A model generated the notes under the pieces. That model saw only the letters and a list, made by a program, of their open reading frames with translations. It had not been told where the DNA came from and searched no databases. From a virus, in IMG/VR virus record IMGVR_UViG_3300015360_000036, positions 1 to 64,000 of that record: 64,000 bases of DNA. One strand, 5' to 3'. Of the stretch, positions 1 to 64,000 are shown in pieces. Made by a program: the position numbers and the translations under genes. Each line of letters opens with the position of its first letter. Within the stretch, counting starts at the first letter, position 1.

Positions 1-71
1 ATAAAGATAAATATAATTTATTAGTATCGTTCGCTAGACATATAGCTGAATTGGATAGTGATGAAGGGTAA
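1..71 (+). CDS. C-terminal end of an upstream gene (partial)
   Basis: An open frame enters from the left edge in frame 3 and ends at TAA 69-71. The visible tail reads KDKYNLLVSFARHIAELDSD followed by EG. It overlaps the ATG at 61, matching the compact overlaps seen throughout the window. Too little is present for a function. Confidence 0.6.
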   Translation, partial: KDKYNLLVSFARHIAELDSDEG

Positions 72-525
72 GAAAGTAGATAGTGAATTTTTATCCTATT
101 TCATTACAAAATGTATAGCAATGAATAAGTTTTCATCTGAAGATATCGTATCTCAAGCAAAAGCAGAGATGGCAGATATAGATAAAAAGATAATGGAAGT
201 TGCTAGATTGAAATTGGTTAGAGGTAAACTACAAGATGTAGTTCATTCATTTGAGAAACCAGTTAAATTTATAAATGAAGATGAAGTGAAGACCCTTGAG
301 TTTTTTAAGATTCAAAATCAAAACATATGTAAGTATATCTGTGAAACTATAAAAAAAAGATCTAACGGTGTTGGAGAAATTTCTAATACTGCTTTCGATA
401 AGGAAGATTTGTTTTTTGCTATCAAACAACTAATAGAGGGCAAAGTTCTTCGTAAGAGTGGACTTTATTTGTATAAGGCTGAAAATTTTGATGAATACTG
501 TAAGTTTGCACTAATTGGAGAATAA
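61..525 (+). CDS. Hypothetical protein
   Basis: About 154 residues, not recognised. It is lysine- and glutamate-rich, with helical stretches in the first two thirds and a C-terminal segment (about residues 100-150) that alternates helix and short strands in a way that could be a small winged helix; that is only a guess. GTG at 58 or ATG at 61 can both start it, and neither has a clear SD. The next gene begins directly after its stop. No Cys-rich motif, membrane segment or signal peptide is visible. Confidence 0.7.
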   Translation: MKGKKVDSEFLSYFITKCIAMNKFSSEDIVSQAKAEMADIDKKIMEVARLKLVRGKLQDVVHSFEKPVKFINEDEVKTLEFFKIQNQNICKYICETIKKRSNGVGEISNTAFDKEDLFFAIKQLIEGKVLRKSGLYLYKAENFDEYCKFALIGE

Positions 526-885
526 ATGTTGATAGTTTCAGATAGGAAAAATAAATTCCATATAATTCAGATTTCGTTCACTAAACATCTTACTTATTGT
601 GGAACTAATCTTTTGAAGGATAAAAAGGTCAATACACTAAAATCTTCATATCCAAGAACTGTATGCACACAATGTGCTGAGATTTGGGATGATTATGTAG
701 GTATTAAAAATATAGCAACAATAAAGATTTATCGTGCTTTACAATACAGATTAGTATCAAGATTTTTCTTTATGAAGAGCCCTGATGATATTTATTCCAA
801 ACAAACTAGTTGTAAACGTATTGCATATAGTAAATCTTACTTCATGAAATTCATAAAAAATCTAAATGATAGAAACAAAAACTAG
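526..885 (+). CDS. Hypothetical protein with possible Cys/His metal site
   Basis: 119 residues, unknown function. The motif HLTYCG near residue 21 followed by VCTQC near residue 48 gives a His/Cys plus CxxC arrangement that could hold zinc. The start abuts the previous stop (TAA then ATG). It ends in TAG, a stop codon hardly used elsewhere in this window; a TAA lies in frame only two codons later. The next gene starts 20 nt inside it. Confidence 0.6.
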   Translation: MLIVSDRKNKFHIIQISFTKHLTYCGTNLLKDKKVNTLKSSYPRTVCTQCAEIWDDYVGIKNIATIKIYRALQYRLVSRFFFMKSPDDIYSKQTSCKRIAYSKSYFMKFIKNLNDRNKN

Positions 886-1201
886 TATTTCTAAAAGAGC
901 ATTATGGCACTATGTGAATAAAAAGATTAATAGATCTATTCATCATTCACATGTACTTAGTATTATAAGCATATTATTCGAAGAAATAACTGCCGATTTG
1001 GTGTCTGGAAAAGAAATACATATTTTCAATTTCGGTAAATTCAATTTGAAGCAGATGAAGCCGAGAATATATTTTGATGTAAATCAACAAAAACTAATGT
1101 TATCGAAAGGCAGTAAAGTTTTAAGATTTTTACTGTCGCCGCCAATTAGAAAAAAGCTAGTCAATTATATAGATATTGACAAAACGTTCGGGGGTGAGTA
1201 A
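866..1201 (+). CDS. HU/IHF-family DNA-binding protein
   Basis: 111 residues. The C-terminal half has the HU/IHF arm and saddle pattern: FNFGKFNLK (normally xGFGxFxxx), then a basic arm, then a strand and helix ending near FLLSPPIRKKLV. HU-type proteins bend and compact DNA and assist replication, recombination and packaging. The conserved arm proline region is replaced by a Tyr/Phe-containing stretch, so this is a divergent member. It overlaps the previous gene by 20 nt and the next by 1 nt (TAATG). The family assignment rests on motif spacing only. Confidence 0.7.
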   Translation: MIETKTSISKRALWHYVNKKINRSIHHSHVLSIISILFEEITADLVSGKEIHIFNFGKFNLKQMKPRIYFDVNQQKLMLSKGSKVLRFLLSPPIRKKLVNYIDIDKTFGGE

Positions 1202-1581
1202 TGTACAAAAAAGGAGCACGACAGACTGTGTTTGTTTGCTCAGGTATAGCGAATGGTAAAGAGTTGGCATCTGATGAGTTTGCTGCTTCTTCAACTGAGG
1301 AGGCAGCATCTTTGTTTTTAGATAAGTACAAAGTTAAACCAAAATCTATATTTGGACCGTTTTTTAAGAAACGAACTCAAATTCTTGAGACAACAACAGT
1401 GTTGAAATTCTCTAATCAAACCAAAAAAGCCATCTATGAAGGCTGGTTTGTAACTGCATTTGTTCTATCTGAGCCAGAGAATTATGCATATTTAGTATTT
1501 AATAGGCGGGTAGACGGACAAAAGTTACCCCCACCAAAAGGCACAATAACAGTTCCTATTTCAGAATTAAGGATTATATAA
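1201..1581 (+). CDS. Hypothetical protein
   Basis: 126 residues. An N-terminal segment of strands is followed by a segment around residues 28-52 (SDEF, EAASLF, then VKPKSIFGPF) that looks like a small alpha/beta domain. The C-terminal half is strand-rich and ends in VPISELRII. It starts within the stop of the HU-like gene and is followed by a TAATG overlap with the DksA-like gene, so the three are probably co-translated. No function assigned. Confidence 0.65.
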   Translation: MYKKGARQTVFVCSGIANGKELASDEFAASSTEEAASLFLDKYKVKPKSIFGPFFKKRTQILETTTVLKFSNQTKKAIYEGWFVTAFVLSEPENYAYLVFNRRVDGQKLPPPKGTITVPISELRII

Positions 1582-1934
1582 TGACAAATAACATGTTTCT
1601 AGATAAAATGAAAGAGATTTTGGTCACCCAGCGTCAGGCTTTAGTAAATAAGGCTCATGAGGTGGTTGATATAGACGATGATGGTGATGAGACTGACAGT
1701 ATTCAAGCGAACATTTTGATGGAAGTTAGTAAAAGGCTCTTAACAAGGGATAACGCTAAACTCTCTCAAATTGATGATGCACTAAAACGTATGACAGATC
1801 GCTGTTATGGTTTATGTGAAGACTGTGGGGACTCAATCCCAGAGAAGAGATTAGTCATTAACCCATACTTTTTGACCTGTATCTCCTGTGCTGAAGAGCG
1901 TGAGATTGAAGAAAAACATAAGAAGAGGTCATAA
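1581..1934 (+). CDS. DksA/TraR-family zinc-finger transcription factor
   Basis: 117 residues. The C-terminal zinc finger is clear: CYGLCEDCG near residues 74-82, then the family's RLVINPYFLTC and CISC, giving CxxC-x17-CxxC. The N-terminal half is a probable coiled coil with an acidic turn (VDIDDDGDETD) like the tip that DksA pushes into the RNA polymerase secondary channel. DksA and TraR alter initiation, including at rRNA promoters, with or without ppGpp. In a phage it probably redirects host polymerase. The start has a weak SD (AAGGA) about 8 nt upstream. Confidence 0.9.
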   Translation: MTNNMFLDKMKEILVTQRQALVNKAHEVVDIDDDGDETDSIQANILMEVSKRLLTRDNAKLSQIDDALKRMTDRCYGLCEDCGDSIPEKRLVINPYFLTCISCAEEREIEEKHKKRS

Positions 1935-1936
1935 AA

Positions 1937-2533
1937 TTGAACACTATTGTTACTGAAACAACAGACATTGGTGAAATTCCGGTAGATATATACCAAAAAT
2001 TAGCTGGCGATAGAATATTATTTATTAATGATTATATAGATGATCGGTTAGCAACAGATATAGTTGCTACTCTTATGCTAAAAGACAGTGAGGATGAAGA
2101 TAAAAAGATTACTCTATTCATTAACTCACCAGGCGGAAGTATTAGAGACGTATTCATGATCTATGATATGATGTGCTTAGTTAGGGCTCCAATTGAAACT
2201 GTATGCTTAGGATCTGCTATGGATGAGGTAGCAATCCTACTTGCTGCTGGTACCCCAGGTATGAGATTAGCTACAAAGAATTGTGTTATTTCAGTTGGAC
2301 AGTTAGTGCATGATTCAATGAGTTACTCAGACTTAACAGATGCTAAATCAATTTTAGATTTATCTGTAACTGATAATAAAAGAATGATGGAGGTTATTGC
2401 TAAAAGCACTGGTAAATCACTGAAGCAAGTTCTTGCTGATTTTCCTCGAACCGTATTTATGAATTGTCATCAGGCAGTTAAGTATGGAATTATTGATAAA
2501 GTAGTTTCGGTCAAGAAGGATTCATCAAAATGA
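1937..2533 (+). CDS. ClpP-like protein lacking catalytic Ser and His (ClpR-like)
   Basis: 198 residues with the ClpP fold signature: FINSPGGSI near residues 61-69, LLAAGTPG near 101-108 and YGIID near the end. Where ClpP has the nucleophile in GxAxSxG the sequence reads GSAMDEVA, so Ser becomes Asp96. Where ClpP has MIHxP it reads VISVG, so His becomes Val120. The Asp of the triad (in VLADFPR) is kept. It is therefore predicted to be inactive as a peptidase, like ClpR subunits of cyanobacteria and plastids. The start is TTG, since the first internal ATG would remove a third of the fold; an AGAGG-type SD lies upstream. Its stop overlaps the start of an active ClpP by 4 nt, suggesting a mixed ring. 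Confidence 0.88.
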   Translation: MNTIVTETTDIGEIPVDIYQKLAGDRILFINDYIDDRLATDIVATLMLKDSEDEDKKITLFINSPGGSIRDVFMIYDMMCLVRAPIETVCLGSAMDEVAILLAAGTPGMRLATKNCVISVGQLVHDSMSYSDLTDAKSILDLSVTDNKRMMEVIAKSTGKSLKQVLADFPRTVFMNCHQAVKYGIIDKVVSVKKDSSK

Positions 2534-3114
2534 ATAAAAATCATGATGATCATGATGGAAAAATGCCTGCCATTAGTAAGTACATGGAGAGCTATGTAAA
2601 ATTGGCGAAAGATCGTGTCATATTTCTGTCTGAGAATTTTTCCAAAGATACTGCATCCGAAATGTCGGCATTATTATTTTACTATGACAGCCAGAATTCG
2701 GAAGATGATATTACTATCTACATCCATTCAAATGGTGGTGATGCATCAGCACTAGGTAATATCTATGATGTTATCCAAATGATTAACTCACCAGTAAAAA
2801 CAATATGTATCGGTAAAGCGTATTCTGCTGGAGCTGTATTACTAGCGGCTGGTTCAAAAGGTAAAAGATATATCTTTAAGAATGCCAGAGTAATGATTCA
2901 TGGTATTCAATGTGTTTTCCCTATTATTGGTCATGATATTGCAAATTCAAAGAACTATTATAAGTTTTTAGATGAAAACAATGATAATATCATGAAAATT
3001 TTAGCTGACCATACAGGTCATCCTTTATCTAAGCTAAAAGAAGATTGTAAACGAGATGTATGGCTTGATGCAAAACAGGCGTTAGATTACGGTATTGTAG
3101 ATCACATTATGTAA
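2530..3114 (+). CDS. clpP: ClpP-like serine protease, catalytic
   Basis: 194 residues, the usual ClpP length. The triad is intact: Ser99 in KAYSAGAVLLAAG, His124 in RVMIHG, and Asp172 in LKEDCKRD, followed by YGIVDHIM. The oxyanion-loop motif reads SNGGD rather than SPGGS. ClpP rings degrade proteins delivered by AAA unfoldases such as ClpX or ClpA; no such unfoldase lies in the window, so a host unfoldase is likely used. The short N-terminus is His/Asp-rich and has no obvious propeptide. It overlaps the inactive paralogue by ATGA. Confidence 0.93.
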   Translation: MNKNHDDHDGKMPAISKYMESYVKLAKDRVIFLSENFSKDTASEMSALLFYYDSQNSEDDITIYIHSNGGDASALGNIYDVIQMINSPVKTICIGKAYSAGAVLLAAGSKGKRYIFKNARVMIHGIQCVFPIIGHDIANSKNYYKFLDENNDNIMKILADHTGHPLSKLKEDCKRDVWLDAKQALDYGIVDHIM

Positions 3115-3137
3115 ATTACTTTCCCTGGTTTAAGTAA

Positions 3138-4799
3138 TTGACCCAGGGTAAGCCAAAGATAGCAATATTACTTCATTTCTATATGAATAAAGAGGCACGT
3201 AAACAATCCAGTGATCCCATTCAAGAAAAGCTTAGGGCTCAAAAGGAATACTGGAATAAAAAGAAAGTCACTCCATTTATCGATAATTTGATTCATTTTA
3301 AGAAATTGATGAATGGTTCACCTTCAAAGTTTAATGGTGCCAAGTCTCAAATCGGTGAGCCTGTACCAGTAGACCCAGCCACTATAATTGCTATTCTATC
3401 TAGTGATTTTAATGAAATTGCTGCAATGGCAGCGTCTATAACAGATGCTCAACTACAATATTCTAAAAGTAGAAGAAGGAAAAAACAAGTTCAAACAGTT
3501 GATCCTAATCAACTAAACTTACCTTTTGGTAAAAATTCTTCGTTACAATTAGAAGCATCAAATAAGGTAACTAGATTTTTTTCACATTTGAATGTTCCAT
3601 ATTTTGGATATTCTTCGGAAGCTAGAGAAAGAAAATTTAGACTTACTCTTCTTACAGCCGCATCAAATATAGAAAAAGAAGTAAAGAAGCTAGAGCATGA
3701 AATACTTAGAGATAGCCCTGCTAGCATTCTAACATCTAGATTATTAATTAATAAGATTAATGATCAAATCTATATTGCCATGAGTCAATTAACCTTTTTC
3801 TCAGAAAGCAAAGCAGAAAAAGAAGAAAAAGCTAAGTTTACTCAATCAGGTCCAGTTAAAGGTGTATATCCATTCACACCACTAGCCGTTTTTCCTGGTG
3901 TGGTCTCACCACCAAAAGGAGAGCCATTGGCTGATAATGGACCCTCAGCAAATCCAGCATCCAACCGTCCTGCAAGTGCTGGTAATATAGCCGCTGATGT
4001 TCTTGATGAAGAAGAAGAGTTTGGTGGAATAAGTGTAAATAATATGCCTATTGGCATCGCAGATAATGATGTACACTCTCAACCAGGCTCTGCTCGGTCT
4101 GTTACACCATTAACTGATCCACTAGAAATTCAAAATGATGTTGAAAAGTATCATGGAAATATACCAAATCTCTTCAATGATCCTCTTTTGAAGGAAGTAC
4201 AATTAGCTATAACTATGGTTGTTGGAACTCAAAACCCAATAACGAAAGCTCAAAAAGTAGTTGAATTAGTTAGAGATTATGCTAATCTAATTACTTATGT
4301 TAATAGTCAACTTGGTACTCATGGTGATTCTTTACGAGATATTTTATTATCACTTAACAGAGCCTCAGAAAGATATTCCGAAAGATTAGAGACTTTAGCA
4401 GATAATATGCTTTCTAAGTGGATCAATAAAACTAAACACAGATTAAGTCCAACAAATAGGACATCAGCTCTTAGATTAGAAATATTTGAAAGTGCATCAA
4501 GAGTTAAAGATTTGATTGATGATATGATGAATTCATTAGAAAAAAGTCTAAATGTTTCAGAACTAGAAGTTTTTTTCAAAACACTAGTTGAAGAAATTAC
4601 TTTAATGGATAAAGTAATGAAACCATTAGAGTTGTTCACTAAGGGCGTAAACCTGGATAATGAATTTATGAAGTCCTTGGAACAAGGTAACGGTCTACAA
4701 AATGGAATCCAATTATCTGATAAGGATAAAGAGAACTTCCAGAAGATGGTTAGAAATAAGGAACTAAGACAAATGGTCAATATGAAGGGTAAAAAATAA
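3138..4799 (+). CDS. Hypothetical protein, probable virion or assembly protein
   Basis: 553 residues at most, unrecognised. It is largely helical with a flexible Pro/Gly/Ser-rich middle (about residues 240-340) separating N- and C-terminal helical parts, a layout common in phage structural or scaffold proteins. The segment QLNLPF near residue 127 resembles a beta-clamp-binding peptide. The start is uncertain: TTG at 3138 or ATG at 3183, neither with a good SD. A hairpin (CCCTGG at 3123-3128 pairing with CCAGGG at 3142-3147) lies just before and favours the ATG. It overlaps the DUF192 gene by 1 nt. Confidence 0.7.
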   Translation: MTQGKPKIAILLHFYMNKEARKQSSDPIQEKLRAQKEYWNKKKVTPFIDNLIHFKKLMNGSPSKFNGAKSQIGEPVPVDPATIIAILSSDFNEIAAMAASITDAQLQYSKSRRRKKQVQTVDPNQLNLPFGKNSSLQLEASNKVTRFFSHLNVPYFGYSSEARERKFRLTLLTAASNIEKEVKKLEHEILRDSPASILTSRLLINKINDQIYIAMSQLTFFSESKAEKEEKAKFTQSGPVKGVYPFTPLAVFPGVVSPPKGEPLADNGPSANPASNRPASAGNIAADVLDEEEEFGGISVNNMPIGIADNDVHSQPGSARSVTPLTDPLEIQNDVEKYHGNIPNLFNDPLLKEVQLAITMVVGTQNPITKAQKVVELVRDYANLITYVNSQLGTHGDSLRDILLSLNRASERYSERLETLADNMLSKWINKTKHRLSPTNRTSALRLEIFESASRVKDLIDDMMNSLEKSLNVSELEVFFKTLVEEITLMDKVMKPLELFTKGVNLDNEFMKSLEQGNGLQNGIQLSDKDKENFQKMVRNKELRQMVNMKGKK

Positions 4800-5191
4800 T
4801 GGAAGAAGGATTCGTACATCTAGATACCAAAGTTTTTCCTACCCTTTTGGCTATTTCTGAAGAGGAACAATCTAAAGGATTAATGTATGCGGCTTGGCCA
4901 CCGCCAGTAATGTCATTTGTTTACTCTTCACCACAGGTAAATAAATTCTGGATGAAAAATACGCCAAGTCCACTAGACATTATATTCTGTTGTAATGGAC
5001 AGATCACTCAAATACATAAGGGTGATCCTTACACCACAACAAAAATAGGTGATGATAGTTTAAGTGATCTTATTATTGAGCTTCCATTCGGAACTGTATC
5101 AAAATCTGGAATTCAATTATTAAGTAGGGTCGGGCTCGTCAGCCCATCCGGCGAGCAATTGATGAAAATCATAGCCACCAAGGCGCGCTGA
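4799..5191 (+). CDS. DUF192 family protein
   Basis: 130 residues. The family pattern is plain: a GLMYA motif near residue 27, FWMKNTPSPLDIIF near residues 50-63 (family WMxNTxxPLDxxF), and a C-terminal IIELPFGT segment. DUF192 proteins are small beta-rich proteins of unknown biochemical role, found free-standing in bacteria, archaea and phages. Most have a signal peptide, but none is seen here, so it is probably cytoplasmic or virion-associated. It starts in the stop of the preceding gene and ends inside a GC-rich inverted repeat. Confidence 0.85.
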   Translation: MEEGFVHLDTKVFPTLLAISEEEQSKGLMYAAWPPPVMSFVYSSPQVNKFWMKNTPSPLDIIFCCNGQITQIHKGDPYTTTKIGDDSLSDLIIELPFGTVSKSGIQLLSRVGLVSPSGEQLMKIIATKAR

Positions 5192-5219
5192 TTTTATAAT
5201 AATAAGATCCCTTGCGCGC
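5183..5219. repeat. GC-rich inverted repeat GCGCGC before the FtsK gene
   Basis: GCGCGC at 5183-5188 recurs at 5214-5219, separated by 25 AT-rich bases and followed by CAATTTTTAT. The two copies can pair as a GC-only stem, which could act as a weak terminator for the DUF192 gene. TTGCGC (5212-5217) and TATGAT (5234-5239) also make a weak promoter-like pair with a 16 nt spacer. Such GC runs are rare in this AT-rich window. Confidence 0.4.
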
Positions 5220-5250
5220 TCAATTTTTATGATTATGATGAGTGAAGACA

Positions 5251-6243
5251 ATGGAACCTATTAAAAATCTGAACGACATTCTCCATAACTTCAACATTAA
5301 AGCAACATGTGTCAATTATCAGAGGGTTGACAACTACTCTTTCTTTGACTTGCAGTTGAATGCAAGAACGAAGGTTAAAGAGATTGAGAAATATGCAGAT
5401 GAGATTTCTCTTGCAATGAAGACCGTTTCGAAGCCCAACGTCAAGATCATTCACGATCTTGGCGTTGTTCGTTTGGGGTTCGTTGCTCCTCGCGAAACTC
5501 CTCTTAACCTCTTCGAGTATAATACAAATACAGATGTTCCTAAGGGTGATCTTGTTTGTTTGCTTGGTCAGACGATTGACGGCAAAAAAATGTGGATGGA
5601 TATTGCTGCTAACCCGCATATGATTATTGCTGGTACCACTGGTTCTGGTAAAAGTACTTTGATGCATAATATCATCGCAAATGTACTGAAGAATAGTAAT
5701 GCAATCATCTATTTGATTGATCCCAAGAATATTGAATTCACTGAGTATGATAAAAAAGTTAAGAATCGTATCAGTGTATCATATTCGTATGATGAAGCTA
5801 ATGTTATTCTTGATGATATGATTACTACGATGGAATCCAGGTATGAACTGATGAAGGCTGGTGTTTCTGCTTCTATCTTTCCAATCAGGGTTCTTATGAT
5901 TGATGAATTTTCTGATTTGATTATGCAGGACAAGGGTAATAAGTTTTATGATAAGCTTTGTCGTCTTGCACAAAAATGTCGCGCTGCAAGGATTCATATC
6001 ATTCTTGCAACACAGCGACCTTCAGTTAATGTTATCAGTGGTACGATTAAAGCTAACTTCCCTGCACGTATTTCCTGTAGGGTTGCAAGCAATGTTGACT
6101 CCAGGGTTATTCTTGATACGAATGGTGCTGAAGATCTTTTTGGTAAGGGTGATGCTTTTCTAAAGGATAATTCTCGTTCAATGGAGCGTTTTCAGGTTGC
6201 TTACACTGATGCGCAGGAAGTTTGTAAGCATTTCGGTAAATAA
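5251..6243 (+). CDS. FtsK/SpoIIIE-type DNA translocase ATPase
   Basis: About 330 residues. The RecA-like motor domain has Walker A AGTTGSGKST near residue 130, Walker B VLMIDEFSDL near residue 215, and the FtsK-type HIILATQRPSV sensor segment. The C-terminal part (RISCRVASNVDSRVILD, then GAEDLFGKGDAF) is the typical FtsK ending. There are no membrane segments and no gamma domain, so this is a soluble motor of the kind that pumps double-stranded DNA. Possible jobs are genome segregation, concatemer handling or conjugation-like transfer. Arginine codons are mostly CGT and AGG, whereas neighbours use AGA, which suggests recent acquisition. The start is ATG 5251, or GTG at 5242. Confidence 0.92.
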   Translation: MEPIKNLNDILHNFNIKATCVNYQRVDNYSFFDLQLNARTKVKEIEKYADEISLAMKTVSKPNVKIIHDLGVVRLGFVAPRETPLNLFEYNTNTDVPKGDLVCLLGQTIDGKKMWMDIAANPHMIIAGTTGSGKSTLMHNIIANVLKNSNAIIYLIDPKNIEFTEYDKKVKNRISVSYSYDEANVILDDMITTMESRYELMKAGVSASIFPIRVLMIDEFSDLIMQDKGNKFYDKLCRLAQKCRAARIHIILATQRPSVNVISGTIKANFPARISCRVASNVDSRVILDTNGAEDLFGKGDAFLKDNSRSMERFQVAYTDAQEVCKHFGK

Positions 6244-7586
6244 TGTCCCACATTAACTTATTTGATATCGACAAATTAATTGAAAATTTCATTACTACAA
6301 ATGCTCAAGGTATAAAGAAAATTCATTCTATCTACTATAAGACTACAAATGATATATCTCTTAGATCATTAAAAGCCGAATTAGTTGATGAATTGAAAAC
6401 GGGCTGTGTGACCTTTATTAACAAAGGTCACGATATTAACACATTAAATCAATACCTATTTTATATAGTAAATGATTTTTGTAAGCGCAATGCTGTCATT
6501 CTTCCTAAGAAAAAGATTGATTATTTATGCCCTGGTTGCTTATCATTGGGCAGGAATGAAGTATTGAATAGTAATTTTCAATGCTATGTTTGTGAGTCGG
6601 ATCTTAAAGTAGCTACTGATCCCAAGAAAATAGCCTTTCTAAAAGCATTTCATATTCATTCAAAAAGTGGATATAGATGCCCCGATTGCAATAAGTTCAT
6701 ACCTAATCATTTTGGTAATCCTAAAATAGTTACTTGCCCATATCTAGATTGTTTTTTTGTTGGCGAAAGTTCAGATCTTAAAAAGATGCATCATCCTGCT
6801 TTGGAGTCAAATCCAGAAAAGCTAGTTTTAGATGCATCAAAAGATGGAAATAGGTCATTCAAAGATAATATAGTAGATCGTAATCCAAATGCCCTAGAAG
6901 CATTGGAACTAAAAGAGGAAATTTCTGCAAAAGTAGATATTATAAGGGAAACCATCGAATCACAAAATAATAGCTTAACATACAATAGTTCTAATTTTAC
7001 AATCAAGCATAAGCAACTTGTTTATCAAGCATTTAGTAATTTGCTAAGACAATTTCCAGTAGAGATGGTTGAGTATCTATTGGGGTCTGAGCAAGTTCAG
7101 CACAAAGGATTTCAGCATAAAATCTTTCAAAAGTATGTATTACTACTCGAAAATGATTTGCCTTTTACATATAAGAAAGCTAATAAGACTTATAAAGTTG
7201 AATCTTTACTTGATACTGGATTGAATCTATTTGATGGCATAAGCACTTTTGATTCTATTGTTACTGATAAATCTGAAATAAAGAATGAAACAAAAGAATT
7301 TTATATAGGCGGAAGAAAAGCTACTTATAGTAAGCCTTATTATATAGGTAAATTACTTAACGTTATAGATACAAATAGCAAGTCTTCAATAATCAAAAAT
7401 GTAACTAGCTACAGTTTTTCTAGGATTAAGTTGAAAGAAGTAGATCCTGGTACTTTGGTTACAGTCACTCATTTGAGAGTTCCGCCTCATTATCAAATGG
7501 GTGGAATGGTTCACGTAAATAGAATACGTAAGAAGATTGTAGACCGTGCAACATCTGTAATGAATAAGGATAATTATGAAACGTAA
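6243..7586 (+). CDS. Hypothetical zinc-ribbon protein
   Basis: 447 residues, not recognised. Two zinc ribbons are visible: CPGC (near residue 97) with CYVC, and CPDC with a CPYLDC pair around residues 143-165. The N-terminal 90 residues are helical; the C-terminal 200 residues mix strands and helices and end with a basic VNRIRKKIVDRA segment. The ribbons suggest DNA or RNA binding, perhaps in transcription, but nothing proves it. It starts in the stop of the FtsK gene (TAATG) and the following gene starts 11 nt before its end. Confidence 0.75.
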   Translation: MSHINLFDIDKLIENFITTNAQGIKKIHSIYYKTTNDISLRSLKAELVDELKTGCVTFINKGHDINTLNQYLFYIVNDFCKRNAVILPKKKIDYLCPGCLSLGRNEVLNSNFQCYVCESDLKVATDPKKIAFLKAFHIHSKSGYRCPDCNKFIPNHFGNPKIVTCPYLDCFFVGESSDLKKMHHPALESNPEKLVLDASKDGNRSFKDNIVDRNPNALEALELKEEISAKVDIIRETIESQNNSLTYNSSNFTIKHKQLVYQAFSNLLRQFPVEMVEYLLGSEQVQHKGFQHKIFQKYVLLLENDLPFTYKKANKTYKVESLLDTGLNLFDGISTFDSIVTDKSEIKNETKEFYIGGRKATYSKPYYIGKLLNVIDTNSKSSIIKNVTSYSFSRIKLKEVDPGTLVTVTHLRVPPHYQMGGMVHVNRIRKKIVDRATSVMNKDNYET

Positions 7587-8022
7587 ACCTGAGATTATTA
7601 AGGTAAAGCTTTCGTCAACTTTCGTTGGGAAGGGCTTTTGCAAATATTGCGGTGGTAAACCTAAACATTTCTATTATGTTAGAAATAGAATATTATTTCA
7701 CGATCAAAATAGTATAAGGCAACTGTTTCCGGCATTAATGACATTTGTTAAATCGTTTGGACAAGACTGGTTTACCTGGATTGCCCCTGGAATTCAAACT
7801 AAACAATCGCATATCGCTTATACTCCGAACCAATTAAAATATAATCCAAGAACACATAGTATGTATTCATCTAAAACAGAGAATAAATCTAGTGTATCAG
7901 AATACTTATCTTGTGATTGTGAACGTACGACTTGGGCATTCACACAAAAAGCGAACGATAAAAGACCTGAACTTCTAAATAGAAAAGCTAAAGGTACTTT
8001 TAAGGATAAGTTTGTTTATTAA
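7576..8022 (+). CDS. Hypothetical protein with CxxC zinc site
   Basis: 148 residues. CKYCGG near residue 22 and CDC near residue 115 could form one zinc site. A central segment contains WFTWIAPG. An AAGGA SD sits 5 nt before the ATG. Its stop overlaps, tail to tail, the stop of the minus-strand gene at 8019. Function unknown. Confidence 0.65.
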   Translation: MKRKPEIIKVKLSSTFVGKGFCKYCGGKPKHFYYVRNRILFHDQNSIRQLFPALMTFVKSFGQDWFTWIAPGIQTKQSHIAYTPNQLKYNPRTHSMYSSKTENKSSVSEYLSCDCERTTWAFTQKANDKRPELLNRKAKGTFKDKFVY

Positions 8023-8456
8023 AAGTGAAGAATTTTTAGGCGTTTCTTAACTTCAGCCTCTAGTATTGTGAAGTTATCTGAAAGTTCTTCGAATAATCTC
8101 CATTGTTTATCTATGATCGTGTAGCAAGAATAGTAAGAACTTTTTGCTACAGCATCATAATATTCTTTACTAGCATCTTTCAGATGATTCGGAGCCAGTG
8201 TATTTATGAAAAATATCCAATCTCCTAAATTCTGGTAGGTACTAAAATCATGTTTACTGCGGGCTTGCGCAAACAACAAAGTGACACTATCCTTAGAGAG
8301 GTCGAAGGATGCGGACTTGTATTTTCCATAAATACTGATAATGTAAGCTTTAGTGTCCTGACGGCACTGTAAATCTGATAATTTTTCCTCAAAAAAGCAA
8401 GTAATATTATTGTGGATTGTTTCCATAGCAAAATACAAAAATATTGAAAGACTCAT
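8019..8456 (-). CDS. Hypothetical protein, minus strand
   Basis: 145 residues, or 135 if the second ATG at 8426 is used; neither start has a convincing SD. It is predicted helical, with aromatic-rich segments (YQNLGDWIFFINT and KSSYYSCYTIIDKQW) and no metal or nucleotide motif. It is the only long gene on the minus strand: convergent with the zinc gene before it (4 nt overlap) and divergent from topA, whose start lies 9 nt away. The amino-acid pattern looks like a genuine conserved protein rather than a shadow frame, and no + strand ORF competes with it. Confidence 0.75.
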   Translation of the reverse strand: MSLSIFLYFAMETIHNNITCFFEEKLSDLQCRQDTKAYIISIYGKYKSASFDLSKDSVTLLFAQARSKHDFSTYQNLGDWIFFINTLAPNHLKDASKEYYDAVAKSSYYSCYTIIDKQWRLFEELSDNFTILEAEVKKRLKILHF

Positions 8457-8465
8457 AGGTTATTA

Positions 8466-10247
8466 ATGAAAACTCTCGTAATTGTTGAATCTCCATCGAA
8501 AGCTGATAAAATCCAGCCTTATTTAGGCAAAGATTTTATTTGTTTAGCAAGCAAAGGGCATATCACCGAACTTGCTAAAGGTGGTAAGCATGGAATTGGT
8601 GTGGATGTAAATAAGAATTTTAAACCACATTATGTAATGATGGCGGATAAACTTGATACTTTAGATGCTCTTCTTGCTGCGGCTAAGAAATGTGATCGAG
8701 TGTATATTGCTTCCGACCCTGATCGTGAAGGTGAGGCAATTGCCTGGCACATTGCACAAAGATTAGATGGTATTGAGAAACCAATTAGGCGGATAGTCTT
8801 CAATGAAATTACTAAAGCTGTTGTACAGAAGTCAATCAAAGAAGTACGTGATATTGATATGAACTTGTTCCATTCACAGGAAGCAAGACGTATTTTAGAT
8901 AGACTTGTAGGATTTATGGCATCTCCATTTCTAATGAATTTCATTGGACCAAAGTTATCTGCTGGTAGAGTTCAATCAGTAGTTACTAGAATTGTTATTG
9001 ATCGTGAAAGGGAAATCGAAGCTTTCGTACCAGAAGAGTTTTTTACTATTCAGGTTAATCTTACAAAAGATGGAAAAACTGGGTTCTTAACCAAGTATCC
9101 AGGTAGATTGACAGATCAGGCAACAACTAATGACTTGAAAGATAAATTTTCTGCTAAAGATGTAGAATTTGTTGTTTCTGATGTTATTGCTGATGAAGAG
9201 AAAAAGCCAGCACCACCGCCCCTCATCACATCGACTTTACAACGCACCATGTCTCGTTTACACAGTTTTGAAGCTGATAGGACGATGAAGGCTGCTCAGA
9301 GCTTATATGAAGGCGGGTATTGTACTTATATTAGAACTGACTCAGTTAGAGTTGATGAAGAGGCTATCAAAGAAGTTCGCGAATGGCTGACCAAAAATGG
9401 TCATGCTGTTCCAAAGAAAGAGAACATCTTCAAAAATAAAGATGATGCTCAGGATGCTCACGAGTGCATTCGACCATCAGATTTAAGTTTACTTCCAAAC
9501 GCGAATATGGCAATCATTGATCCAGACGAGAAGTTGGTTTATGAAACGTTATGGAATTATTTCGTGGCTAGCCAAATGATGCCGGCAGTTTACAATACCT
9601 TGAAAGTAATTGCTCATGTCAAGGGAGATAAGAAGCTTGAGGTAAGGGCTTCTGGCAAAGCCTTGAAGTCCAAAGGTTTCCTAGACATTATTGGTGGTTC
9701 TGATGATAGTAAAATTGATATTCCGAATCTTGCTAAGGGTGATGCACTAAAAATACATCCACCGATTCCTGTAAGAATCGAAAAGAAAAAGACGCAGCCA
9801 CCACCAAGGTTTTCGCTAGACAAGTTAATTGATGAGCTTGTAAATAGAGGAATTGGTAGACCAGCTACCTATGCTGACTTGCTATCTAGAATTACTGCAA
9901 GGAATTATGTCGAGAAAAAGGGAAATGTATTCCATGCGACAGATCTTGGTAAGAAAATTACAGATACATTGATTAAGCATTTTACATTTATGGATTATGA
10001 TTATACTGCTAAGATGGAGCAGCAACTAGACTTAATTAAACAGGGTAAAGTAAATCATATTGACGTGCTTAAAGGATTCTTTCCATCATTCAAAGCAGAG
10101 CTTGATAAAGCTTATGTAGAGTTTGGTGGGGATCTTTGTGAGAAATGTGGTAGTCCGATGTCAACTAGAACTACAAAAACTGGCGACAAGTTTATGGGGT
10201 GTTCTGCTTATCCCAAATGTAAAAATACTAAGCCTATCGCAAAGTAA
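8466..10247 (+). CDS. topA: DNA topoisomerase I (type IA)
   Basis: 593 residues, shorter than the cellular enzyme (about 700-860). The TOPRIM domain opens the protein (TLVIVESPSKADKI) and has its acidic motif in ASDPDREGEAIAWH near residue 86. The catalytic tyrosine is Tyr288 in TYIRTDS. RGIGRPATYA marks the C-terminal part of the core. A single C-terminal zinc ribbon (CEKCGSPM, then GCSAYPKC) replaces the three or more in many bacteria. Type IA enzymes relax negative supercoils through a 5' phosphotyrosine. It likely supports phage replication and transcription. Confidence 0.96.
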   Translation: MKTLVIVESPSKADKIQPYLGKDFICLASKGHITELAKGGKHGIGVDVNKNFKPHYVMMADKLDTLDALLAAAKKCDRVYIASDPDREGEAIAWHIAQRLDGIEKPIRRIVFNEITKAVVQKSIKEVRDIDMNLFHSQEARRILDRLVGFMASPFLMNFIGPKLSAGRVQSVVTRIVIDREREIEAFVPEEFFTIQVNLTKDGKTGFLTKYPGRLTDQATTNDLKDKFSAKDVEFVVSDVIADEEKKPAPPPLITSTLQRTMSRLHSFEADRTMKAAQSLYEGGYCTYIRTDSVRVDEEAIKEVREWLTKNGHAVPKKENIFKNKDDAQDAHECIRPSDLSLLPNANMAIIDPDEKLVYETLWNYFVASQMMPAVYNTLKVIAHVKGDKKLEVRASGKALKSKGFLDIIGGSDDSKIDIPNLAKGDALKIHPPIPVRIEKKKTQPPPRFSLDKLIDELVNRGIGRPATYADLLSRITARNYVEKKGNVFHATDLGKKITDTLIKHFTFMDYDYTAKMEQQLDLIKQGKVNHIDVLKGFFPSFKAELDKAYVEFGGDLCEKCGSPMSTRTTKTGDKFMGCSAYPKCKNTKPIAK

Positions 10248-10339
10248 TCATTATCAATATGTTGGTTCTAGCCGTCGATATAGATAGTTCGCAAGTAACA
10301 AACGTATTAAAATAATAGAAAGAACGAGCATTTTTGCTA

Positions 10340-11665
10340 ATGAATAAAAATAATAAAGTGGCTGATACAGATTATCTTGCGCCAAAGGAGCTAGAAGGAC
10401 AAGAGACTTTAAATAAAAGTGTTCTTATCAACATGACTCCACGTAGAACTGTGCATGATGTTAATAGTACTAGACCAACCCAAAACTTCATCGATGTAAT
10501 GAAGTGGGCTGAATCTAATTTTACTAAAGTGTTAGCAGATAGAACTAATGTCAATAGATTTATTCACAATCGAATTGTAATAGATGGTCAATTTTTGCAA
10601 TTTGCTAAAGAGCAAGGAATAAAAATTGAATGCTTGTACAAGGATTCAGTTATTTCTTGGAAGACTGAACATTCATTTGAAAAATTCTTTGTACAAGGGG
10701 TATTTCTTATTGAAGCTAAGGGCGTTGAATTTCTACATGCCGCTATTTTCCATAAGGGAAATCAATTCGAAGATGAAATTAGCTTCTTCGTTCTTTGTTC
10801 AGATTCAAACTTTGAAGCCTACATCAAACTTAGGAATTCGTTTGATGAGTGGGTAACTAAGAGAGATAGAGGTAATCTTCACATTAGAGTAATTGGTGGT
10901 GAAGATATTCCTTATACGAAGGATAGTTCATGGGAGGAGTTGTTCTTACCAGAAGATATTAAGACAGATGTAAAAGATTTAGTTGAAGGATTTTTAGCAT
11001 CAAAAGATTTTTATCTTGAAAACAGGATTCCTTGGAAACGTGGGGTGCTGTTATATGGTGAGCCAGGAAATGGTAAAACATCCATTATTCGTTCAATAAT
11101 GGCAAATTACAATTTCAAACCAGTAACACCAGTTGCTGGTGCAAGTGATGATGCCATTAGAGAAACCTTTGCTTACGCAGAAGAGCAAAATCCTTCATTA
11201 TTATATTTTGAAGATCTCGATTCAATGATTGAAAATGGATTAAATGTTTCATCTTTCTTGAACTTAATGGATGGTATCTCTGCTAAGAATGGTCTTTTGG
11301 TTATTGCGACAGCAAATAATTTCAAAAAATTACCATATAGCATAACAGATAGACCATCACGTTTCGATAGAAAATTTGAGATTCCATTACCAAATCAGGA
11401 AATGGCGTATATATATCTTAAGAGATGGTTCGGCGCGCTCATTACCGCAAAGAAATGCAAAGAGCTTGCTAAACTATCGGAGAAGTACGGATTCTCTTAT
11501 GCTTACTTAAAGGAAATTTATATTTCTTCAATGTTTGAAGCTCTTGCTCATAAGAAGAAGGTTCCAACGGAGAAGGATGTAGATAATGCGCTTAATAGGT
11601 TGATGAAAGATAAAAACATTCTAAGGAATGCGAATAAGATTAACACGGATAGATATTTCAAGTAA
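10340..11665 (+). CDS. AAA+ ATPase, BCS1/CDC48-like
   Basis: About 441 residues. The N-terminal 220 residues form an unassigned alpha/beta domain. The AAA module follows: Walker A GEPGNGKTS near residue 240, Walker B LLYFEDLDSM near residue 290, a sensor-1 VIATANN, and arginine fingers in DRPSRFDRKFEI. The C-terminal lid is helical. This layout is found in BCS1-like ATPases of phages and bacteria, which are generally thought to remodel or unfold protein partners. The partner is unknown; with two Clp-like subunits nearby, a role as unfoldase is conceivable but unproven. ATG 10340 is preferred over an upstream TTG. Confidence 0.9.
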   Translation: MNKNNKVADTDYLAPKELEGQETLNKSVLINMTPRRTVHDVNSTRPTQNFIDVMKWAESNFTKVLADRTNVNRFIHNRIVIDGQFLQFAKEQGIKIECLYKDSVISWKTEHSFEKFFVQGVFLIEAKGVEFLHAAIFHKGNQFEDEISFFVLCSDSNFEAYIKLRNSFDEWVTKRDRGNLHIRVIGGEDIPYTKDSSWEELFLPEDIKTDVKDLVEGFLASKDFYLENRIPWKRGVLLYGEPGNGKTSIIRSIMANYNFKPVTPVAGASDDAIRETFAYAEEQNPSLLYFEDLDSMIENGLNVSSFLNLMDGISAKNGLLVIATANNFKKLPYSITDRPSRFDRKFEIPLPNQEMAYIYLKRWFGALITAKKCKELAKLSEKYGFSYAYLKEIYISSMFEALAHKKKVPTEKDVDNALNRLMKDKNILRNANKINTDRYFK

Positions 11666-11689
11666 GGTTAAATTAGGTTACAGGTAGAA

Positions 11690-12058
11690 ATGAAAGACAA
11701 TTATTCTAAAGGTAGAAAACCATTTAAAAAGGCACTGAAAGGGGGTGATTCGCAAGCCGACGATATTATTATCGATGAAGTTTCAAAAAATGAACCAGTA
11801 CTCGGAGAATATTTAGAAGTAAAAGTTTTCAATAACTTTGAAAAGGCAATACGAGCTTTCAGGGCAGTAGTTCAAAAAGAGCGTATTTTATCCCTTTATA
11901 AGGAAAAGCAGTCATTTGAAAAACCTTCTGATAAGCGCAGAAGGAAGCGTAATGAGATGAAACGAAAGCGTTTAGAGTTAGAGAGTGATAATGGTTCAGA
12001 ACCTAAGGTCAAAAAGACTTTCAAAAAGCACTCCTTTAAGGATACTTCTCCAGAATAA
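11690..12058 (+). CDS. rpsU: Ribosomal protein bS21-like protein
   Basis: 122 residues. Residues about 42-90 match bS21: FEKAIRAFRAVV (cellular FxxALRRFKR), a short spacer ending with FEKPSDKRRRKR (cellular YEKPxxxRxRK), then a long Lys/Arg helix. Cellular bS21 has about 70 residues; this one has an N-terminal extension of some 40 residues and a basic C-terminal extension. bS21 sits on the small-subunit platform next to the anti-SD end of 16S rRNA and affects initiation. bS21 genes are known from large phages and are thought to bias host ribosomes toward phage mRNA. An AGG SD precedes the ATG. Confidence 0.88.
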   Translation: MKDNYSKGRKPFKKALKGGDSQADDIIIDEVSKNEPVLGEYLEVKVFNNFEKAIRAFRAVVQKERILSLYKEKQSFEKPSDKRRRKRNEMKRKRLELESDNGSEPKVKKTFKKHSFKDTSPE

Positions 12059-12069
12059 CTGGAGCCAAC

Positions 12070-12819
12070 ATGAATCAACAAACCAAGTTTTATAAAAATT
12101 CAGCAAGATCGAAAGATCCTACGCCTGAACATAAGCCATACGTTCCTCAATATCAAGTAATGGGTATTGAGCCAGAACCATATATTAGCCCTTTGGATCA
12201 AAATCAAACTCCACACCATACTCCAGTAGTATTACGTGGGGCGCCTAGAGAGCCATTACCTCTTGATAACCCAAGGGGTCGTAAGGTTGGTATGAGAAAT
12301 ATGCCTTATGCAGAGACTTCTGTATCTCCTGTTGGAAGAGGTAGGGGTCCAGTTCCTAATGTTGGTAATAACATGGAACATACTTGGTCAAGTGTTGATA
12401 GTGAAATAATCGATGATGTGTCTGGTTTATCTATTGATCAGACACATCATATGGTTGATAATAATGATTTCGTATCTGATGAAGCGTTAGGTGTACAAAC
12501 CAACGTTCAAACCTCTTCTTTAGGAGGTAAGGTTCGCATAGAGGGTGAAGAAGATAAGGCTTATTTAACTGAAAATGATTTAAAGAAGATCTTATCAGAT
12601 AAGAAAGAAATCACTTCTTTATCTTTATTGAAGGATAATCATTATATGGCTATACTTTTCGATAAAGTCGTCGCCACAGGACCAATTGATAAGGTTCAAG
12701 CAATAGTTTCATCATTAATTTTTGGTGAACATAAAGATTATCAAAACGTATCTATCTCTATAGATGATATAGTAGTCGTTAAGAAGATCAAGCTTAAAGT
12801 AGGTGTCTTCTTAGAATAA
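12070..12819 (+). CDS. Hypothetical protein, Pro-rich N-terminus
   Basis: 249 residues. The first 110 are disordered-looking and rich in Pro, Gly, Asn and Arg. Residues about 150-249 form a compact alpha/beta domain (LTENDLKKILSDKKEI, then strands and a helix, ending VVKKIKLKVGVFLE). A strong GGAG SD lies 6 nt before the ATG. The neighbours look like virion components, so a structural or virion-associated role is possible. Not recognised. Confidence 0.65.
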   Translation: MNQQTKFYKNSARSKDPTPEHKPYVPQYQVMGIEPEPYISPLDQNQTPHHTPVVLRGAPREPLPLDNPRGRKVGMRNMPYAETSVSPVGRGRGPVPNVGNNMEHTWSSVDSEIIDDVSGLSIDQTHHMVDNNDFVSDEALGVQTNVQTSSLGGKVRIEGEEDKAYLTENDLKKILSDKKEITSLSLLKDNHYMAILFDKVVATGPIDKVQAIVSSLIFGEHKDYQNVSISIDDIVVVKKIKLKVGVFLE

Positions 12820-12828
12820 GGGACTACT

Positions 12829-13569
12829 ATGAGTGATGGACAAAGAAAAGTTACTGATGTTATTTTGGATTTAGAAGCTAAAGTTAATGCATTATTAACT
12901 TCATCTAAAAATCAAGAAATGCTTGTAAAGATAATGTCAAACAAATTGAATGAATTATTACAAGCACAATCGGTTCCAAAGCCTGTTGTAGGAAAACCTT
13001 TTGTTGAGGCAGTTAATACTACACATCAAAAGGCTATTGAGATTTCATCGGAAACTAAACTTCCAATGCAAGATCTTCCAAATGGATTTAGAAGAACTTC
13101 AAGACCTGAAACTTATTCTGGTGATAATCAATATTTACCAGTAACAGATCAAGGAGTAACCAAATTCCCTATGCAGTTGCCTAAACAGCCTGAGGCAGAA
13201 GTAAGGGTACCTGCGCCAGCTACTACAAAAAAAGAAACACCAACATTCACAGAGAAACCTGTACCTTCTGAAATTCAAAATAGGGTTGTAAGTAATGCAA
13301 TTCCTGTTATTCAAAGAATTGTAGATTCAACTGGTAAATCTATATTTTTGGCAGATGTCGAAATCACAGATGTAGATGGTAAGACACCAACATATAAATC
13401 TAGAACAAATGGTACTGGTAAATGGATGGCAACATTAGCGCCTGGGCAGTATAAAGTAGTCATTCGTAAAAGAGAATCGTTGACAAAAGAGAAGTTAGAG
13501 TCCACACAGGAGATTACTGTGACTGGAGCTGTTAGTCCATTTGAACTGCCAATTCTTATTATGAGATAA
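12829..13569 (+). CDS. Probable virion protein with carboxypeptidase-regulatory-like beta domain
   Basis: 246 residues. Residues 5-45 are a likely coiled coil (VILDLEAKVNALL). A flexible linker rich in Pro, Thr and Gln follows. Residues about 165-246 form an Ig-like or CarboxypepD_reg-like beta sandwich: a segment RIVDSTGKSIFLADVEITD, then a Gly-rich turn, APGQYKVVIRK, and a final strand. Such domains decorate phage capsids and tails and often bind surface glycans. Its position beside another virion-like gene supports a structural role. An AGGG SD precedes the ATG. Confidence 0.7.
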   Translation: MSDGQRKVTDVILDLEAKVNALLTSSKNQEMLVKIMSNKLNELLQAQSVPKPVVGKPFVEAVNTTHQKAIEISSETKLPMQDLPNGFRRTSRPETYSGDNQYLPVTDQGVTKFPMQLPKQPEAEVRVPAPATTKKETPTFTEKPVPSEIQNRVVSNAIPVIQRIVDSTGKSIFLADVEITDVDGKTPTYKSRTNGTGKWMATLAPGQYKVVIRKRESLTKEKLESTQEITVTGAVSPFELPILIMR

Positions 13570-13593
13570 TGTCAATAAAAATACATATATGGC

Positions 13594-15384
13594 ATGACTA
13601 TTGTAATTAGAAAAAAAATATCTAGTGATAATATAAAAGCTTATGAAATACAAGGTTTTATACACGATTATTACAATAATGGATTTATTGCTCAAGAAAA
13701 TAGAGATACGTACCAAAGAGGTGTTGTACCAAGATCAAAAATAGCTCTCTGGGATGCAAATGATGTTGTAAAATACTTAAAATCATTTGATGATAATACA
13801 AAACAAATGATTTCTAAATTGATTGAAATGACTCAATCAACTGATGTGATAGATCTTAAAAAGTATGTTGAGTTAGTAAAATTTGCTAAAGAAGTATTCA
13901 TTAGACATTTTAGTAAATTAACAAATGAAGCAAAATCAATTCTATTTACTGTATTTAATACAGCCTCTTCAAAATTACAAGTTATGCGTAGTGAATCTAA
14001 ACCAGATGCTATGATACCTTTAGCTGCGGCAGCCACACTACTTACTTTAACTGTAAATCAATTAAAATCTGTAATAGATAAAGTAAATAAATTACCTAAT
14101 AAGTATTCAGATGAAATTTCAGAATTGGAAGAAGAGTCCAAATATAACACATATGTTGGAATGGAAGATCCAATACGGGCTCAAATTAATGAATTGAGTA
14201 AGCTTGCAGCTAACATTATTATTGTTAATGAAAATATATCTTCAAATATTGAGGTGAAAATTGATAAGATAAAGATAAGTGATTTCAACAAATTAGCTGC
14301 ATATGCACGTTATATGAGGCAGAATGAAGGTGACGATCCTATTATTGTTCCAGCAACAAATAACACCGCTAATCCAATATTAGATCAATCAAAAGAGTAT
14401 TTATCATTGATTATGGATGATGGATTTCATGATTCACAAAATGCTTTAGTTGCTTTAGGACTAATTTATGAATTAAGTGGTTCAAAATCAATAATTAATA
14501 TATTGAAAAAGCCAAATATATCAGATAGAGTAATTGGTGCTATAGCTGAATTAATACAAAAAGGTAATGATGTTGATTTGTTTGATCAAATTATATCACA
14601 GATTGAATCAATAGAGAAATATGACTTATTTCAATCAATGTTCATAAATGATGTTAATTACGAATTTCTTCACAATTTAATAGAAAAGAACATTGATAAT
14701 GTAATATTTATGAATCAATTTGTTAATGGAACATTAAATAGAATTTCCGCAGCAGTAATACTTGATTTACTTAGTAAATACCCTGAAAAATTCGCTAATA
14801 TTGATCTTAATTTGCATAAGGTAATTGGGTACGTGTCAAGACATATTGATGATATAATCTATATTATTGAATCATTATTAAATAGCGGTAAACCTGAACA
14901 ATTACTAAAGTACATCAATCAAATGTTAGGTTATTTATCTTACCCTATGTACGCTATAAAAATATTAGGTAAATATGGAAATATTATTTCCAGCAATGAA
15001 TCATCAGTAATAGCATTTTTCAAAGATAAAAATGTAACAAAACAGATGGTCAAAGAAATGAATTGGCAAAATATTATTTCAGTTATGAAGATTGTAAATA
15101 AATACCCTAATTTGCAATCTATTTTCACTGGAATAGCTGAAGCAATTGAAGATCAACTAAACGATAGGGTTTATTCATTATTACTTAAAGCAATTCCATT
15201 TACACAAGAATATAAGAGCATATTAGATTCATATAGGGCAAATGTTCTTAAGACCCAAGAAGATGCTAAAAATTATATTCAGAAAATGGTAGAGCCGCAA
15301 ACAGCTAATTTGCCAATAAATAATGAACAGCCATCTAAACAAAGTGTAGCAAATATGATTTTTGCATTAAGATCATCTAGATAA
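13594..15384 (+). CDS. Large helical hypothetical protein
   Basis: 596 residues, almost entirely helical, rich in Ile, Asn, Lys and Ser and nearly free of Cys and Trp. From about residue 270 onward it looks like repeated helix pairs (LIMDDGFHDSQNALVALGLI, then IIEKNIDN-type segments), which could be a HEAT- or ARM-like solenoid; that is an inference from helix spacing. No enzyme motif is visible. Codon use is very AT-rich. It is probably a virion or injected protein, given the beta-domain gene before it. No clear SD. Confidence 0.65.
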   Translation: MTIVIRKKISSDNIKAYEIQGFIHDYYNNGFIAQENRDTYQRGVVPRSKIALWDANDVVKYLKSFDDNTKQMISKLIEMTQSTDVIDLKKYVELVKFAKEVFIRHFSKLTNEAKSILFTVFNTASSKLQVMRSESKPDAMIPLAAAATLLTLTVNQLKSVIDKVNKLPNKYSDEISELEEESKYNTYVGMEDPIRAQINELSKLAANIIIVNENISSNIEVKIDKIKISDFNKLAAYARYMRQNEGDDPIIVPATNNTANPILDQSKEYLSLIMDDGFHDSQNALVALGLIYELSGSKSIINILKKPNISDRVIGAIAELIQKGNDVDLFDQIISQIESIEKYDLFQSMFINDVNYEFLHNLIEKNIDNVIFMNQFVNGTLNRISAAVILDLLSKYPEKFANIDLNLHKVIGYVSRHIDDIIYIIESLLNSGKPEQLLKYINQMLGYLSYPMYAIKILGKYGNIISSNESSVIAFFKDKNVTKQMVKEMNWQNIISVMKIVNKYPNLQSIFTGIAEAIEDQLNDRVYSLLLKAIPFTQEYKSILDSYRANVLKTQEDAKNYIQKMVEPQTANLPINNEQPSKQSVANMIFALRSSR

Positions 15385-15420
15385 TTTGATTAAATTATCA
15401 GATTCTTACTTTGATATATA

Positions 15421-16140
15421 ATGAGTATGTCAACCAAAAATTTAAAATTCCAAGTAATAGTCAGTGATCCCGCCTGGTCATTTTCAGATTCACTTTCCAT
15501 GTCTGACGTAGCTAGAGGTGCTTCCGCTAACTATAAGACCATGACGCTTTCAGATATTAAAGCGCTTCCTGTAAAAGAGGTTGCTGACCCTACCGGAGCC
15601 GTGCTAGCTCTCTGGGTTCCGTCTTCTCTTTTGCAGGAAGGCTTAGATACTATTAAAGCCTGGGGATTTACTCACAAACAAACATATATTTGGGTAAAGA
15701 CTAAGAAGACACCATTATCTAATTTTTTATCAGTAGTTAAGAAGCAAGTAAAGCAACTTAATAAAGCCAAAGGGACAGATATCCCAGATGGCATGATAAA
15801 TACTATTTTGACTACATGTAAGAATTTTAAAATTAAAGATACATTGGCATTTGGAATGGGTCGTCTATTTAGGCAAACGCATGAAATTTGTTTAATCGGT
15901 ACTAATAAAAATGGTATTTATAAATTACTTAAGAACAAGTCACAACGTTCAGTATCATTTGCTGAAAATCTTAAGCATTCAGCAAAGCCAGAAGATTTAC
16001 AAGATTCACTAGAACAGATGTTTCCAGGTACAAATAAGTTAGAAATGTTTGCTCGAAGAGAACGTACTGATTGGACTTGTTTAGGAAATGAAGTTGGTTT
16101 GAAGGAAGATATTCGCGATTCAATCGCAAAATTAATTTAA
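15421..16140 (+). CDS. MT-A70-family adenine methyltransferase
   Basis: 239 residues. The catalytic motif DPPW appears as DPAW (residues 16-19, in VIVSDPAWSF). The family's LPVKEVAD, then LALWVP, WGFTHKQTYIWVKTKK, GRLFRQTHEICLIGTN and a late KLEMFARRERTDWTCLGNEV complete the Rossmann-like fold with S-adenosylmethionine binding. Members methylate N6 of adenine in DNA or RNA. In a phage this probably modifies its own DNA against restriction. A segment near residues 95-125 is inserted compared with the short family form. The first third has more G/C-ending codons than the rest. No SD is visible. Confidence 0.88.
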   Translation: MSMSTKNLKFQVIVSDPAWSFSDSLSMSDVARGASANYKTMTLSDIKALPVKEVADPTGAVLALWVPSSLLQEGLDTIKAWGFTHKQTYIWVKTKKTPLSNFLSVVKKQVKQLNKAKGTDIPDGMINTILTTCKNFKIKDTLAFGMGRLFRQTHEICLIGTNKNGIYKLLKNKSQRSVSFAENLKHSAKPEDLQDSLEQMFPGTNKLEMFARRERTDWTCLGNEVGLKEDIRDSIAKLI

Positions 16141-16143
16141 TAC

Positions 16144-16162
16144 GCGGTCCATTGACCGTTAA
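16144..16162 (+). terminator. Short hairpin after the methyltransferase gene
   Basis: CGGTC (16145-16149) pairs with GACCG (16154-16158) around a CATT loop, followed by TTAATTTA. The stem is only 5 bp plus a GU pair and the T-run is interrupted, so it is at best a weak terminator between the methyltransferase and the HNH gene. Confidence 0.3.
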
Positions 16163-16185
16163 TTTACAGGGATTACGGTGATGCT

Positions 16186-16704
16186 ATGTCCAAAAAAACA
16201 CTGCTACTGAGCGCAAGCTATGAGGTTATTTCTTTCATTCCAGAGAGAAAAGCTTTCAAGTTATTTTTTAACGATAAAGACAAGGTGGAAGTCATCTCAA
16301 GCTGGGATGATGAAATCACTTGGTCTTCCGGTAAAGTTAAGCACCCATCAATCCTGAGACTAAAGAATTACGTAAGAAGGAATTACTATAACTCAAACTT
16401 CAGCCGTAAGGCTTTGGTCAAAAGAGATAAGAGTACTTGCCAATTCTGTGCAAAGAAGCTTGTAGCATCACAGATTACGATAGATCATGTTCTTCCAAGA
16501 GCGCAGGGAGGAGTTACATCTTTCACTAACTGTGTTGTATCTTGTCAGATTTGCAATAATAAAAAAGCAGATCGTACTCCAGAACAAGCTAAGATGACTT
16601 TGTTGAAGAAACCAACACATCCTTCATTTTCATCCAACATATATGTTGCTGATCCTCAAGAGTATTGGCATAATGATTGGGATGATTTCTTAGGCAATGT
16701 TTAA
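16186..16704 (+). CDS. HNH endonuclease
   Basis: 172 residues. The HNH core occupies about residues 80-130: CQFCAKK, then ITIDHVLPRAQGG, then NCVVSCQICNNKKADRTPEQ. The first His of HNH is in DHV, and the four Cys form the structural zinc site. The N-terminal 75 residues carry the segment typical of bacterial and phage HNH proteins (LSASYEVISF, then IPERKAFKLFF, then HPSILRLKNYVRR). The protein may be a free-standing nuclease rather than a homing enzyme. A strong terminator follows directly. Confidence 0.9.
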   Translation: MSKKTLLLSASYEVISFIPERKAFKLFFNDKDKVEVISSWDDEITWSSGKVKHPSILRLKNYVRRNYYNSNFSRKALVKRDKSTCQFCAKKLVASQITIDHVLPRAQGGVTSFTNCVVSCQICNNKKADRTPEQAKMTLLKKPTHPSFSSNIYVADPQEYWHNDWDDFLGNV

Positions 16705-16707
16705 TAT

Positions 16708-16742
16708 AAAAGACCATGTATTTAACGTACATGGTCTTTTTG
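16708..16742 (+). terminator. Strong rho-independent terminator
   Basis: AAAAGACCATGTA (16708-16720) pairs perfectly with TACATGGTCTTTT (16728-16740) around a 7 nt loop, and the T-run continues for a further base. It is the clearest terminator in the window and ends the transcript that carries the methyltransferase and HNH genes. Confidence 0.92.
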
Positions 16743-16796
16743 TCATGCGAATAATACAGAATACTATATACCCTGAACTGATATATAGGAAGAACC

Positions 16797-17051
16797 ATGA
16801 CAAACACGGTAAGCTGCAACTGTATAGTATGTGCTCAAGAGTTTCAACCAGAGGAACTTCAAAGCTTAGCATCGTCTAAGATTAATGCCACACGCTTTAA
16901 GATCTGCCAAGCTTGCTTGGATAAGTGTGATCCTGAAGACGACTATAATCAAGCTCGTGATATCGTCAATTCATATTTGAATTTTGCATATGCTAAAAGC
17001 ATGTACAATGAGGCTATGGATATTTTAGATTCTAGAAAGAAATTATCATAA
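16797..17051 (+). CDS. Small Cys-rich zinc protein
   Basis: 84 residues. CNCIVC near residues 7-12 and CQACLDKC near 38-45 suggest one zinc site. The C-terminal 40 residues are helical and end in a basic tail. An AGGAAG SD lies 5 nt before the ATG, and the gene follows the strong terminator, so it probably has its own promoter in the 54 nt between. Unknown function. Its stop overlaps the end of a minus-strand gene. Confidence 0.7.
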   Translation: MTNTVSCNCIVCAQEFQPEELQSLASSKINATRFKICQACLDKCDPEDDYNQARDIVNSYLNFAYAKSMYNEAMDILDSRKKLS

Positions 17052-17210
17052 TATTTCTATAATAATTACTCTATCCTCTTCATCTAAATAATCGTCTTTA
17101 GCTTTCTTTATTAATGGTGTAGGATCAACCTCTATATACAGAGGAATTTGCTCAAAATTGTTTTTCTTTCTATCCTTGCGCTCATGAATAAACGGGAGAA
17201 ATGGTTCCAT
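17046..17210 (-). CDS. Small minus-strand hypothetical protein
   Basis: A 54-residue frame on the minus strand fills what would otherwise be the longest gap here. It has an excellent SD (GGAGG, 5 nt before ATG 17210) and ends at TGA 17046-17048. It begins MEPFLPFIHERKDRKKN and ends with an acidic, isoleucine-rich tail. It converges on the preceding small zinc gene, overlapping its stop by 6 nt. Too short to classify; the SD quality and the fit to the gap are the main reasons to call it. Confidence 0.7.
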   Translation of the reverse strand: MEPFLPFIHERKDRKKNNFEQIPLYIEVDPTPLIKKAKDDYLDEEDRVIIIEIL

Positions 17211-17261
17211 TTTGCCTCCACCAATTACTAATATACGATTTTAGTAATAAAGTAATAAATA

Positions 17262-17459
17262 ATGCTATGTACTAGTTGCAGTAAACTTGCTCAATTACAC
17301 ACTAATAAGGTATGTTCACGCTGTAAAGGCAGTGTTTTTATTAGTATTTCTGTTATTTGTGAAAAATGTTCAAGCAAAACAAAACAATGCTCTGCATGTC
17401 TTAAAAATATATCTTCACCATCTAGTAAGTCAGGTGGATGTGGACAATGCGGTAAATGA
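17262..17459 (+). CDS. Small zinc-ribbon protein
   Basis: 65 residues with five CxxC motifs (CTSC, CSRC, CEKC, CSAC, CGQC), enough for two zinc sites with one pair to spare. Such rubredoxin-like proteins often contact nucleic acid or protein partners. No SD is visible. It ends 13 nt before the deformylase start and is probably co-transcribed with it. A long overlapping frame upstream of the deformylase is only a shadow of this gene. Confidence 0.7.
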   Translation: MLCTSCSKLAQLHTNKVCSRCKGSVFISISVICEKCSSKTKQCSACLKNISSPSSKSGGCGQCGK

Positions 17460-17472
17460 TATACAGGACCAT

Positions 17473-18000
17473 ATGATTATTACAAACAACGAAAGTGCTC
17501 TAAGAGTTACATGTGAAGAAGTACTACCTGAAGAGGTAGGTAGTCTTATCGAAATTTTAGAATTAGAATTAGATAATAGCAATAGGCTCGGCAGGGGCGG
17601 AATTGGATTGGCTGGTCCACAAATCGGAATTGCTAAGAAAATAGCTATTGTAAGGTTAAACCAAAACATGAATATCAATCTAATTAATTGTAAGATTGAG
17701 AAAGGCTATGACCCTACGATTTTCAGGGAGGAAGGTTGTTTATCTTTTCCTGGTAGAGTAGAAGATACTATAAGATTTCAGGAGGTATATATTACTGGTA
17801 ACCTAACTTATCCTCATAGTTTTGTTGCAACTGGTTTATTAGCTGTTGTATGTCAGCATGAAATTGATCATCTAAATAGTATTATATTTACTGATAGAAT
17901 AAACCCAAAGCCGATAATGATTAAAAAATCAAAAGTTGGTCCTAATGACCCTTGTTTGTGCGGTTCAAACAAAAAATATAAGAAATGTTGTGCTAAATGA
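17473..18000 (+). CDS. def: Peptide deformylase with C-terminal SEC-C motif
   Basis: 175 residues. All three deformylase motifs are present: GIGLAGPQ (residues 43-50, family GxGLAAxQ), EGCLSFPG (87-94, with the metal-binding Cys89) and HEIDHL (129-134). The enzyme removes the N-formyl group from nascent proteins. After the catalytic domain, residues 155-175 form a SEC-C motif (NDPCLCGSNKKYKKCC), the zinc-binding tail known from SecA. Start chosen at ATG 17473 with AGGA 5 nt upstream. The tail may dock the enzyme on ribosomes or on the Sec system; that is inference. The next gene overlaps its stop. Confidence 0.94.
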   Translation: MIITNNESALRVTCEEVLPEEVGSLIEILELELDNSNRLGRGGIGLAGPQIGIAKKIAIVRLNQNMNINLINCKIEKGYDPTIFREEGCLSFPGRVEDTIRFQEVYITGNLTYPHSFVATGLLAVVCQHEIDHLNSIIFTDRINPKPIMIKKSKVGPNDPCLCGSNKKYKKCCAK

Positions 18001-18170
18001 ATAATGAACTTGATGTGCAGGTAGCAGAGATATTAGTCAGACTAATTGCTCTTGAAAATCTCCTAATAAAGAAAAATCTAATTCTTGGAGAGGAAATTGT
18101 CAAAGAGATGAAAGGTATAACAGACTCTGTGGTCGCTGCTTTAGCTTCTAAAGAATCAGAATCTAAATGA
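17997..18170 (+). CDS. Small helical hypothetical protein
   Basis: 57 residues, starting inside the deformylase stop (ATGA) and ending in an ATGA overlap with the thioredoxin-like gene. The sequence is an amphipathic helix with a heptad-like pattern (VAEILVRLIALENLLI, then LGEEIVKEM), suggesting a small coiled-coil protein. Its exact fit between two genes is the main support. Function unknown. Confidence 0.7.
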   Translation: MNNELDVQVAEILVRLIALENLLIKKNLILGEEIVKEMKGITDSVVAALASKESESK

Positions 18171-18496
18171 TTTTCATAACTAAAGAAGAAGATTTGGTAT
18201 ACAACTCGAAATTAAGTTCCATTTATTTCTACTCATCATGGTTGCCATTTCATAAGAAGTTTTTAATCATGATAGACAAAGTAAAAGAAAAACACTCTTC
18301 TTTAGAATTTTTCGCTATAGACGTTGATCAGTTCAGAGGATTATGCTCAAGATATGGAGTACTTTCTGTTCCAACTGTTATAGTAATGTATGAAGGTAAA
18401 GAACAAACTAGGATAGAAGGGCTGGTAATGACTAGTGCTTTTATAAAAGTTTTCGCTGATATATGTAATAAGTATTCTGCAAATTTGGAGAAATAA
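18167..18496 (+). CDS. Thioredoxin-fold protein without active-site cysteines
   Basis: 109 residues. The fold is recognisable: a strand IYFYSSW, a helix, then the strand EFFAIDVDQ, the cis-proline segment GVLSVPTVIVM, and a final helix. Where thioredoxin has WCGPCK this protein has WLPFHK (from Trp25), so both redox cysteines are gone. It cannot act as a disulfide reductase and may instead be a binding or processivity partner, as thioredoxin is for T7 polymerase; that link is speculative. It overlaps the small helical gene by ATGA. Confidence 0.8.
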   Translation: MIFITKEEDLVYNSKLSSIYFYSSWLPFHKKFLIMIDKVKEKHSSLEFFAIDVDQFRGLCSRYGVLSVPTVIVMYEGKEQTRIEGLVMTSAFIKVFADICNKYSANLEK

Positions 18497-18781
18497 ATGG
18501 TAAAAAAGCAAGAAAAAGTAGTAGTAGCAGCACCAGTAGTAGCTAAAGTAGAGTTAACTGAAGCTCAAAAGATTTGGAACGAAGTTAAAGGTTTAGAAAT
18601 TGAAATGTTTGCATTGCCAAATCAAAAAGTACATCAATATGTAAAGCAAGTTTCTATCGATCCAAGTAGACTATTTTTAATCGCTAATGCTACATCAGTA
18701 TTACCTGCATTAGAGCTAGTTGTTGATAAGAAGTTTACTATTGAAAAAATAGATAGATTTCTAGTTCTTACAAGGAAATAA
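18497..18781 (+). CDS. Hypothetical protein
   Basis: 94 residues. A flexible Lys/Val/Ala N-terminus is followed by a compact alpha/beta segment (WNEVKGLEIEMFALPNQKV and VSIDPSRLFLIA, ending KIDRFLVLTRK). A GGAG SD precedes the ATG. Unknown function; it sits directly after the thioredoxin-like gene. Confidence 0.65.
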   Translation: MVKKQEKVVVAAPVVAKVELTEAQKIWNEVKGLEIEMFALPNQKVHQYVKQVSIDPSRLFLIANATSVLPALELVVDKKFTIEKIDRFLVLTRK

Positions 18782-18782
18782 G

Positions 18783-19268
18783 ATGCCTTTCGACGAAGAA
18801 GATCAAGATACAGGACCATCAGAACATTCTAAAAAAATTGGATTAAAAAAAGTAAGCGATCAAAAATCAATTTTTGATAATGCTCCTAAGAAACCAACTA
18901 AAGAAGAGTTTGAATTAAAAGTTAAAGAACGTCAAGATCGTCAAACTGGATATAAACAAAAAGCGGCTGATCTTGCTGTTAAGTTTAGAAGAATGATGGA
19001 AGATAAAACGCTTGTTCAAAATAGAAGTGTTTTCGCCAAAGAAATAGAGCGAGATGTTTTAAGTGAAATGATTCAGCTTGCTATGGATATTAATGCTGAT
19101 CCAAGCGAACAAGAAGGAATGGGTTCATTAAGTTGGATTACTCTATTATTCAAAACTTGTTTGTCACAAAGGGATAGATTGAATAATCTTGAATTTATTT
19201 CAGAAGATTTAGGAAAGAAAATTAAAAGTATTTCTGAGTCTCTTGACAGTAAAAAGTCCAGTGAGTAA
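18783..19268 (+). CDS. Hypothetical helical protein
   Basis: 161 residues, charged and mostly helical, with a long basic helix (TKEEFELKVKERQDRQTGYK) and a second helical half containing SWITLLFKTCLSQRDRL. An AGGA SD lies 6 nt before the ATG, one base after the previous stop. Not recognised; it is in line with primase and recombination genes. Confidence 0.65.
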   Translation: MPFDEEDQDTGPSEHSKKIGLKKVSDQKSIFDNAPKKPTKEEFELKVKERQDRQTGYKQKAADLAVKFRRMMEDKTLVQNRSVFAKEIERDVLSEMIQLAMDINADPSEQEGMGSLSWITLLFKTCLSQRDRLNNLEFISEDLGKKIKSISESLDSKKSSE

Positions 19269-19275
19269 GTTAGTC

Positions 19276-19455
19276 ATGATTACTAAAGAATCAATAATGA
19301 CTCTTATTTCAGAAGAAAAAGAAACCTTTAGTAAGTATTCACAATCATGCGCAATATACAAAATCGAAATGGACCCATTGGCTATGGCGAAACATCATGG
19401 GAAACTGGAGATACTACAGATGCTTCTACAAGAAAAGCCTTCTTCAAAAATTTAG
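19276..19455 (+). CDS. Possible small gene overlapping the primase zinc-domain gene
   Basis: A 59-residue frame fills the 78 nt gap after the preceding gene and then overlaps the CHC2-type gene by 109 nt in another frame. Its sequence (ESIMTLISEEKETF and KLEILQMLLQEK) looks protein-like and helical. No SD precedes ATG 19276 or an in-frame GTG at 19261. It ends in TAG. It may be real, in which case the primase-domain gene may start later, or it may be a shadow. Confidence 0.35.
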   Translation: MITKESIMTLISEEKETFSKYSQSCAIYKIEMDPLAMAKHHGKLEILQMLLQEKPSSKI

Positions 19456-19952
19456 TAGATAGAGCTAATTCTGTACCAATCGTAAAAATATTCAAAAGTT
19501 ACGGTTTGAGACTTAGTGAATATAACAAAGATACTATTTGCCCATTCCTAGACCATAAAGGAGGTAGAGAGAGCTCTGCCTCCTTTACTTATTATCCTCC
19601 TACTAATAGTTTCTTTTGCCATGGATGCAGAAAAGGTATCTATGGTACTGATTTCGTTGTAGCTATGGATGGAATTCCAAGAGCAAAAGCTGCTTATAAA
19701 ATATTAGAATTATTTGGTGGCGATGTAGATGATGATGTAGAGTTTGAGACACTTGACATCGCTGAAAGATTAGAAATTATGATGGAATTTTCTAATCGTG
19801 TGAGAGATTTTAGGCAAGACAATACAGATGAAAAATCACTTGTTTTCATTGAAAATATATGCCAGATATATGACGATATGAATAATAAACACAAACTTGA
19901 TAATGAATCTCTTAGAAAATTCATATCAATACTAATAACACAGATTAAGTAA
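19347..19952 (+). CDS. DnaG-type primase zinc-binding (CHC2) domain protein
   Basis: 201 residues. The zinc motif of DnaG primases is present as CPFLDHKGG, then SASFTYYPPTNSFFCHGC (family CPFHxEkxPSF...CFGC), around residues 61-93. It is followed by the usual GTDFVVAMDGIPRAKA helix. The rest is helical and has no TOPRIM catalytic core; that core is encoded 21 kb away at 40786. The protein therefore probably supplies template recognition for a two-piece primase. The start is uncertain: ATG 19347 has no SD and the first 35 residues may not be translated. Confidence 0.82.
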   Translation: MRNIQNRNGPIGYGETSWETGDTTDASTRKAFFKNLVDRANSVPIVKIFKSYGLRLSEYNKDTICPFLDHKGGRESSASFTYYPPTNSFFCHGCRKGIYGTDFVVAMDGIPRAKAAYKILELFGGDVDDDVEFETLDIAERLEIMMEFSNRVRDFRQDNTDEKSLVFIENICQIYDDMNNKHKLDNESLRKFISILITQIK

Positions 19953-19956
19953 TTAT

Positions 19957-21150
19957 ATGCCTTATGCCATTATTTTAGGTGACGTTCATTTGGGAAAAGG
20001 TATCAACATTGGTAAAGCTGGTGTTGGAGCAAGCCTAAATAGTCGAGTCACAGATCAATTAAATCTTTTAGAGTGGACTTTAGATAGAGCATTATATCAT
20101 ACAGCAAGTCATATTATTATAACTGGAGATGTTTTTGAAGATCCAAAACCACATCCAGCGCTAATGACATTATTCATTGGTTGGTTGAAAAAATGTGAAG
20201 CCAATGGTATCAATGTTGATATTATCATGGGTAATCATGATATTCTTAGAAGTGGATTCATCTACAATTCACCTCTAGACATTATTTCTGAATTTGAATT
20301 AGATAACATTACCGTACACAAACAGATAAGTACTATTTTTATAGAATCAACTGCTTTTACCTTAGTTCCATTTAGAGATCGTAAGTCATTTTTCTGTAAT
20401 ACCAATCAAGAGGCTCTAGCACTTCTTAAAGACAGTTTTGTTTATGAACTAGCAAGTATACCAGTGACTTACAAAAAGGTTATGGTTGGTCATTTAGCCA
20501 TCGAAGGCTCAATACCAATTGGCGATGAGATTGATGATATCACGAATGAATTATTCTGTACTATAGATATGTTCACTGGTTATGATAAAGTATGGATGGG
20601 TCATGTTCATAAACCACAGATCATGAGTAAGAACCCATATATAGCTCATACCGGAAGTATGGATATTTCTAATTTTGGTGAGAATGACCATAAGAAACAA
20701 ATTGTAGTACTTGATTGTATTACAAATAAATTTACTTTAGAAGATATTCCAACTAGACAACTTAAGAAGATTGTTATTACTGTACCGAAAGATACCGTAG
20801 ACACAACTGCTTACGTATTAAAACAATTAGAGTCAGAAGATACTTTAGATAGATCTATTGTTAAAGTAGAAGTTGCTTTTGCTTCTCCAGACTTAAAATC
20901 TATAAACAAAGGTTCTATAGAAAAATTTCTGATGAAACAAGGTGCATTTAATGTTACGAATATTTCGGAATCTAAGAAAATAGCTATTATCAAGAAAGAT
21001 AATGCAAAAGTTATAGACACGAAAATGGATGTTTTATCTGCAATACAAACCTACTCCGAGTTGTATGTAGATGATAAAATAAGAGGTAAATTTGTTGAAG
21101 TAGCTAATTCGCTATACGCAGACTATAAGGAAGAAAATGAATCCAATTAA
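19957..21150 (+). CDS. SbcD/Mre11-like nuclease (T4 gp47 type)
   Basis: 397 residues. The calcineurin-like phosphoesterase motifs appear in order: GDVHLGKG near residue 8, GDVFEDPK near residue 55, GNHD near residue 87, GHLAIEG and GHVHKP. With its partner gene it forms the SbcCD/Mre11-Rad50 or T4 gp46/47 complex, which resects DNA ends to start recombination-dependent replication. The C-terminal domain (from about residue 270) is the usual capping and Rad50-binding region. The SbcC-like gene starts 14 nt before its stop. Confidence 0.94.
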   Translation: MPYAIILGDVHLGKGINIGKAGVGASLNSRVTDQLNLLEWTLDRALYHTASHIIITGDVFEDPKPHPALMTLFIGWLKKCEANGINVDIIMGNHDILRSGFIYNSPLDIISEFELDNITVHKQISTIFIESTAFTLVPFRDRKSFFCNTNQEALALLKDSFVYELASIPVTYKKVMVGHLAIEGSIPIGDEIDDITNELFCTIDMFTGYDKVWMGHVHKPQIMSKNPYIAHTGSMDISNFGENDHKKQIVVLDCITNKFTLEDIPTRQLKKIVITVPKDTVDTTAYVLKQLESEDTLDRSIVKVEVAFASPDLKSINKGSIEKFLMKQGAFNVTNISESKKIAIIKKDNAKVIDTKMDVLSAIQTYSELYVDDKIRGKFVEVANSLYADYKEENESN

Positions 21151-23329
21151 ACTGTATATTGAAAATTATATGTGTCATGGTAAATCTACAATAGATTTTA
21201 CACAATTCAATATAGCTCTTATAGTTGGTAAAATTGGGAATAATGATTTATACTCTAATGGTGTAGGTAAAACTACAATTTTTAAGGCAATTGAATATGT
21301 ATTATTCAATCAAGCAGATGTTAATCTAGAGAAGATTATTAGGGACGATACTAATCTATGTAAGGTTATGTTTGATTTTAATTCTGACAACATTACATAC
21401 CGCATTTCCCGTACAAGGACTAGAAAAGGTAGCTCAGATCTTTCTTTATACGAAAGAACGGCTAACGTTGGTACTGAAGTCGAAATTGATGACCCAGCAT
21501 CAGATGCTAAGTTTTGGAAGGATATCTCTGGTAGAAGGGCGGCGGATACTGAAAAAGATCTGGCTAAACTAATAAAGATAAATTTCAAATCATTTAGAAG
21601 TACAGTACATTTTATGCAAAATGATTTTTCAGGATTAACAACTTCTACACCAGAGAAAAGAAAAGGCATATTAAAAGATGCTTTGAATCTTTTAGTATAT
21701 TCTAAGTTGGAAAAAATGGCTAAGGATAAAACAACGCTTTTATCTAAAGATATTGATAAGCATAAAACTCTTATAGATTCACTTGGTGATCCAAATTCCG
21801 AAATAACTCCACTACAAGATCAATTAGTTAATATTGAAATTGTAGTTCAGGACAAGAATATCGAGTTAAAAGGTTTACAAAAAGAACTAGCAAAAGTCAA
21901 TGACAAAATAGCTGAGTTAATTCAAAAACATTCTTTATTGGAAAGTAAGACATCTTCTTTAGTTGCTAGAGAACAAAACCTTATTCTTGATAAGAAAAAG
22001 CTAGAATCATCTATAAAAGAGTACAATTCTAAGCAAACTAATGTTGCTAGTGCCGCTACAGAAATAATCAATGAAATTTCAAAATTAAAAGAGCAGCAAA
22101 CTGCTTTAGCTAAAATTGATTATTCAGAAGTAGATATCATTTCGAATACACTTGAATTGACAAAAACTAAAATAGCTCAATTGAATGGCGTCATACAAAA
22201 TAATATGACACAGTATGAAGAATTAAAAATTCCTGTACCTGATGAGAACGTTTGCAAGCATTGTCGTCAAGGACTATCAGATGAGCATAAGTTACATTGT
22301 AAAAAAATGATTGCTGACGAGATGGATCAATGTCAAACTGCCATCAAAACTGCTAAAAAAGAAATAACTAGCTTAAATACTACAATTATTGCTAATCAAC
22401 AAAAGTTAAATAGCATTAATTTATCAAGACAACAATTAGAGAGTTTGAATACTAAAATAACTGCTAAACATAAAGAAATACAAGATAAGCAGGATATTCA
22501 TAAAGAATATGTAATTATATCAGCCAAGTTTAAAAAAGAGTTTTCTGAAAAGTTACTAGAGTTAGGCGCTGTACAAGAGGAATTAAAGACTTCTTCTTTA
22601 GAAGAGACTAATCTTATTAAGCAGAGTATTGGTACAGAAAATGTAATTGCATCAGGTATTAATACAAAAATCTTAAACATAAACAAAGATATTAGTCATC
22701 AGGCTGGGACTGTTGCGGTTTTAAAGCATTCAATAGCTCAAAAGAATAAAGATAAAAATAAGAAAGAATCATTAGTAAAAGCATTACTTATGCTGGAAGA
22801 AAACTATAAAATTTACCCTTTAGTTGTTCAAGCTTTCTCTTCTACTGGAATACCAAACCTTATTATTCAAAATGTGTTGGACGATTTACAAGTAGAATCA
22901 AATGAATTACTCACTAAATTGAAACCAGGATTACAGTTAGCATTTTCTATAGAAAAAACTAAGGGTGATGGATCGCAAGATGAAACTCTTGATATTCAAT
23001 ACTTTGTAAGCGGTAAATCTAGAGATTATGATCAATTGTCCGGTGCTATGAAACTTGCAGTTACTTTCAGTCTAAAGTTAGGACTTTCATTCTTATTGCA
23101 AAAGATGATTGGTACAGATATTAAGATACTTATGTTAGATGAAATTGATCAATCTTTAGATAAGGCAAGTGTTGATGCATTTGCTGATATTGTTAAGTTT
23201 TTTCAAAACGACTTTACGATCCTTATTATTACACATAACGATAGATTGAAAGATAAATTCTCACACGCTATATTGGTCGAACAAGATATGAATATGGTGT
23301 CAACTGCGAGCGTCGTCTCGTCTTGGTAA
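21137..23329 (+). CDS. SbcC/Rad50-like ATPase (T4 gp46 type)
   Basis: 730 residues. Walker A is SNGVGKTT near residue 41. Long coiled coils follow on both sides of a zinc-hook motif VCKHCRQG near residue 375. The ABC signature is degenerate (QLSGAMKLA instead of LSGGE). Walker B is ILMLDEIDQSLD near residue 675, with the H-loop His in ITHND. It dimerises through the hook and drives DNA end processing with the SbcD-like subunit. At 730 residues it is shorter than cellular SbcC (about 1050) but longer than T4 gp46 (about 560). AAGGA SD. Confidence 0.94.
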   Translation: MNPIKLYIENYMCHGKSTIDFTQFNIALIVGKIGNNDLYSNGVGKTTIFKAIEYVLFNQADVNLEKIIRDDTNLCKVMFDFNSDNITYRISRTRTRKGSSDLSLYERTANVGTEVEIDDPASDAKFWKDISGRRAADTEKDLAKLIKINFKSFRSTVHFMQNDFSGLTTSTPEKRKGILKDALNLLVYSKLEKMAKDKTTLLSKDIDKHKTLIDSLGDPNSEITPLQDQLVNIEIVVQDKNIELKGLQKELAKVNDKIAELIQKHSLLESKTSSLVAREQNLILDKKKLESSIKEYNSKQTNVASAATEIINEISKLKEQQTALAKIDYSEVDIISNTLELTKTKIAQLNGVIQNNMTQYEELKIPVPDENVCKHCRQGLSDEHKLHCKKMIADEMDQCQTAIKTAKKEITSLNTTIIANQQKLNSINLSRQQLESLNTKITAKHKEIQDKQDIHKEYVIISAKFKKEFSEKLLELGAVQEELKTSSLEETNLIKQSIGTENVIASGINTKILNINKDISHQAGTVAVLKHSIAQKNKDKNKKESLVKALLMLEENYKIYPLVVQAFSSTGIPNLIIQNVLDDLQVESNELLTKLKPGLQLAFSIEKTKGDGSQDETLDIQYFVSGKSRDYDQLSGAMKLAVTFSLKLGLSFLLQKMIGTDIKILMLDEIDQSLDKASVDAFADIVKFFQNDFTILIITHNDRLKDKFSHAILVEQDMNMVSTASVVSSW

Positions 23330-23337
23330 GGAATAAA

Positions 23338-23922
23338 ATGTATAAAATAGCTATTGTTGGAAAAGCTAACTCAGGTAAAGATACTATTGCAAAGCTTTTC
23401 GGTAGAAGATTGAAAGAAACTAAGCATGTCGGTAAATTCAGGAGCATGGCTTTTGCTGATCCAATTAAAGAGATTATCAGGGTCATGTTTCCTTCAATAC
23501 CCAGAAAGCATTTATACGGTTCTTCAAAGTATCGCTCAGAAGTTATACCAGGGGCTTTCAAAGACGGCGTACCATTGACTATAAGGCAGTTGCTTATAGA
23601 TATTGGTACCGGTCTTGGTAGAGGATATAGTGATTCTATTTGGTTGGATAATTTTGATAATAGATTAGATCATCCAAATCGGTATCAAAGACATTCACCA
23701 GTTATTGTTACTGATACTAGGTTCAGAAATGAATTTGATCACCTTAAAAGCAAAGGATTCAAGATGGTTAAAGTTATTAGAGATTCGTACCTAGTAAGTA
23801 ACCATATTAGTGAAACTGAACAGGACTCTATAAAAAATGGTGAATTTGATATCATTATAAATAATAATGGTAGTCTTGCTGATTTGAAAGATCTTGTTTT
23901 TAAAGAAGCAGACGCTATATAA
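23338..23922 (+). CDS. Deoxynucleoside monophosphate kinase
   Basis: About 194 residues. The P-loop is GKANSGKDT (residues 8-16), followed by the T4 gp1-type segments FADPIKEIIRVMFP, RQLLIDIGTGLGR and IVTDTRFRNEFDHLK. Such enzymes phosphorylate dNMPs (dTMP, dGMP, and hydroxymethyl-dCMP in T4) so that degraded host DNA can feed synthesis. ATG 23338 has AAGGA 6 nt upstream, better than the GTG-like start at 23323. Confidence 0.9.
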   Translation: MYKIAIVGKANSGKDTIAKLFGRRLKETKHVGKFRSMAFADPIKEIIRVMFPSIPRKHLYGSSKYRSEVIPGAFKDGVPLTIRQLLIDIGTGLGRGYSDSIWLDNFDNRLDHPNRYQRHSPVIVTDTRFRNEFDHLKSKGFKMVKVIRDSYLVSNHISETEQDSIKNGEFDIIINNNGSLADLKDLVFKEADAI

Positions 23923-23947
23923 TAGTATATTTGAGCATATAGTCAAG

Positions 23948-24262
23948 ATGAACCTAGACTTGCTTAAAAAAGAATTTTTGCCGAGATACTTGGCTGTTGG
24001 AGAGCAGGAGTTTTATAAATTTCTGCTCGTTTTTGCAATGACTAGGTTGGTAGCTATCGAAAAAGGCGATTATAAGGGGTCAACACCGGATTTAGAGTTC
24101 TTACAATACTATGAAGGGTTTATAATATTGTATAGAAGGGAAGGTGATGAAAATTATATTAATGCTGCCAGATTATTCAGAAAGGCTGCACATAAAATTA
24201 ATCGACTCATGCTTAAAAAAAACATGACAGTCAAAAGCCCTAAATTCTTAACTTTGGTATAA
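23948..24262 (+). CDS. Hypothetical helical protein
   Basis: 104 residues from ATG 23948 (or 122 from 23894, overlapping the kinase). It is helical, with aromatic-rich EQEFYKFLLVFAMTRLVAIEK and RLFRKAAHKINRLMLKK. No motif is recognised. The weak SD leaves the start open. A virion-like gene starts 1 nt after its stop. Confidence 0.6.
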   Translation: MNLDLLKKEFLPRYLAVGEQEFYKFLLVFAMTRLVAIEKGDYKGSTPDLEFLQYYEGFIILYRREGDENYINAARLFRKAAHKINRLMLKKNMTVKSPKFLTLV

Positions 24263-24263
24263 T

Positions 24264-25256
24264 ATGGTAGTAATAAGCATTGAAATAGAACAGTCAGCAG
24301 AAGAAATTGTTTCTGGTATTCCAAAAACAGTTACAATTACTGCAAGCACATCAGCCCCTATCTTTTATACTTTAGATGGTAGCGAGCCCACAATATTTTC
24401 AGAAATATACGTCAGCGCAATTTTCTTGCCAACGGACAGTTTAACACTTACATTGAAAGCGATGGCGACTGACGGCATCGATACCTCACCGGTAATTTCT
24501 GAAACATATTTTACCAATTTAACAGTAGGCAAGAACGCTCGCTTAGCTCACTCAGCCACAAGTGCTCAAGCTGGCGACGTTATCGAAAGCCGATACCCCT
24601 TCGGTTCAAGTTCACCAGATCCTAATACAATATTTTTATCTTCTGGTGATGTTGGTATTACGGTTAATGATCCATCATTAGAACAAATTATTGATGGTTA
24701 TGGCGCTGATGGCGAACCTAATTCATTTACTAATGAAGAGTACACTACAGAAAACTATAGCATCAAATATTCTGATGATGATGCAATTGGTCAAATGGGC
24801 AATGGCATTGGAAGCCTTCCTAATAATATAACGGTCACTAGACCTGTTGCACCGCCAAATACAACTAATCAATTCTCTGTAGCTTTCGATCCAAGAGCTT
24901 TGGTAATATTTCAAGACGTATCTTTGGAAGATCCAAATGATCCGCCATACATAAATAGAGAATTCTTTTCATTAGAAAATAGTGATGTTACAAGAGATGG
25001 TAATAATTATTACAATACTGGATTAGATTCTCCACCTGTATCTGGATCTTTTTTAAGATCTCATTTTAATGCTAGAGATAATACTATGACTTATTACTAT
25101 ATGGATACCATAGCTAATAAGTGGATTATATCAAAAACTCCATATAATCCAACATCAAATTCAACGGATAATTTGGGTGGAATGGCATTATCTAATAGAC
25201 CTGGAGCAAAGTATGTTTACGAGTGGCGCCCATTTGCAAGAAGAGTTCTATTTTAA
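24264..25256 (+). CDS. Probable virion protein with chitobiase-like C-terminal (CHB_HEX) domain
   Basis: 330 residues. The first 85 residues form a CHB_HEX_C-like beta sandwich: a PKTVTITASTSAPIFYTLDG segment, GSEPT, and later LKAMATDG. The rest is beta-rich with Asp/Asn/Pro-rich loops and a C-terminal region in which GGMALSNRPGAKYVYEWRPF stands out. Such modules occur in phage tail and capsid accessory proteins that contact the host surface. The identity of the binding target is unknown. Confidence 0.7.
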   Translation: MVVISIEIEQSAEEIVSGIPKTVTITASTSAPIFYTLDGSEPTIFSEIYVSAIFLPTDSLTLTLKAMATDGIDTSPVISETYFTNLTVGKNARLAHSATSAQAGDVIESRYPFGSSSPDPNTIFLSSGDVGITVNDPSLEQIIDGYGADGEPNSFTNEEYTTENYSIKYSDDDAIGQMGNGIGSLPNNITVTRPVAPPNTTNQFSVAFDPRALVIFQDVSLEDPNDPPYINREFFSLENSDVTRDGNNYYNTGLDSPPVSGSFLRSHFNARDNTMTYYYMDTIANKWIISKTPYNPTSNSTDNLGGMALSNRPGAKYVYEWRPFARRVLF

Positions 25257-25258
25257 TT

Positions 25259-25630
25259 ATGATTATAAGGGTGTTTAAGCCTAACAAGGGTACAAATAGT
25301 TTAAAGCTTTGTTATCGAAATGAAAATGGGCAACTACATAGAATAGATGGTCCAGCTAAAATTTATCATGATGGTAGCGAAGAGTGGTGGCAAAATGGTG
25401 TACTACACAGAGATGGCGAGCCTGCTACTATTTGGATAAATACAAATGGTATAACTAAAAGATGGTTTTTTAATGGACTTCTGCATAGAGTAGATGGTCC
25501 TGCTGAAGAATATTCTGATGGTGATAAACATTAGTATATTCATGATGTACCGCATAGAGTAGACGGTCCAGCCATAGAAATTAATGATGGACGTAAGTAT
25601 TGGTATTATAATGGAAGAAAAATTGATTGA
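25259..25630 (+). pseudogene. MORN-like repeat gene interrupted by an in-frame TAG
   Basis: The frame from ATG 25259 encodes three repeats of the pattern xxWxxNGxLHRxDGPA, then meets TAG at 25532-25534. Beyond it, in the same frame, the repeat goes on (YIHDVPHRVDGPAIEI, then KYWYYNGRK) to TGA 25628-25630. The TAG falls where each other repeat has a conserved Trp (TGG), so a single G-to-A change explains it. These proteins resemble YwqK/MORN-type phage proteins of unknown role. Upstream stop and frame fit suggest about 123 codons before the mutation. Readthrough is an alternative. Confidence 0.8.
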
Positions 25631-25729
25631 AAAAATCAAAAAGAATTCTCAATAATGATAAAGTTACTGACGTTTTGCTAATCTGATATATAGAGCATTA
25701 CACTATTTACAATTGAAAAGAATATATTT

Positions 25730-26545
25730 ATGACTCAGGAAGAAGAGTATAAGCCATTAAGGCTTAGCGTATCTAAAACGAAAACATTCTTAGATTGCAG
25801 ACGGAAGTTTGAGTATTCTTATATACAAAAACTTCCCAAGAAAGATTGGGAGCATCACACTTTTGGTAAGTTCTGCCATAAAGTATTAGAAGATTTTCAT
25901 CAGTACTATCTTGAAGGTAGCCAAGATCCATACAACATAAGTATGAACAAGGCTTTTAAAGCTGCCTGGACAGAGTACAAAGCACAAATGACTCCTGAAA
26001 TGAAAAAGGATTGTTTTGCTATTATCAATAATTACTTGAAATTAGTTAGTGATGAAAAGAGGGATGGTATTGCAGCAAATGTTCTGGCTTGTGAAAAGAA
26101 GTTTGAATTGCCAATAAAAAGAAGTGATGGTAATCATTTGGTTTTGAATGGTATGATTGATCGTATTCAATTAGATTCTGATGGAGTAATTCACGTAGCT
26201 GACTATAAGAGTACTAAGAATAAAAAGTATTTGAAGAATGATTGGTTTCAATTACTTACATATGCTTATGTGTTAATATCAGAAGATCCTAATATAAAGA
26301 AGGTTAGAGGGTCCTATGTTCTATTGAGACATAATTTTGAGTATATTACTGCTGAGTTTGAAGTACCAGAAATTATGACAGTTGCAGAAAAGTATTTAAA
26401 TTATGCTAATGAAATAGATAGTGAAAAGGAGTATCCTGCTAACCCTACAGGATTGTGCAATTATTGTGATTTCCAGAATATGTGTGCCGAGGGGAAAACA
26501 AAATCTTTTGATTATCAAAAAATTTATGGCGAGGTAAGTTGGTAA
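25730..26545 (+). CDS. PD-(D/E)XK nuclease, Cas4/AddB-like with Fe-S cysteines
   Basis: 271 residues. The RecB-type nuclease motifs are LSVSKTKTFLDCRRKFEY at the N-terminus (one Fe-S Cys), HKVLEDFH, then GMIDRIQLD and VADYKSTK (the D...ExK-type active site, with Glu replaced in the usual way by a Tyr-Lys arrangement), and QLLTYAYVL. The last three Cys of the cluster lie in LCNYCDFQNMC near residue 250. Related enzymes are 5'-3' or 3'-5' exonucleases that process DNA ends. It probably works in phage recombination or host DNA breakdown. A consensus promoter follows its stop. Confidence 0.9.
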   Translation: MTQEEEYKPLRLSVSKTKTFLDCRRKFEYSYIQKLPKKDWEHHTFGKFCHKVLEDFHQYYLEGSQDPYNISMNKAFKAAWTEYKAQMTPEMKKDCFAIINNYLKLVSDEKRDGIAANVLACEKKFELPIKRSDGNHLVLNGMIDRIQLDSDGVIHVADYKSTKNKKYLKNDWFQLLTYAYVLISEDPNIKKVRGSYVLLRHNFEYITAEFEVPEIMTVAEKYLNYANEIDSEKEYPANPTGLCNYCDFQNMCAEGKTKSFDYQKIYGEVSW

Positions 26546-26555
26546 ATACCAGCCC

Positions 26556-26583
26556 TTGACAGAAAAAATATAGTTATTATAAT
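26556..26583 (+). promoter_or_regulatory. Consensus sigma-70 promoter for trigger factor
   Basis: TTGACA (26556-26561), a 16 nt spacer and TATAAT (26578-26583) match the bacterial sigma-70 consensus at all 12 positions. Transcription would start near 26590, downstream of the ATG at 26582, which fixes the trigger-factor start at 26618 with its AGGAAG SD. It is the best promoter in the window and should be recognised by unmodified host polymerase. Confidence 0.85.
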
Positions 26584-26617
26584 GGTTAGTGCCAACATTG
26601 AGAAAATAGGAAGAAAA

Positions 26618-27868
26618 ATGCAAATCGAAGTTAAAGAAATTGAGCCATGCAAACTATCAGTTCATTATGAAGCAAATGCTGAGCAGATTCTAAATAAAAG
26701 AGCGGAGGTGTTCCAAGCCTTTAAGAAAGCACCTGTACCGGGATTCAGACCAGGTAAAGTAGCTCCAGAAGCTATTAAAATGCATTACAAGAATCAGATT
26801 GAGGAAGCTCTTAAAAGGGGTTTAGCAGAAGATGCTTACCATAATACGCTTTTCGAGAAAAAGCTAAGAGCACACGGTGCTCCAAGGTTTACCACATTAT
26901 CACTAATTGGTGGTAAGTTTAGTTGTGATTTTGATCTACACACTAAGCCAGATTTTGAGCTAGCTCCTTATCATAAGCTAAATGTACCAAAACCACACAG
27001 TCCTTTATCACAAAGTGATATAGCCGAAAAAATGCTTCAAGAAGTTAGAGTTCGTCTTGGAGAGCACACCCCTTATTCAGATACTGATTTCGTTCAAATG
27101 AATGATAATGTCATTGTTGATTATGAGGGTTCAGTAGATGGTGTTAAAGTTGAGGCATTAACCGCTACTGGTGAGATGCTTAATGTTGGAACCAGCCAAT
27201 TACCAGCATTTGATGAAAATTTATTGGGTATGACTGTAGGCGAAACTAGGGAATTTTCCCTGGTAGCTCCAGCTAATTCTTTACCATCATTAGCTGGAAA
27301 GCTTGTTACATTTAAAGTAACGCTTACTATTGGTTCAAAGAACACTCCAGCAGCTTTGGATGATAGTTTAGCTGTAAAACTTGGTAAAAAAGATTACAAT
27401 GAATTACGTGAATTTGTGACAGCCAATGCTGGCGCTCAAGTAATCAATACAGGAAAATCTGCATTAAATGGTTCTATCACCGCAAAACTAGTAGAAGATA
27501 ATAAAATTGATGTGCCAAACTGGCTTGCTCTTTCTGAAGCTCAGTATTTAGCTCATCATTCAAAAATGGATTGGAATACTATTTCTGATGCAGATAAGGA
27601 TAAGCTTTTGATAATGGCAGAGAAAAATGTCAAATTATCATTGGTGTTAGATAAGATTAGAGAGACTGAGCCTGATGCCCAGCTAAGTGATAATGAAGTA
27701 CTTAATATAATTAAGCACAATATGTCTAAAACTAAATTACAATCATCATCATTTGATGATGCGATTAAAGAGATGACAAGAACAGGTTATCTTCAAGTTT
27801 TATTCTCAAGAATAAAAGATGAATATACTCTAGACTACATCGTAAAATCAGCAATCATAACGGAATAA
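26618..27868 (+). CDS. tig: Trigger factor chaperone
   Basis: 416 residues, close to the bacterial length (about 430). The ribosome-docking signature GFRPGK is intact at residues 42-47 (E. coli GFRxGK). The peptidyl-prolyl isomerase domain follows (DNVIVDYEGSVDG, then LGMTVGETREFSL), then the helical arms of the C-terminal chaperone domain. Trigger factor binds the ribosomal exit tunnel and shields nascent chains. An intact docking loop means it could displace the host copy. ATG 26618 has AGGAAG 5 nt upstream and lies below a consensus promoter, which argues for early strong expression. Confidence 0.95.
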   Translation: MQIEVKEIEPCKLSVHYEANAEQILNKRAEVFQAFKKAPVPGFRPGKVAPEAIKMHYKNQIEEALKRGLAEDAYHNTLFEKKLRAHGAPRFTTLSLIGGKFSCDFDLHTKPDFELAPYHKLNVPKPHSPLSQSDIAEKMLQEVRVRLGEHTPYSDTDFVQMNDNVIVDYEGSVDGVKVEALTATGEMLNVGTSQLPAFDENLLGMTVGETREFSLVAPANSLPSLAGKLVTFKVTLTIGSKNTPAALDDSLAVKLGKKDYNELREFVTANAGAQVINTGKSALNGSITAKLVEDNKIDVPNWLALSEAQYLAHHSKMDWNTISDADKDKLLIMAEKNVKLSLVLDKIRETEPDAQLSDNEVLNIIKHNMSKTKLQSSSFDDAIKEMTRTGYLQVLFSRIKDEYTLDYIVKSAIITE

Positions 27869-27881
27869 TAGGTAAAATATA

Positions 27882-28199
27882 ATGTCAACAGATTCAAATG
27901 ATCCAGTAACGTTCGCGGAAAAATGGGCTAAAGTACTCAAGGAGCTTCCTGAGTTTAAAGAGAATGCAGATGCAGCAAGCGTAGAGGATTTAAAGAAAAT
28001 CATCGTCACTTGTGAAGGTAACATTTATGAGACAGATAAAGCTAAAGAAGCTGATGTTAAATTAAATGCAGCTAAAGAATGTGTTAAAGATTTTTCAGCG
28101 CCATATCGTGATGCAATTAAAGTACAAACCGCAAAAATCAAATATGCTTTATTCTTACTTGATGGCAAGGGAGAAGATGTTGGTGATAGGGAAGAATAA
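27882..28199 (+). CDS. Hypothetical helical protein
   Basis: 105 residues, acidic and helical with alternating Lys/Glu (KEADVKLNAAKECVKDF, then SAPYRDAIKVQTAKIKYAL). This region resembles the N-terminal helical hairpins of small phage proteins that pair with an enzyme, but no family is recognised. An AGG SD precedes it and the stop overlaps the next start (TAATG). It is in the trigger-factor operon. Confidence 0.65.
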   Translation: MSTDSNDPVTFAEKWAKVLKELPEFKENADAASVEDLKKIIVTCEGNIYETDKAKEADVKLNAAKECVKDFSAPYRDAIKVQTAKIKYALFLLDGKGEDVGDREE

Positions 28200-28477
28200 T
28201 GAAGGTTGAAAGATTTACCGTCCAAGCTTGCTGTGGAAGGACATCTTTGATTTTCAAAACAGATCAGCCTCTTACAAAAACCATACTAGATCAATTAGTT
28301 AGTATGGGTTTTAAAGAGGCTGTGCATTTTACTAAAGCTGGAATCCTATGGGTAGATAATATGGACTTAATAGTAACAGGTCCGCTGGGTTCTAATAAGC
28401 TACAGGTGAAATGCAAGAAAGCTGATTGTAGTCAAAATCTTAATGAATTCGAGGATTTACTTCTAAAAATAGGTTAA
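28199..28477 (+). CDS. Hypothetical protein
   Basis: 92 residues with an alpha/beta pattern and Cys residues at CCGRT near the start and KCKKADC near residue 75; a metal site is possible. A GGGAAG SD overlaps the end of the preceding gene. Function unknown. Confidence 0.65.
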   Translation: MKVERFTVQACCGRTSLIFKTDQPLTKTILDQLVSMGFKEAVHFTKAGILWVDNMDLIVTGPLGSNKLQVKCKKADCSQNLNEFEDLLLKIG

Positions 28478-28479
28478 AT

Positions 28480-29145
28480 ATGACTAATAATGGTGTTGGC
28501 ACAATAGCTAATGTAAGAAAAAAGTTTCATTCTACACATGAATTGATAACAACTTCATATCATGAAGCTGGTCATGCTGTGTACGGTTTACTCAAATGCA
28601 TGAAAATCGAAGAGGTTTCTGTATTTGAAAATAAGAAAACCAAAAGAATTGAGGGTTTTACTTACTATAAATCACCAACACCAGAACAGTTTATTGATCC
28701 AGATTTGACTTATTATTGGTTAATAGCTGAAATAAGTTGCAAATATGCAGGATTAGGTGCCGAAAAGTATCATTTTAAGAGTATTTCAGGATCTGATAAA
28801 TTCCCGATGTTCTTGAGAGATGGATCTTCTAGTGATACTTTGTCTGCCGCGGCGATGATAAGACAATTCAATTTATCACCACCAGGCAGGAAAACTTATA
28901 ATTATAAGAAATTGCTTATAAAAAATACTTGCCGTAACTTGCAAGAACATTGGGATGCTGTTACACTAGTATCCCACGCATTATTTAAAAAGAAAAGATT
29001 AGATTATGAGGAGATTAAAAATCTCCTTATTAAAAAATCTAGTCATAAACAATTTTGGAAAGAAAGATTCCAAATAATTTCAACTATTTATGGATTGCCT
29101 TCAACGATTGATGAAGCTGAACTAAAGCTGATTTTATTTATTTGA
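28480..29145 (+). CDS. Stand-alone M41 (FtsH)-type zinc metalloprotease
   Basis: 221 residues. The zinc motif HEAGH is at residues 28-32 in SYHEAGHAVYG. Downstream, KYAGLGAEKYHF corresponds to the GGxxAE segment of FtsH, and the third zinc ligand is probably the Asp in SSSDTLSAAAMIRQF. FtsH joins this protease to an AAA domain and membrane helices; both are missing here, so the protein must act alone, on unfolded substrates, or with a separate ATPase. No membrane segment is seen. It is last in the trigger-factor transcript. Confidence 0.85.
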   Translation: MTNNGVGTIANVRKKFHSTHELITTSYHEAGHAVYGLLKCMKIEEVSVFENKKTKRIEGFTYYKSPTPEQFIDPDLTYYWLIAEISCKYAGLGAEKYHFKSISGSDKFPMFLRDGSSSDTLSAAAMIRQFNLSPPGRKTYNYKKLLIKNTCRNLQEHWDAVTLVSHALFKKKRLDYEEIKNLLIKKSSHKQFWKERFQIISTIYGLPSTIDEAELKLILFI

Positions 29146-29168
29146 AATTATTCCCTGACAATCATACG

Positions 29169-29188
29169 TGCCCCATTTTTATGGGGCA
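29169..29188 (+). other. Perfect hairpin TGCCCCAT-TTTT-ATGGGGCA
   Basis: An 8 bp perfect stem with a TTTT loop between the M41-like gene and the polymerase gene. No T-run follows, so it is not a standard terminator. It could mark a processing site or an RNA-protein site, or work as a terminator with a factor. Confidence 0.6.
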
Positions 29189-29219
29189 TAGTGCTTTGTG
29201 CATAAGCCCGATATGATTT

Positions 29220-29228
29220 TGTTACAAT
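29220..29228 (+). promoter_or_regulatory. Extended -10 promoter before the polymerase gene
   Basis: TGT plus TACAAT (29223-29228) fits an extended -10 element (TGnTATAAT with one mismatch). No good -35 lies at the proper distance. A start near 29235 would leave a short leader with an AAGGA SD before ATG 29249. Confidence 0.45.
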
Positions 29229-29248
29229 ACTAACCCTAAGGACATAAC

Positions 29249-32200
29249 ATGACTGATTACGTTTCTTTACATAACCAAACCGATTTTTCCATTCTCGATT
29301 CAACAATTTCAGTCAAATCACTTTTTAAACGTGCAAAAGAGTTAAACCAAAAAGCTGTAGCTATTACCGATCATGGCACGTTTGCGGCTGCTTGGGATGC
29401 CCTAAAGGCATCAAGAGAAACTGGTGTTAAACTCATAATGGGTTGCGAATTCTATTTCAGGAATGATTGCAAAAACGAAGATGAGAGATTTAAGCATATA
29501 ATCCTATTAGCTAAAAATGCTGTTGGATATAGAAATATTCTAACCTTAAACAAAAAAGGTTATGACCAAAATCTATTTGTAGGTAAGAGAATATATTCAG
29601 TAATTGATTGGAAATTACTAGAACAACACTCTGAGGGTGTAATTTGTTTAACGGCTTGTGGTAATGGTATTCTTTCCCAGCCACTTATGAAAGGCAATGT
29701 AGATGAAGTTGAAGCTTCATTGCTAAAGTTAAAGAAGCTATTTGGTGAGAATCTAGGAATAGAGGTTCAGCCAAACAACATGAAGAGGGGATCTTCTGTA
29801 TTTAATGATGAAATTGATCAGCAATTTCTCAATAAAAGACTTATTGAGTTAGGTAAAAAGCATGATGTAAAAGTCGTTGCTGCTAACAATGCTCATTATA
29901 CTACGAAAGAAGAGCATGATACTCATAACGTATTACTAGCAATTGGCTCACATCAACCAGTACATTCAAATTATAGATTAAGATATCCTGTGCCTGATTT
30001 CTATATGAAGTCAGGTGATGAGGTTAAAGCATTTTTCTCTAGAAATTATGGGGAAGAATTCGCAGAAACTGTTTGTGCTAACTCTATTATTTTTGCTGAT
30101 ATGTGCGAAATACCAGATTGGATTGATCCGAAGTTTTCAAATCCTTCAGGTAAAGAGCTTCCAATCTTTCCAGTTAAAGATGAGCATGACTATGATACAT
30201 TTGTTATCTGGGCTTCCAAACAGTCAGATGATGTAAGAAAATTGGAGGATGATAAACTTTTCCTTCGCTACAGTTGCGAAAAGAAGTTTGCAAGTAGAGT
30301 AAAGAATCTCAGTGAAACACAGTTAATGGAATACAATGCTAGAATTGCTGAAGAACTAGATGTTTTAGAGTTCCATGGATTTTCTAGCTACATGTTAATT
30401 GTAGCTGATTATATTGATTGGGCTAGAAAGAATGACATTGCCGTTGGTGATGGTCGTGGTTCTGTTGGTGGCTCACTTATAGCTTATCTATTGGGAATCC
30501 ATCAAGCTGATCCAATTAAATACAATTTAATTTTTGCACGTTTCCATAATAAGGAAAAATCAAGCTTTCCAGATATTGATACTGACTTTGCGCCATCAGG
30601 TAGAGAGAAAGTACAAAATTATCTACGTCAAAAATATGGTGCTGATCATGTCGCCCACGTTTCTAACGTTAATACAATCACGCCTAAGGTCTATGTAAGG
30701 GATATTGCCCGTGCTTGTGAACTAGGCGGATCACGAGAAGAAGCTATTAGAATCGGTACTGACGTTGCTGATTGCATTCCTGCTGATATTCATTCCATTG
30801 AGGATGCCCTTAATAAGGTACCCCTATTCTCTGAGTATTGCAAAAAGTACCCAGAGTTTATTAAGTATTCAGCTATCTGTGGTAAGTACAGGGCATGGTC
30901 AACTCATGCTGGTGGTATCATCATATCTGCAAGACCTCTTACAGGGCTTGTGCCACTTAGGAATGATAAGGATGGTTCTTTAGCTATTGAGTACGATAAG
31001 GATAAAGCTGAAGAGAATGGTTTGGTAAAAATGGATACTCTAGGGTTATCTACACTCGATGTCATTGGTCAAGCTATGAAATTGATTAAAGCTTCTGGTA
31101 AAGAAATGCCACCAGATGTTCTTGATTATGATCAGTATGATGAGGCTACGTACAATTTAGTATCTCAGGGCGACACTTTATGTGTATTCCAGTTTGGCAC
31201 TAGCAGTGGTACTATTGATCTTTGTAAGAGAATCAAACCTAAAACAATTGAAGACTTAGCAAACATCAATGCTCTTGCTCGACCATCAGCAAGGGACATG
31301 AGAAATGACTTCATTAACGTTCGTGATGGTAAGAAAGCAATGGCATTACTACATCCTAAACTTGATCGAGCATTCGGAAGAACGAATGGTTTAGGTTTAT
31401 ATGAAGAGTGTCTAATGTATCTTGCGCAAGATATTGCTGGTTGGAGCTTGCATTCAGCAGATCGGCTTAGAAAACTAACTAAAGAAAAAGGTAAGAATCC
31501 AAAGAAGGCGCAGCAATGGAGGTCTGAGTTCATTACAGATGCAGTTTCACAGCAAGTAAATGAAGAAATTGCTAAGCGTATTTGGGATGAAGTTGTTGAT
31601 AAGTTTCAGGGCTACGGTTTCAACGTCAGCCATGCTGTTTTGTATTCCATGATTGGTTTTAAGACTGCATACCTTAAAGCTCATTTTCCAATTGAGTTTA
31701 TGCTTGCGAATCTTATGTCAGAAATTGTTTCTAATACACCAGATTCTAAATCTAAGATTGATAAGATTAAGACTGAATTAAGGAGTAATAAGGTAAAGAT
31801 TCTGGCACCAGATATCAATACTTCACAGATCGCATATACAATTGTAGATGGTAATAAGTTAACTACTGGTCTAGATGCATTAAAGTTTGTTGGTGAAGAT
31901 GCTATTAAAGATATTTTAGAAAAGAGACCATTTAATAGCTTTGCTGATTTTATGTCTAGAGTCGATTCAAAAAAGGTTAGAGCGAATACTATTCAAGCAT
32001 TAGCTGCTAGTGGTTGTTTAGATTCTTTTAAGCTTCCAAGAAAATCAATGTTCCTATATTGTTCTGATTACAGGAAGAAACTTCAAGTATGGATGAAGAA
32101 GCATGATCCAAAGAAGGAAGAATTTGCTTATCCATGGTTGAATGATGGTGAGTGGAATGTAACTGAGTTATATGCATTGGAACAGTTTTATCTTGGAGAA

Positions 32201-32788
32201 TCATTTGTTTGTAAGCCTACTGATGCTTATGGCAAGTTTTTTAAGGATGAGCATATGACAACTAGAGATGTAAAAAAATCAAAAGATAAGACCAGGATTT
32301 CTCCAATGAAAGGTATTATTAAGGATTTCTTTGAATTCAAAGTCAAGAAGGAAACTTCTAAGTACTATGGTCAATCAATGGTAAAAGCGGTCATTGAGGA
32401 TAAATATGGTGACCAATGTTCTTTCACTATCTTCCCAGACAGGTGGAAAGTAGTGCAAGATCGTATCAAACAAGTAAATAGTAAAGCTACGTTCTCAGTA
32501 GGATTAGCTTTAAGTTTTGCTGGTAATACAAATAACTATGAGGATGATATGGGTATTATTCTTGAATATTTATTCGATCTTGCTATTCAGCCTGCATTGC
32601 CAGGTGATTTGAAGGCTAAGAAAATAAATATGAAAGAAGCTCGTACTAGATCAAATACAGAGCCAACAAATGTTGTTGTGACAAAGGATAGTGAAAAAGA
32701 TGCATTTTCTAGATTATTTGAAGAAATTGAAGATCAAATGTATGATGAAGGTTTAATCGATTTAGACGAAGACTTTCAAGAAAGATGA
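29249..32788 (+). CDS. dnaE: DNA polymerase III alpha subunit (DnaE type)
   Basis: 1179 residues, near full DnaE length. The PHP domain starts the protein (SLHNQTDFSILD, then AITDHGTFAAAWD, GCEFYF). Its HxH metal motif reads HNQ, so the PHP site is altered. The polymerase acidic residues are intact: FPDIDTDF near residue 445 and KMDTLGLSTLDV near residue 595. The fingers and a C-terminal domain with helix-hairpin-helix-like and OB-like segments follow. This is the probable replicative polymerase. No proofreading subunit, clamp or clamp loader lies in the window. AAGGA SD; a hairpin and extended -10 precede it. Confidence 0.96.
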   Translation: MTDYVSLHNQTDFSILDSTISVKSLFKRAKELNQKAVAITDHGTFAAAWDALKASRETGVKLIMGCEFYFRNDCKNEDERFKHIILLAKNAVGYRNILTLNKKGYDQNLFVGKRIYSVIDWKLLEQHSEGVICLTACGNGILSQPLMKGNVDEVEASLLKLKKLFGENLGIEVQPNNMKRGSSVFNDEIDQQFLNKRLIELGKKHDVKVVAANNAHYTTKEEHDTHNVLLAIGSHQPVHSNYRLRYPVPDFYMKSGDEVKAFFSRNYGEEFAETVCANSIIFADMCEIPDWIDPKFSNPSGKELPIFPVKDEHDYDTFVIWASKQSDDVRKLEDDKLFLRYSCEKKFASRVKNLSETQLMEYNARIAEELDVLEFHGFSSYMLIVADYIDWARKNDIAVGDGRGSVGGSLIAYLLGIHQADPIKYNLIFARFHNKEKSSFPDIDTDFAPSGREKVQNYLRQKYGADHVAHVSNVNTITPKVYVRDIARACELGGSREEAIRIGTDVADCIPADIHSIEDALNKVPLFSEYCKKYPEFIKYSAICGKYRAWSTHAGGIIISARPLTGLVPLRNDKDGSLAIEYDKDKAEENGLVKMDTLGLSTLDVIGQAMKLIKASGKEMPPDVLDYDQYDEATYNLVSQGDTLCVFQFGTSSGTIDLCKRIKPKTIEDLANINALARPSARDMRNDFINVRDGKKAMALLHPKLDRAFGRTNGLGLYEECLMYLAQDIAGWSLHSADRLRKLTKEKGKNPKKAQQWRSEFITDAVSQQVNEEIAKRIWDEVVDKFQGYGFNVSHAVLYSMIGFKTAYLKAHFPIEFMLANLMSEIVSNTPDSKSKIDKIKTELRSNKVKILAPDINTSQIAYTIVDGNKLTTGLDALKFVGEDAIKDILEKRPFNSFADFMSRVDSKKVRANTIQALAASGCLDSFKLPRKSMFLYCSDYRKKLQVWMKKHDPKKEEFAYPWLNDGEWNVTELYALEQFYLGESFVCKPTDAYGKFFKDEHMTTRDVKKSKDKTRISPMKGIIKDFFEFKVKKETSKYYGQSMVKAVIEDKYGDQCSFTIFPDRWKVVQDRIKQVNSKATFSVGLALSFAGNTNNYEDDMGIILEYLFDLAIQPALPGDLKAKKINMKEARTRSNTEPTNVVVTKDSEKDAFSRLFEEIEDQMYDEGLIDLDEDFQER

Positions 32789-32793
32789 TATAT

Positions 32794-32863
32794 ATGATAT
32801 CAACTGCTAATAGAATTAGTCTAGAAAATAGTTGATATCATCAAAATGATAGATTTGATATCA
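32794..32863. promoter_or_regulatory. Three TGATATCA palindromes, probable operators
   Basis: TGATATCA occurs at 32795-32802, 32833-32840 and 32856-32863 in the 103 nt between dnaE and the HTH gene. The first two lie in a 12 bp perfect inverted repeat (32794-32805 with 32830-32841), and its loop holds a smaller one, CTAAT-AGA-ATTAG. They look like operator sites, most simply for the HTH protein encoded next, or else like iterons. Confidence 0.65.
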
Positions 32864-32891
32864 GATGTATATGCATAAAGAGAGATAAATC

Positions 32892-33731
32892 ATGAAGCTT
32901 AGAGAATGGGCTGAAAAAACTGGTGTAAAGTACTTAACTGCTTATAGGTGGTTTAAGGCTGGTACACTTCCAGTTAAATCTTATCAAACTGAATCTGGGA
33001 CAATCATAGTAGATGACCCAGAGTTGTCGGAGCAGCAAATGGCAAGTAATGCAAATAGTATACAAAATGATGTTATGTCTATCTTTTTGAAAAAGATGGT
33101 AGAGTTCAGTAAAATTAATGCATCGGTAGAAGACTTTGCCGCATACATTATTTCAAATTTCGTTTTGAAACTGCCCTCTACACCTGAAACGGGACCAAAA
33201 TACTCTAGGAACAAACCTAAAGCAGAAGAGGTCCAGAAGTATTTTCAGCAATTCCTTAAAAAAGGTGATAAACCAGTACCACATATTGCAGTAGGTGATA
33301 TCGATACAATTGATGATTTGGTAGCAAAAGCAGATACGTTATCAACTAAAGAGTTGGTAAGTGAGATCTCTAAAATTGGTGAAATTAAAAATGATGCACC
33401 TGATGTAGCAGAGCTTCAAAAAATAGTTGATGCATTTAAAGGTTTACAAATAACTAAAGTAAAAACTTATGACAAGGTTTACGGCGGGGTAATCGCTAGA
33501 AGTATACACGATTCAACTCCACAAACCTATACCGACTTCTCAGATGATGAAGCCGCTGTAAGCCTTGGTCAAGAATTATCGGAACCAGAACCAATCTTAG
33601 TAAGATCGGTTTCAGCCGTAGGCGCAACGGGCGCATTCAAGCCCACAAAGAAAGAATTAGAATCAGCCTCTAAAGCAATAAAATCTGCTGGCGCCAATAA
33701 GAAGACCATCAAGTCATCAAGGAAGAAATAA
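32892..33731 (+). CDS. MerR/excisionase-like HTH DNA-binding protein
   Basis: 279 residues. The N-terminus (LREWAEKTGVKYLTAYRWFK, then AGTLPVKSYQ) matches the MerR-like winged HTH found in IS607-type resolvases and phage excisionase-like proteins. No recombinase domain follows; the rest is helical, with a Lys/Ser-rich C-terminal tail. Such an architecture suits a repressor, a partition protein or a DNA organiser. Three TGATATCA sites directly upstream suggest autoregulation. A GAGAG SD lies before the ATG; the stop overlaps the next start (TAATG). Confidence 0.8.
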   Translation: MKLREWAEKTGVKYLTAYRWFKAGTLPVKSYQTESGTIIVDDPELSEQQMASNANSIQNDVMSIFLKKMVEFSKINASVEDFAAYIISNFVLKLPSTPETGPKYSRNKPKAEEVQKYFQQFLKKGDKPVPHIAVGDIDTIDDLVAKADTLSTKELVSEISKIGEIKNDAPDVAELQKIVDAFKGLQITKVKTYDKVYGGVIARSIHDSTPQTYTDFSDDEAAVSLGQELSEPEPILVRSVSAVGATGAFKPTKKELESASKAIKSAGANKKTIKSSRKK

Positions 33732-34369
33732 TGAAAATTCTAAATAAAACACATCTTGTAAAAGTATTGGCTTATTTCCCAGAGGTACAAGAAAAGATAA
33801 ATAAGACAACTATTGCTGGCGCGGCATTTGTAACTACAAATTTATCAAAAGTATTAAAAGCAGTTGTAGTACTTAATGGTCTTGATCCTGCTCGAAGCCA
33901 AAGAGATAGATTATTCGAAAGTATGAGTTTATGTTTCGCAACAGTGCATGATGGTGATTATGATAAAAATTATAACCCTAATTTCTGGAGTAATAAAAAA
34001 TTTCAAGAAGCAAAAGTTGTTAATCAAGAATTGACAGCTAAACAATTTGTTAGTGCAACTGATTTATCAGATTTAACAGACCCACCAGCATTACCTGTAT
34101 CTGAAGAAGTTTCAGAACAATTATTATTGTTTACTGATGCAGTAGATGTTATAGAGCAATCAGAGTTAAAGGTAGCTATTGGGGTTAATGCTGGTACTTT
34201 GGTTGAAGATAAGTTAATGAGAAATCTTGAAGAATTAATAAAAACTACAGATGATCCACACTTTAAAGATCAATTGAATCGTCAATATACTCATCAGGAA
34301 AATGGATTAAATGCTCCAACAAGAAATTTTGCTGAAATTGCTCGTGTTCGTAGAACATCCTTAGCTTAA
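33731..34369 (+). CDS. Hypothetical protein
   Basis: 212 residues. The N-terminal half is alpha/beta (VKVLAYFPEVQEKINKTTI), the middle acidic, and the C-terminal half helical with KLMRNLEELIKTTDDPHF. AGGAAG SD within the end of the HTH gene. It is translated with the HTH gene and may be its partner, but nothing in the sequence shows how. Confidence 0.65.
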   Translation: MKILNKTHLVKVLAYFPEVQEKINKTTIAGAAFVTTNLSKVLKAVVVLNGLDPARSQRDRLFESMSLCFATVHDGDYDKNYNPNFWSNKKFQEAKVVNQELTAKQFVSATDLSDLTDPPALPVSEEVSEQLLLFTDAVDVIEQSELKVAIGVNAGTLVEDKLMRNLEELIKTTDDPHFKDQLNRQYTHQENGLNAPTRNFAEIARVRRTSLA

Positions 34370-34385
34370 TATAAAGGAAATCAAT

Positions 34386-35219
34386 ATGAAATGTATGTCT
34401 TGTGAAGCATCAATTAATCCAAAATGGAAACATGCTATAGATAATAACACCTGTCCTTGCTGCGGTCTTTTCATCATGGAAGAGGAATTGAAGGAATTAT
34501 TATTGTCATTAGGTGAAACCATAAATGATCTAAGTAAATATCAAGAGCAAGTAGATGATTGGTTACTATCAAACCATAACTATATTAAAACTGATTCACC
34601 CAATCTTGTAAATTATATTCCTCAAGATATTATGGATCAAGTAAAAGAAGACGCTAAAGAAGCGGCTATGAATGCTATTAAAGTTATAAAAAATAAAGAT
34701 TTTGCTGAAAGAAAAGCTTCAGGCGGGAAATACACTGTTAAGGTAGAGACTGAGAATGGTGAGCAAGATGTTGAAGTTGAAAAAATCCAAGATGAAGATA
34801 CAACAAATGACTTCTTCAAAAGAGCAGAAGCAGTAAAACCAAATATTGATGGATTTAAAGATCCAGCAGATAAGACAAAGAAGTTAAAAAATCTAGTCCA
34901 ACAAATCAAGAAAAATGGAACTGGCGGAATGGCTGGTGGTGGAAGCGCTATGTCAGAATATGCTGATCCAGAAGCTGTAGCTGAAATGGAAGGCTTCATT
35001 AGTGGTGGTGGAGAGATTAGCTCTGCATTATCATCTGATGGTGGTGACGATGACGCTATTCCATCCATTGTATTATCAATGGCAAATAAAGCTAGAGGTA
35101 ATGGAAATACAAGTGAAGCCAATGCTAGGGACTTACAAAAGCTAGAAGCTTTGCAAAGTAGAACTGCTTCAGCTAGAAGTAATAGTTTGAGCGGCAAAGG
35201 AGCATTTTCTAGATCATGA
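34386..35219 (+). CDS. Hypothetical protein with N-terminal zinc ribbon
   Basis: 277 residues. MKCMSCEAS and CPCCGLF (residues 2-29) form a CxxC-CxxC zinc ribbon. Residues 30-60 are a helix, followed by a long helical part and a Gly/Ser/Ala-rich, low-complexity tail (about residues 180-277). Such a layout suits a nucleic-acid-binding accessory protein. AAGGA SD. The next gene overlaps the stop by 4 nt. Confidence 0.7.
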   Translation: MKCMSCEASINPKWKHAIDNNTCPCCGLFIMEEELKELLLSLGETINDLSKYQEQVDDWLLSNHNYIKTDSPNLVNYIPQDIMDQVKEDAKEAAMNAIKVIKNKDFAERKASGGKYTVKVETENGEQDVEVEKIQDEDTTNDFFKRAEAVKPNIDGFKDPADKTKKLKNLVQQIKKNGTGGMAGGGSAMSEYADPEAVAEMEGFISGGGEISSALSSDGGDDDAIPSIVLSMANKARGNGNTSEANARDLQKLEALQSRTASARSNSLSGKGAFSRS

Positions 35220-35521
35220 GTATGAGAATAATTGACAACAAAAAAATAGATTTAACGGATGATGAGTGGACAATGTACGAAAATATTGTCAAGTCATATA
35301 CCACTGCGACGAACAAGGGCGAGGATCTATTTATCGATTTATTTGAAACTGGACCAGATGGAATTATTGTTTATCTGAAACCACCATCTAAGTTTAGAAC
35401 TAGTTTCGAAGTGTTCTTGTATCTAATGAGCATTATGCAGCACCAACATCTTCGGCAAATGTATAAGAAGGTTGATGATGTTTGTGCGCAAATGAAACAA
35501 AAAATTGATAGTATAAAATAA
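35216..35521 (+). CDS. Hypothetical protein
   Basis: 101 residues (or 99 from ATG 35222). An alpha/beta segment DLTDDEWTMYENIVKSYT is followed by a strand GIIVYLKPPSK and a helix FEVFLYLMSIMQHQHLR. No known family, but the residue pattern looks well conserved. It overlaps the preceding zinc-ribbon gene by ATGA. Confidence 0.65.
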   Translation: MSMRIIDNKKIDLTDDEWTMYENIVKSYTTATNKGEDLFIDLFETGPDGIIVYLKPPSKFRTSFEVFLYLMSIMQHQHLRQMYKKVDDVCAQMKQKIDSIK

Positions 35522-35574
35522 CATCATTTGTCGAGAAAAAGTTCGAAACATTACATATTTAAGGGAAGTCGATT

Positions 35575-36093
35575 ATGGAAAAGAAAGTTGTAACGCTTGC
35601 CGATATAGTTGGTGACGACTTAGAAGAAGAATTCTCTAAGTTCGATCTAACTGAAATTCAAGCAGTACTTATAAGATTATCAGATGTTGATGCAATTGAT
35701 ATTGCACATGCCGAATTACTACAGCAACAAGCATTAAGAGGAGCAGATATTCTATGTGGGTATCTTGGTAAAATAGTAAAAACAGTTGGTTACCTTGAGG
35801 CTAGAGTTAATAGCACAAAGAATAAAGCATCTTTGGATTATCAAGCTCCTGAAGGAAAAACAACTGCTGATATGAAAAAATGGGCTGGAGAGTCTTCATC
35901 AGTCGTTGAAGACATTCAAATTAAGCTTGCAAAAGCCAAAGGCAGTAAATTAGTTTTAGAGAAAAAGTATGATATTTTAATAAAGAGTCATCATCATTAT
36001 AAAGATATTGCCGCAGGCTTACGTAAGACAATCCTTGGATATAGTCCTGGTGCTGGTGTCCCCAGCGAAAAAGTGCCGGAGGGTTATGAGTGA
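35575..36093 (+). CDS. Hypothetical helical protein, possible recombination mediator
   Basis: 172 residues, helical. Its N-terminal helix bundle, a loop (DYQAPEGKTTADMKKW) and a C-terminal helical part (KLVLEKKYDILIKSHHHYKD) resemble in outline the small UvsY-type mediators that load RecA-like proteins on SSB-coated DNA. It lies immediately before the recA gene, as UvsY functions often pair with UvsX. The similarity is in layout and place, not in clear motifs. GGGAAG SD. Confidence 0.55.
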   Translation: MEKKVVTLADIVGDDLEEEFSKFDLTEIQAVLIRLSDVDAIDIAHAELLQQQALRGADILCGYLGKIVKTVGYLEARVNSTKNKASLDYQAPEGKTTADMKKWAGESSSVVEDIQIKLAKAKGSKLVLEKKYDILIKSHHHYKDIAAGLRKTILGYSPGAGVPSEKVPEGYE

Positions 36094-36208
36094 TTAAAAG
36101 AATCATAACTCCTGGCTAGATAATTAAATATAGTCGAATATGAAAAAATTGCCCATTAGATATAGCAGATATGCAAACACGGGCGAAACAAATATAGGGA
36201 GTTATGAT
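36081..36208 (+). promoter_or_regulatory. Mutually exclusive RNA pairings covering the recA start
   Basis: ATCATAACTCC (36102-36112) is a perfect 11 bp complement of GGAGTTATGAT (36198-36208), which contains the SD and both candidate ATGs of recA. The same segment can also pair with GGGTTATGA (36081-36089) at the end of the preceding gene (9 bp with one GU). The two hairpins exclude each other. A ribosome finishing the upstream gene would break the upstream one. This could be a translational switch. Confidence 0.55.
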
Positions 36209-37400
36209 GTCAAGTAAATTAGAATCATTTTTCAAAAGCTTTGCAGAGGCAGATGCACAATTAGATTTCAAAATGGCACATGAGACCGTAGGTGAGAAAG
36301 TCCCTGTAATTTCTACAGGGTCACTTGCTCTAGACGATGTACTATCATGTGGCGGTCTACCAAAAGGTAGAATAATTCAATACTACGGACCACCAGGCAG
36401 CGGTAAGACTCTTATGGCAATGATTGCTATGTTAGAGGCACAACAGCAAGATCCAAACTCACAACAAGTCTTCATTGATGCTGAGGGAACATTTGATCCT
36501 ACTTGGGCAGAGATTCTTGGATTGGATACATCAAGAGTTATTTTAGTTGAAGGTGATACCGCAGTTAATGGTCGTAAATGTTTCGAAATGCTTTTAGGTG
36601 AACCAAAGGAAGATGCAAAGACACATATCTTAAAAGGTAAGTCAAAAGAAGGCTTATTAGATAAGATTATGAATAAAGACTTCAATATCAACATGATTGT
36701 ATTAGATTCTTTGGGATCAATTATCCCACCCGGAGAAGATACATCAAAAGTTGGTAAGATGAACATGTCATTATTAGCTAGATTTTTAACAACCACTTTC
36801 AGAAAATTGTCTTTAGAGGTAAATAAGGCAGATGTAGTATTCATTGTTATCAATCATAAACGCGATAACATGGACCCATACGGAGCAGATCATACATTCT
36901 CTGGTGGTAATACATATGCACATACACTTAGCGCCAACGTATACTTCGAAGCTATTCAGAGGAAAGACGCTCGTATCGTAGACGAAAAAGAAAATAAGGT
37001 TGGTCATCCATTAAAAGGAACTATTGAAAAATCTAAGTTTGGACCTTGGCCAAGAGCCTGTGAGTTTAAAGTAAACTTTTCAATTGGAGTTATCGATAAG
37101 CATGAGGAAATTGCTCAACTAGCTTTAGATTATAATGTAGTAGTTAAAACAAGTAGCGTTTCACATGAATATGGTGAAAGGAAGTGGGTAGGTTTCCCTA
37201 AGTATTCAGAGGCTATTAAAGATGACCCAATTTTAGCTAGTGAATTGATTTTAAAAGTCAATGAAGCTCGCGAAGCTAAGTTAGAGACTAAGAGGGCTGA
37301 ACAAGCAGCTAAGAGAAAGAAATCTATGGCTGATGCCCCTATAAAAGCAGATGATAATGATTCAGATGAATCTGTTAAGAAAGTAAAGAAGGTTAAGTAA
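36207..37400 (+). CDS. recA: RecA/UvsX recombinase
   Basis: About 397 residues. The ATPase core has Walker A GPPGSGKT near residue 61, a VFIDAEGTFDPTWA segment, and Walker B MIVLDSLGSIIPP near residue 170. The L1/L2 DNA-binding region (KMNMSLLARFLTTTFRK, then FIVINHKRDNMD) and the SGGNTYAHTLSANVYF core follow. The C-terminal tail is Lys-rich, unlike the acidic tail of E. coli RecA. It promotes strand exchange and recombination-dependent replication with the SbcCD-like pair and SSB. ATG 36207 gives 5 nt to GGGAG; 36204 is too close. Confidence 0.95.
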   Translation: MSSKLESFFKSFAEADAQLDFKMAHETVGEKVPVISTGSLALDDVLSCGGLPKGRIIQYYGPPGSGKTLMAMIAMLEAQQQDPNSQQVFIDAEGTFDPTWAEILGLDTSRVILVEGDTAVNGRKCFEMLLGEPKEDAKTHILKGKSKEGLLDKIMNKDFNINMIVLDSLGSIIPPGEDTSKVGKMNMSLLARFLTTTFRKLSLEVNKADVVFIVINHKRDNMDPYGADHTFSGGNTYAHTLSANVYFEAIQRKDARIVDEKENKVGHPLKGTIEKSKFGPWPRACEFKVNFSIGVIDKHEEIAQLALDYNVVVKTSSVSHEYGERKWVGFPKYSEAIKDDPILASELILKVNEAREAKLETKRAEQAAKRKKSMADAPIKADDNDSDESVKKVKKVK

Positions 37401-37720
37401 TGTCTAATGATGTTGGAGTAGGAATAACTACAAACGTACCTAATGGTTCAAGGATATCACCAAAACCTAATTACTTAATCAGAGTACAAGATACTGTGGG
37501 TAAAGCCAAGGTAGTTAGAAATTTTGTAACTTTAGATAAACCGGAACTTTTGGTCGGATTTGTTTCGGTTAGAGGATTTTTTACAGAATTGTCGGAGGAA
37601 GAAATATCAAGCAAAATTACCGAGGTCTTGACAACGACGAAAAAAGACTTATTAATAGAAGTGATGTTCGCATCACATGCAATATTGAGTATGAGAAGCC
37701 TAGTTTATAAGGCAAAATAA
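37400..37720 (+). CDS. Hypothetical protein
   Basis: 106 residues starting in the recA stop (TAATG). Beta-strand-rich: a strand IRVQDTVGKAKVVRNFVTL, a LSEEEISSKITEVL helix and IEVMFASHAILSMRSLVYK. Function unknown, but co-translation with recA suggests a recombination role. Confidence 0.65.
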   Translation: MSNDVGVGITTNVPNGSRISPKPNYLIRVQDTVGKAKVVRNFVTLDKPELLVGFVSVRGFFTELSEEEISSKITEVLTTTKKDLLIEVMFASHAILSMRSLVYKAK

Positions 37721-37751
37721 CCGAATAAATTGATAAAGAAAGACTAATAAA

Positions 37752-38051
37752 ATGACATCTAATAGTAATATAAATAACACTGACAATACCGTTCTAAATG
37801 GAGCATTGTTGGTTATATCAAAAGCAAAAGATGGTATCTGGAACGGCACGATGACTGACTTGAACTCAGCAATGAGAAAAGTAGTTATTGGTAAGAAAGG
37901 TGATATAAGTGGAATGCCACGCTCACCCAGCTCTTTGAGAGTTGTTCTGAATAGAATCATAAATAGATTACGAAGTAGGGGTGTTAGTGTTAAGTTTGGT
38001 AGAACAACAGATGCAACACGTACCCGTCACGTAGAATTTGTAATGAGATAA
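37752..38051 (+). CDS. Possible small winged-helix protein
   Basis: 99 residues. A Ser/Asn-rich start is followed by a pattern (WNGTMTDLNSAM, then MPRSPSSLRVVLNRIINRL, then SRGVSVKFG) seen in the C-terminal winged-helix part of mobile-element primases and replication proteins. It may bind DNA, but only the helix spacing supports this. It lies between recA and ssb. SD is weak. Confidence 0.6.
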   Translation: MTSNSNINNTDNTVLNGALLVISKAKDGIWNGTMTDLNSAMRKVVIGKKGDISGMPRSPSSLRVVLNRIINRLRSRGVSVKFGRTTDATRTRHVEFVMR

Positions 38052-38131
38052 TCATTGCAGAGTTACAGTCCGATTATGTTAAATAGAACGTACATTTGTA
38101 CAATAGATAAAACAACAGTAGGAGATAAAAT

Positions 38132-38854
38132 ATGACAACATTTGGTGAAGTTTCTTGGGAAGACGAAATTGTTGGTTCTGATAAAAAACAATCAAATAAT
38201 AAAGATATTTGGTTAAGATTAGATGAGGGCTCAAATGAGCTAAGACTAGTCACTCAGCCACATCAGTACTTAGTTCATAAGTACAAGAAGGACGAGAACG
38301 ATAAGAGAGATTTCGGTAGAAAAGTATCATGTTCAGCCATTCATGGTAGCTGCGTACTTTGTGATGCCGGAGATAAAGCCAAGCCACGTTGGTTGCTAGG
38401 TGTAATTAGCCGTAAGACTGGATCTTACAAGATTCTAGATATTTCATTTGCAGTTTTCTCACAAGTTAGAAAACTTGCAAGAAACACTCAACGTTGGGGT
38501 GACCCAACCAAGTATGACTTGGATATCGTAGTAGATAAGAATGGTGGAGCAGCTGGTTACTACTCAGTTCAACCAATTTCAAAGGAGCCACTATCGGCTG
38601 CTGATCAACTCATCAAAGATGATGCTGATCTAGAAGAGTTGAAGGCGAAGGTAACACCTCCAACTCCAGATGTTGTTCAGAAGATCATTGCTAAAATCAA
38701 TGGTGCTGACACTTCCGGTGGCGCTCCTGTAAAGAAAGCAACTGTTGCTACGGCTGCTCATGTTGCGGCAAAATCAGCACCTAAGGTTGCACCAGTAAGT
38801 ATGTCTGATGATGAAGAGATTGATGAGACCTTCCCAGCATACGATGCTAAGTAA
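38132..38854 (+). CDS. ssb: Single-stranded DNA-binding protein (gp32-like)
   Basis: 240 residues. The N-terminal 90 residues contain a Cys/His cluster (KVSCSAIHGS, then CVLCDAG), as in the zinc-containing SSBs of T4-like and other phages, followed by KPRWLLGVISRKTGSYKIL. The C-terminal 35 residues are acidic (MSDDEEIDET), the typical partner-binding tail. A low-complexity Ala/Lys/Val linker connects the two. It coats ssDNA for the polymerase, primase and RecA. GGAG SD 8 nt before the ATG; a terminator follows the gene. Confidence 0.9.
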   Translation: MTTFGEVSWEDEIVGSDKKQSNNKDIWLRLDEGSNELRLVTQPHQYLVHKYKKDENDKRDFGRKVSCSAIHGSCVLCDAGDKAKPRWLLGVISRKTGSYKILDISFAVFSQVRKLARNTQRWGDPTKYDLDIVVDKNGGAAGYYSVQPISKEPLSAADQLIKDDADLEELKAKVTPPTPDVVQKIIAKINGADTSGGAPVKKATVATAAHVAAKSAPKVAPVSMSDDEEIDETFPAYDAK

Positions 38855-38880
38855 GCATCAAGAAAATAAGTGATTGATAA

Positions 38881-38915
38881 AGAGGGACCATGGCGTAAGC
38901 CTCGGTCCCTTTTCT
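38881..38915 (+). terminator. Rho-independent terminator after ssb
   Basis: AGGGACC (38883-38889) pairs with GGTCCCT (38904-38910); inside it GGC-GTAA-GCC forms a short stem with a GNRA-type loop. The 3' arm runs into TTTTCT. This would end the recA-ssb transcript. Confidence 0.82.
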
Positions 38916-38930
38916 AGTTTCTGCTTATCA

Positions 38931-38939
38931 TGTTATATT
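38931..38939 (+). promoter_or_regulatory. Extended -10 promoter before the RuvC-like gene
   Basis: TGT plus TATATT (38934-38939) resembles an extended -10 element. The start would fall at or next to ATG 38947, so the mRNA might be leaderless; the gene has no SD. No -35 is obvious. Confidence 0.4.
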
Positions 38940-38946
38940 CCAGTGT

Positions 38947-39534
38947 ATGATTAAAAAAATTTTAGGATTTGATGCAAGTTCCACTACTATTGGCTGGGCT
39001 TGTCTTGAAATCAATGATATTGATAATTCAATAGTACATAAAAATTCTGGTTTTATTAAGCCTCCTAAAAAGGGTAATATAATCGAACGAATATACAAAA
39101 CAAGAGCTGAAGTTCAGAAGGTAATTGATTTGTATAAGCCTGATCATATAGGAATAGAAGAAATTATACAATTTATGCAGGGAAAAAGTACAGCAAAAAC
39201 AATTATTATGTTAACAACGTTTAATCGCATGGTTGGATTAGTGTCATATGATTCTTTGGGTGTAACACCGGAGTTTTTCAATGTTATGTCGATTAGACAT
39301 GGATTAAAATTAAATAAAGATTTGCCAAAAAAAGAAGATATGCCAGATCTTGTTTCACAGCATTTAGGCATTACATTCCCTTATCAGTATAAAAAGACTG
39401 GTAAACCAATTGAAGAAAATTATGATAGAGCAGACGGAATTGCAGTTGCTCTATATTACGCATTAGTATTGACTGGTAAAGTAAAACGAAAAATAAAGAA
39501 ACCAAAAGATAAGAAGAGTAAGGTGACGAAGTGA
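38947..39534 (+). CDS. RuvC-like Holliday junction resolvase
   Basis: 195 residues. RNase H-fold motifs are in place: GFDASSTTIGW with Asp9, IGIEEI with Glu71/72, and YDRADGIAVALYYAL with Asp160/163. The C-terminal 25 residues are Lys-rich. It cleaves branched DNA to free packaging-ready concatemers. It follows a terminator and has its own promoter-like element. The stop overlaps the dnaJ start by GTGA. Confidence 0.88.
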   Translation: MIKKILGFDASSTTIGWACLEINDIDNSIVHKNSGFIKPPKKGNIIERIYKTRAEVQKVIDLYKPDHIGIEEIIQFMQGKSTAKTIIMLTTFNRMVGLVSYDSLGVTPEFFNVMSIRHGLKLNKDLPKKEDMPDLVSQHLGITFPYQYKKTGKPIEENYDRADGIAVALYYALVLTGKVKRKIKKPKDKKSKVTK

Positions 39535-40448
39535 ATTTACAAGAAGCGTATAAAACTCTGGATTTGACACCGGGCACGTCGAAGGATGATGCCAAGAAGA
39601 AATATCGGGAGCTTACTAAAAAGTACCATCCTGATATAAATAAGGAGCCCGGAGCCGAGGATAAGTTTAAAAAAATAAATGAAGCTTATTCATGTGTTCA
39701 AGCTGGAAAAGGTAATGAGCCACAAAGACAATCAAGCAATCCATTTGGCAGGCAAACGTATCATAACCAAGAAAATATTCAACTTAATGTAACAATATCA
39801 TTTGCTGAATCTATATTAGGCTGTGAAAGACATTTTAAATTCAATAGGAAAGCAAAATGTAACTTATGTAATGGTAAAGGTGAAATTAATTTGCATAATG
39901 GGTGTGATAAATGTGAAGGTAAAGGCTTAATTGTAACCAGACAAGGTAATGCTATCTATAGTAGGACTTGTGATAAATGCTATGGTAAAACTGACACTCA
40001 ATCTTGTAATGCATGTAACGCTGATGGTAGTGTTGATACCGATACTTCTATAAAGGTAACAATTCCAGGTGGAGTACAAAGCGGCAATATACTTCAATTA
40101 GCGGGTATGGGACATTTTGTTGGTTCTTTTATGCATATGGATCAACGAACTGATGCTCATGTTCATATTTTAGTTACACCAGAACCAGGGCTTTCTCTAT
40201 CTGGAGCTACTGTTGTATGTGATTTGCAGTTAAGTTTGATAGATGCCATTAAAGGTTGTAAGAGAACAGTAAAAACTGTTTTAGGTGATAAGGAAGTTGA
40301 AATTCCGGCACAATCAAGGAATAAAGATATAGTGGTAATACCAAACATGGGTGTAAACCGTGTTGGAGATCAAAATGTAGTCTTGGATGTTAGATATTCT
40401 GAGCAGATTCTAAATATGATAGATAAACTAATGGATGGAGTAGAGTAA
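39531..40448 (+). CDS. dnaJ: DnaJ-type co-chaperone
   Basis: 305 residues. The J domain has the HPD at residues 33-35 (KYHPDINK). The Cys-rich region has four CxxC motifs (CNLCNGKG, CDKCEGKG, CDKCYGKT, CNACNADG), as in type I DnaJ. The C-terminal substrate-binding sandwich follows (VTIPGGVQSG, then DAHVHILVTPEPG). A very short Gly/Phe linker replaces the usual G/F region. It should work with host DnaK. The GTG start overlaps the preceding stop. Confidence 0.93.
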   Translation: MNLQEAYKTLDLTPGTSKDDAKKKYRELTKKYHPDINKEPGAEDKFKKINEAYSCVQAGKGNEPQRQSSNPFGRQTYHNQENIQLNVTISFAESILGCERHFKFNRKAKCNLCNGKGEINLHNGCDKCEGKGLIVTRQGNAIYSRTCDKCYGKTDTQSCNACNADGSVDTDTSIKVTIPGGVQSGNILQLAGMGHFVGSFMHMDQRTDAHVHILVTPEPGLSLSGATVVCDLQLSLIDAIKGCKRTVKTVLGDKEVEIPAQSRNKDIVVIPNMGVNRVGDQNVVLDVRYSEQILNMIDKLMDGVE

Positions 40449-40786
40449 TGGCATTTTCAACAAATTGTACTAACAAAGGCTGCGGTAAACTTCAAGAGCC
40501 ATATCTTGATCCTAATGATGATAAGGTATATTGCTCTGCATGTGATAAAGAAATATTGAATTTAACATATTTTGCTAAAGCTCAAATGAAAAGCTCAAAG
40601 CAGTATAAACAAAAGACTGCTGTAGCATTTGGTGTTAAGTGTAGTAAATGTGGTAAAGAAGGTAGACCCAAAATCAAAGATGATGAGGTTGTATGTGGCT
40701 CTTGTTTGAAAGAACTAGATAATCTTAGTTTACCATTTAAGAATATGTTGAAACAGAAACTCAGAACGGTGGATAAAGATATCTAA
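40448..40786 (+). CDS. Two-ribbon zinc protein
   Basis: 112 residues with two zinc ribbons: CTNKGC with CSAC (residues 7-32) and CSKC with CGSC (about residues 65-88). The linker is helical and basic. It overlaps the dnaJ stop and the primase-core start by 1 nt each, so all three are co-translated. It might be the missing zinc partner of the primase core, but its ribbon pattern differs from CHC2. Confidence 0.65.
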   Translation: MAFSTNCTNKGCGKLQEPYLDPNDDKVYCSACDKEILNLTYFAKAQMKSSKQYKQKTAVAFGVKCSKCGKEGRPKIKDDEVVCGSCLKELDNLSLPFKNMLKQKLRTVDKDI

Positions 40787-41541
40787 TGCTTGATAATATA
40801 ATAGAGAGCTGTCAGTATCTATTAAATAATTATCCAGATGCTCAGGCTTGTCGTGATTATCTTGATTCAAGGTTAAATACCGAAAGTCAATCCTTCTTTC
40901 AATTCGGATATTTTCCAAATGAATCTAATATTAAAGTTTTAACTACAATTATTGGTGATGATACATTGAGATCTTTAGAATTAGAATATTCTAAAGATAT
41001 TGAAGATGCATTATCTCCAAGGAAAATAAACTTTTCATTCTTTGAAAATTATCCAATTGTAATGCCTTTTAAAGATGCTTATGGAAAAATAGTAGCGATT
41101 GTTGGCAGAACATTATTATCAGAAGAAGAAAGAAAAGAAAAAAAGATAGCTAAATATAAGAATACAAAATTTACTAAAGGTAACAATTTATTTGGTTTAT
41201 ACGAAAATAAACAACATATTATTGAACAAGACTCAGTTTATATTGTCGAAGGACAGTTTGATGTTATCAAAGCAAATGAGAAGGGATTAAGAAATATTGT
41301 AGCTTTAGGTAGCGGAAATATGACTCCCTATCAATTTTCCATCATTAGCAGATACACTAATAACATATTTTTGTTATTAGATAATGATGAGGCTGGTGTA
41401 AAAGGCAGAAAAGCCATAATTAAAAAGTATGGTTCACTAGCTAATATTCGTGATTTTTATTTATCTGATGAGTACAAAGATGTTGACGAATTCTTTTCAG
41501 CGAATGAGTTAAGTGATCTTACTTTTAAGGTAAAGGGATAA
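40786..41541 (+). CDS. DnaG-type primase catalytic (TOPRIM) core
   Basis: 251 residues. The DnaG core is visible: YPIVMPFKDAYGKIVAIVGR near residue 86, then KYKNTKFTKGNNLFGLYE, the TOPRIM Glu in IVEGQFDVIKANEKG near residue 155, and LLDNDEAGVKGRKA near residue 200 with the DxDxAG metal site. There is no zinc domain or helicase-binding domain. The zinc domain is encoded at 19347. It makes RNA primers for lagging-strand synthesis. Starts in the stop of the zinc protein. Confidence 0.9.
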   Translation: MLDNIIESCQYLLNNYPDAQACRDYLDSRLNTESQSFFQFGYFPNESNIKVLTTIIGDDTLRSLELEYSKDIEDALSPRKINFSFFENYPIVMPFKDAYGKIVAIVGRTLLSEEERKEKKIAKYKNTKFTKGNNLFGLYENKQHIIEQDSVYIVEGQFDVIKANEKGLRNIVALGSGNMTPYQFSIISRYTNNIFLLLDNDEAGVKGRKAIIKKYGSLANIRDFYLSDEYKDVDEFFSANELSDLTFKVKG

Positions 41542-41549
41542 TAGTAGTG

Positions 41550-41596
41550 ATAACTATCAATATCAGAATCTATGTATAAAACCTTATAATAGTTAT
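41550..41596 (+). promoter_or_regulatory. Inverted repeat over the GIY-YIG start codon
   Basis: ATAACTAT (41550-41557) and ATAGTTAT (41589-41596) are perfect complements and the second covers the first two bases of ATG 41595. TATAAT (41585-41590) overlaps the second arm. T4 I-TevI is silenced by a comparable hairpin over its start region. An 8 bp stem in AT-rich sequence can arise by chance. Confidence 0.4.
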
Positions 41597-42431
41597 GATA
41601 TATTTGTACAAAATAAGCAACATTGTTAATGGTAAAATGTATATAGGTCAAACTAATAATCCAAATTTACGATGGTCACAGCATAAATCTAATGCTAAGT
41701 ATAATAGAGGGAATCAAGTTATAACTAGAGCTATAACTAAATATGGACAAGATAAGTTTACATTTGAAGTAATAGCATTTTGTTTAACAAAAGAAAATGC
41801 TGATTTGTCAGAACAAGATATTATAATACAATATGATTGCCTTGATCCAATGAAAGGTTATAATATTGCTGCTGGCGGCAATACTTCTGTAAAAACTAAA
41901 GAAGTCTTACAAAAAATTTCTGATGGTCTTAAAAAACATTATGAAACTAATGATGGCTGGAATAAAGGCGGTACTCTTTCAGAAGAGTGGAAGCATAATA
42001 TATCCATTGCCTCTATAGGTAAAGAGGGTACAAACATTGGTAAAAAATTTAATGATGATTGGAAAATTAAAATGTCCAAGTCATCATCTGGAAAAGATAA
42101 AAAATCAAGACGAAGGTTCTCTGATGAGGTTGAAAAGGAAATATGTGAATTATATGTTAATGAAAACAAATCTACATATTTTTTAGAAAAGAAATATTTA
42201 TGTAATAGGTCTGTTATTAAGTCTATATTAATTCGAAACAGTATAGAAATAAGAATATCGAATTATACTGGACACTCTAATGGTAAAAATATTTTTACCA
42301 TTGAACAAGAAATAGAAATATGTAAAAAATATATTGCTGGCAACATATCTAGATCAGAACTAGCCAGACAATTTAATTGTGGAAAAACAACGATAAGGGA
42401 TATGTTGTTGAAACACAATATTAGACTATAA
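41595..42431 (+). CDS. GIY-YIG homing endonuclease
   Basis: 278 residues. The GIY-YIG domain opens the protein: IYLYKISN, then KMYIGQTNNPNLRWSQHKS with the catalytic Tyr and Arg, and later YNIAAGGNTSVK. Two C-terminal helix-turn-helix modules (RFSDEVEKEICELYVNENKS, then EQEIEICKKYIAGNISRSEL) provide DNA binding, as in the NUMOD and HTH tails of I-TevI-like enzymes. It sits between the primase core and a sigma-like gene and may be a selfish insertion. Codon use is very AT-rich. No SD. Confidence 0.92.
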   Translation: MIYLYKISNIVNGKMYIGQTNNPNLRWSQHKSNAKYNRGNQVITRAITKYGQDKFTFEVIAFCLTKENADLSEQDIIIQYDCLDPMKGYNIAAGGNTSVKTKEVLQKISDGLKKHYETNDGWNKGGTLSEEWKHNISIASIGKEGTNIGKKFNDDWKIKMSKSSSGKDKKSRRRFSDEVEKEICELYVNENKSTYFLEKKYLCNRSVIKSILIRNSIEIRISNYTGHSNGKNIFTIEQEIEICKKYIAGNISRSELARQFNCGKTTIRDMLLKHNIRL

Positions 42432-42439
42432 GGAACAAT

Positions 42440-42880
42440 ATGGAAAAGAGACAGAATCGCTCAGATAAGTACCAATATGTACTCCTCGAAACAGTATGTA
42501 GTAATGATATGATGGAAGCTTTTTGTAATGAAGATAGTATTTACAATAGACTTAATCCTAATCATTATGATGAAGATCTAATGAATCTGGAGGATAAGCT
42601 TAAAGTTGAATTTTGGAGAGTCGTAGATACGTTGTTAACCACAAGGCAGAGAGAAGTTATTAGACTTTATGCAGATGGCTATACTCAAATGGAGATTGCT
42701 AAAATGCTTCATGTCAATCAATCCTCTATTACTAAGTCTTTGAATGGTAATGTTGATTACAAAAACGGCAAAAAAATCTACGGTGGGGCGAGAAAAAAAA
42801 TTAGAAAGATCATAGAAAATGATGATAAGATCAAAGAAATTCTGGATCAGATGTCAGCAGTTCGTGACGAAAAGTGGTAA
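42440..42880 (+). CDS. Sigma-70 region-4-like HTH protein
   Basis: 146 residues. Residues about 65-120 resemble sigma region 4: TTRQREVIRLYADGYTQMEI, then AKMLHVNQSSITKSLNG, the helix that reads the -35 element. The N-terminal half is an unassigned helical segment, and the C-terminus is basic. It could be a phage transcription specificity factor for late genes, or a replication regulator given its primase neighbour. AAGGA SD 5 nt before the ATG. Confidence 0.8.
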   Translation: MEKRQNRSDKYQYVLLETVCSNDMMEAFCNEDSIYNRLNPNHYDEDLMNLEDKLKVEFWRVVDTLLTTRQREVIRLYADGYTQMEIAKMLHVNQSSITKSLNGNVDYKNGKKIYGGARKKIRKIIENDDKIKEILDQMSAVRDEKW

Positions 42881-42911
42881 GAAAAATAGGTGTTAGCCCG
42901 TAAGGCGATAT

Positions 42912-43805
42912 ATGAAGCAATGTTTAAAATGTAATAAAACTAAAAATGATGATTGTTATGTTGTCCAAAGTAAAGCTAGTGATGGTCTTTTTCCATGGTG
43001 TAAGGAATGTCACAAAGAATATAGAAAAAGTAAATATAACGAAGACAAGCGGAAAAGTTTAAATTATACAAATAGTAAGCGCAAATTACGTATTAAATGG
43101 CTTCAAGAATTAAAATCGAATACACCATGTACTGATTGTAAAGAAATTTATGATCCATGGTGTATGGATTTTGATCACATTGCATCTCTTGGCGAAAAAG
43201 TAAGTGGTGTTTCAAGGATGGTATTAGAAAATAGATCAAAAGATTCAATTTTGGAAGAAATTAAAAAATGTGAATTGGTTTGTTTACTGTGTCACAATAG
43301 AAGGACTAATAATAGATTGAATGATACGCTAGGCAGCACTAGAAAATATGGGTTGCATGAGCAAAGAAATATTGATGTGATCAATAAATTCAAAAATAAT
43401 CAATGCTCTATTTGCAGTAAACAATATGAAACGTTTAATATGCAATGTGATCATATCAATCCATCAGAAAAATTATTTGATATTAGTGCTTTAAAAAGCC
43501 GAAAGCTTGAAACATTAGAATTAGAACTAGCTAAATGTCAGGTTTTATGTGCATTATGCCATAGACAAAAATCTATTAATGAACAAAAATATAATAAATA
43601 TAGTTCTGATAGACCAAAGTTCGTAAAGAAAAAGGAATTGCATTTCGACCCAATTACCGATACGAAAGAATGTGGTAAATGTAATCTTATGAAACATAGG
43701 TCTCTATTCCGTTTAAATAAGAATACAATATCAAAAATGGACACTTATTGTAAAGAGTGTTTTAATGTTTATAGAAAAGAGAATAGGCGTAAGAAGAAAA
43801 TGTAA
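42912..43805 (+). CDS. Double HNH homing endonuclease
   Basis: 297 residues. Four units can be seen. First, a zinc module (CLKCNKTK, then WCKECHKEYR). Second, an HNH core: CTDC, then WCMDFDHI, then LVCLLCHNRRTNNR. Third, another HNH core: CSIC, then MQCDHINPS, then VLCALCHRQKSINE. Fourth, a C-terminal zinc module (CGKCNLMKHRS, then YCKECFNVYRKENR) that mirrors the first. Such duplication is uncommon; most phage HNH enzymes carry one core. It probably is a mobile homing gene. AAGG SD. Confidence 0.88.
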   Translation: MKQCLKCNKTKNDDCYVVQSKASDGLFPWCKECHKEYRKSKYNEDKRKSLNYTNSKRKLRIKWLQELKSNTPCTDCKEIYDPWCMDFDHIASLGEKVSGVSRMVLENRSKDSILEEIKKCELVCLLCHNRRTNNRLNDTLGSTRKYGLHEQRNIDVINKFKNNQCSICSKQYETFNMQCDHINPSEKLFDISALKSRKLETLELELAKCQVLCALCHRQKSINEQKYNKYSSDRPKFVKKKELHFDPITDTKECGKCNLMKHRSLFRLNKNTISKMDTYCKECFNVYRKENRRKKKM

Positions 43806-43811
43806 TCGATA

Positions 43812-43864
43812 TAGTATGGCTGAACCCAAAGAGGTGCAAGAGCACTTAGGAGTCAGCCATGCTA
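43812..43864 (+). promoter_or_regulatory. Stable hairpin enclosing the RBS of the next gene
   Basis: TAGTATGGCTGA (43812-43823) pairs with TCAGCCATGCTA (43853-43864): 12 bp, one GU. The ATG 43859-43861 lies within the 3' arm. Inside, GTGC-AAGA-GCAC (43834-43845) adds a stem and CC can pair with the GG of the SD (AGGAG, 43848-43852). Translation should therefore require the hairpin to open. Confidence 0.7.
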
Positions 43865-44575
43865 AGAATAATAGAAACATTTAATAATTTACCACAAGCA
43901 TATCAAGTAGACCCAGATTCCAATTTCGAACCTGGGCAAATCGGCTCTTTAAGAGTCAGGAGCGGTAATGTTGTTGTCGGTATATCTGATGGATTGCATC
44001 CAGAAGGTATTATCGATGACATCAAAACCGAGAAATATAGGACTGTCAAGTGGGAAGAAGAGATAATTGCTAGTGTAGAAGACTTTGGAATGAAAGATTC
44101 TGCCGTTACTACAGCTAAAGATATTAAGTGCCAACTTGAAAAGTCTCACATAATTGTAAAATCATTTATTTCAACTGTACCTGTTACATTAATTCCTATG
44201 AATGGAGTGGTTATTATTCCAGCAGGTACAATATGTAATCATGTATTAGATACGAGTAATAATTTTGCTAATGCAATACGATTTAGCTGTAATTATGCTT
44301 ATAATATTCCAGCAAATTATGATGATAGTACTGTCAGTAGCGGTAGAGTTACTGTATGGAATAAAATGATGATTGCTGAAACTGACATGTTTGACACAAC
44401 TGCCAAATACGATAGATACTCTAGTTTGTATACTATCAATGGGTTATTAACTACCAATAGACCTAGCTATGAGTGTAAATGTATTGGTTTTGTTCTTAAC
44501 GAACCAAAAAGTAACTATGCTGTGGTTAGATTTATGTTTGATCCAGAAGGTAAAGTACAAACGGGTAGTAAATGA
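43859..44575 (+). CDS. Probable virion structural protein
   Basis: 238 residues, beta-rich with few helices: strands around IGSLRVRSGNVVVGI, TVKWEEEIIA and VPVTLIPMNGVVIIPAGTI, ending with an ordered C-terminal domain (YECKCIGFVLNEPKSNYAVV). It looks like a head-decoration or tail-sheath type protein, but no family is recognised. It opens the virion block and its start is enclosed in a hairpin. AGGAG SD 6 nt before the ATG. Confidence 0.65.
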   Translation: MLRIIETFNNLPQAYQVDPDSNFEPGQIGSLRVRSGNVVVGISDGLHPEGIIDDIKTEKYRTVKWEEEIIASVEDFGMKDSAVTTAKDIKCQLEKSHIIVKSFISTVPVTLIPMNGVVIIPAGTICNHVLDTSNNFANAIRFSCNYAYNIPANYDDSTVSSGRVTVWNKMMIAETDMFDTTAKYDRYSSLYTINGLLTTNRPSYECKCIGFVLNEPKSNYAVVRFMFDPEGKVQTGSK

Positions 44576-44772
44576 GAACTAAAGTAGACAAAGCTATCAG
44601 TCTAATGAAAGTCCTAGAAATTCCATATACTGGTATTCTAAATAATAAGACTGAAGACGGTAAGTATCATATTACAAGCTCAGTTAAGGTTGAGGCATTG
44701 TATGACATTCTTATGGATGAAGAAAAATTAAAGATTATACTGTCTAAGCTAAAGAACAAAGCGTTCTGGTGA
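44572..44772 (+). CDS. Small hypothetical protein
   Basis: 66 residues, overlapping the preceding stop by 4 nt (ATGA). Helical with a basic ending (KLKIILSKLKNKAFW). Unknown function, translated with the virion-like gene. Confidence 0.6.
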   Translation: MRTKVDKAISLMKVLEIPYTGILNNKTEDGKYHITSSVKVEALYDILMDEEKLKIILSKLKNKAFW

Positions 44773-44831
44773 CGATATAGAACTATCAATATAGGTAATA
44801 AATTATGAGATAGTATCAATATTTCTCTATC

Positions 44832-44837
44832 TATAAT
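44832..44837 (+). promoter_or_regulatory. Possible -10 element before the virion gene at 44867
   Basis: TATAAT lies 29 nt before the ATG in a 94 nt gap, but no -35 hexamer occurs at the right spacing. It may be a phage late promoter or a chance match in AT-rich sequence. Confidence 0.3.
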
Positions 44838-44866
44838 GAAACATATTCTATTTAATGGGAGACGTA

Positions 44867-45328
44867 ATGTCAAATTTCAAGATCGATTACTCAGGCTTAG
44901 CTGACAGAGTTACTAAGAGAGCCTACAAATTAGAAGATGTCAAAAACCAAATTGAGAAGGTAGCCTTCGATATCGTCCGTTTCAAAGATGGTGATAAGGG
45001 TGCTGACTTATGGCAAGTACAAAGTGCAGACGATGGTGAACAATACATCGTGTCTTTATATGAACTAGAGGCTGAGGTTAAGACTTCTGCTGACTGGAGT
45101 GTTACTATTAGTAAAACTGCGGGTGAAATTCAAGTTTCATATAAAGGTGACCCTTTGGTAAGAATTGCATCCTCTAGACTTGGTATTCCAGTAAGCGAAC
45201 TACATAAGGTAGAGAGCTATTTGCCATCAAAATTGGCAGAAAACAAGAAATTAGTTAAGGCTCTACTAAATGAGCTTAACAAATCAGCTAAAGAAGAAGT
45301 ATTAAGTAAATACCCTGAGTTGGTCTAA
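44867..45328 (+). CDS. Hypothetical protein, virion-associated
   Basis: 153 residues. A helical N-terminus (LADRVTKRAYKLEDVKNQIE) is followed by strands (IVSLYELEAEVKT, SVTISKTAGEIQVSYKG) and a C-terminal helix (LPSKLAENKKLVKALL). Start at ATG 44867 with GGGAG 5 nt upstream; ATG 44855 is less likely. Unusually frequent C-ending codons suggest strong expression, as for a structural gene. Confidence 0.65.
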   Translation: MSNFKIDYSGLADRVTKRAYKLEDVKNQIEKVAFDIVRFKDGDKGADLWQVQSADDGEQYIVSLYELEAEVKTSADWSVTISKTAGEIQVSYKGDPLVRIASSRLGIPVSELHKVESYLPSKLAENKKLVKALLNELNKSAKEEVLSKYPELV

Positions 45329-45348
45329 TTATATAGAATAGGTGTTAA

Positions 45349-46959
45349 ATGAGCCTCGACAAAATGAAACAAATGGTTACTTCTCTAGCTAATAGAATAG
45401 AGAACAGTGAAAAGATAGCCGTCCCATTATTGGCTGCCAAATTAGCTAAGTGTTCAGAAGCCTATCCACATGACCAAACAATTGGTTCAATGTCTAGGGT
45501 TATTGAAAAAATGGCTTCAAACAATTCTCTTTTCATCAGCAAAGCGGATTTACAGTCATTATACACAAAACTTTATTCAAACAACACAAAGTTCGCTAAA
45601 TTATTTGAATCTGAACTAGGTGGTGATATTAGTTATGAGCCTGCTCGTAAAGAGTATGCTCGTGACGAAGCAACAGAGTTGAATACATATCAAGTTGGTG
45701 ATTCAATCTTAGCAAATGCTTTAAACAGCGTTTTCGATAAGACAATCCCATTGAAAATGTATTCTCAAGAAGTTGCTAACAAAGCAATGAACTCAGTTGC
45801 ATCTGTTTTAGACTCATCTAATTTAAATCCAACAACATTAACTGTTGATAATGGGAGTGATAAGTTTATCGTTGTTAGAGCTAGTTATGAAACCCCAAAG
45901 GGAGTAACTAGTTTTTATGTACCAGTAGAAGTAAGTGGTAATAAAATTGCAGAAGCTTCTGTATTTATGGGTAATTCAGGTCCACAAGAGATTACTTATG
46001 CTAATCTAAAAAGATATCTTACCACGACCGCAGGCATGAAGCTAAAAGTCACAGCATCTATGGTTCTAGACGCTCTTACAAAGGCATCTTCAGAGAATAG
46101 AGTTGTCAGTGATGCTGAGATGGCTTTAATCAAATTAAATGCCACCAGAGAAGGCAAGTCTGAATTCTTCCAAAATCAAGTTGTAGGATTAAAAGTATCC
46201 GAAGCATCTGCAAAAGATGTGGAACTTCCAAAATCTAATGAATTTGAATCATTCGAAAAGAAGTTTAACTCACCTCAAGGTCTTGCAACCTTTCAATTTG
46301 GTGCAGAAACACTTAAAACCGCAAGAGATTCAGTTGCTAGAGATGTAGTCGGATTTGGCTATAAGAATCCACAAATTACTGTTACTGGTAGCGACGAAAA
46401 GACTGTATTTTATGGCGTTTCATTAGATGCAGGCAAAGTTGCTTTTACCGTACCAGTTAAAATTGCTGGTGGTAAAATTAGTAAACCAAATGTAATGTTA
46501 TGTCAAGGTTCAGTATCTACTTTCAATAAGGATAGCATCAATGCACTTTATGTCAATAACCAAACTGACTATAAAGTAGCTGCTGCTGCATCACCATTGT
46601 TTGGTCTTAAGCCAAGTGATTTAGTAAATAGTATTAGAACAGCATTGAGTGAAGGTAATCATTCTAAAGCTGAAGATGCTCTTAATGTATTAGCTCAAGC
46701 TGGCGATGTTAAGGCATATGCAGCAGGTTTCGGTGTCTATATGAGTGGTTTATCTAATAAGACAGCATCGGCTCCAGAGCCAAGTTGTGCAATGATTGTA
46801 AAAAGCTCAGTAAGTGAACATGTAATGTGTGGACATACAGGATTACCAGTTCATAAAGTTTATCAAGATCAACATGGTAACTGTCGCCCTCTTTACAGAA
46901 GAGGAATGGACGAGACCTATGAATGTGCTAGTTTCATGAACGCTAAAATTCTTGGATAA
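45349..46959 (+). CDS. Large virion-like protein
   Basis: 536 residues. Two internal segments have similar motifs (ALNSVFDKTIPLKMYSQEV and VVGFGYKNPQITVTGSDEKT type strands), and the pattern FxVPVxVxGxKIxxxxVxxxxG appears twice, near residues 184-207 and 364-386 (FYVPVEVSGNKIAEASVFMG; FTVPVKIAGGKISKPNVMLC). That points to a duplicated domain. A Cys/His-rich end (ASAPEPSCAMIVK, HVMCGHTG) may hold metal. Probable structural protein. Confidence 0.7.
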   Translation: MSLDKMKQMVTSLANRIENSEKIAVPLLAAKLAKCSEAYPHDQTIGSMSRVIEKMASNNSLFISKADLQSLYTKLYSNNTKFAKLFESELGGDISYEPARKEYARDEATELNTYQVGDSILANALNSVFDKTIPLKMYSQEVANKAMNSVASVLDSSNLNPTTLTVDNGSDKFIVVRASYETPKGVTSFYVPVEVSGNKIAEASVFMGNSGPQEITYANLKRYLTTTAGMKLKVTASMVLDALTKASSENRVVSDAEMALIKLNATREGKSEFFQNQVVGLKVSEASAKDVELPKSNEFESFEKKFNSPQGLATFQFGAETLKTARDSVARDVVGFGYKNPQITVTGSDEKTVFYGVSLDAGKVAFTVPVKIAGGKISKPNVMLCQGSVSTFNKDSINALYVNNQTDYKVAAAASPLFGLKPSDLVNSIRTALSEGNHSKAEDALNVLAQAGDVKAYAAGFGVYMSGLSNKTASAPEPSCAMIVKSSVSEHVMCGHTGLPVHKVYQDQHGNCRPLYRRGMDETYECASFMNAKILG

Positions 46960-46962
46960 AAA

Positions 46963-46983
46963 ATGAAGATATACAGAGGATAA
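46963..46983 (+). other. Six-codon leader ORF duplicating the next start
   Basis: ATG 46963 encodes MKIYRG and stops at TAA 46981-46983. The following gene starts three bases later with MKIYRL. Both starts share ATGAARATATACAGA, a direct repeat with a 24 nt period. The AGAGGA inside the leader doubles as the SD of the main gene. Confidence 0.55.
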
Positions 46984-46986
46984 AAA

Positions 46987-48126
46987 ATGAAAATATACAG
47001 ATTAGCACAACAATTAGACGCTAAGTACAACTTAATGTCTCAAGCAAAAGATCCAGATGAAGATAAGCCTTTCGTAAGTAATCCTGGTATAGAGAAAAAG
47101 AAATCTATAGAAGAAATTAATACTGCAAGAGTTGATAGGGCATTAGCCTCATGTAAACTTGAATTAAGAGATGCTGTCTCCAACTATATTCATGCTAAAA
47201 GTGGTACTAGAGCAAATTCTGTTTTAGAGAATCTTGCCAATTATCAAGAACCACTATCTATGTACCTAATTAATGGTTTTACAGAACTTCACGAAAATTT
47301 TGATCATTACACGCCAGAAAAAATTTATAGTGGTCTTACTGGCTTGCATTCTATGTTAAATAGAAAAAGTGTGAATGAAGCTAAAGATAAAATAAAAAGC
47401 CTTGTAATAAATCCTGCTAGAAGAAAAGAGTACGAAACTAATTTTGAAGCAGTTACATCTACATTATCTTCAATAGTAAATAGAATAAGTATTCCATTAC
47501 ATAATGCTTTGCTTAAACCAAATGAATTTGGATCAGATACTGGAGTATTGGCTCGTGAAAGAGTTGCTCCATTAACACATAAAATAATGGAATTTGTTAA
47601 GTTTCATCCAGCCGCTAAAAAGATAGGTATTGAATCTGAAAAAATGCTTTCAGAATTGTTTCAAGGTGAAGACGGTGGCGCTTGGAAAGAGAGATTTATT
47701 ACTTATATGAATGCTGCAACAAGTAATAAGAAAAATCCAAGAGATCGAGTAGCCCTTCATCAACAAGCAATGAAGATCAATGAACAACTTGCTGCTAAGA
47801 AACGTAATTCTAGTTTAGACTTTAAAGCCACTATGCCAGGTAGGCAAGATGATGATATTGAAAAACTTAAAGCTCGCCAAAAGAAAATTCAAGATAATCA
47901 ACCTGAAGTAGATCGTGCTTTCAGAATGAAAAGAGATATTGCAAACGAATTGGAAGATAAGTATCAAACTGATAAACTTCAAGAAGAAGAGGATGCAGTC
48001 GCATTACGTCATAATTATCTTAATGGTCCACAGGAAAGTAGAATGCCAGTAATAGATGAAGAAGCTCTTGAGAAGAAATATTCAAATATGTCATTTGAAC
48101 AATGGTATAAAAGAGGTAGCAAATGA
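46987..48126 (+). CDS. Hypothetical virion-region protein
   Basis: 379 residues, helical. After a short start (MKIYRLAQQLDAKYNLM) come helical segments, a loop with DHYTPEKIYSGLTGL, and a charged coiled-coil tail (about residues 270-355). It ends YSNMSFEQWYKRGSK. No known family. It belongs with the scaffold-like proteins that surround it. The SD AGAGGA sits inside a six-codon leader ORF. Confidence 0.65.
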   Translation: MKIYRLAQQLDAKYNLMSQAKDPDEDKPFVSNPGIEKKKSIEEINTARVDRALASCKLELRDAVSNYIHAKSGTRANSVLENLANYQEPLSMYLINGFTELHENFDHYTPEKIYSGLTGLHSMLNRKSVNEAKDKIKSLVINPARRKEYETNFEAVTSTLSSIVNRISIPLHNALLKPNEFGSDTGVLARERVAPLTHKIMEFVKFHPAAKKIGIESEKMLSELFQGEDGGAWKERFITYMNAATSNKKNPRDRVALHQQAMKINEQLAAKKRNSSLDFKATMPGRQDDDIEKLKARQKKIQDNQPEVDRAFRMKRDIANELEDKYQTDKLQEEEDAVALRHNYLNGPQESRMPVIDEEALEKKYSNMSFEQWYKRGSK

Positions 48127-48839
48127 GAATAGCTGAAATGTTGCAAGCAATTGCAGGTTGGTTAGAGAGTTCAGAGAATGAAGCTATTCTTTTGGCTGAA
48201 TATGATGAAGATTGCCTTAAAATAGTTGCTGAATCATGTGTTGAAGCTGCATCTGCTTTACATAAAGCTGCTCAAATGGTCGATTCTATCGAACCACAAG
48301 AAGAATCTAAGATTACTCCAGAAGCTTTAGATAAATTAGCTGATTTAGCTGCTGCATTCGATGCTTCAGGTGATGAAGAGCTACAAAAACAAGCATCAGT
48401 AATCGATGAATTACTTCTATCAGTAGCTTCACCTCCAGGTGCTATGTCAGAAAGAAAGATGTCTGACGACAAAAAGATCGAAGATCTTAAAAAAAAATAT
48501 GAAGACCCTCGTAAAGCCTTAGAAGAGAGTAATAAAATTGCTGAATCTAATAAAGCTATTGAAAAAAGTAAGATGACCAAAGAGTATAGGATCATGGAAG
48601 CTCCTCTTAGTGCTAGGGGATGTCCAGATCATGCTGGTGGTCAATTAGCTCGCGTTGGTGAAAACATGTGGCAATGTGAAATGGATAAGAAAATTTACAA
48701 TTTCGCCACAGGATTTGAATTAGCCAATGGTAATAAAGTTCCTGGTGGTGATGTATCATTACAAACTCAAGAAATTGATATACCTAATACCAATACTTTC
48801 GATAGCAGAGAGAGTAGACTAAATTCAAATAGGGATTAA
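48123..48839 (+). CDS. Hypothetical virion-region protein
   Basis: 238 residues. The N-terminal 110 form acidic helices (MRIAEMLQAIAGWLE, then AILLAEYDEDCLKIVAESC). A coiled coil spans about 115-160. The C-terminal part includes a Cys/His zinc-like motif (GCPDHAGG, then WQCEMDKKIYNF). It overlaps the preceding stop by 4 nt. No function recognised; it may be a structural or assembly protein. Confidence 0.65.
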   Translation: MRIAEMLQAIAGWLESSENEAILLAEYDEDCLKIVAESCVEAASALHKAAQMVDSIEPQEESKITPEALDKLADLAAAFDASGDEELQKQASVIDELLLSVASPPGAMSERKMSDDKKIEDLKKKYEDPRKALEESNKIAESNKAIEKSKMTKEYRIMEAPLSARGCPDHAGGQLARVGENMWQCEMDKKIYNFATGFELANGNKVPGGDVSLQTQEIDIPNTNTFDSRESRLNSNRD

Positions 48840-48841
48840 TT

Positions 48842-49312
48842 ATGACTTATACAAAGATAAAGAAGCTAGCAAATGAGATCAATAATAAAATAACTCAAAG
48901 ATTTTCTGATACAATAGATTGGAAAGCATTAGATAGTCAATATACTGTATTATTTGATCCAATTTTTGATGGCTTAAATGAAGCGGCATATTTTCTTGAT
49001 AGTGAAAGGCATTCTGTAGTAATTGATCATAGGGAGCTTAAAGCTTCAATCACAGAAAAATTAGATCCTGCATTAGATGCTATTAACAGCGTTATTCTTT
49101 TCTTATATGAAATGAAGAATAATCCAATGTTACAATTAATTTCAGATAATATTGTTTTTAGAATTAAAAGGCTGAACGTTCTTGCTGAAGCAATAAAAGT
49201 TGCTCAAGAGGCAAAAAATGGAATCAAATATAATTTACAATTGATAAGCAGGATTTATGAGGCTATAAATAAAGTAACTAGTATTTTAGATTTCAAGAGT
49301 TCTCTTGGATGA
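48842..49312 (+). CDS. Hypothetical helical protein
   Basis: 156 residues, helical, with long leucine/isoleucine-spaced segments (YFLDSERHSVVIDHRELK, then AINSVILFLYEMKNN, then NVLAEAIKVAQEAKN). Unknown function. It starts 2 nt after the preceding stop. The next 200 bases hold a small truncated paralogue. Confidence 0.65.
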   Translation: MTYTKIKKLANEINNKITQRFSDTIDWKALDSQYTVLFDPIFDGLNEAAYFLDSERHSVVIDHRELKASITEKLDPALDAINSVILFLYEMKNNPMLQLISDNIVFRIKRLNVLAEAIKVAQEAKNGIKYNLQLISRIYEAINKVTSILDFKSSLG

Positions 49313-49334
49313 AGTTAGTTAGAAAGTTAGACAA

Positions 49335-49502
49335 ATGAATAAAATAGTATTAAAAAATTTACAGGTTGTAGATCAGCATATTTCAGTATTTCATGATGTA
49401 ATCAAGGAAGTTTTATCTCAGATGGATTCAGATACATTACTGTATTTCATGGAAGTATTTGATGATAAAATGGCTAAATTAAAACAACATGAAACTAGTT
49501 AA
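49335..49502 (+). CDS. Mini-paralogue of the downstream terminase-like gene
   Basis: A 55-residue frame (ATG 49335, TAA 49500-49502). Its first eight codons resemble the start of the next gene (MNKIVLKN; MNKTALKK). Codons 9-50 match that gene's residues from about 180 to 222 (LQVVDQHISVFHDVIKEV), where 56 nt in a row are identical. It is thus a copy of the downstream gene with residues about 9-179 removed. It could be translated, with a weak SD, or be a remnant. Confidence 0.75.
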   Translation: MNKIVLKNLQVVDQHISVFHDVIKEVLSQMDSDTLLYFMEVFDDKMAKLKQHETS

Positions 49503-49513
49503 ATAGTTGGAAA

Positions 49514-50269
49514 ATGAACAAAACAGCATTAAAAAAGATCTTAGATCATCCAGATAAAGATGAGATTATATCTAAATTGGTAATAGGAATTTCGCCTTCT
49601 GACATTCATGACTGGTTAAAAGCCAAGTATACGAATGTTGGTGAGGCGAAATTTGTCATTGCAGAAAAGTCAGTAAAGCAGTTTCAAGAAAATTATCTTG
49701 ACATATACAATATGATTCGAGAAGATTTATCTAAAACTAAATCAGCATTAGCATTAAGTACAGAAGACCAATTGGAATTATCTGTTAAAGGCAATTCTGC
49801 ATATAAGAATCGTATGCTTGAATTGGCTGGTAAAGAACTTGATATAAAAACAATGATTACTAATCTTTGTGTTGCAGTAGAAACACGTCTTGGTCAAATC
49901 TTCGATGAGATTCAGGAAGATCCTCGCAACATAAATACTAGAGTAGATCGTCTTCTTATAGAATATGCTGATACTCTAGGTAGTGTATTAGAAAAATATT
50001 ATAAACTTACTACCGTTCAACCAGACCAAATTGTTCAGCATAACGTTACTTTACAGGTTGTAGATCAGCATATTTCAGTATTTCATGATGTAATCAAGGA
50101 AGTTTTGTCTCAAATGGACTTGGACACATCTCTGTATTTTATGGAAGTATTTAATGATAAGATGGCTAAGCTAAAACAACCATCTGCCGCAGAAGTACCA
50201 AATACGGATATGAGACTGGTAGAAGCTAAAGTTCTAAACGAAACCATTAACAAAAAAATCAACGAGTAA
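49514..50269 (+). CDS. Probable terminase small subunit
   Basis: 251 residues. A helix-turn-helix-like N-terminus (KLVIGISPSDIHDWLKAKY) is followed by a long helical region (KSVKQFQENYLDIYNMIRED, then VETRLGQIFDEIQ) that could oligomerise, and a C-terminal helix shared with the mini-paralogue. Small terminase proteins recognise packaging sites and have this layout. The large subunit is 5 kb downstream. Identification rests on layout and place and is not certain. Confidence 0.55.
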   Translation: MNKTALKKILDHPDKDEIISKLVIGISPSDIHDWLKAKYTNVGEAKFVIAEKSVKQFQENYLDIYNMIREDLSKTKSALALSTEDQLELSVKGNSAYKNRMLELAGKELDIKTMITNLCVAVETRLGQIFDEIQEDPRNINTRVDRLLIEYADTLGSVLEKYYKLTTVQPDQIVQHNVTLQVVDQHISVFHDVIKEVLSQMDLDTSLYFMEVFNDKMAKLKQPSAAEVPNTDMRLVEAKVLNETINKKINE

Positions 50270-50273
50270 TGCT

Positions 50274-52133
50274 ATGACAAAAAAACAACCAGCTAAAACG
50301 CCAGTAAAGAAACCATCAGAAAAGGCTAAGAAGCCAACTAAACGTCTTCTTTCTGAAGAAGAATTGGTTGTTGAAGAGGTTCCAGTTGTTATGGAGACTA
50401 TCAATCCTTTTAGTGTTAAAGAGTATCCTGATTTCAAAAAGGAATTAGAACTTTCTGAATTTGAAAAAGCTAAGATTAAGAAACTAGAAGAATTTTTCAG
50501 TTTTGAGAAACCACAATCATTTAATATGCCTAAATTAAATCTTGATGCAAAAGCTTATCCAAATAATGATGAGTATATAAACATTCCAGGTGCTCATGAT
50601 ACACAAAAATGGTTAGAAACAGTTAAGGCAATTTATACAGCAGAACAAAATGGACAAGCTAGGGAGTACTTTTTACCTAAGATTACTTCTGGTTGGGGAC
50701 CAACTGAAAAATATGACTTCTTAAATTGGTTGAAGTTCTACGAAGAAAACGCTCATCTAAAGTACAAAACTGCTCAACAGCAATGGTACGAGAATGACCT
50801 TCCTGGGTACATTTTACCTTATAAAACAGATCCTGCAAAGCAAGATATTCATGTGGGTGGTCGAGATATTGACTATGCTCGTGAAGCTATCGTTAGCGAA
50901 ATGCCTGTTGCTGAAAAGAAAAGAATTATTGAGAACCAAAGAAGAAAAATAGTTGGTAGACTTGATTCAACAGAAAAGCTATTAAGATCTGAAGAGGGTC
51001 AAATGTTAGCTGGTAAAGAATTTGAAACACTTATTGAAGTAATTTATGCACTTAAGAAAAAGTTGCAATTAGTTAATAAGATAAGCACATCAACGAAATT
51101 ATATGAAGATATGATTGTTCGTGAAGCTAATGTTTTAAACAAAAATGGTTTTACTAAAGCCGCTAATGTTTTATATAAATTTGCCGATGAAACTGCCAGT
51201 AAAAATGCAATACCAAGCGCAGCCGAGCCAGCAAAAGAACCTGCTCTTGCTGCAACTCCACCAGCTCCACCAGCACAACCAAGTGGTGCTCCTGGTGGTT
51301 TACCAGCGACACCACCAGGCGTAGCTCCAAAATCAGAAGGAATTAATAATTTCTTAAGTAATTTAGATACAAGTAAAATTACTGAAAAAGACAAGCAAGC
51401 TGTAGAGGATGAGCTATTTGTTGAAGATCATGAAGGTGAATTAATTGTTGAAGCTCAAGAAGCTCCATTACCAGAACCAGTTGCACCGCCAGCAGCACCA
51501 GTAGAAAACCCTATTGAAGTTGAAGAGCCAGTTTCTGAAGCTCTAGTTGATCCAGCAATAGAACCAGAAGACACTGTAACAGAAGATACAACTGAATCTT
51601 TGAAAGCAAAAAATTTCGATGCAATGATTGGGCGCGCATTAAGCAATCTTAAAATAGACGATGTTGTTGCTAAGCTTGAAGATTTGGCTAAGGTATTCAA
51701 AACAAGAGAAATTCCAAGACAATTATCAATCATAGATATGATGCTTGATAGTTTAGGATTAGCGTCTTTTTTCCCTTCTCTTTCAGAAGCTACAAATAAG
51801 GCTTTGGAATCAAATAACTATATCTCTACTCGTGTTGAAGATGTTCTATCTAAACTTCGTGGTAGCATGAAGACAAATGATATTGATTTAAAAAATGGGG
51901 AAGGCGAAAAAGCCCAATCACCTGAAGTTGAAGGAATGAAAGCTAGCCTTAAAAATAAAGAAGATAAAGAGAACAGTAGGAAAGAGATGAGAAAGAATTT
52001 GGCAGATGAGGCTTTAGAAGACCAAACTAAAGAAACGCCAGATGTAGAAATCGATGAAGATTTAGCTCCTGAAACTCCTCCAGCAGAAGCGCCAGTCGCA
52101 CCACCAGCATTTCCACCTAAACCAGCAGTATAA
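50274..52133 (+). CDS. Large virion-like protein with Pro/Ala-rich linkers
   Basis: 619 residues. The N-terminal 25 residues are basic (KKQPAKTPVKKPSEKAKKPT). Residues about 40-310 look folded, with aromatic-rich motifs (ITSGWGPTEKYDFLNWLKFY). The rest alternates Pro/Ala/Glu-rich linkers with short helical segments (EDLAKVFKTREIPRQLSIID) and ends PPAFPPKPAV. Such features fit a scaffold, neck or minor capsid protein. It is translated 4 nt after the putative small terminase. Confidence 0.65.
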   Translation: MTKKQPAKTPVKKPSEKAKKPTKRLLSEEELVVEEVPVVMETINPFSVKEYPDFKKELELSEFEKAKIKKLEEFFSFEKPQSFNMPKLNLDAKAYPNNDEYINIPGAHDTQKWLETVKAIYTAEQNGQAREYFLPKITSGWGPTEKYDFLNWLKFYEENAHLKYKTAQQQWYENDLPGYILPYKTDPAKQDIHVGGRDIDYAREAIVSEMPVAEKKRIIENQRRKIVGRLDSTEKLLRSEEGQMLAGKEFETLIEVIYALKKKLQLVNKISTSTKLYEDMIVREANVLNKNGFTKAANVLYKFADETASKNAIPSAAEPAKEPALAATPPAPPAQPSGAPGGLPATPPGVAPKSEGINNFLSNLDTSKITEKDKQAVEDELFVEDHEGELIVEAQEAPLPEPVAPPAAPVENPIEVEEPVSEALVDPAIEPEDTVTEDTTESLKAKNFDAMIGRALSNLKIDDVVAKLEDLAKVFKTREIPRQLSIIDMMLDSLGLASFFPSLSEATNKALESNNYISTRVEDVLSKLRGSMKTNDIDLKNGEGEKAQSPEVEGMKASLKNKEDKENSRKEMRKNLADEALEDQTKETPDVEIDEDLAPETPPAEAPVAPPAFPPKPAV

Positions 52134-52143
52134 TTGGAGATGA

Positions 52144-52911
52144 ATGAAACTTCGTGAATTACTCCAAACATTAGAGCAAGTCCATCAAAAGATAGGTTGC
52201 TCTAAACCATACATCTGCGGTGGTACTCCAAGAGATAGATTTATGTCTAAGCTAGCTAATATAGCAGACATAGATCTATGTACTGGAGATAAAACTATTG
52301 ATTACTTATCAGAGGAATTCGCAAAAGTTCTTATGACTAAGTACAATATCACTAGAAAAGTTATGGATGATGGTCATAGCACTGCTTATATTGGAAATCT
52401 GAAAATGGATTTTTCATCCAATTTCAATGCCCATAATATTGTACCTATTTTAGGTAAAATGGGCATTGCAACTCCAACGGAATTGCAAAAAGAAATGTTC
52501 AGCAGAGATTTTACTTGTAATGCTATGTTGTTAACCTTAGATCTTAAATCTTTATTAGATCCAACTAATAAGGGTTTCAAAGATATTAAAGATAAAACAA
52601 TTAGAACTTGCTTAAGTCCAGAAATAACATTAACAACAAATAAGAATAGAGTTGTAAGAGCAATATATTTGGCATGTAAATTGGATTTCAACATTGATAG
52701 ATCAATAATTGATTTAGTTTCTAGAAACCCAGAACTTGTAAGAATATCAACTGAAAAATCTATGGCTGAAAAATTAAACAGTGCTTTTACAAGTGATCCA
52801 GATAAAGCAGCTTCATTAATTACGCAAATGAATATTTGGAATCATATAATTATTACTGAAAAAATTTATCCATATTATATTAAGCGTGGAAATGTAACAA
52901 ATGTCAAATGA
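52144..52911 (+). CDS. CCA-adding-like nucleotidyltransferase, C-terminally short
   Basis: 255 residues. The pol-beta-type head domain is clear: YICGGTPRDRFMS, then ADIDLCTGD with the DxD metal site, then FSRDFTCNAMLLTLD, and DPTNKGFKDIKDKTIRTC. The long C-terminal body of bacterial CCA enzymes (about 400 residues in all) is mostly lacking. The full enzyme repairs tRNA 3' ends. Here it lies inside the morphogenesis cluster, so it may act on tRNA or on another RNA. GGAG SD 5 nt before the ATG. Confidence 0.85.
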   Translation: MKLRELLQTLEQVHQKIGCSKPYICGGTPRDRFMSKLANIADIDLCTGDKTIDYLSEEFAKVLMTKYNITRKVMDDGHSTAYIGNLKMDFSSNFNAHNIVPILGKMGIATPTELQKEMFSRDFTCNAMLLTLDLKSLLDPTNKGFKDIKDKTIRTCLSPEITLTTNKNRVVRAIYLACKLDFNIDRSIIDLVSRNPELVRISTEKSMAEKLNSAFTSDPDKAASLITQMNIWNHIIITEKIYPYYIKRGNVTNVK

Positions 52912-53425
52912 TAAATTAGCCTATTATGGTGGCACAGAAAAACCAACCCCAAAAAAGACTAAATATAAAGCTGAACCTGCTTTGGTAGTTCAGCCAAGAT
53001 TCAAAGAACCTTTCTATAACAATTACGATTTATACGAAACAGAAGGTGTAGATGGTGCTCCTAAGCATGGACCAGGCGCCAGCTTATATCAAAATATGGA
53101 CAAGTATGATAGCGTAGATGATTTCAAGAAGAAGAAAAAGAAGATAAAAGACAAGTATAAGGCTGATGATTCTTGGATTCAGCCTGATGGTTCTATAACG
53201 AAAACGAAAAAAGCAAATAAAATAGCTAGAAGAATGGCATTGATGTCAATACTTACAAAAATGGCTATTGACTTTCCAATAGATGAACAAATTTCAGAAT
53301 CGATCGATGGAGAAGGTGTTGCTGGAAATACATCTCTTATTGGTGGGATGTTAAGTAGTAATGAGACTGTTCCTGATGAAGATAAACCATACGATTTGAT
53401 ACTAAAAAATGAATTTGTTGAATGA
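52901..53425 (+). CDS. Hypothetical virion-region protein
   Basis: 174 residues, overlapping the CCA-like gene by 11 nt. A basic, disordered middle (KKKKKIKDKYK) follows a Pro/Tyr-rich start, and the C-terminal third is acidic (FPIDEQISESIDGEG, then ETVPDEDKPYDLI). Probably a minor structural or assembly protein; unrecognised. Confidence 0.6.
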   Translation: MSNDKLAYYGGTEKPTPKKTKYKAEPALVVQPRFKEPFYNNYDLYETEGVDGAPKHGPGASLYQNMDKYDSVDDFKKKKKKIKDKYKADDSWIQPDGSITKTKKANKIARRMALMSILTKMAIDFPIDEQISESIDGEGVAGNTSLIGGMLSSNETVPDEDKPYDLILKNEFVE

Positions 53426-53492
53426 TAGAATAGAACAATTGCGCCTTTTTCTACATATAGACGCATATAAACATAAAGCCTAGAGGTACGTA

Positions 53493-54488
53493 ATGCCATT
53501 ATTTGAAACTGATGAACTTGAAGTAAATGATATGCAGGACTCTGTAATGCTTGCTGATGGACCAAAAGACCATAAGCATGATGACGAACATGGTGAACTG
53601 TTTGTACAGGAAATGCTTGAGGGAATGCCAGAATTAAAACATGAACATGACAGTGAACATAGTCATGAACACGAAGGTATGCCTAGTATTGTCGTTGATC
53701 CTACTGAACAGGGTAATGCTGATATTGAAATTGAAATTCATGTAGGTGATTTACCAGGCGCACCACCTGGAACAACTCATCCTGAAATTGTCGTTGAAGA
53801 CAAAGAGCATGAAGTTGATGAAAAATCTGAAGCTGATGATAATGAGGCTCGTAAAAGCAAGAAAAATGATAAATGGGATTGGGCGTCAAAAGGTGCTACA
53901 GGTTTCGTTGCTTGGATTAAAGATAGAATTAGCTCTATTCCAAAACATTCTGGATATGATTCTGCTGGTTTAGAAAGAGCCGTAGCTTATCTTGATAAAT
54001 TAGATTCAGAAATTTCTAAAGCCATGAGACTTGATTTAGAAGGTGAGTTAGATGCTAATAAGATTGAAGCTGTAAGATCTGAAATCGATGAAGGTATCAG
54101 TAGACTTAATGAAAGATTAGATAAAGTAAGCAAGAGCAAAAAAGCCAAAAGAAAAGGCAAGAAGGCGTCTGAAGAAGAGCTTGGTATGATCAAAGAGGCT
54201 CAAAAAGTTACTGGTGTTCAAGGTGTTTATGTAACTGTACCACTTCTTATTTCAAGAATTGCCAGAGTCTGTATTAATGGCATGGTTTCTGGTGGTCATG
54301 ATATTGAAGATATCTACAGCAAACAAGTTGAGAGATACAAACTAACTCCTCGTGAAAGAGCTGAGACCATGCAGCTTCTAGCTGACATGGGCTTTGCATT
54401 ACGTCAAGATAGAGGTTACTTGGAAGATGAAGACGTTGATTTCTCAAGCAGCGACAATATGGATATGGCTGCTAACTACAAAGGATAA
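53493..54488 (+). CDS. Virion-like protein with His/Glu-rich metal-binding N-terminus
   Basis: 331 residues. Residues about 25-60 are rich in His, Asp and Glu (DHKHDDEHGE, then KHEHDSEHSHEHEG), suited to hold divalent metals. An acidic linker leads to a coiled-coil segment (about residues 160-225) with a Lys-rich patch (KSKKAKRKGKKASEEE). A C-terminal helical domain (YVTVPLLISRIARVCINGMV) follows. The gene is close to the terminase and portal, so it may be a scaffold, protease or decoration component. GAGG SD. Confidence 0.65.
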   Translation: MPLFETDELEVNDMQDSVMLADGPKDHKHDDEHGELFVQEMLEGMPELKHEHDSEHSHEHEGMPSIVVDPTEQGNADIEIEIHVGDLPGAPPGTTHPEIVVEDKEHEVDEKSEADDNEARKSKKNDKWDWASKGATGFVAWIKDRISSIPKHSGYDSAGLERAVAYLDKLDSEISKAMRLDLEGELDANKIEAVRSEIDEGISRLNERLDKVSKSKKAKRKGKKASEEELGMIKEAQKVTGVQGVYVTVPLLISRIARVCINGMVSGGHDIEDIYSKQVERYKLTPRERAETMQLLADMGFALRQDRGYLEDEDVDFSSSDNMDMAANYKG

Positions 54489-54490
54489 AT

Positions 54491-55132
54491 ATGTCTAAGT
54501 ATACAAGGCACCAATCAGTAATATCTAGAAACGCAGATGATGTCGATGGTGAAGATCATTGGTTGAAACAATTTGAAAAAAGTCTTCAAAAAGAGGCTGT
54601 TCAACCAAAAAGAACTGATGACTCATTGTTTAATCAAATCAATTCAATTATGAATGGTAGTAAAGCAAAATATCCTTCAGTACAATCTGCTGTCGATGAT
54701 ATGCAACAAAGAAGCGGTCTAACAGCTTATCTAGAAAAAGTTAAAATGTCTGGGACAGAAGAAGTAACTAAGAAAGTTGCCTCTGAAGGTAAACCCGTAG
54801 AAAAAGACATGACACCTTCAGTTATTAAAAAGTTTCCTTCAATAAAGAAGACTTTTGAAAACTATATTAGGGAGTCAAAAGGGAATTTACCAATCCCAGC
54901 AATCATTTCGCATATCAGATCTATTCATCAAAGGGATGTATCTGATTCCAAAGATTGGGATGAGGATAATCTTATAAGGTTTGTAAGTTCATTAAACTTA
55001 AGAGCTAAGAAAGAAAATGCCGAAAATTTCCACAACAACGATACTTTGGGCACAAGAGATAGAGGCAATGCATCAGACATTGACATCTCTAATACTGATG
55101 CGTTTAGCGGATTAAATCCAGTTAAGTTCTAA
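54491..55132 (+). CDS. Hypothetical virion-region protein
   Basis: 213 residues, charged and helical. Motifs include DHWLKQFEKSLQKEA and VIKKFPSIKKTFENYIRESK, with a C-terminal RDVSDSKDWDEDNLIRF helix. It ends with a disordered Asn/Asp-rich tail. AAGGA SD; followed 6 nt later by the large terminase. Possibly a packaging or portal cofactor, but this is only position. Confidence 0.6.
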   Translation: MSKYTRHQSVISRNADDVDGEDHWLKQFEKSLQKEAVQPKRTDDSLFNQINSIMNGSKAKYPSVQSAVDDMQQRSGLTAYLEKVKMSGTEEVTKKVASEGKPVEKDMTPSVIKKFPSIKKTFENYIRESKGNLPIPAIISHIRSIHQRDVSDSKDWDEDNLIRFVSSLNLRAKKENAENFHNNDTLGTRDRGNASDIDISNTDAFSGLNPVKF

Positions 55133-55138
55133 TAAAGC

Positions 55139-57001
55139 ATGAGTGATAGTAAATATTTATTTGAAGAATTAAAAAATCAGTTGTTAATGCTCGATCCAGT
55201 AAGTTTCGTTGAGAGATATTTAACACTAGATGGTAAGAAGTTTAGTTTACATAATAATGGTTATAAACCATTTGCAGATATTTATAGGTATATTGGAATC
55301 AAGGCTTTAGAACCAACAGCAAAACCAGTTATACTTGTAAAAGGTCGTCAGGTCGGAGGAACAACTATGGCTGGTGCTCTTGAAATGTATTTCATGGGCT
55401 CCGGCATTTTTGGTGTTGGCAATAATCCACCTATTAGAGTTATTCATGCATTCCCACAGCTAGAGCTTGCCGCAGCTTATTCTAAGACCAAATTAAATTC
55501 TATGATTCTTTCATCTATTCAGACAGGTGACGGCAAGCCTGGTTCAAAATCAAAATCATACATGCAAAGTTTGCTTGATACATCAAGCGCAACAAATGAT
55601 TCATTACATTTCAAACAATTCATTAATGGCAATCATATTTGGATTGAATCAACAGGATTAGATGCAGATAGAATCATGGGTCGTACTGCTGATGTTATCT
55701 TTTTTGATGAAGTTCAGAAGACCACTGGTCAAGCTATTGGTAATGCCTTAAAAATTCTAAATACTGCTAAATATGGCAGATCATCTAAAGGCGTACAAGT
55801 ATTCTTCGGAACACCACGTCGTAAAGGATCAGATTTCCATAAAATGTGGCAGAGTTCTTCTCAACAATACTACTACTTAGGCTGTGAGAGTTGTAAAAAA
55901 CATTTTCCGCTTTACACTCCTGGCTCTGATGAGTGGGAAAAAATTTGGTTACATGGATTTATTGTCAAATGTACTCATTGTGGTTTTGAACAAGATAAGC
56001 GCCAAGCTGCTGAGCGTGGTAAATGGGTCGGACTAAAAGATCCGGGTGATGAGGATTGTAAAATGATTGGATTTCATATCAATCAAATATACATGCCTAC
56101 TTTTACTAAAGAAGACTTAATGAGTGAAAAGCCTGGAACTCATCCAATCAATACTGAGAGAACTTTTCAAAATGAAGTTCTTGGAGAGTTTTTCCAAGGT
56201 GATACTAGCCCAATAACTCCAGAAGAAATTAGAGAAAATTGTGCAGACATAGGTAGAAAATTTCGTAGTGGAATTGCACCAGGCGAAGAACAAATGGTCG
56301 TATTAGGAATAGATTATGGTGCTCGTGCTGATGCTGAGCAAATGGCTAATCCAGAATCTAGTACTGTAAGAGGGCAATCATATAGTACTGCCGTCATCCT
56401 TACTGCAAAAGGTCCGGGTTTATTATCTATTGAGTTCGCAACTAAGTTTAAACGTAATGATCCTGAAAGTAAAAAAGGTCTTATAGATCAGCTAATGAGA
56501 AAATACAGCATTGATTTAGCTGTAGGAGATATTGGTTATTCTAATGACTTTTCAAATACACTTCATAATGAATATGGTGATAGGTATTTAGTATCCAGAG
56601 CGCATTCTAAAGTTAATGATCATGTTAAATTTAGACAAGATGCATTTCCTAAAGAAATAGTATTCGAAAGAGATTACTATATTGCTGAGCTTTATGAGAA
56701 AATTAAAAGAGGAATGATTAAATTTCCTTTTGGTGATTATGAAAAGTTAGCATGGCTAATTGAGCATTGCGCTAGCATGGAAATCAAGCCATCTATTTCT
56801 AAAACTGGAGACCCTACAATACATTATATTAAAGGAAGTACACCAAACGACGGTTTCATGGCTTTGCTTAATGCTTACATTGCTTATAAGTTTTTGGTTA
56901 GTAAGGGATTCACAAATAACAACCCATTACTACAAGAACAATCATTTAAGGATAAGAATAAGCCATTAATTTTGACTGGTTACATTAAAAGAAGGATGTA
57001 A
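55139..57001 (+). CDS. terL: Terminase large subunit
   Basis: 620 residues. The ATPase has Walker A KGRQVGGTT (residues 68-76), Walker B DVIFFDEVQKT near residue 185, and coupling motif FFGTPRRKGSDF. A zinc finger (CESCKKHF with CTHCGF) sits near residues 245-285. The RNase H-like nuclease follows: VLGIDYGARAD near residue 390 and VGDIGYSNDF near residue 463. It cuts concatemers and pumps DNA through the portal. It is placed before the portal gene, as in many tailed phages. The SD is weak. Confidence 0.96.
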   Translation: MSDSKYLFEELKNQLLMLDPVSFVERYLTLDGKKFSLHNNGYKPFADIYRYIGIKALEPTAKPVILVKGRQVGGTTMAGALEMYFMGSGIFGVGNNPPIRVIHAFPQLELAAAYSKTKLNSMILSSIQTGDGKPGSKSKSYMQSLLDTSSATNDSLHFKQFINGNHIWIESTGLDADRIMGRTADVIFFDEVQKTTGQAIGNALKILNTAKYGRSSKGVQVFFGTPRRKGSDFHKMWQSSSQQYYYLGCESCKKHFPLYTPGSDEWEKIWLHGFIVKCTHCGFEQDKRQAAERGKWVGLKDPGDEDCKMIGFHINQIYMPTFTKEDLMSEKPGTHPINTERTFQNEVLGEFFQGDTSPITPEEIRENCADIGRKFRSGIAPGEEQMVVLGIDYGARADAEQMANPESSTVRGQSYSTAVILTAKGPGLLSIEFATKFKRNDPESKKGLIDQLMRKYSIDLAVGDIGYSNDFSNTLHNEYGDRYLVSRAHSKVNDHVKFRQDAFPKEIVFERDYYIAELYEKIKRGMIKFPFGDYEKLAWLIEHCASMEIKPSISKTGDPTIHYIKGSTPNDGFMALLNAYIAYKFLVSKGFTNNNPLLQEQSFKDKNKPLILTGYIKRRM

Positions 57002-57022
57002 ATCAATAGAAATACTTATTTT

Positions 57023-57051
57023 TTGCTGTTATATTATTTATTGTGTATAGT
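57023..57051 (+). promoter_or_regulatory. Possible promoter for the portal gene
   Basis: TTGCTG (57023-57028), a 17 nt spacer and TATAGT (57046-57051) match sigma-70 at four and five of six positions. It lies in the 71 nt between terminase and portal. The resulting leader would be short, with a GAGG SD before ATG 57073. Confidence 0.5.
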
Positions 57052-57072
57052 GGTATAGTAAAATGAGGTTTC

Positions 57073-60039
57073 ATGACAGCACAAAAGAAGTCTAAATCCG
57101 AACAATATTTAGAAAATAGGTCTACAGTTCCACAAGTAAGCGCATTAATGGCGCAAGGCGTATCGCATGTTCGTAGGGATGGTATATCAAACGAAGTCGA
57201 TCAAGGCTTATTCAGAGATGGCTCTGGACCAACAGTCAAAGATAACGGATTAACAAGCAATTCAAATGTTTTGGCTTCTGTAGGTATCAAGAAAACTGCA
57301 CAAGTTGTAAGCGGTGGAGGCTATAGGGGCGCTGGTGATACTGTTAAACAGGCACCAGAAGTCTATTCACCATTATGGTTAAACAGTAACTTAAACTTAC
57401 CTCGTGATAGAGCTACCATCAATGCCTGGTGTCGTAGCTTTTATGCTTTAAACCCATTTGTACATAACGCTATTAACTTACATAGTACTTATCCAATAAG
57501 TAAGTTAAACATTAAATGCGCAAATAAAGATATAGAGAAGTTTTTCAATGATATGATTGAAGAAATTGATCTAATGAACATTTGCGTACAGATAGCACAA
57601 GAATATTGGCTACTAGGAGAATCATTCGTTTACGGAGAGCTTGATGAAAGTAAAGGTAAATGGAGTAGACTATTAATTCAAAATCCTGATTATATGATTG
57701 TTAAACGTACTGTAGTGGCTAATGAGCCTATAATAATGTTACGTCCAGATGAAAATCTAAAAACAATTGTAAAATCGAATAAACCAGCCGATATTGAACA
57801 ACGTAAACAATTAAATCAGCACATTATTGATTCAGTTAAGCGTGGCGAAAATATTCCATTAGATAACTTTCACGTCTCACATCTTGCTCGCAGAATCAGT
57901 CCTTACGAAATTAGAGGGACTGGTCTTCCTGTATGTATTTTTAGACAATTAATGCTCTTTGACAAGCTCCGCGAATGTTATTCGACTGATTGCGAGGTTC
58001 TAACAGATAGTGGGTTTAAGACAATAGATCAATTAGTTCATAAGACAACCTCTATTTCAATCAACCCTAACTATGTTAATGGTATTGAATTAGATGAGGA
58101 CGGTCAAGTATCATCTGTTCTTACTATGAAGGAAGATTTTAAAGTAGCTTGTGTAAATCAAGAAACAAATGAGATAGAGTATCATAAGCCAATTGAATTA
58201 CATATGTCGAAATATAATGGCAAAATGCTACATTTCGAAGGTAAAAAAATTGATACACTTGTTACACCAAATCATAAGATGTGGACTAAAGAGCAAACAA
58301 ATGGTAAGTGGGGAGAAATGAAAAAAATTCCCGCCTCTAAAATGTTAGAAAAGAAAAAATATTGGAAATTTAATTCCAAATCAAAATATGTTTCAAATGA
58401 CCATCCTGAAACAATTAGTGTTTTTGGATTTGATGTACCATCAGAATTATATATGAAAATTTTAGGATATGTAGTTTCGGAAGGTTGTATATATGAAAAT
58501 TTTGAAAATGGCAGATATGATACAAAAATTTTATTAAATCAACTTACATCAAGTGATTGTTTTGATGATATGAAGTCATCTTTTGAAGAATTTGCTAAAA
58601 GTTTAAACAAAAAAGCTACTTCTTATATTTCTACAAAAGGTTCTGGATATTCTAAAAATACTCCAAAGGAAAAATGGGAAAGCTGTATTCATGGGAAAGA
58701 TTTAACACAATATTTTAAAAATGAAATTGGTGTTAATGGCTCAACTATATCTCATGATAAACATTTGCCACGCTGGGTATTAAATTTATCACCCAATCTT
58801 CTAAAAATACTTTTAAATTCTTTATTGTTAGTTGATGGTTCAGAGTCTACAAGCAAATATGGGACTGATTCAAAATCTTTTAAGTATTCTACAATATCAA
58901 AACAATTGGCAAACGATGTCTATGAGTTAGTTTATAAATGTGGATATGTTCCAAATTTATGCGTATCTACTGCTAAAAAATCAGATGGTAGAATGGTGAC
59001 AGAATATATTGTATTATGGTCATCAACTGATTATGGTAATGAGCCATTGGTTTATACTGGTACAAAAAATGGGGGTGGTGCCTCTGTTAAAGAAATAGAT
59101 TATGATGGTGTAGTATGGTGTTTTGAAGTACCTACTGGTTTATTTATTACTAGAAGAAATGGCAAGATTTCTATTAATGGAAATAGTAAATATGCTCAGG
59201 CAGATAACATGATCAATCCTCTTACATTAGTAAAGATTGGTACTGAAGGAGCAGATGGTCAACATCCAGGGTTTGCTGATCTTGAAGCTTGGAGAGCTGT
59301 ATTCGAAGAAGCTCAATATGATAAAGATTTCAAAATCTTTACTCATCCAGGCGTAACCGTTGAAAGAGTAGGTTATGGTGCTGGTATCTATGACATTTCA
59401 GGTGATATTACTCAAATCATCAAAGAAATTTATGTAGGTTTACAAGTACCATCTGCATTGATGGATGGTGGAGCTGATACTACCTATGCTAATGCTGGTG
59501 TAGCTTTGGACGTATTACGTCAACGTTATATGCAATTCAGAAATATGATGTCAACTTGGTTAAAGAGAAAAGTTTTTGCACCAATTTCTAAGATCCAAGG
59601 CTTTTATGATTATTCTGGTGGTGAGAAACAATTAATTGTGCCAGACATTGACTGGAATCATATGGCTTTGTTTGATGCTGGTGACTATATTACAAATCTA
59701 GTGGCATTAACACAGGGTGAAGATGGTGCCAAAAGAGCTTCACTTCATACACTATATAGATCTATGGGTCTTGAGTTTGAAGATGAAGTTAGAAAGATGC
59801 GTAAGGAAACCATTCAATTAGCTATTGGCGCTAAGGAAAAGATTGCATTGGCATCTATGGATCTTAATGCGCTTCGTGCTCTTGATGAAGATGATGAAAT
59901 TCCAGAGCCAAAAGCGAATGCAGAGGGTGGAGCAGGAGGCTCGCCACCAGTTCCTGGTGAAGCACCACCAGGCGGTGAACCAGCATTACCTGGATTGGAT
60001 ATGGGTCTATCACCAGATGGACCTCCACCAGCACCTTAA
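57073..60039 (+). CDS. Portal protein interrupted by an intein
   Basis: 988 residues as encoded and 585 after removal of the 403-residue intein. The N-extein has portal-like segments (RDRATINAWCRSFYALNPFV, then NIKCANKDIEKFFNDMI). The C-extein contains MINPLTLVKIGTEGADG and ISGDITQIIKEIYVGLQ, typical of large-phage portals, and a Gly/Pro-rich end. The intein lies between Glu301 and Ser705, joining KLRE to SKYAQADNMINPL. Portals form a dodecamer at one head vertex through which DNA passes. Without splicing no portal should form. Confidence 0.92.
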   Translation: MTAQKKSKSEQYLENRSTVPQVSALMAQGVSHVRRDGISNEVDQGLFRDGSGPTVKDNGLTSNSNVLASVGIKKTAQVVSGGGYRGAGDTVKQAPEVYSPLWLNSNLNLPRDRATINAWCRSFYALNPFVHNAINLHSTYPISKLNIKCANKDIEKFFNDMIEEIDLMNICVQIAQEYWLLGESFVYGELDESKGKWSRLLIQNPDYMIVKRTVVANEPIIMLRPDENLKTIVKSNKPADIEQRKQLNQHIIDSVKRGENIPLDNFHVSHLARRISPYEIRGTGLPVCIFRQLMLFDKLRECYSTDCEVLTDSGFKTIDQLVHKTTSISINPNYVNGIELDEDGQVSSVLTMKEDFKVACVNQETNEIEYHKPIELHMSKYNGKMLHFEGKKIDTLVTPNHKMWTKEQTNGKWGEMKKIPASKMLEKKKYWKFNSKSKYVSNDHPETISVFGFDVPSELYMKILGYVVSEGCIYENFENGRYDTKILLNQLTSSDCFDDMKSSFEEFAKSLNKKATSYISTKGSGYSKNTPKEKWESCIHGKDLTQYFKNEIGVNGSTISHDKHLPRWVLNLSPNLLKILLNSLLLVDGSESTSKYGTDSKSFKYSTISKQLANDVYELVYKCGYVPNLCVSTAKKSDGRMVTEYIVLWSSTDYGNEPLVYTGTKNGGGASVKEIDYDGVVWCFEVPTGLFITRRNGKISINGNSKYAQADNMINPLTLVKIGTEGADGQHPGFADLEAWRAVFEEAQYDKDFKIFTHPGVTVERVGYGAGIYDISGDITQIIKEIYVGLQVPSALMDGGADTTYANAGVALDVLRQRYMQFRNMMSTWLKRKVFAPISKIQGFYDYSGGEKQLIVPDIDWNHMALFDAGDYITNLVALTQGEDGAKRASLHTLYRSMGLEFEDEVRKMRKETIQLAIGAKEKIALASMDLNALRALDEDDEIPEPKANAEGGAGGSPPVPGEAPPGGEPALPGLDMGLSPDGPPPAP
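57976..59184 (+). mobile_element. Intein with LAGLIDADG homing endonuclease in the portal gene
   Basis: Residues 302-704 of the portal frame. Block A starts with Cys1 (CYSTDCEVLTDSGFKTIDQL) and block B has LVTPNHKMW. The two endonuclease motifs are ILGYVVSEGCI near the middle and LLNSLLLVDGSES. Blocks F and G are VWCFEVPTGLFITRRNGK and ISINGN, followed by Ser+1. The penultimate residue is Gly instead of the usual His. The DOD endonuclease can copy the element into intein-free portal alleles. Confidence 0.93.
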
Positions 60040-60113
60040 TATACTTAGAATCAATTAGTATTTATGTATAATCTTGTATTGTTTACGAATTGAATATAAG
60101 TGAAGGGTTTACT

Positions 60114-61457
60114 ATGGAAAAATACGCTCAAAGAAATATTGGAGATAGAGCATCTGGCTTTATAAATAAAATTAAAGAGAAAACTAATATTGGAGGCATT
60201 GCTTCTGAAAATCTTTTTAATCCAAAATTCACAAAAATTATGAATACTCTTAGGGATGATGTAGATGATCCTATTAGAGCTATTTTATTTGGTGAAAAAA
60301 TTAATGAAGCTTCTCCTCCAGAAGGATTAGTTGGCGCCAAAACTTATCTAAGGAATGCCAAAGAGAATCTTGCAAAAAAGGAGTATATGAATACTCTTGG
60401 AAATATTGGCAAGTTTCATAAAAGCATGGAATTAATTACCAAGCGCTTATTATCTTTTAAAGGTAATGTTGATGATATTCATGAAGAATTCATTCAAAAA
60501 GATGTTGTTGATGATACTAAAGACGAGATAAGAAGATTGCAAGATCGTTATCTAAAAAGAAAACAACAAAAAGCAGCATCAGATAGAAATTCACTAATGA
60601 CTAAACGAGCTGGTATTATGGAGTTCTTAATAGGTAAAGAAAGAGGTATGGCTACTTGGGAGAAGTTATATCCAAAACAATTCAAAAGACTTAGAGAAGA
60701 TTTAGGTGTTCTATTAAAAGAATCTAATTCCTTATTTAATTTGACATTATCTAATCTTAAAGATATGGCTGGATTTAGAGGTGCTAGAAAAGTTGGTGAT
60801 TACATTACTTCTGGCGAAGTAATTGTCAAAGCTTATAATACATATGATACAAAGTTTGATACTTTGTTTGATACTCATAATGCATTGTTAGGTAAGATTA
60901 GCAGAAGTGTCCCTAAACCTGATGGTATTCCACCAACAGTAGATATGGTATCTGTGCCAGGTGATGCTCATCGATATGGTATTCCACCAACAGTAGATAT
61001 GGTATATGTGCCAGGTGATGCTCATCAATTTAGTGGACCAAACACTTCTCCAATGGCTTCCAGTCCAGTGACAATTAATCAACCACCTGCAAGTGGCGCA
61101 CATAATATTGGAGATAGACCAACAAGATTAAGCCCAGTAGTAGGTCCAGATGGTAAACCAAAAAGTGCGCCTCCACCAGTTTCAGTTGTAACGTTACAAC
61201 CAACGATTCCAGATCTAGGACCATTACCAAGTTTTCGTGATCCAACTTCAGTTCCTGATAATGCTAAGGTTCGTTTGGTTCCAAATTCAGTTCCAGTTTT
61301 GGGTCATAGGAAATTTATTGAATCATTGGAATCAATGAGTGGTGAACATCCATTGATTTTAGCTAAATTTATTTCTAAGTATGCTACATCGATACAAGGA
61401 AATGATCCAGATTCAGCAATTAAGCTATTTAAAATGGCAAAAAGCATTAGGGGTTAA
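60114..61457 (+). CDS. Virion-like protein with tandem repeat
   Basis: 447 residues from ATG 60114 (AAGGG SD 6 nt upstream; the TTG at 60090 is less likely). The N-terminal two thirds are helical and charged (SGFINKIKEKTNI, then RDEIRRLQDRY-type coils). Residues about 270-305 hold two copies of an 18-residue repeat (GIPPTVDMV, VPGDAH). A Pro-rich region leads to a C-terminal helical part. It precedes the transglycosylase; a tape-, neck- or baseplate-like role is possible. Confidence 0.65.
   Translation: MEKYAQRNIGDRASGFINKIKEKTNIGGIASENLFNPKFTKIMNTLRDDVDDPIRAILFGEKINEASPPEGLVGAKTYLRNAKENLAKKEYMNTLGNIGKFHKSMELITKRLLSFKGNVDDIHEEFIQKDVVDDTKDEIRRLQDRYLKRKQQKAASDRNSLMTKRAGIMEFLIGKERGMATWEKLYPKQFKRLREDLGVLLKESNSLFNLTLSNLKDMAGFRGARKVGDYITSGEVIVKAYNTYDTKFDTLFDTHNALLGKISRSVPKPDGIPPTVDMVSVPGDAHRYGIPPTVDMVYVPGDAHQFSGPNTSPMASSPVTINQPPASGAHNIGDRPTRLSPVVGPDGKPKSAPPPVSVVTLQPTIPDLGPLPSFRDPTSVPDNAKVRLVPNSVPVLGHRKFIESLESMSGEHPLILAKFISKYATSIQGNDPDSAIKLFKMAKSIRG
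60924..61031 (+). repeat. Two 54 nt tandem repeats in coding sequence
   Basis: The unit beginning GGTATTCCACCAACAGTAGA at 60924 recurs at 60978 with a 54 nt period and few differences. It encodes GIPPTVDMV(S/Y)VPGDAH twice. A recent in-frame duplication is likely. Confidence 0.85.
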
Positions 61458-61459
61458 TC

Positions 61460-62737
61460 ATGCCTAATTTGACGCCTAACTTTTACGATAAGTTAGTTAA
61501 GATTACCTCTGAATTAGGTATGAAGCCTGAAGATTTACTTAATGTAATGGCTTTAGAATCTGGATTGAACCCAGCAGCCCATAATAAAAATGGAAATGCT
61601 TCTGGGTTAGTCCAGTTTATGCCAAGTACATTAAAAGGAATGGGCTATAAAGGTTCTCATGATGAATTTAGAGGTTTATCTGGTGAAGATCAACTTGACT
61701 ATGTAAAAAGACTTATTCAAGGCAATATGAAATTCAATGGTGGACCATTTACATCAGCTCCACAATACTATGTTGCTAATTTTTGGCCAGTTGGTCTTAA
61801 ATTGCCTGGAATTAAAGCGGGTGATGATGCCGCAGTAATTGTTGAAAAAAATCCTGAATCAGTAACTGCCATGAGTAAGGATAAAAAGAATCCAGGCGAA
61901 GTTCAGTATTCAAAAAAATATATGGATGTTGGATTTAGAATATCTGTTAAGTCAGAAATAGCTGCTTATAATGCTAATCCTGGTTTAGATACTGACAAAG
62001 ATGGTAAGATAACATTTGCTGATTTGAAAGTAGTTTTAAAAAGAGCTACAGGTGGAAAGAATTATCTAGCTGCTTTGGAAGCAATGAAAAATGCAACTGG
62101 ATATGAAGCAAAACCACAGGAACAAGTTGCAAGCAATGTGCGCAGTGTAAATACACAACCTGATAATGTACGTGATATAAGTACTGCTCCCAATAAACCA
62201 TCAGATCCAGGCAAATCCTGGTATAACCTACATGATAACCATAGTGATGGATTTAAAGGACTTATGATGCCAAACTCTACGGCTCCATCAGAAAATTATA
62301 ATATTGATACTATATTAAATTCATATGTATCACAAATAGCTGCATCAGAAAAAGTTAACAGAAGTCTTTACAATAAATTCCTACCAAAACAAAAATATTT
62401 AATACAAATACAGGCTTCAAATTATACTAATGCAGTAGAAGCTTCTAGAGTATTATCTGCTGCATTAGAGGAAGACTTACTGGCAACATCAACTGTATAT
62501 ACAAATGGTAATGAAGTTGAAATTGAATCTTCCATTCCTGGTCCAAGTAAGGAATGTTTTGCCGCATTAGTTGGAATTACGGAATCATTTGAAGATGCAT
62601 TTAAAATTGCAACAAAAAAAATAGGTGAAGTATCTATAAGTACTAATATCATTGTTAACGCCAAATCATCATATCCAGAAATAACGTTAAAAACCGCTGA
62701 AATTCAGCACAATAAATTTTTACTAAAATTTGTATAA
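61460..62737 (+). CDS. Lytic transglycosylase (SLT domain)
   Basis: 425 residues. The SLT fold occupies about the first 150: VMALESGLNP with catalytic Glu33, then GNASGLVQFMPSTLKGMGY, then APQYYVANFWP. It cleaves peptidoglycan between MurNAc and GlcNAc. Residues about 177-189 (DTDKDGKITFADL) form an EF-hand-like calcium loop. The remaining 200 residues are a separate alpha/beta domain. No signal peptide is present, so it is probably a virion enzyme used in DNA entry rather than the holin-dependent lysin. Confidence 0.9.
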   Translation: MPNLTPNFYDKLVKITSELGMKPEDLLNVMALESGLNPAAHNKNGNASGLVQFMPSTLKGMGYKGSHDEFRGLSGEDQLDYVKRLIQGNMKFNGGPFTSAPQYYVANFWPVGLKLPGIKAGDDAAVIVEKNPESVTAMSKDKKNPGEVQYSKKYMDVGFRISVKSEIAAYNANPGLDTDKDGKITFADLKVVLKRATGGKNYLAALEAMKNATGYEAKPQEQVASNVRSVNTQPDNVRDISTAPNKPSDPGKSWYNLHDNHSDGFKGLMMPNSTAPSENYNIDTILNSYVSQIAASEKVNRSLYNKFLPKQKYLIQIQASNYTNAVEASRVLSAALEEDLLATSTVYTNGNEVEIESSIPGPSKECFAALVGITESFEDAFKIATKKIGEVSISTNIIVNAKSSYPEITLKTAEIQHNKFLLKFV

Positions 62738-62745
62738 GGAATACC

Positions 62746-63129
62746 ATGGTAACCGAAAAAGAAGTCATTGATGTAGTTGCTAGTTCTCAGGGATCTGGAA
62801 AAACATTTGCAGAATTTATAGCTGAAGTATTTAAAGGTAAATTCGTAGAAATATATGTAGGCGATTCTTATGAGGATATTAGTACTGAACAAGTATCAAT
62901 GTCATATCCTGCAACATTTTGTGGTAAAGTGATTTCTGCCTATAAAGAATGCTTAGTAATAAGCTGTGCTTTTTCTGGAGTTAATAGACCTACACAAATG
63001 GGTAAATTGTTATTCATAAGTGAAAGAGCTATTAGAGCTATGACAGAAGTAGATGAAAAGGGCGTTTTTGAAGATACTATGTTAAGAAGTAAAGATAGCT
63101 TATCCGTTAAAAAATCTTTTGGAGAATAA
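62746..63129 (+). CDS. Hypothetical protein
   Basis: 127 residues. Strands dominate (GKFVEIYVGDSYED, then PATFCGKVISAYKECLVISCAF), with a C-terminal helical part that includes a Ser/Lys-rich end. Probable structural protein. AAGGA SD; the stop overlaps the next start (TAATG). Confidence 0.65.
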   Translation: MVTEKEVIDVVASSQGSGKTFAEFIAEVFKGKFVEIYVGDSYEDISTEQVSMSYPATFCGKVISAYKECLVISCAFSGVNRPTQMGKLLFISERAIRAMTEVDEKGVFEDTMLRSKDSLSVKKSFGE

Positions 63130-63743
63130 TGAATTCTATTGATGAACTATTGCTAATAACCGAAGCATTTGAAAAACAATGCAATGGTAGCCTTGTATCT
63201 TTAGCATTTGCTAAAGAAAAGAAGGAAGAATCAGTAATAGATTTATCTAAGGCTGATGACTTTACGTATTCAGCTATGATGCGTCAAATAAGAAAGAAGA
63301 CTTCCAAGGAACAAACTAAAGAGTTTTTAAGGTTATTTAAAGATTATTTTGATATAACTATCAAAGCAGGAATTCAGCAACCTGAAAAAATAGCATTAAA
63401 GAAAGCATTGGATGAATTTGGCAAAAAATATAAACTTAAGTTAGACGATGAACTAATTAAGAATGCGGCGGTAACTGAATTAGGTAATCCAGTTCTTGTT
63501 GGAAAGTATTTATCTGATATTATTAGATTTACGCTCAATAGAATATCTCCTGAAAGAAGACCTAAATCAATTAATACAGTAAAACAAAAAATATATGCTT
63601 TGAATGAAAATGAAATTTCAACAAAGAATTTACCAGCATCTTCATCTATGGGGCAATCAATAACATTCGTTAAGACAATTCTATTTAATCATAATGCTAA
63701 ATATATTAGAAGTGTCATAAATAATATAGTGAGAAACCTATGA
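63129..63743 (+). CDS. Hypothetical protein
   Basis: 204 residues, mixed helical and charged (TYSAMMRQIRKKTSKEQTKE, then LNRISPERRPKSINTVKQK). GGAG SD lies in the preceding gene, and the stop overlaps the next start (ATGA). Function unknown; it sits with virion genes. Confidence 0.65.
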   Translation: MNSIDELLLITEAFEKQCNGSLVSLAFAKEKKEESVIDLSKADDFTYSAMMRQIRKKTSKEQTKEFLRLFKDYFDITIKAGIQQPEKIALKKALDEFGKKYKLKLDDELIKNAAVTELGNPVLVGKYLSDIIRFTLNRISPERRPKSINTVKQKIYALNENEISTKNLPASSSMGQSITFVKTILFNHNAKYIRSVINNIVRNL

Positions 63744-64000
63744 TACTTAGATTTAATGTTATTACATCAGGTCTTTATAGGGGGAGTGCTCCAAAGCCAC
63801 AAGATGTAGTTGTTTTGCATGATAAGTACGATATAAAAAAAATAGTAAGTCTTGATCAAGCTTCGGGAGACAATATCAGTAAAGCTTGTAAAATGCTGGG
63901 TATTAAACAGGTAATGTTACCATTAGTTTTTAGTAAGGCATCATTGCTTGAATTGCTTTCTTATGATTTGAAAGATTTACTTATTAGTGGTGGACCAACG
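63740..64000 (+). CDS. Dual-specificity phosphatase-like protein (partial)
   Basis: The first 87 codons are seen before the window ends. The segment SGLYRGSAPKPQDVVVL, then YDIKKIVSLD, matches the start of protein phosphatases of the tyrosine/dual-specificity group (YRGxxP...L...GIKxVIxL). The CxxxxxR active-site loop would lie beyond 64000. It overlaps the preceding stop by 4 nt. The call is provisional. Confidence 0.6.
   Translation, partial: MILRFNVITSGLYRGSAPKPQDVVVLHDKYDIKKIVSLDQASGDNISKACKMLGIKQVMLPLVFSKASLLELLSYDLKDLLISGGPT

Follow-up and report, generated by a model that had tools for sequence, protein, structure and literature searches.

Trigger factor (TF) is the chaperone that newly made proteins meet at their exit from the ribosome. 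Takeover of translation by phages is known for tRNAs, ribosomal protein bS21, elongation factors and deformylase.

A nascent chain emerging from the ribosomal tunnel is received by deformylase, aminopeptidase and TF, the last of which can do without its isomerase domain in its main chaperone function (PMC8185961). The docking signature GFRxGxxP and its two helices contact uL23, uL29 and 23S rRNA (PMC9527764). The substrate pocket of the E. coli protein is formed by F168, F177, I195, F198, F217, Y221 and F233 (PMC6166725), and E178, I195, F198, Y221 and F233 have been named as key residues (PMC9527764). A chloroplast TF, in which other changes are found in the same pocket, has about 1% of the isomerase activity of E. 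coli TF (PMC9527764). From huge phages, bS21 and deformylase have already been published (PMC7162821). A survey of Southern Ocean viral proteins found no TF analogue (PMC8407431), and no phage TF was described in the main texts of the literature that we searched; supplementary tables may contain one annotated earlier.

The DNA analyzed here, referred to as the window, comprises bases 1-64,000 of a 73,768-base virus record. Genes for terminase, portal, DnaE-type polymerase, RecA-like and SMC-like proteins and topoisomerase confirm that it belongs to a tailed phage, and no tRNA genes were found in these 64 kb.

Gene, fold and promoter of the phage trigger factor

The window carries a genuine TF gene (Table 1), as seen from both the gene and the predicted fold of its product. 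Pfam recognized Trigger_N (74.2 bits, residues 1-139), FKBP_C (23.1 bits vs. a cut-off of 21.1, residues 159-214) and Trigger_C (29 bits, residues 262-409), in this order and all above the cut-offs, and a PDB sequence search matched solved trigger factors. The AlphaFold2 model, for which 17 phage sequences served as input, reached a pLDDT of 86. Its top match in the PDB fold search was E. coli TF 1w26 (E 1.3e-22), and the leading matches were all TFs over their full length, the chloroplast TF included. Whole-chain TM values against the PDB TFs were 0.5-0.6 with a large rmsd, indicating that the relative placement of the domains differs from that in solved TFs. No viral structural match to the model was found in BFVD at E <= 0.001. 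PHROG 26774 ('unknown function') matched the protein at 112 bits, showing that an unnamed viral cluster of it exists. The preliminary description had called the TF and its chaperone domain complete and had pointed to a GFRPGK docking loop, and all three are seen here, the loop at residues 42-47.

The full sigma-70 consensus promoter that had been reported is likewise present, with TTGACA at 26556-26561, a 16-nt spacer, TATAAT at 26578-26583 and a predicted transcription start at about 26590. This is the only exact 12/12 match in the 64 kb, where shuffling gave an expectation of 0.21, and it sits in sense orientation inside a 72-base intergenic gap. As intergenic DNA makes up only 5.5% of the window, a chance match in a sense-oriented gap has a probability of about 0.6%. 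Chance origin is thus unlikely, and use as a promoter is predicted rather than proven. In most relatives TF starts about 10 nt past the stop codon of the preceding nuclease gene, behind an AGAGGA-like site, and the relatives compared had no consensus promoter before TF. The promoter is therefore a private addition of this phage, and we rejected it as a feature of the family. The TF reading frame can be extended upstream to ATG 26582; this codon was rejected as the start because it overlaps the TATAAT box and the TFs of relatives begin at the equivalent of 26618.

Table 1. Features of the window discussed in the text
Feature	Position	Strand	Evidence
Ribosomal protein bS21 homologue with terminal extensions	11690..12058	+	match at 11819-11971
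Peptide deformylase with C-terminal SEC-C motif	17473..18000	+	Pfam 90 bits, motifs
Replication block with TF	19347..37400	+	conserved; profile and locus comparisons
Sigma-70-type promoter, TTGACA + 16 nt + TATAAT	26556..26583	+	12/12 match; activity predicted
Shine-Dalgarno-like AGGAAG ahead of ATG 26618	26608..26613	+	sequence
Trigger factor (TF) gene, 416 aa	26618..27868	+	Pfam, PDB sequence search, model, fold search
N-terminal ribosome-binding domain	26618..27034	+	Trigger_N, residues 1-139
Docking loop GFRPGK, residues 42-47	26741..26758	+	sequence
FKBP-like (PPIase) domain	27065..27337	+	Pfam and pocket comparison
C-terminal chaperone domain, sequence-contiguous part	27401..27844	+	Trigger_C, residues 262-409

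Trigger factor as a core gene of a huge-phage lineage

Sequence searches recovered TF relatives with 31-65% identity on IMG/VR contigs of up to 481 kb, the deeper ones (31-42% identity, contigs up to 459 kb) coming from a search with a mixed alignment. The gene order SMC-like, dNMP kinase, Fn3-associated, PD-(D/E)XK nuclease, TF, small genes and polymerase was kept to the deepest members, and synteny of the locus persisted down to 31% TF identity. When the neighbouring polymerase alone was used in a search blind to TF, 19 loci were obtained, and TF was at the same place in all of them (19/19). In the window, the replication block comprises a primase zinc finger, phosphoesterase, SMC-like protein, dNMP kinase, PD-(D/E)XK nuclease, TF, an M41-like protein, DnaE polymerase and a RecA-like protein.

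In trees from two samplings the phage TFs formed one clade with a support of 100/100 and a long stem. Pairwise dN/dS of about 0.05-0.13 among the closest phage pairs points to strong purifying selection. Identity to even the nearest bacterial proteins does not exceed about 30%. A first profile scan of genome contigs with the phage TF alignment gave no match, and a second one returned only distant bacterial TFs, none so close that it would point to a donor or host.

Recent capture from a host, or contamination of the assembly, might be suspected, as TF is a bacterial housekeeping gene and the two INPHARED 'phage' TFs whose neighbours we examined lie on bacterial chromosome in the order tig-clpP-clpX. 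For this lineage the explanation is refuted and its probability is negligible: phage genes flank TF at every locus, the TF-blind search recovered it each time, and no bacterial TF exceeds about 30% identity to the members of the separate long-stemmed clade. That TF belongs to the syntenic core of a lineage of huge phages, and is not the curiosity of one phage, is well supported.

Several further observations concern these loci. The INPHARED records labelled 'Acinetobacter phage MD-2021a' (L081) represent bacterial chromosome with metX, leuA and tig-clpP-clpX, i.e., mislabelled contigs. A deep clade (L203, L204, L205, L206 and L207 (TF at 8001)), with 31-35% identity on contigs of up to 459 kb, retains GFRPGK and has a shortened isomerase domain in four of its five members. 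An Fn3-associated/chitobiase-like protein (24264-25256), encoded between dNMP kinase and nuclease, is a further conserved member of the replication block. Directly behind TF lie two small conserved proteins of 105 and 92 aa (27882-28477) that are unassigned to a family, the smaller with 46-75% identity in most close relatives. The next gene (28480-29145) encodes a stand-alone M41 (FtsH peptidase)-like protein, below the Pfam cut-off, with HEAGH and without an AAA+ domain; in close relatives it is always found two small genes downstream of TF. An unattached AAA ATPase is encoded at 10334-11665.

The ribosome-docking loop

Positions are numbered after E. coli TF; the sequence used agrees with the 1w26 alignment over the compared range. 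Since the pattern used to retrieve all 47 bacterial TFs and 12 of the 48 phage ones contains the docking motif, the docking counts rest on the other 36 phage TFs. Among these, G43 and R45 were found in 36/36, F44 in 32/36 and G47 in 35/36. The window sequence GFRPGKVAP contains GFRxG, with the final P one residue off in comparison with the bacterial GFRxGxxP. In phage TFs the docking loop is among the best-kept stretches and the N-domain is more conserved than the PPIase domain, whereas the reverse holds for bacterial TFs. These conserved residues suggest that phage TF probably binds the ribosome at uL23. The docking phenylalanine is missing in 4 of the 48 phage TFs, and docking may therefore be lost in some members.

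The same four members, together with the fixed synteny with replication genes, would fit a chaperone that works off the ribosome and is dedicated to the neighbouring replication proteins (DnaE polymerase, SMC-like). Such a function seems scarcely probable to us for a protein whose docking loop is so well kept, and which co-occurs with other exit-port enzymes.

A divergent TF of 33% identity (L070:6614-7864) has the docking loop GNRKGK, which makes it an obvious member in which ribosome docking may have changed or been lost; on its 85-kb record bS21 was present and no deformylase was found.

The isomerase pocket

The PPIase domain had also been described as complete, which is true of its fold but not of its pocket, where residues are missing from every phage TF. 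At the positions of F168, F177, I195, F198, F217, Y221 and F233 the window TF has Y, V, L, F, A, S and F, and H222 is deleted in it, as in 46/48 phage TFs overall. None of the 48 phage TFs has F177, F217 or Y221, vs. 40/47, 40/47 and 41/47 bacterial ones that keep them (about 85% each), and four of the five deepest members have a deletion of the F217-Y221 stretch. F198 is retained in 46 and F233 in 36 of the 48, both residues being present in the window TF. The pocket is thus not that of a catalytically typical FKBP-type prolyl isomerase, and membership among the TFs is unaffected by this.

With its three domains and the kept F198 and F233, the window protein could be a fully active TF, isomerase included, that has a host-like role and provides an extra dose at the peak of phage translation. 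We consider this unlikely in view of the universal loss of F177, F217 and Y221 and the nearly universal deletion of H222, as the lost residues line the pocket and the proline cleft of E. coli TF (PMC6166725). Because the isomerase domain is dispensable for the main chaperone function, the simplest reading is a holdase that docks on the ribosome and has little or no isomerase activity. The loss may be partial, as the chloroplast TF keeps about 1% activity and phage TFs keep F198 and mostly F233; we do not claim a total loss, and judge from the residues that isomerase activity is probably weak or absent.

Retention of docking during decay of the isomerase pocket would also be expected of a ribosome-bound blocker at uL23 that displaces host TF, SRP or SecA, thereby changing protein biogenesis in the host, and for which chaperoning is a secondary matter. 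For this the N-domain alone would suffice, yet the entire C-terminal chaperone domain is kept under purifying selection, which makes a blocker very unlikely.

Accompanying exit-port genes

The window encodes a peptide deformylase identified by the motifs GIGLAGPQIG, EEGCLSFPG and HEIDH, the first of which (GxGLAAxQ) has one A to G change. Its C-terminal SEC-C tail, CLCGSNKKYKKCC, was found in the window and in the relatives examined, deep ones included. The metal-binding domain of SecA, which has the SEC-C motif, binds ribosomes (PMC6620043), and by analogy the tail of the phage deformylase is possibly a ribosome tether. In the literature searched, deformylase and SEC-C were named together only in an unrelated context. 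The bS21 homologue has long basic extensions and lies about 15 kb upstream of TF.

Deformylase was found in 23 and bS21 in 21 of the 24 lineage records, bS21 being present in all except short fragments. Methionine aminopeptidase occurred in 15/24, always 129-171 kb downstream of TF; the other nine end short of this distance, and the gene is thus present in 15/15 records that reach far enough. In the copies examined the metal-site motifs GGHG, EPM and FEH/AEH are intact. Deformylase, aminopeptidase and TF are therefore all viral in this lineage: they co-occur, and may act jointly. GroEL was absent from the 15 records examined, which shows that the genes are not a general chaperone set. EF-G is not a core gene, with matches in 2/15 records and a partial one in one more.

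A thioredoxin-like protein encoded at 18167-18496 has SSWLPFHKK in place of the CxxC redox site, conserved as ASWMPYHKK in many relatives. It is a redox-dead thioredoxin fold by these residues, and perhaps a polymerase or other accessory factor.

Proposed mode of action

We favour, with a probability of roughly 75%, a core TF of a phage lineage that docks at uL23 as an isomerase-poor holdase beside viral exit-port factors. Transcription of TF would begin at the private promoter or reach the gene by read-through from farther upstream, and the protein would dock through GFRPGK on the ribosome of the infected cell at uL23, as its conserved residues suggest. The N- and C-domains, both retained under purifying selection, would then shield nascent, mostly phage, chains, with prolyl-isomerase action reduced through the pocket loss. 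TF would work beside phage bS21, the SEC-C deformylase and methionine aminopeptidase. Most likely, the phage brings its own counterparts of the factors that handle a chain on its way out of the tunnel.

The timing of TF may be early. Its gene has replication genes as neighbours, with terminase and portal about 27 kb away, and we found no evidence for a preference of TF for virion proteins; given this setting, it is simpler to assume that TF acts generally on phage proteins as they emerge from the tunnel.

More tentatively, at somewhat below even odds, bS21, SEC-C-tethered deformylase, methionine aminopeptidase and isomerase-poor TF may form a viral exit-port kit that acts together on captured ribosomes. 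If so, nascent-chain processing in infected cells would be largely in the hands of viral factors, tuned to docking and holding and not to proline isomerization.

Comparison with known systems

The phage TF shares domain order, fold and the GFRxGK loop with bacterial TF (tig; E. coli 1W26, V. cholerae 1T11). It differs in its identity of only about 20-30%, its separate clade, the loss of the F177/F217/Y221 pocket residues and the lack of the C-terminal tail; it lies in a replication block, whereas tig stands beside clpP-clpX in the bacterial contigs examined. Docking has thus been separated in evolution from the isomerase pocket, which offers a natural experiment on the purpose of the TF isomerase domain. 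Chloroplast TIG1 (7ZGI) is likewise divergent with a changed isomerase pocket, and the land-plant signature GFRPGxxxP fits the phage GFRPGKVAP (PMC9527764). Unlike the phage protein, TIG1 acts in a plastid, has other pocket residues changed, keeps the Tyr221 equivalent and has a measured activity (about 1%).

Among the translation genes of huge phages, namely bS21, deformylase and elongation factors (PMC7162821), the first two are also found here; TF and methionine aminopeptidase, both present in our lineage, are not mentioned in the main text of that study. With a ribosome-associated chaperone among the core genes of a divergent lineage of huge phages, the takeover extends to co-translational folding, and a viral TF with its docking end kept and parts of the isomerase pocket lost suggests a takeover of new-protein processing. 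The SEC-C motif of SecA recurs on the phage deformylase, here fused to the enzyme and with putative ribosome binding, a fusion that suggests another way to tether an enzyme to the ribosome.
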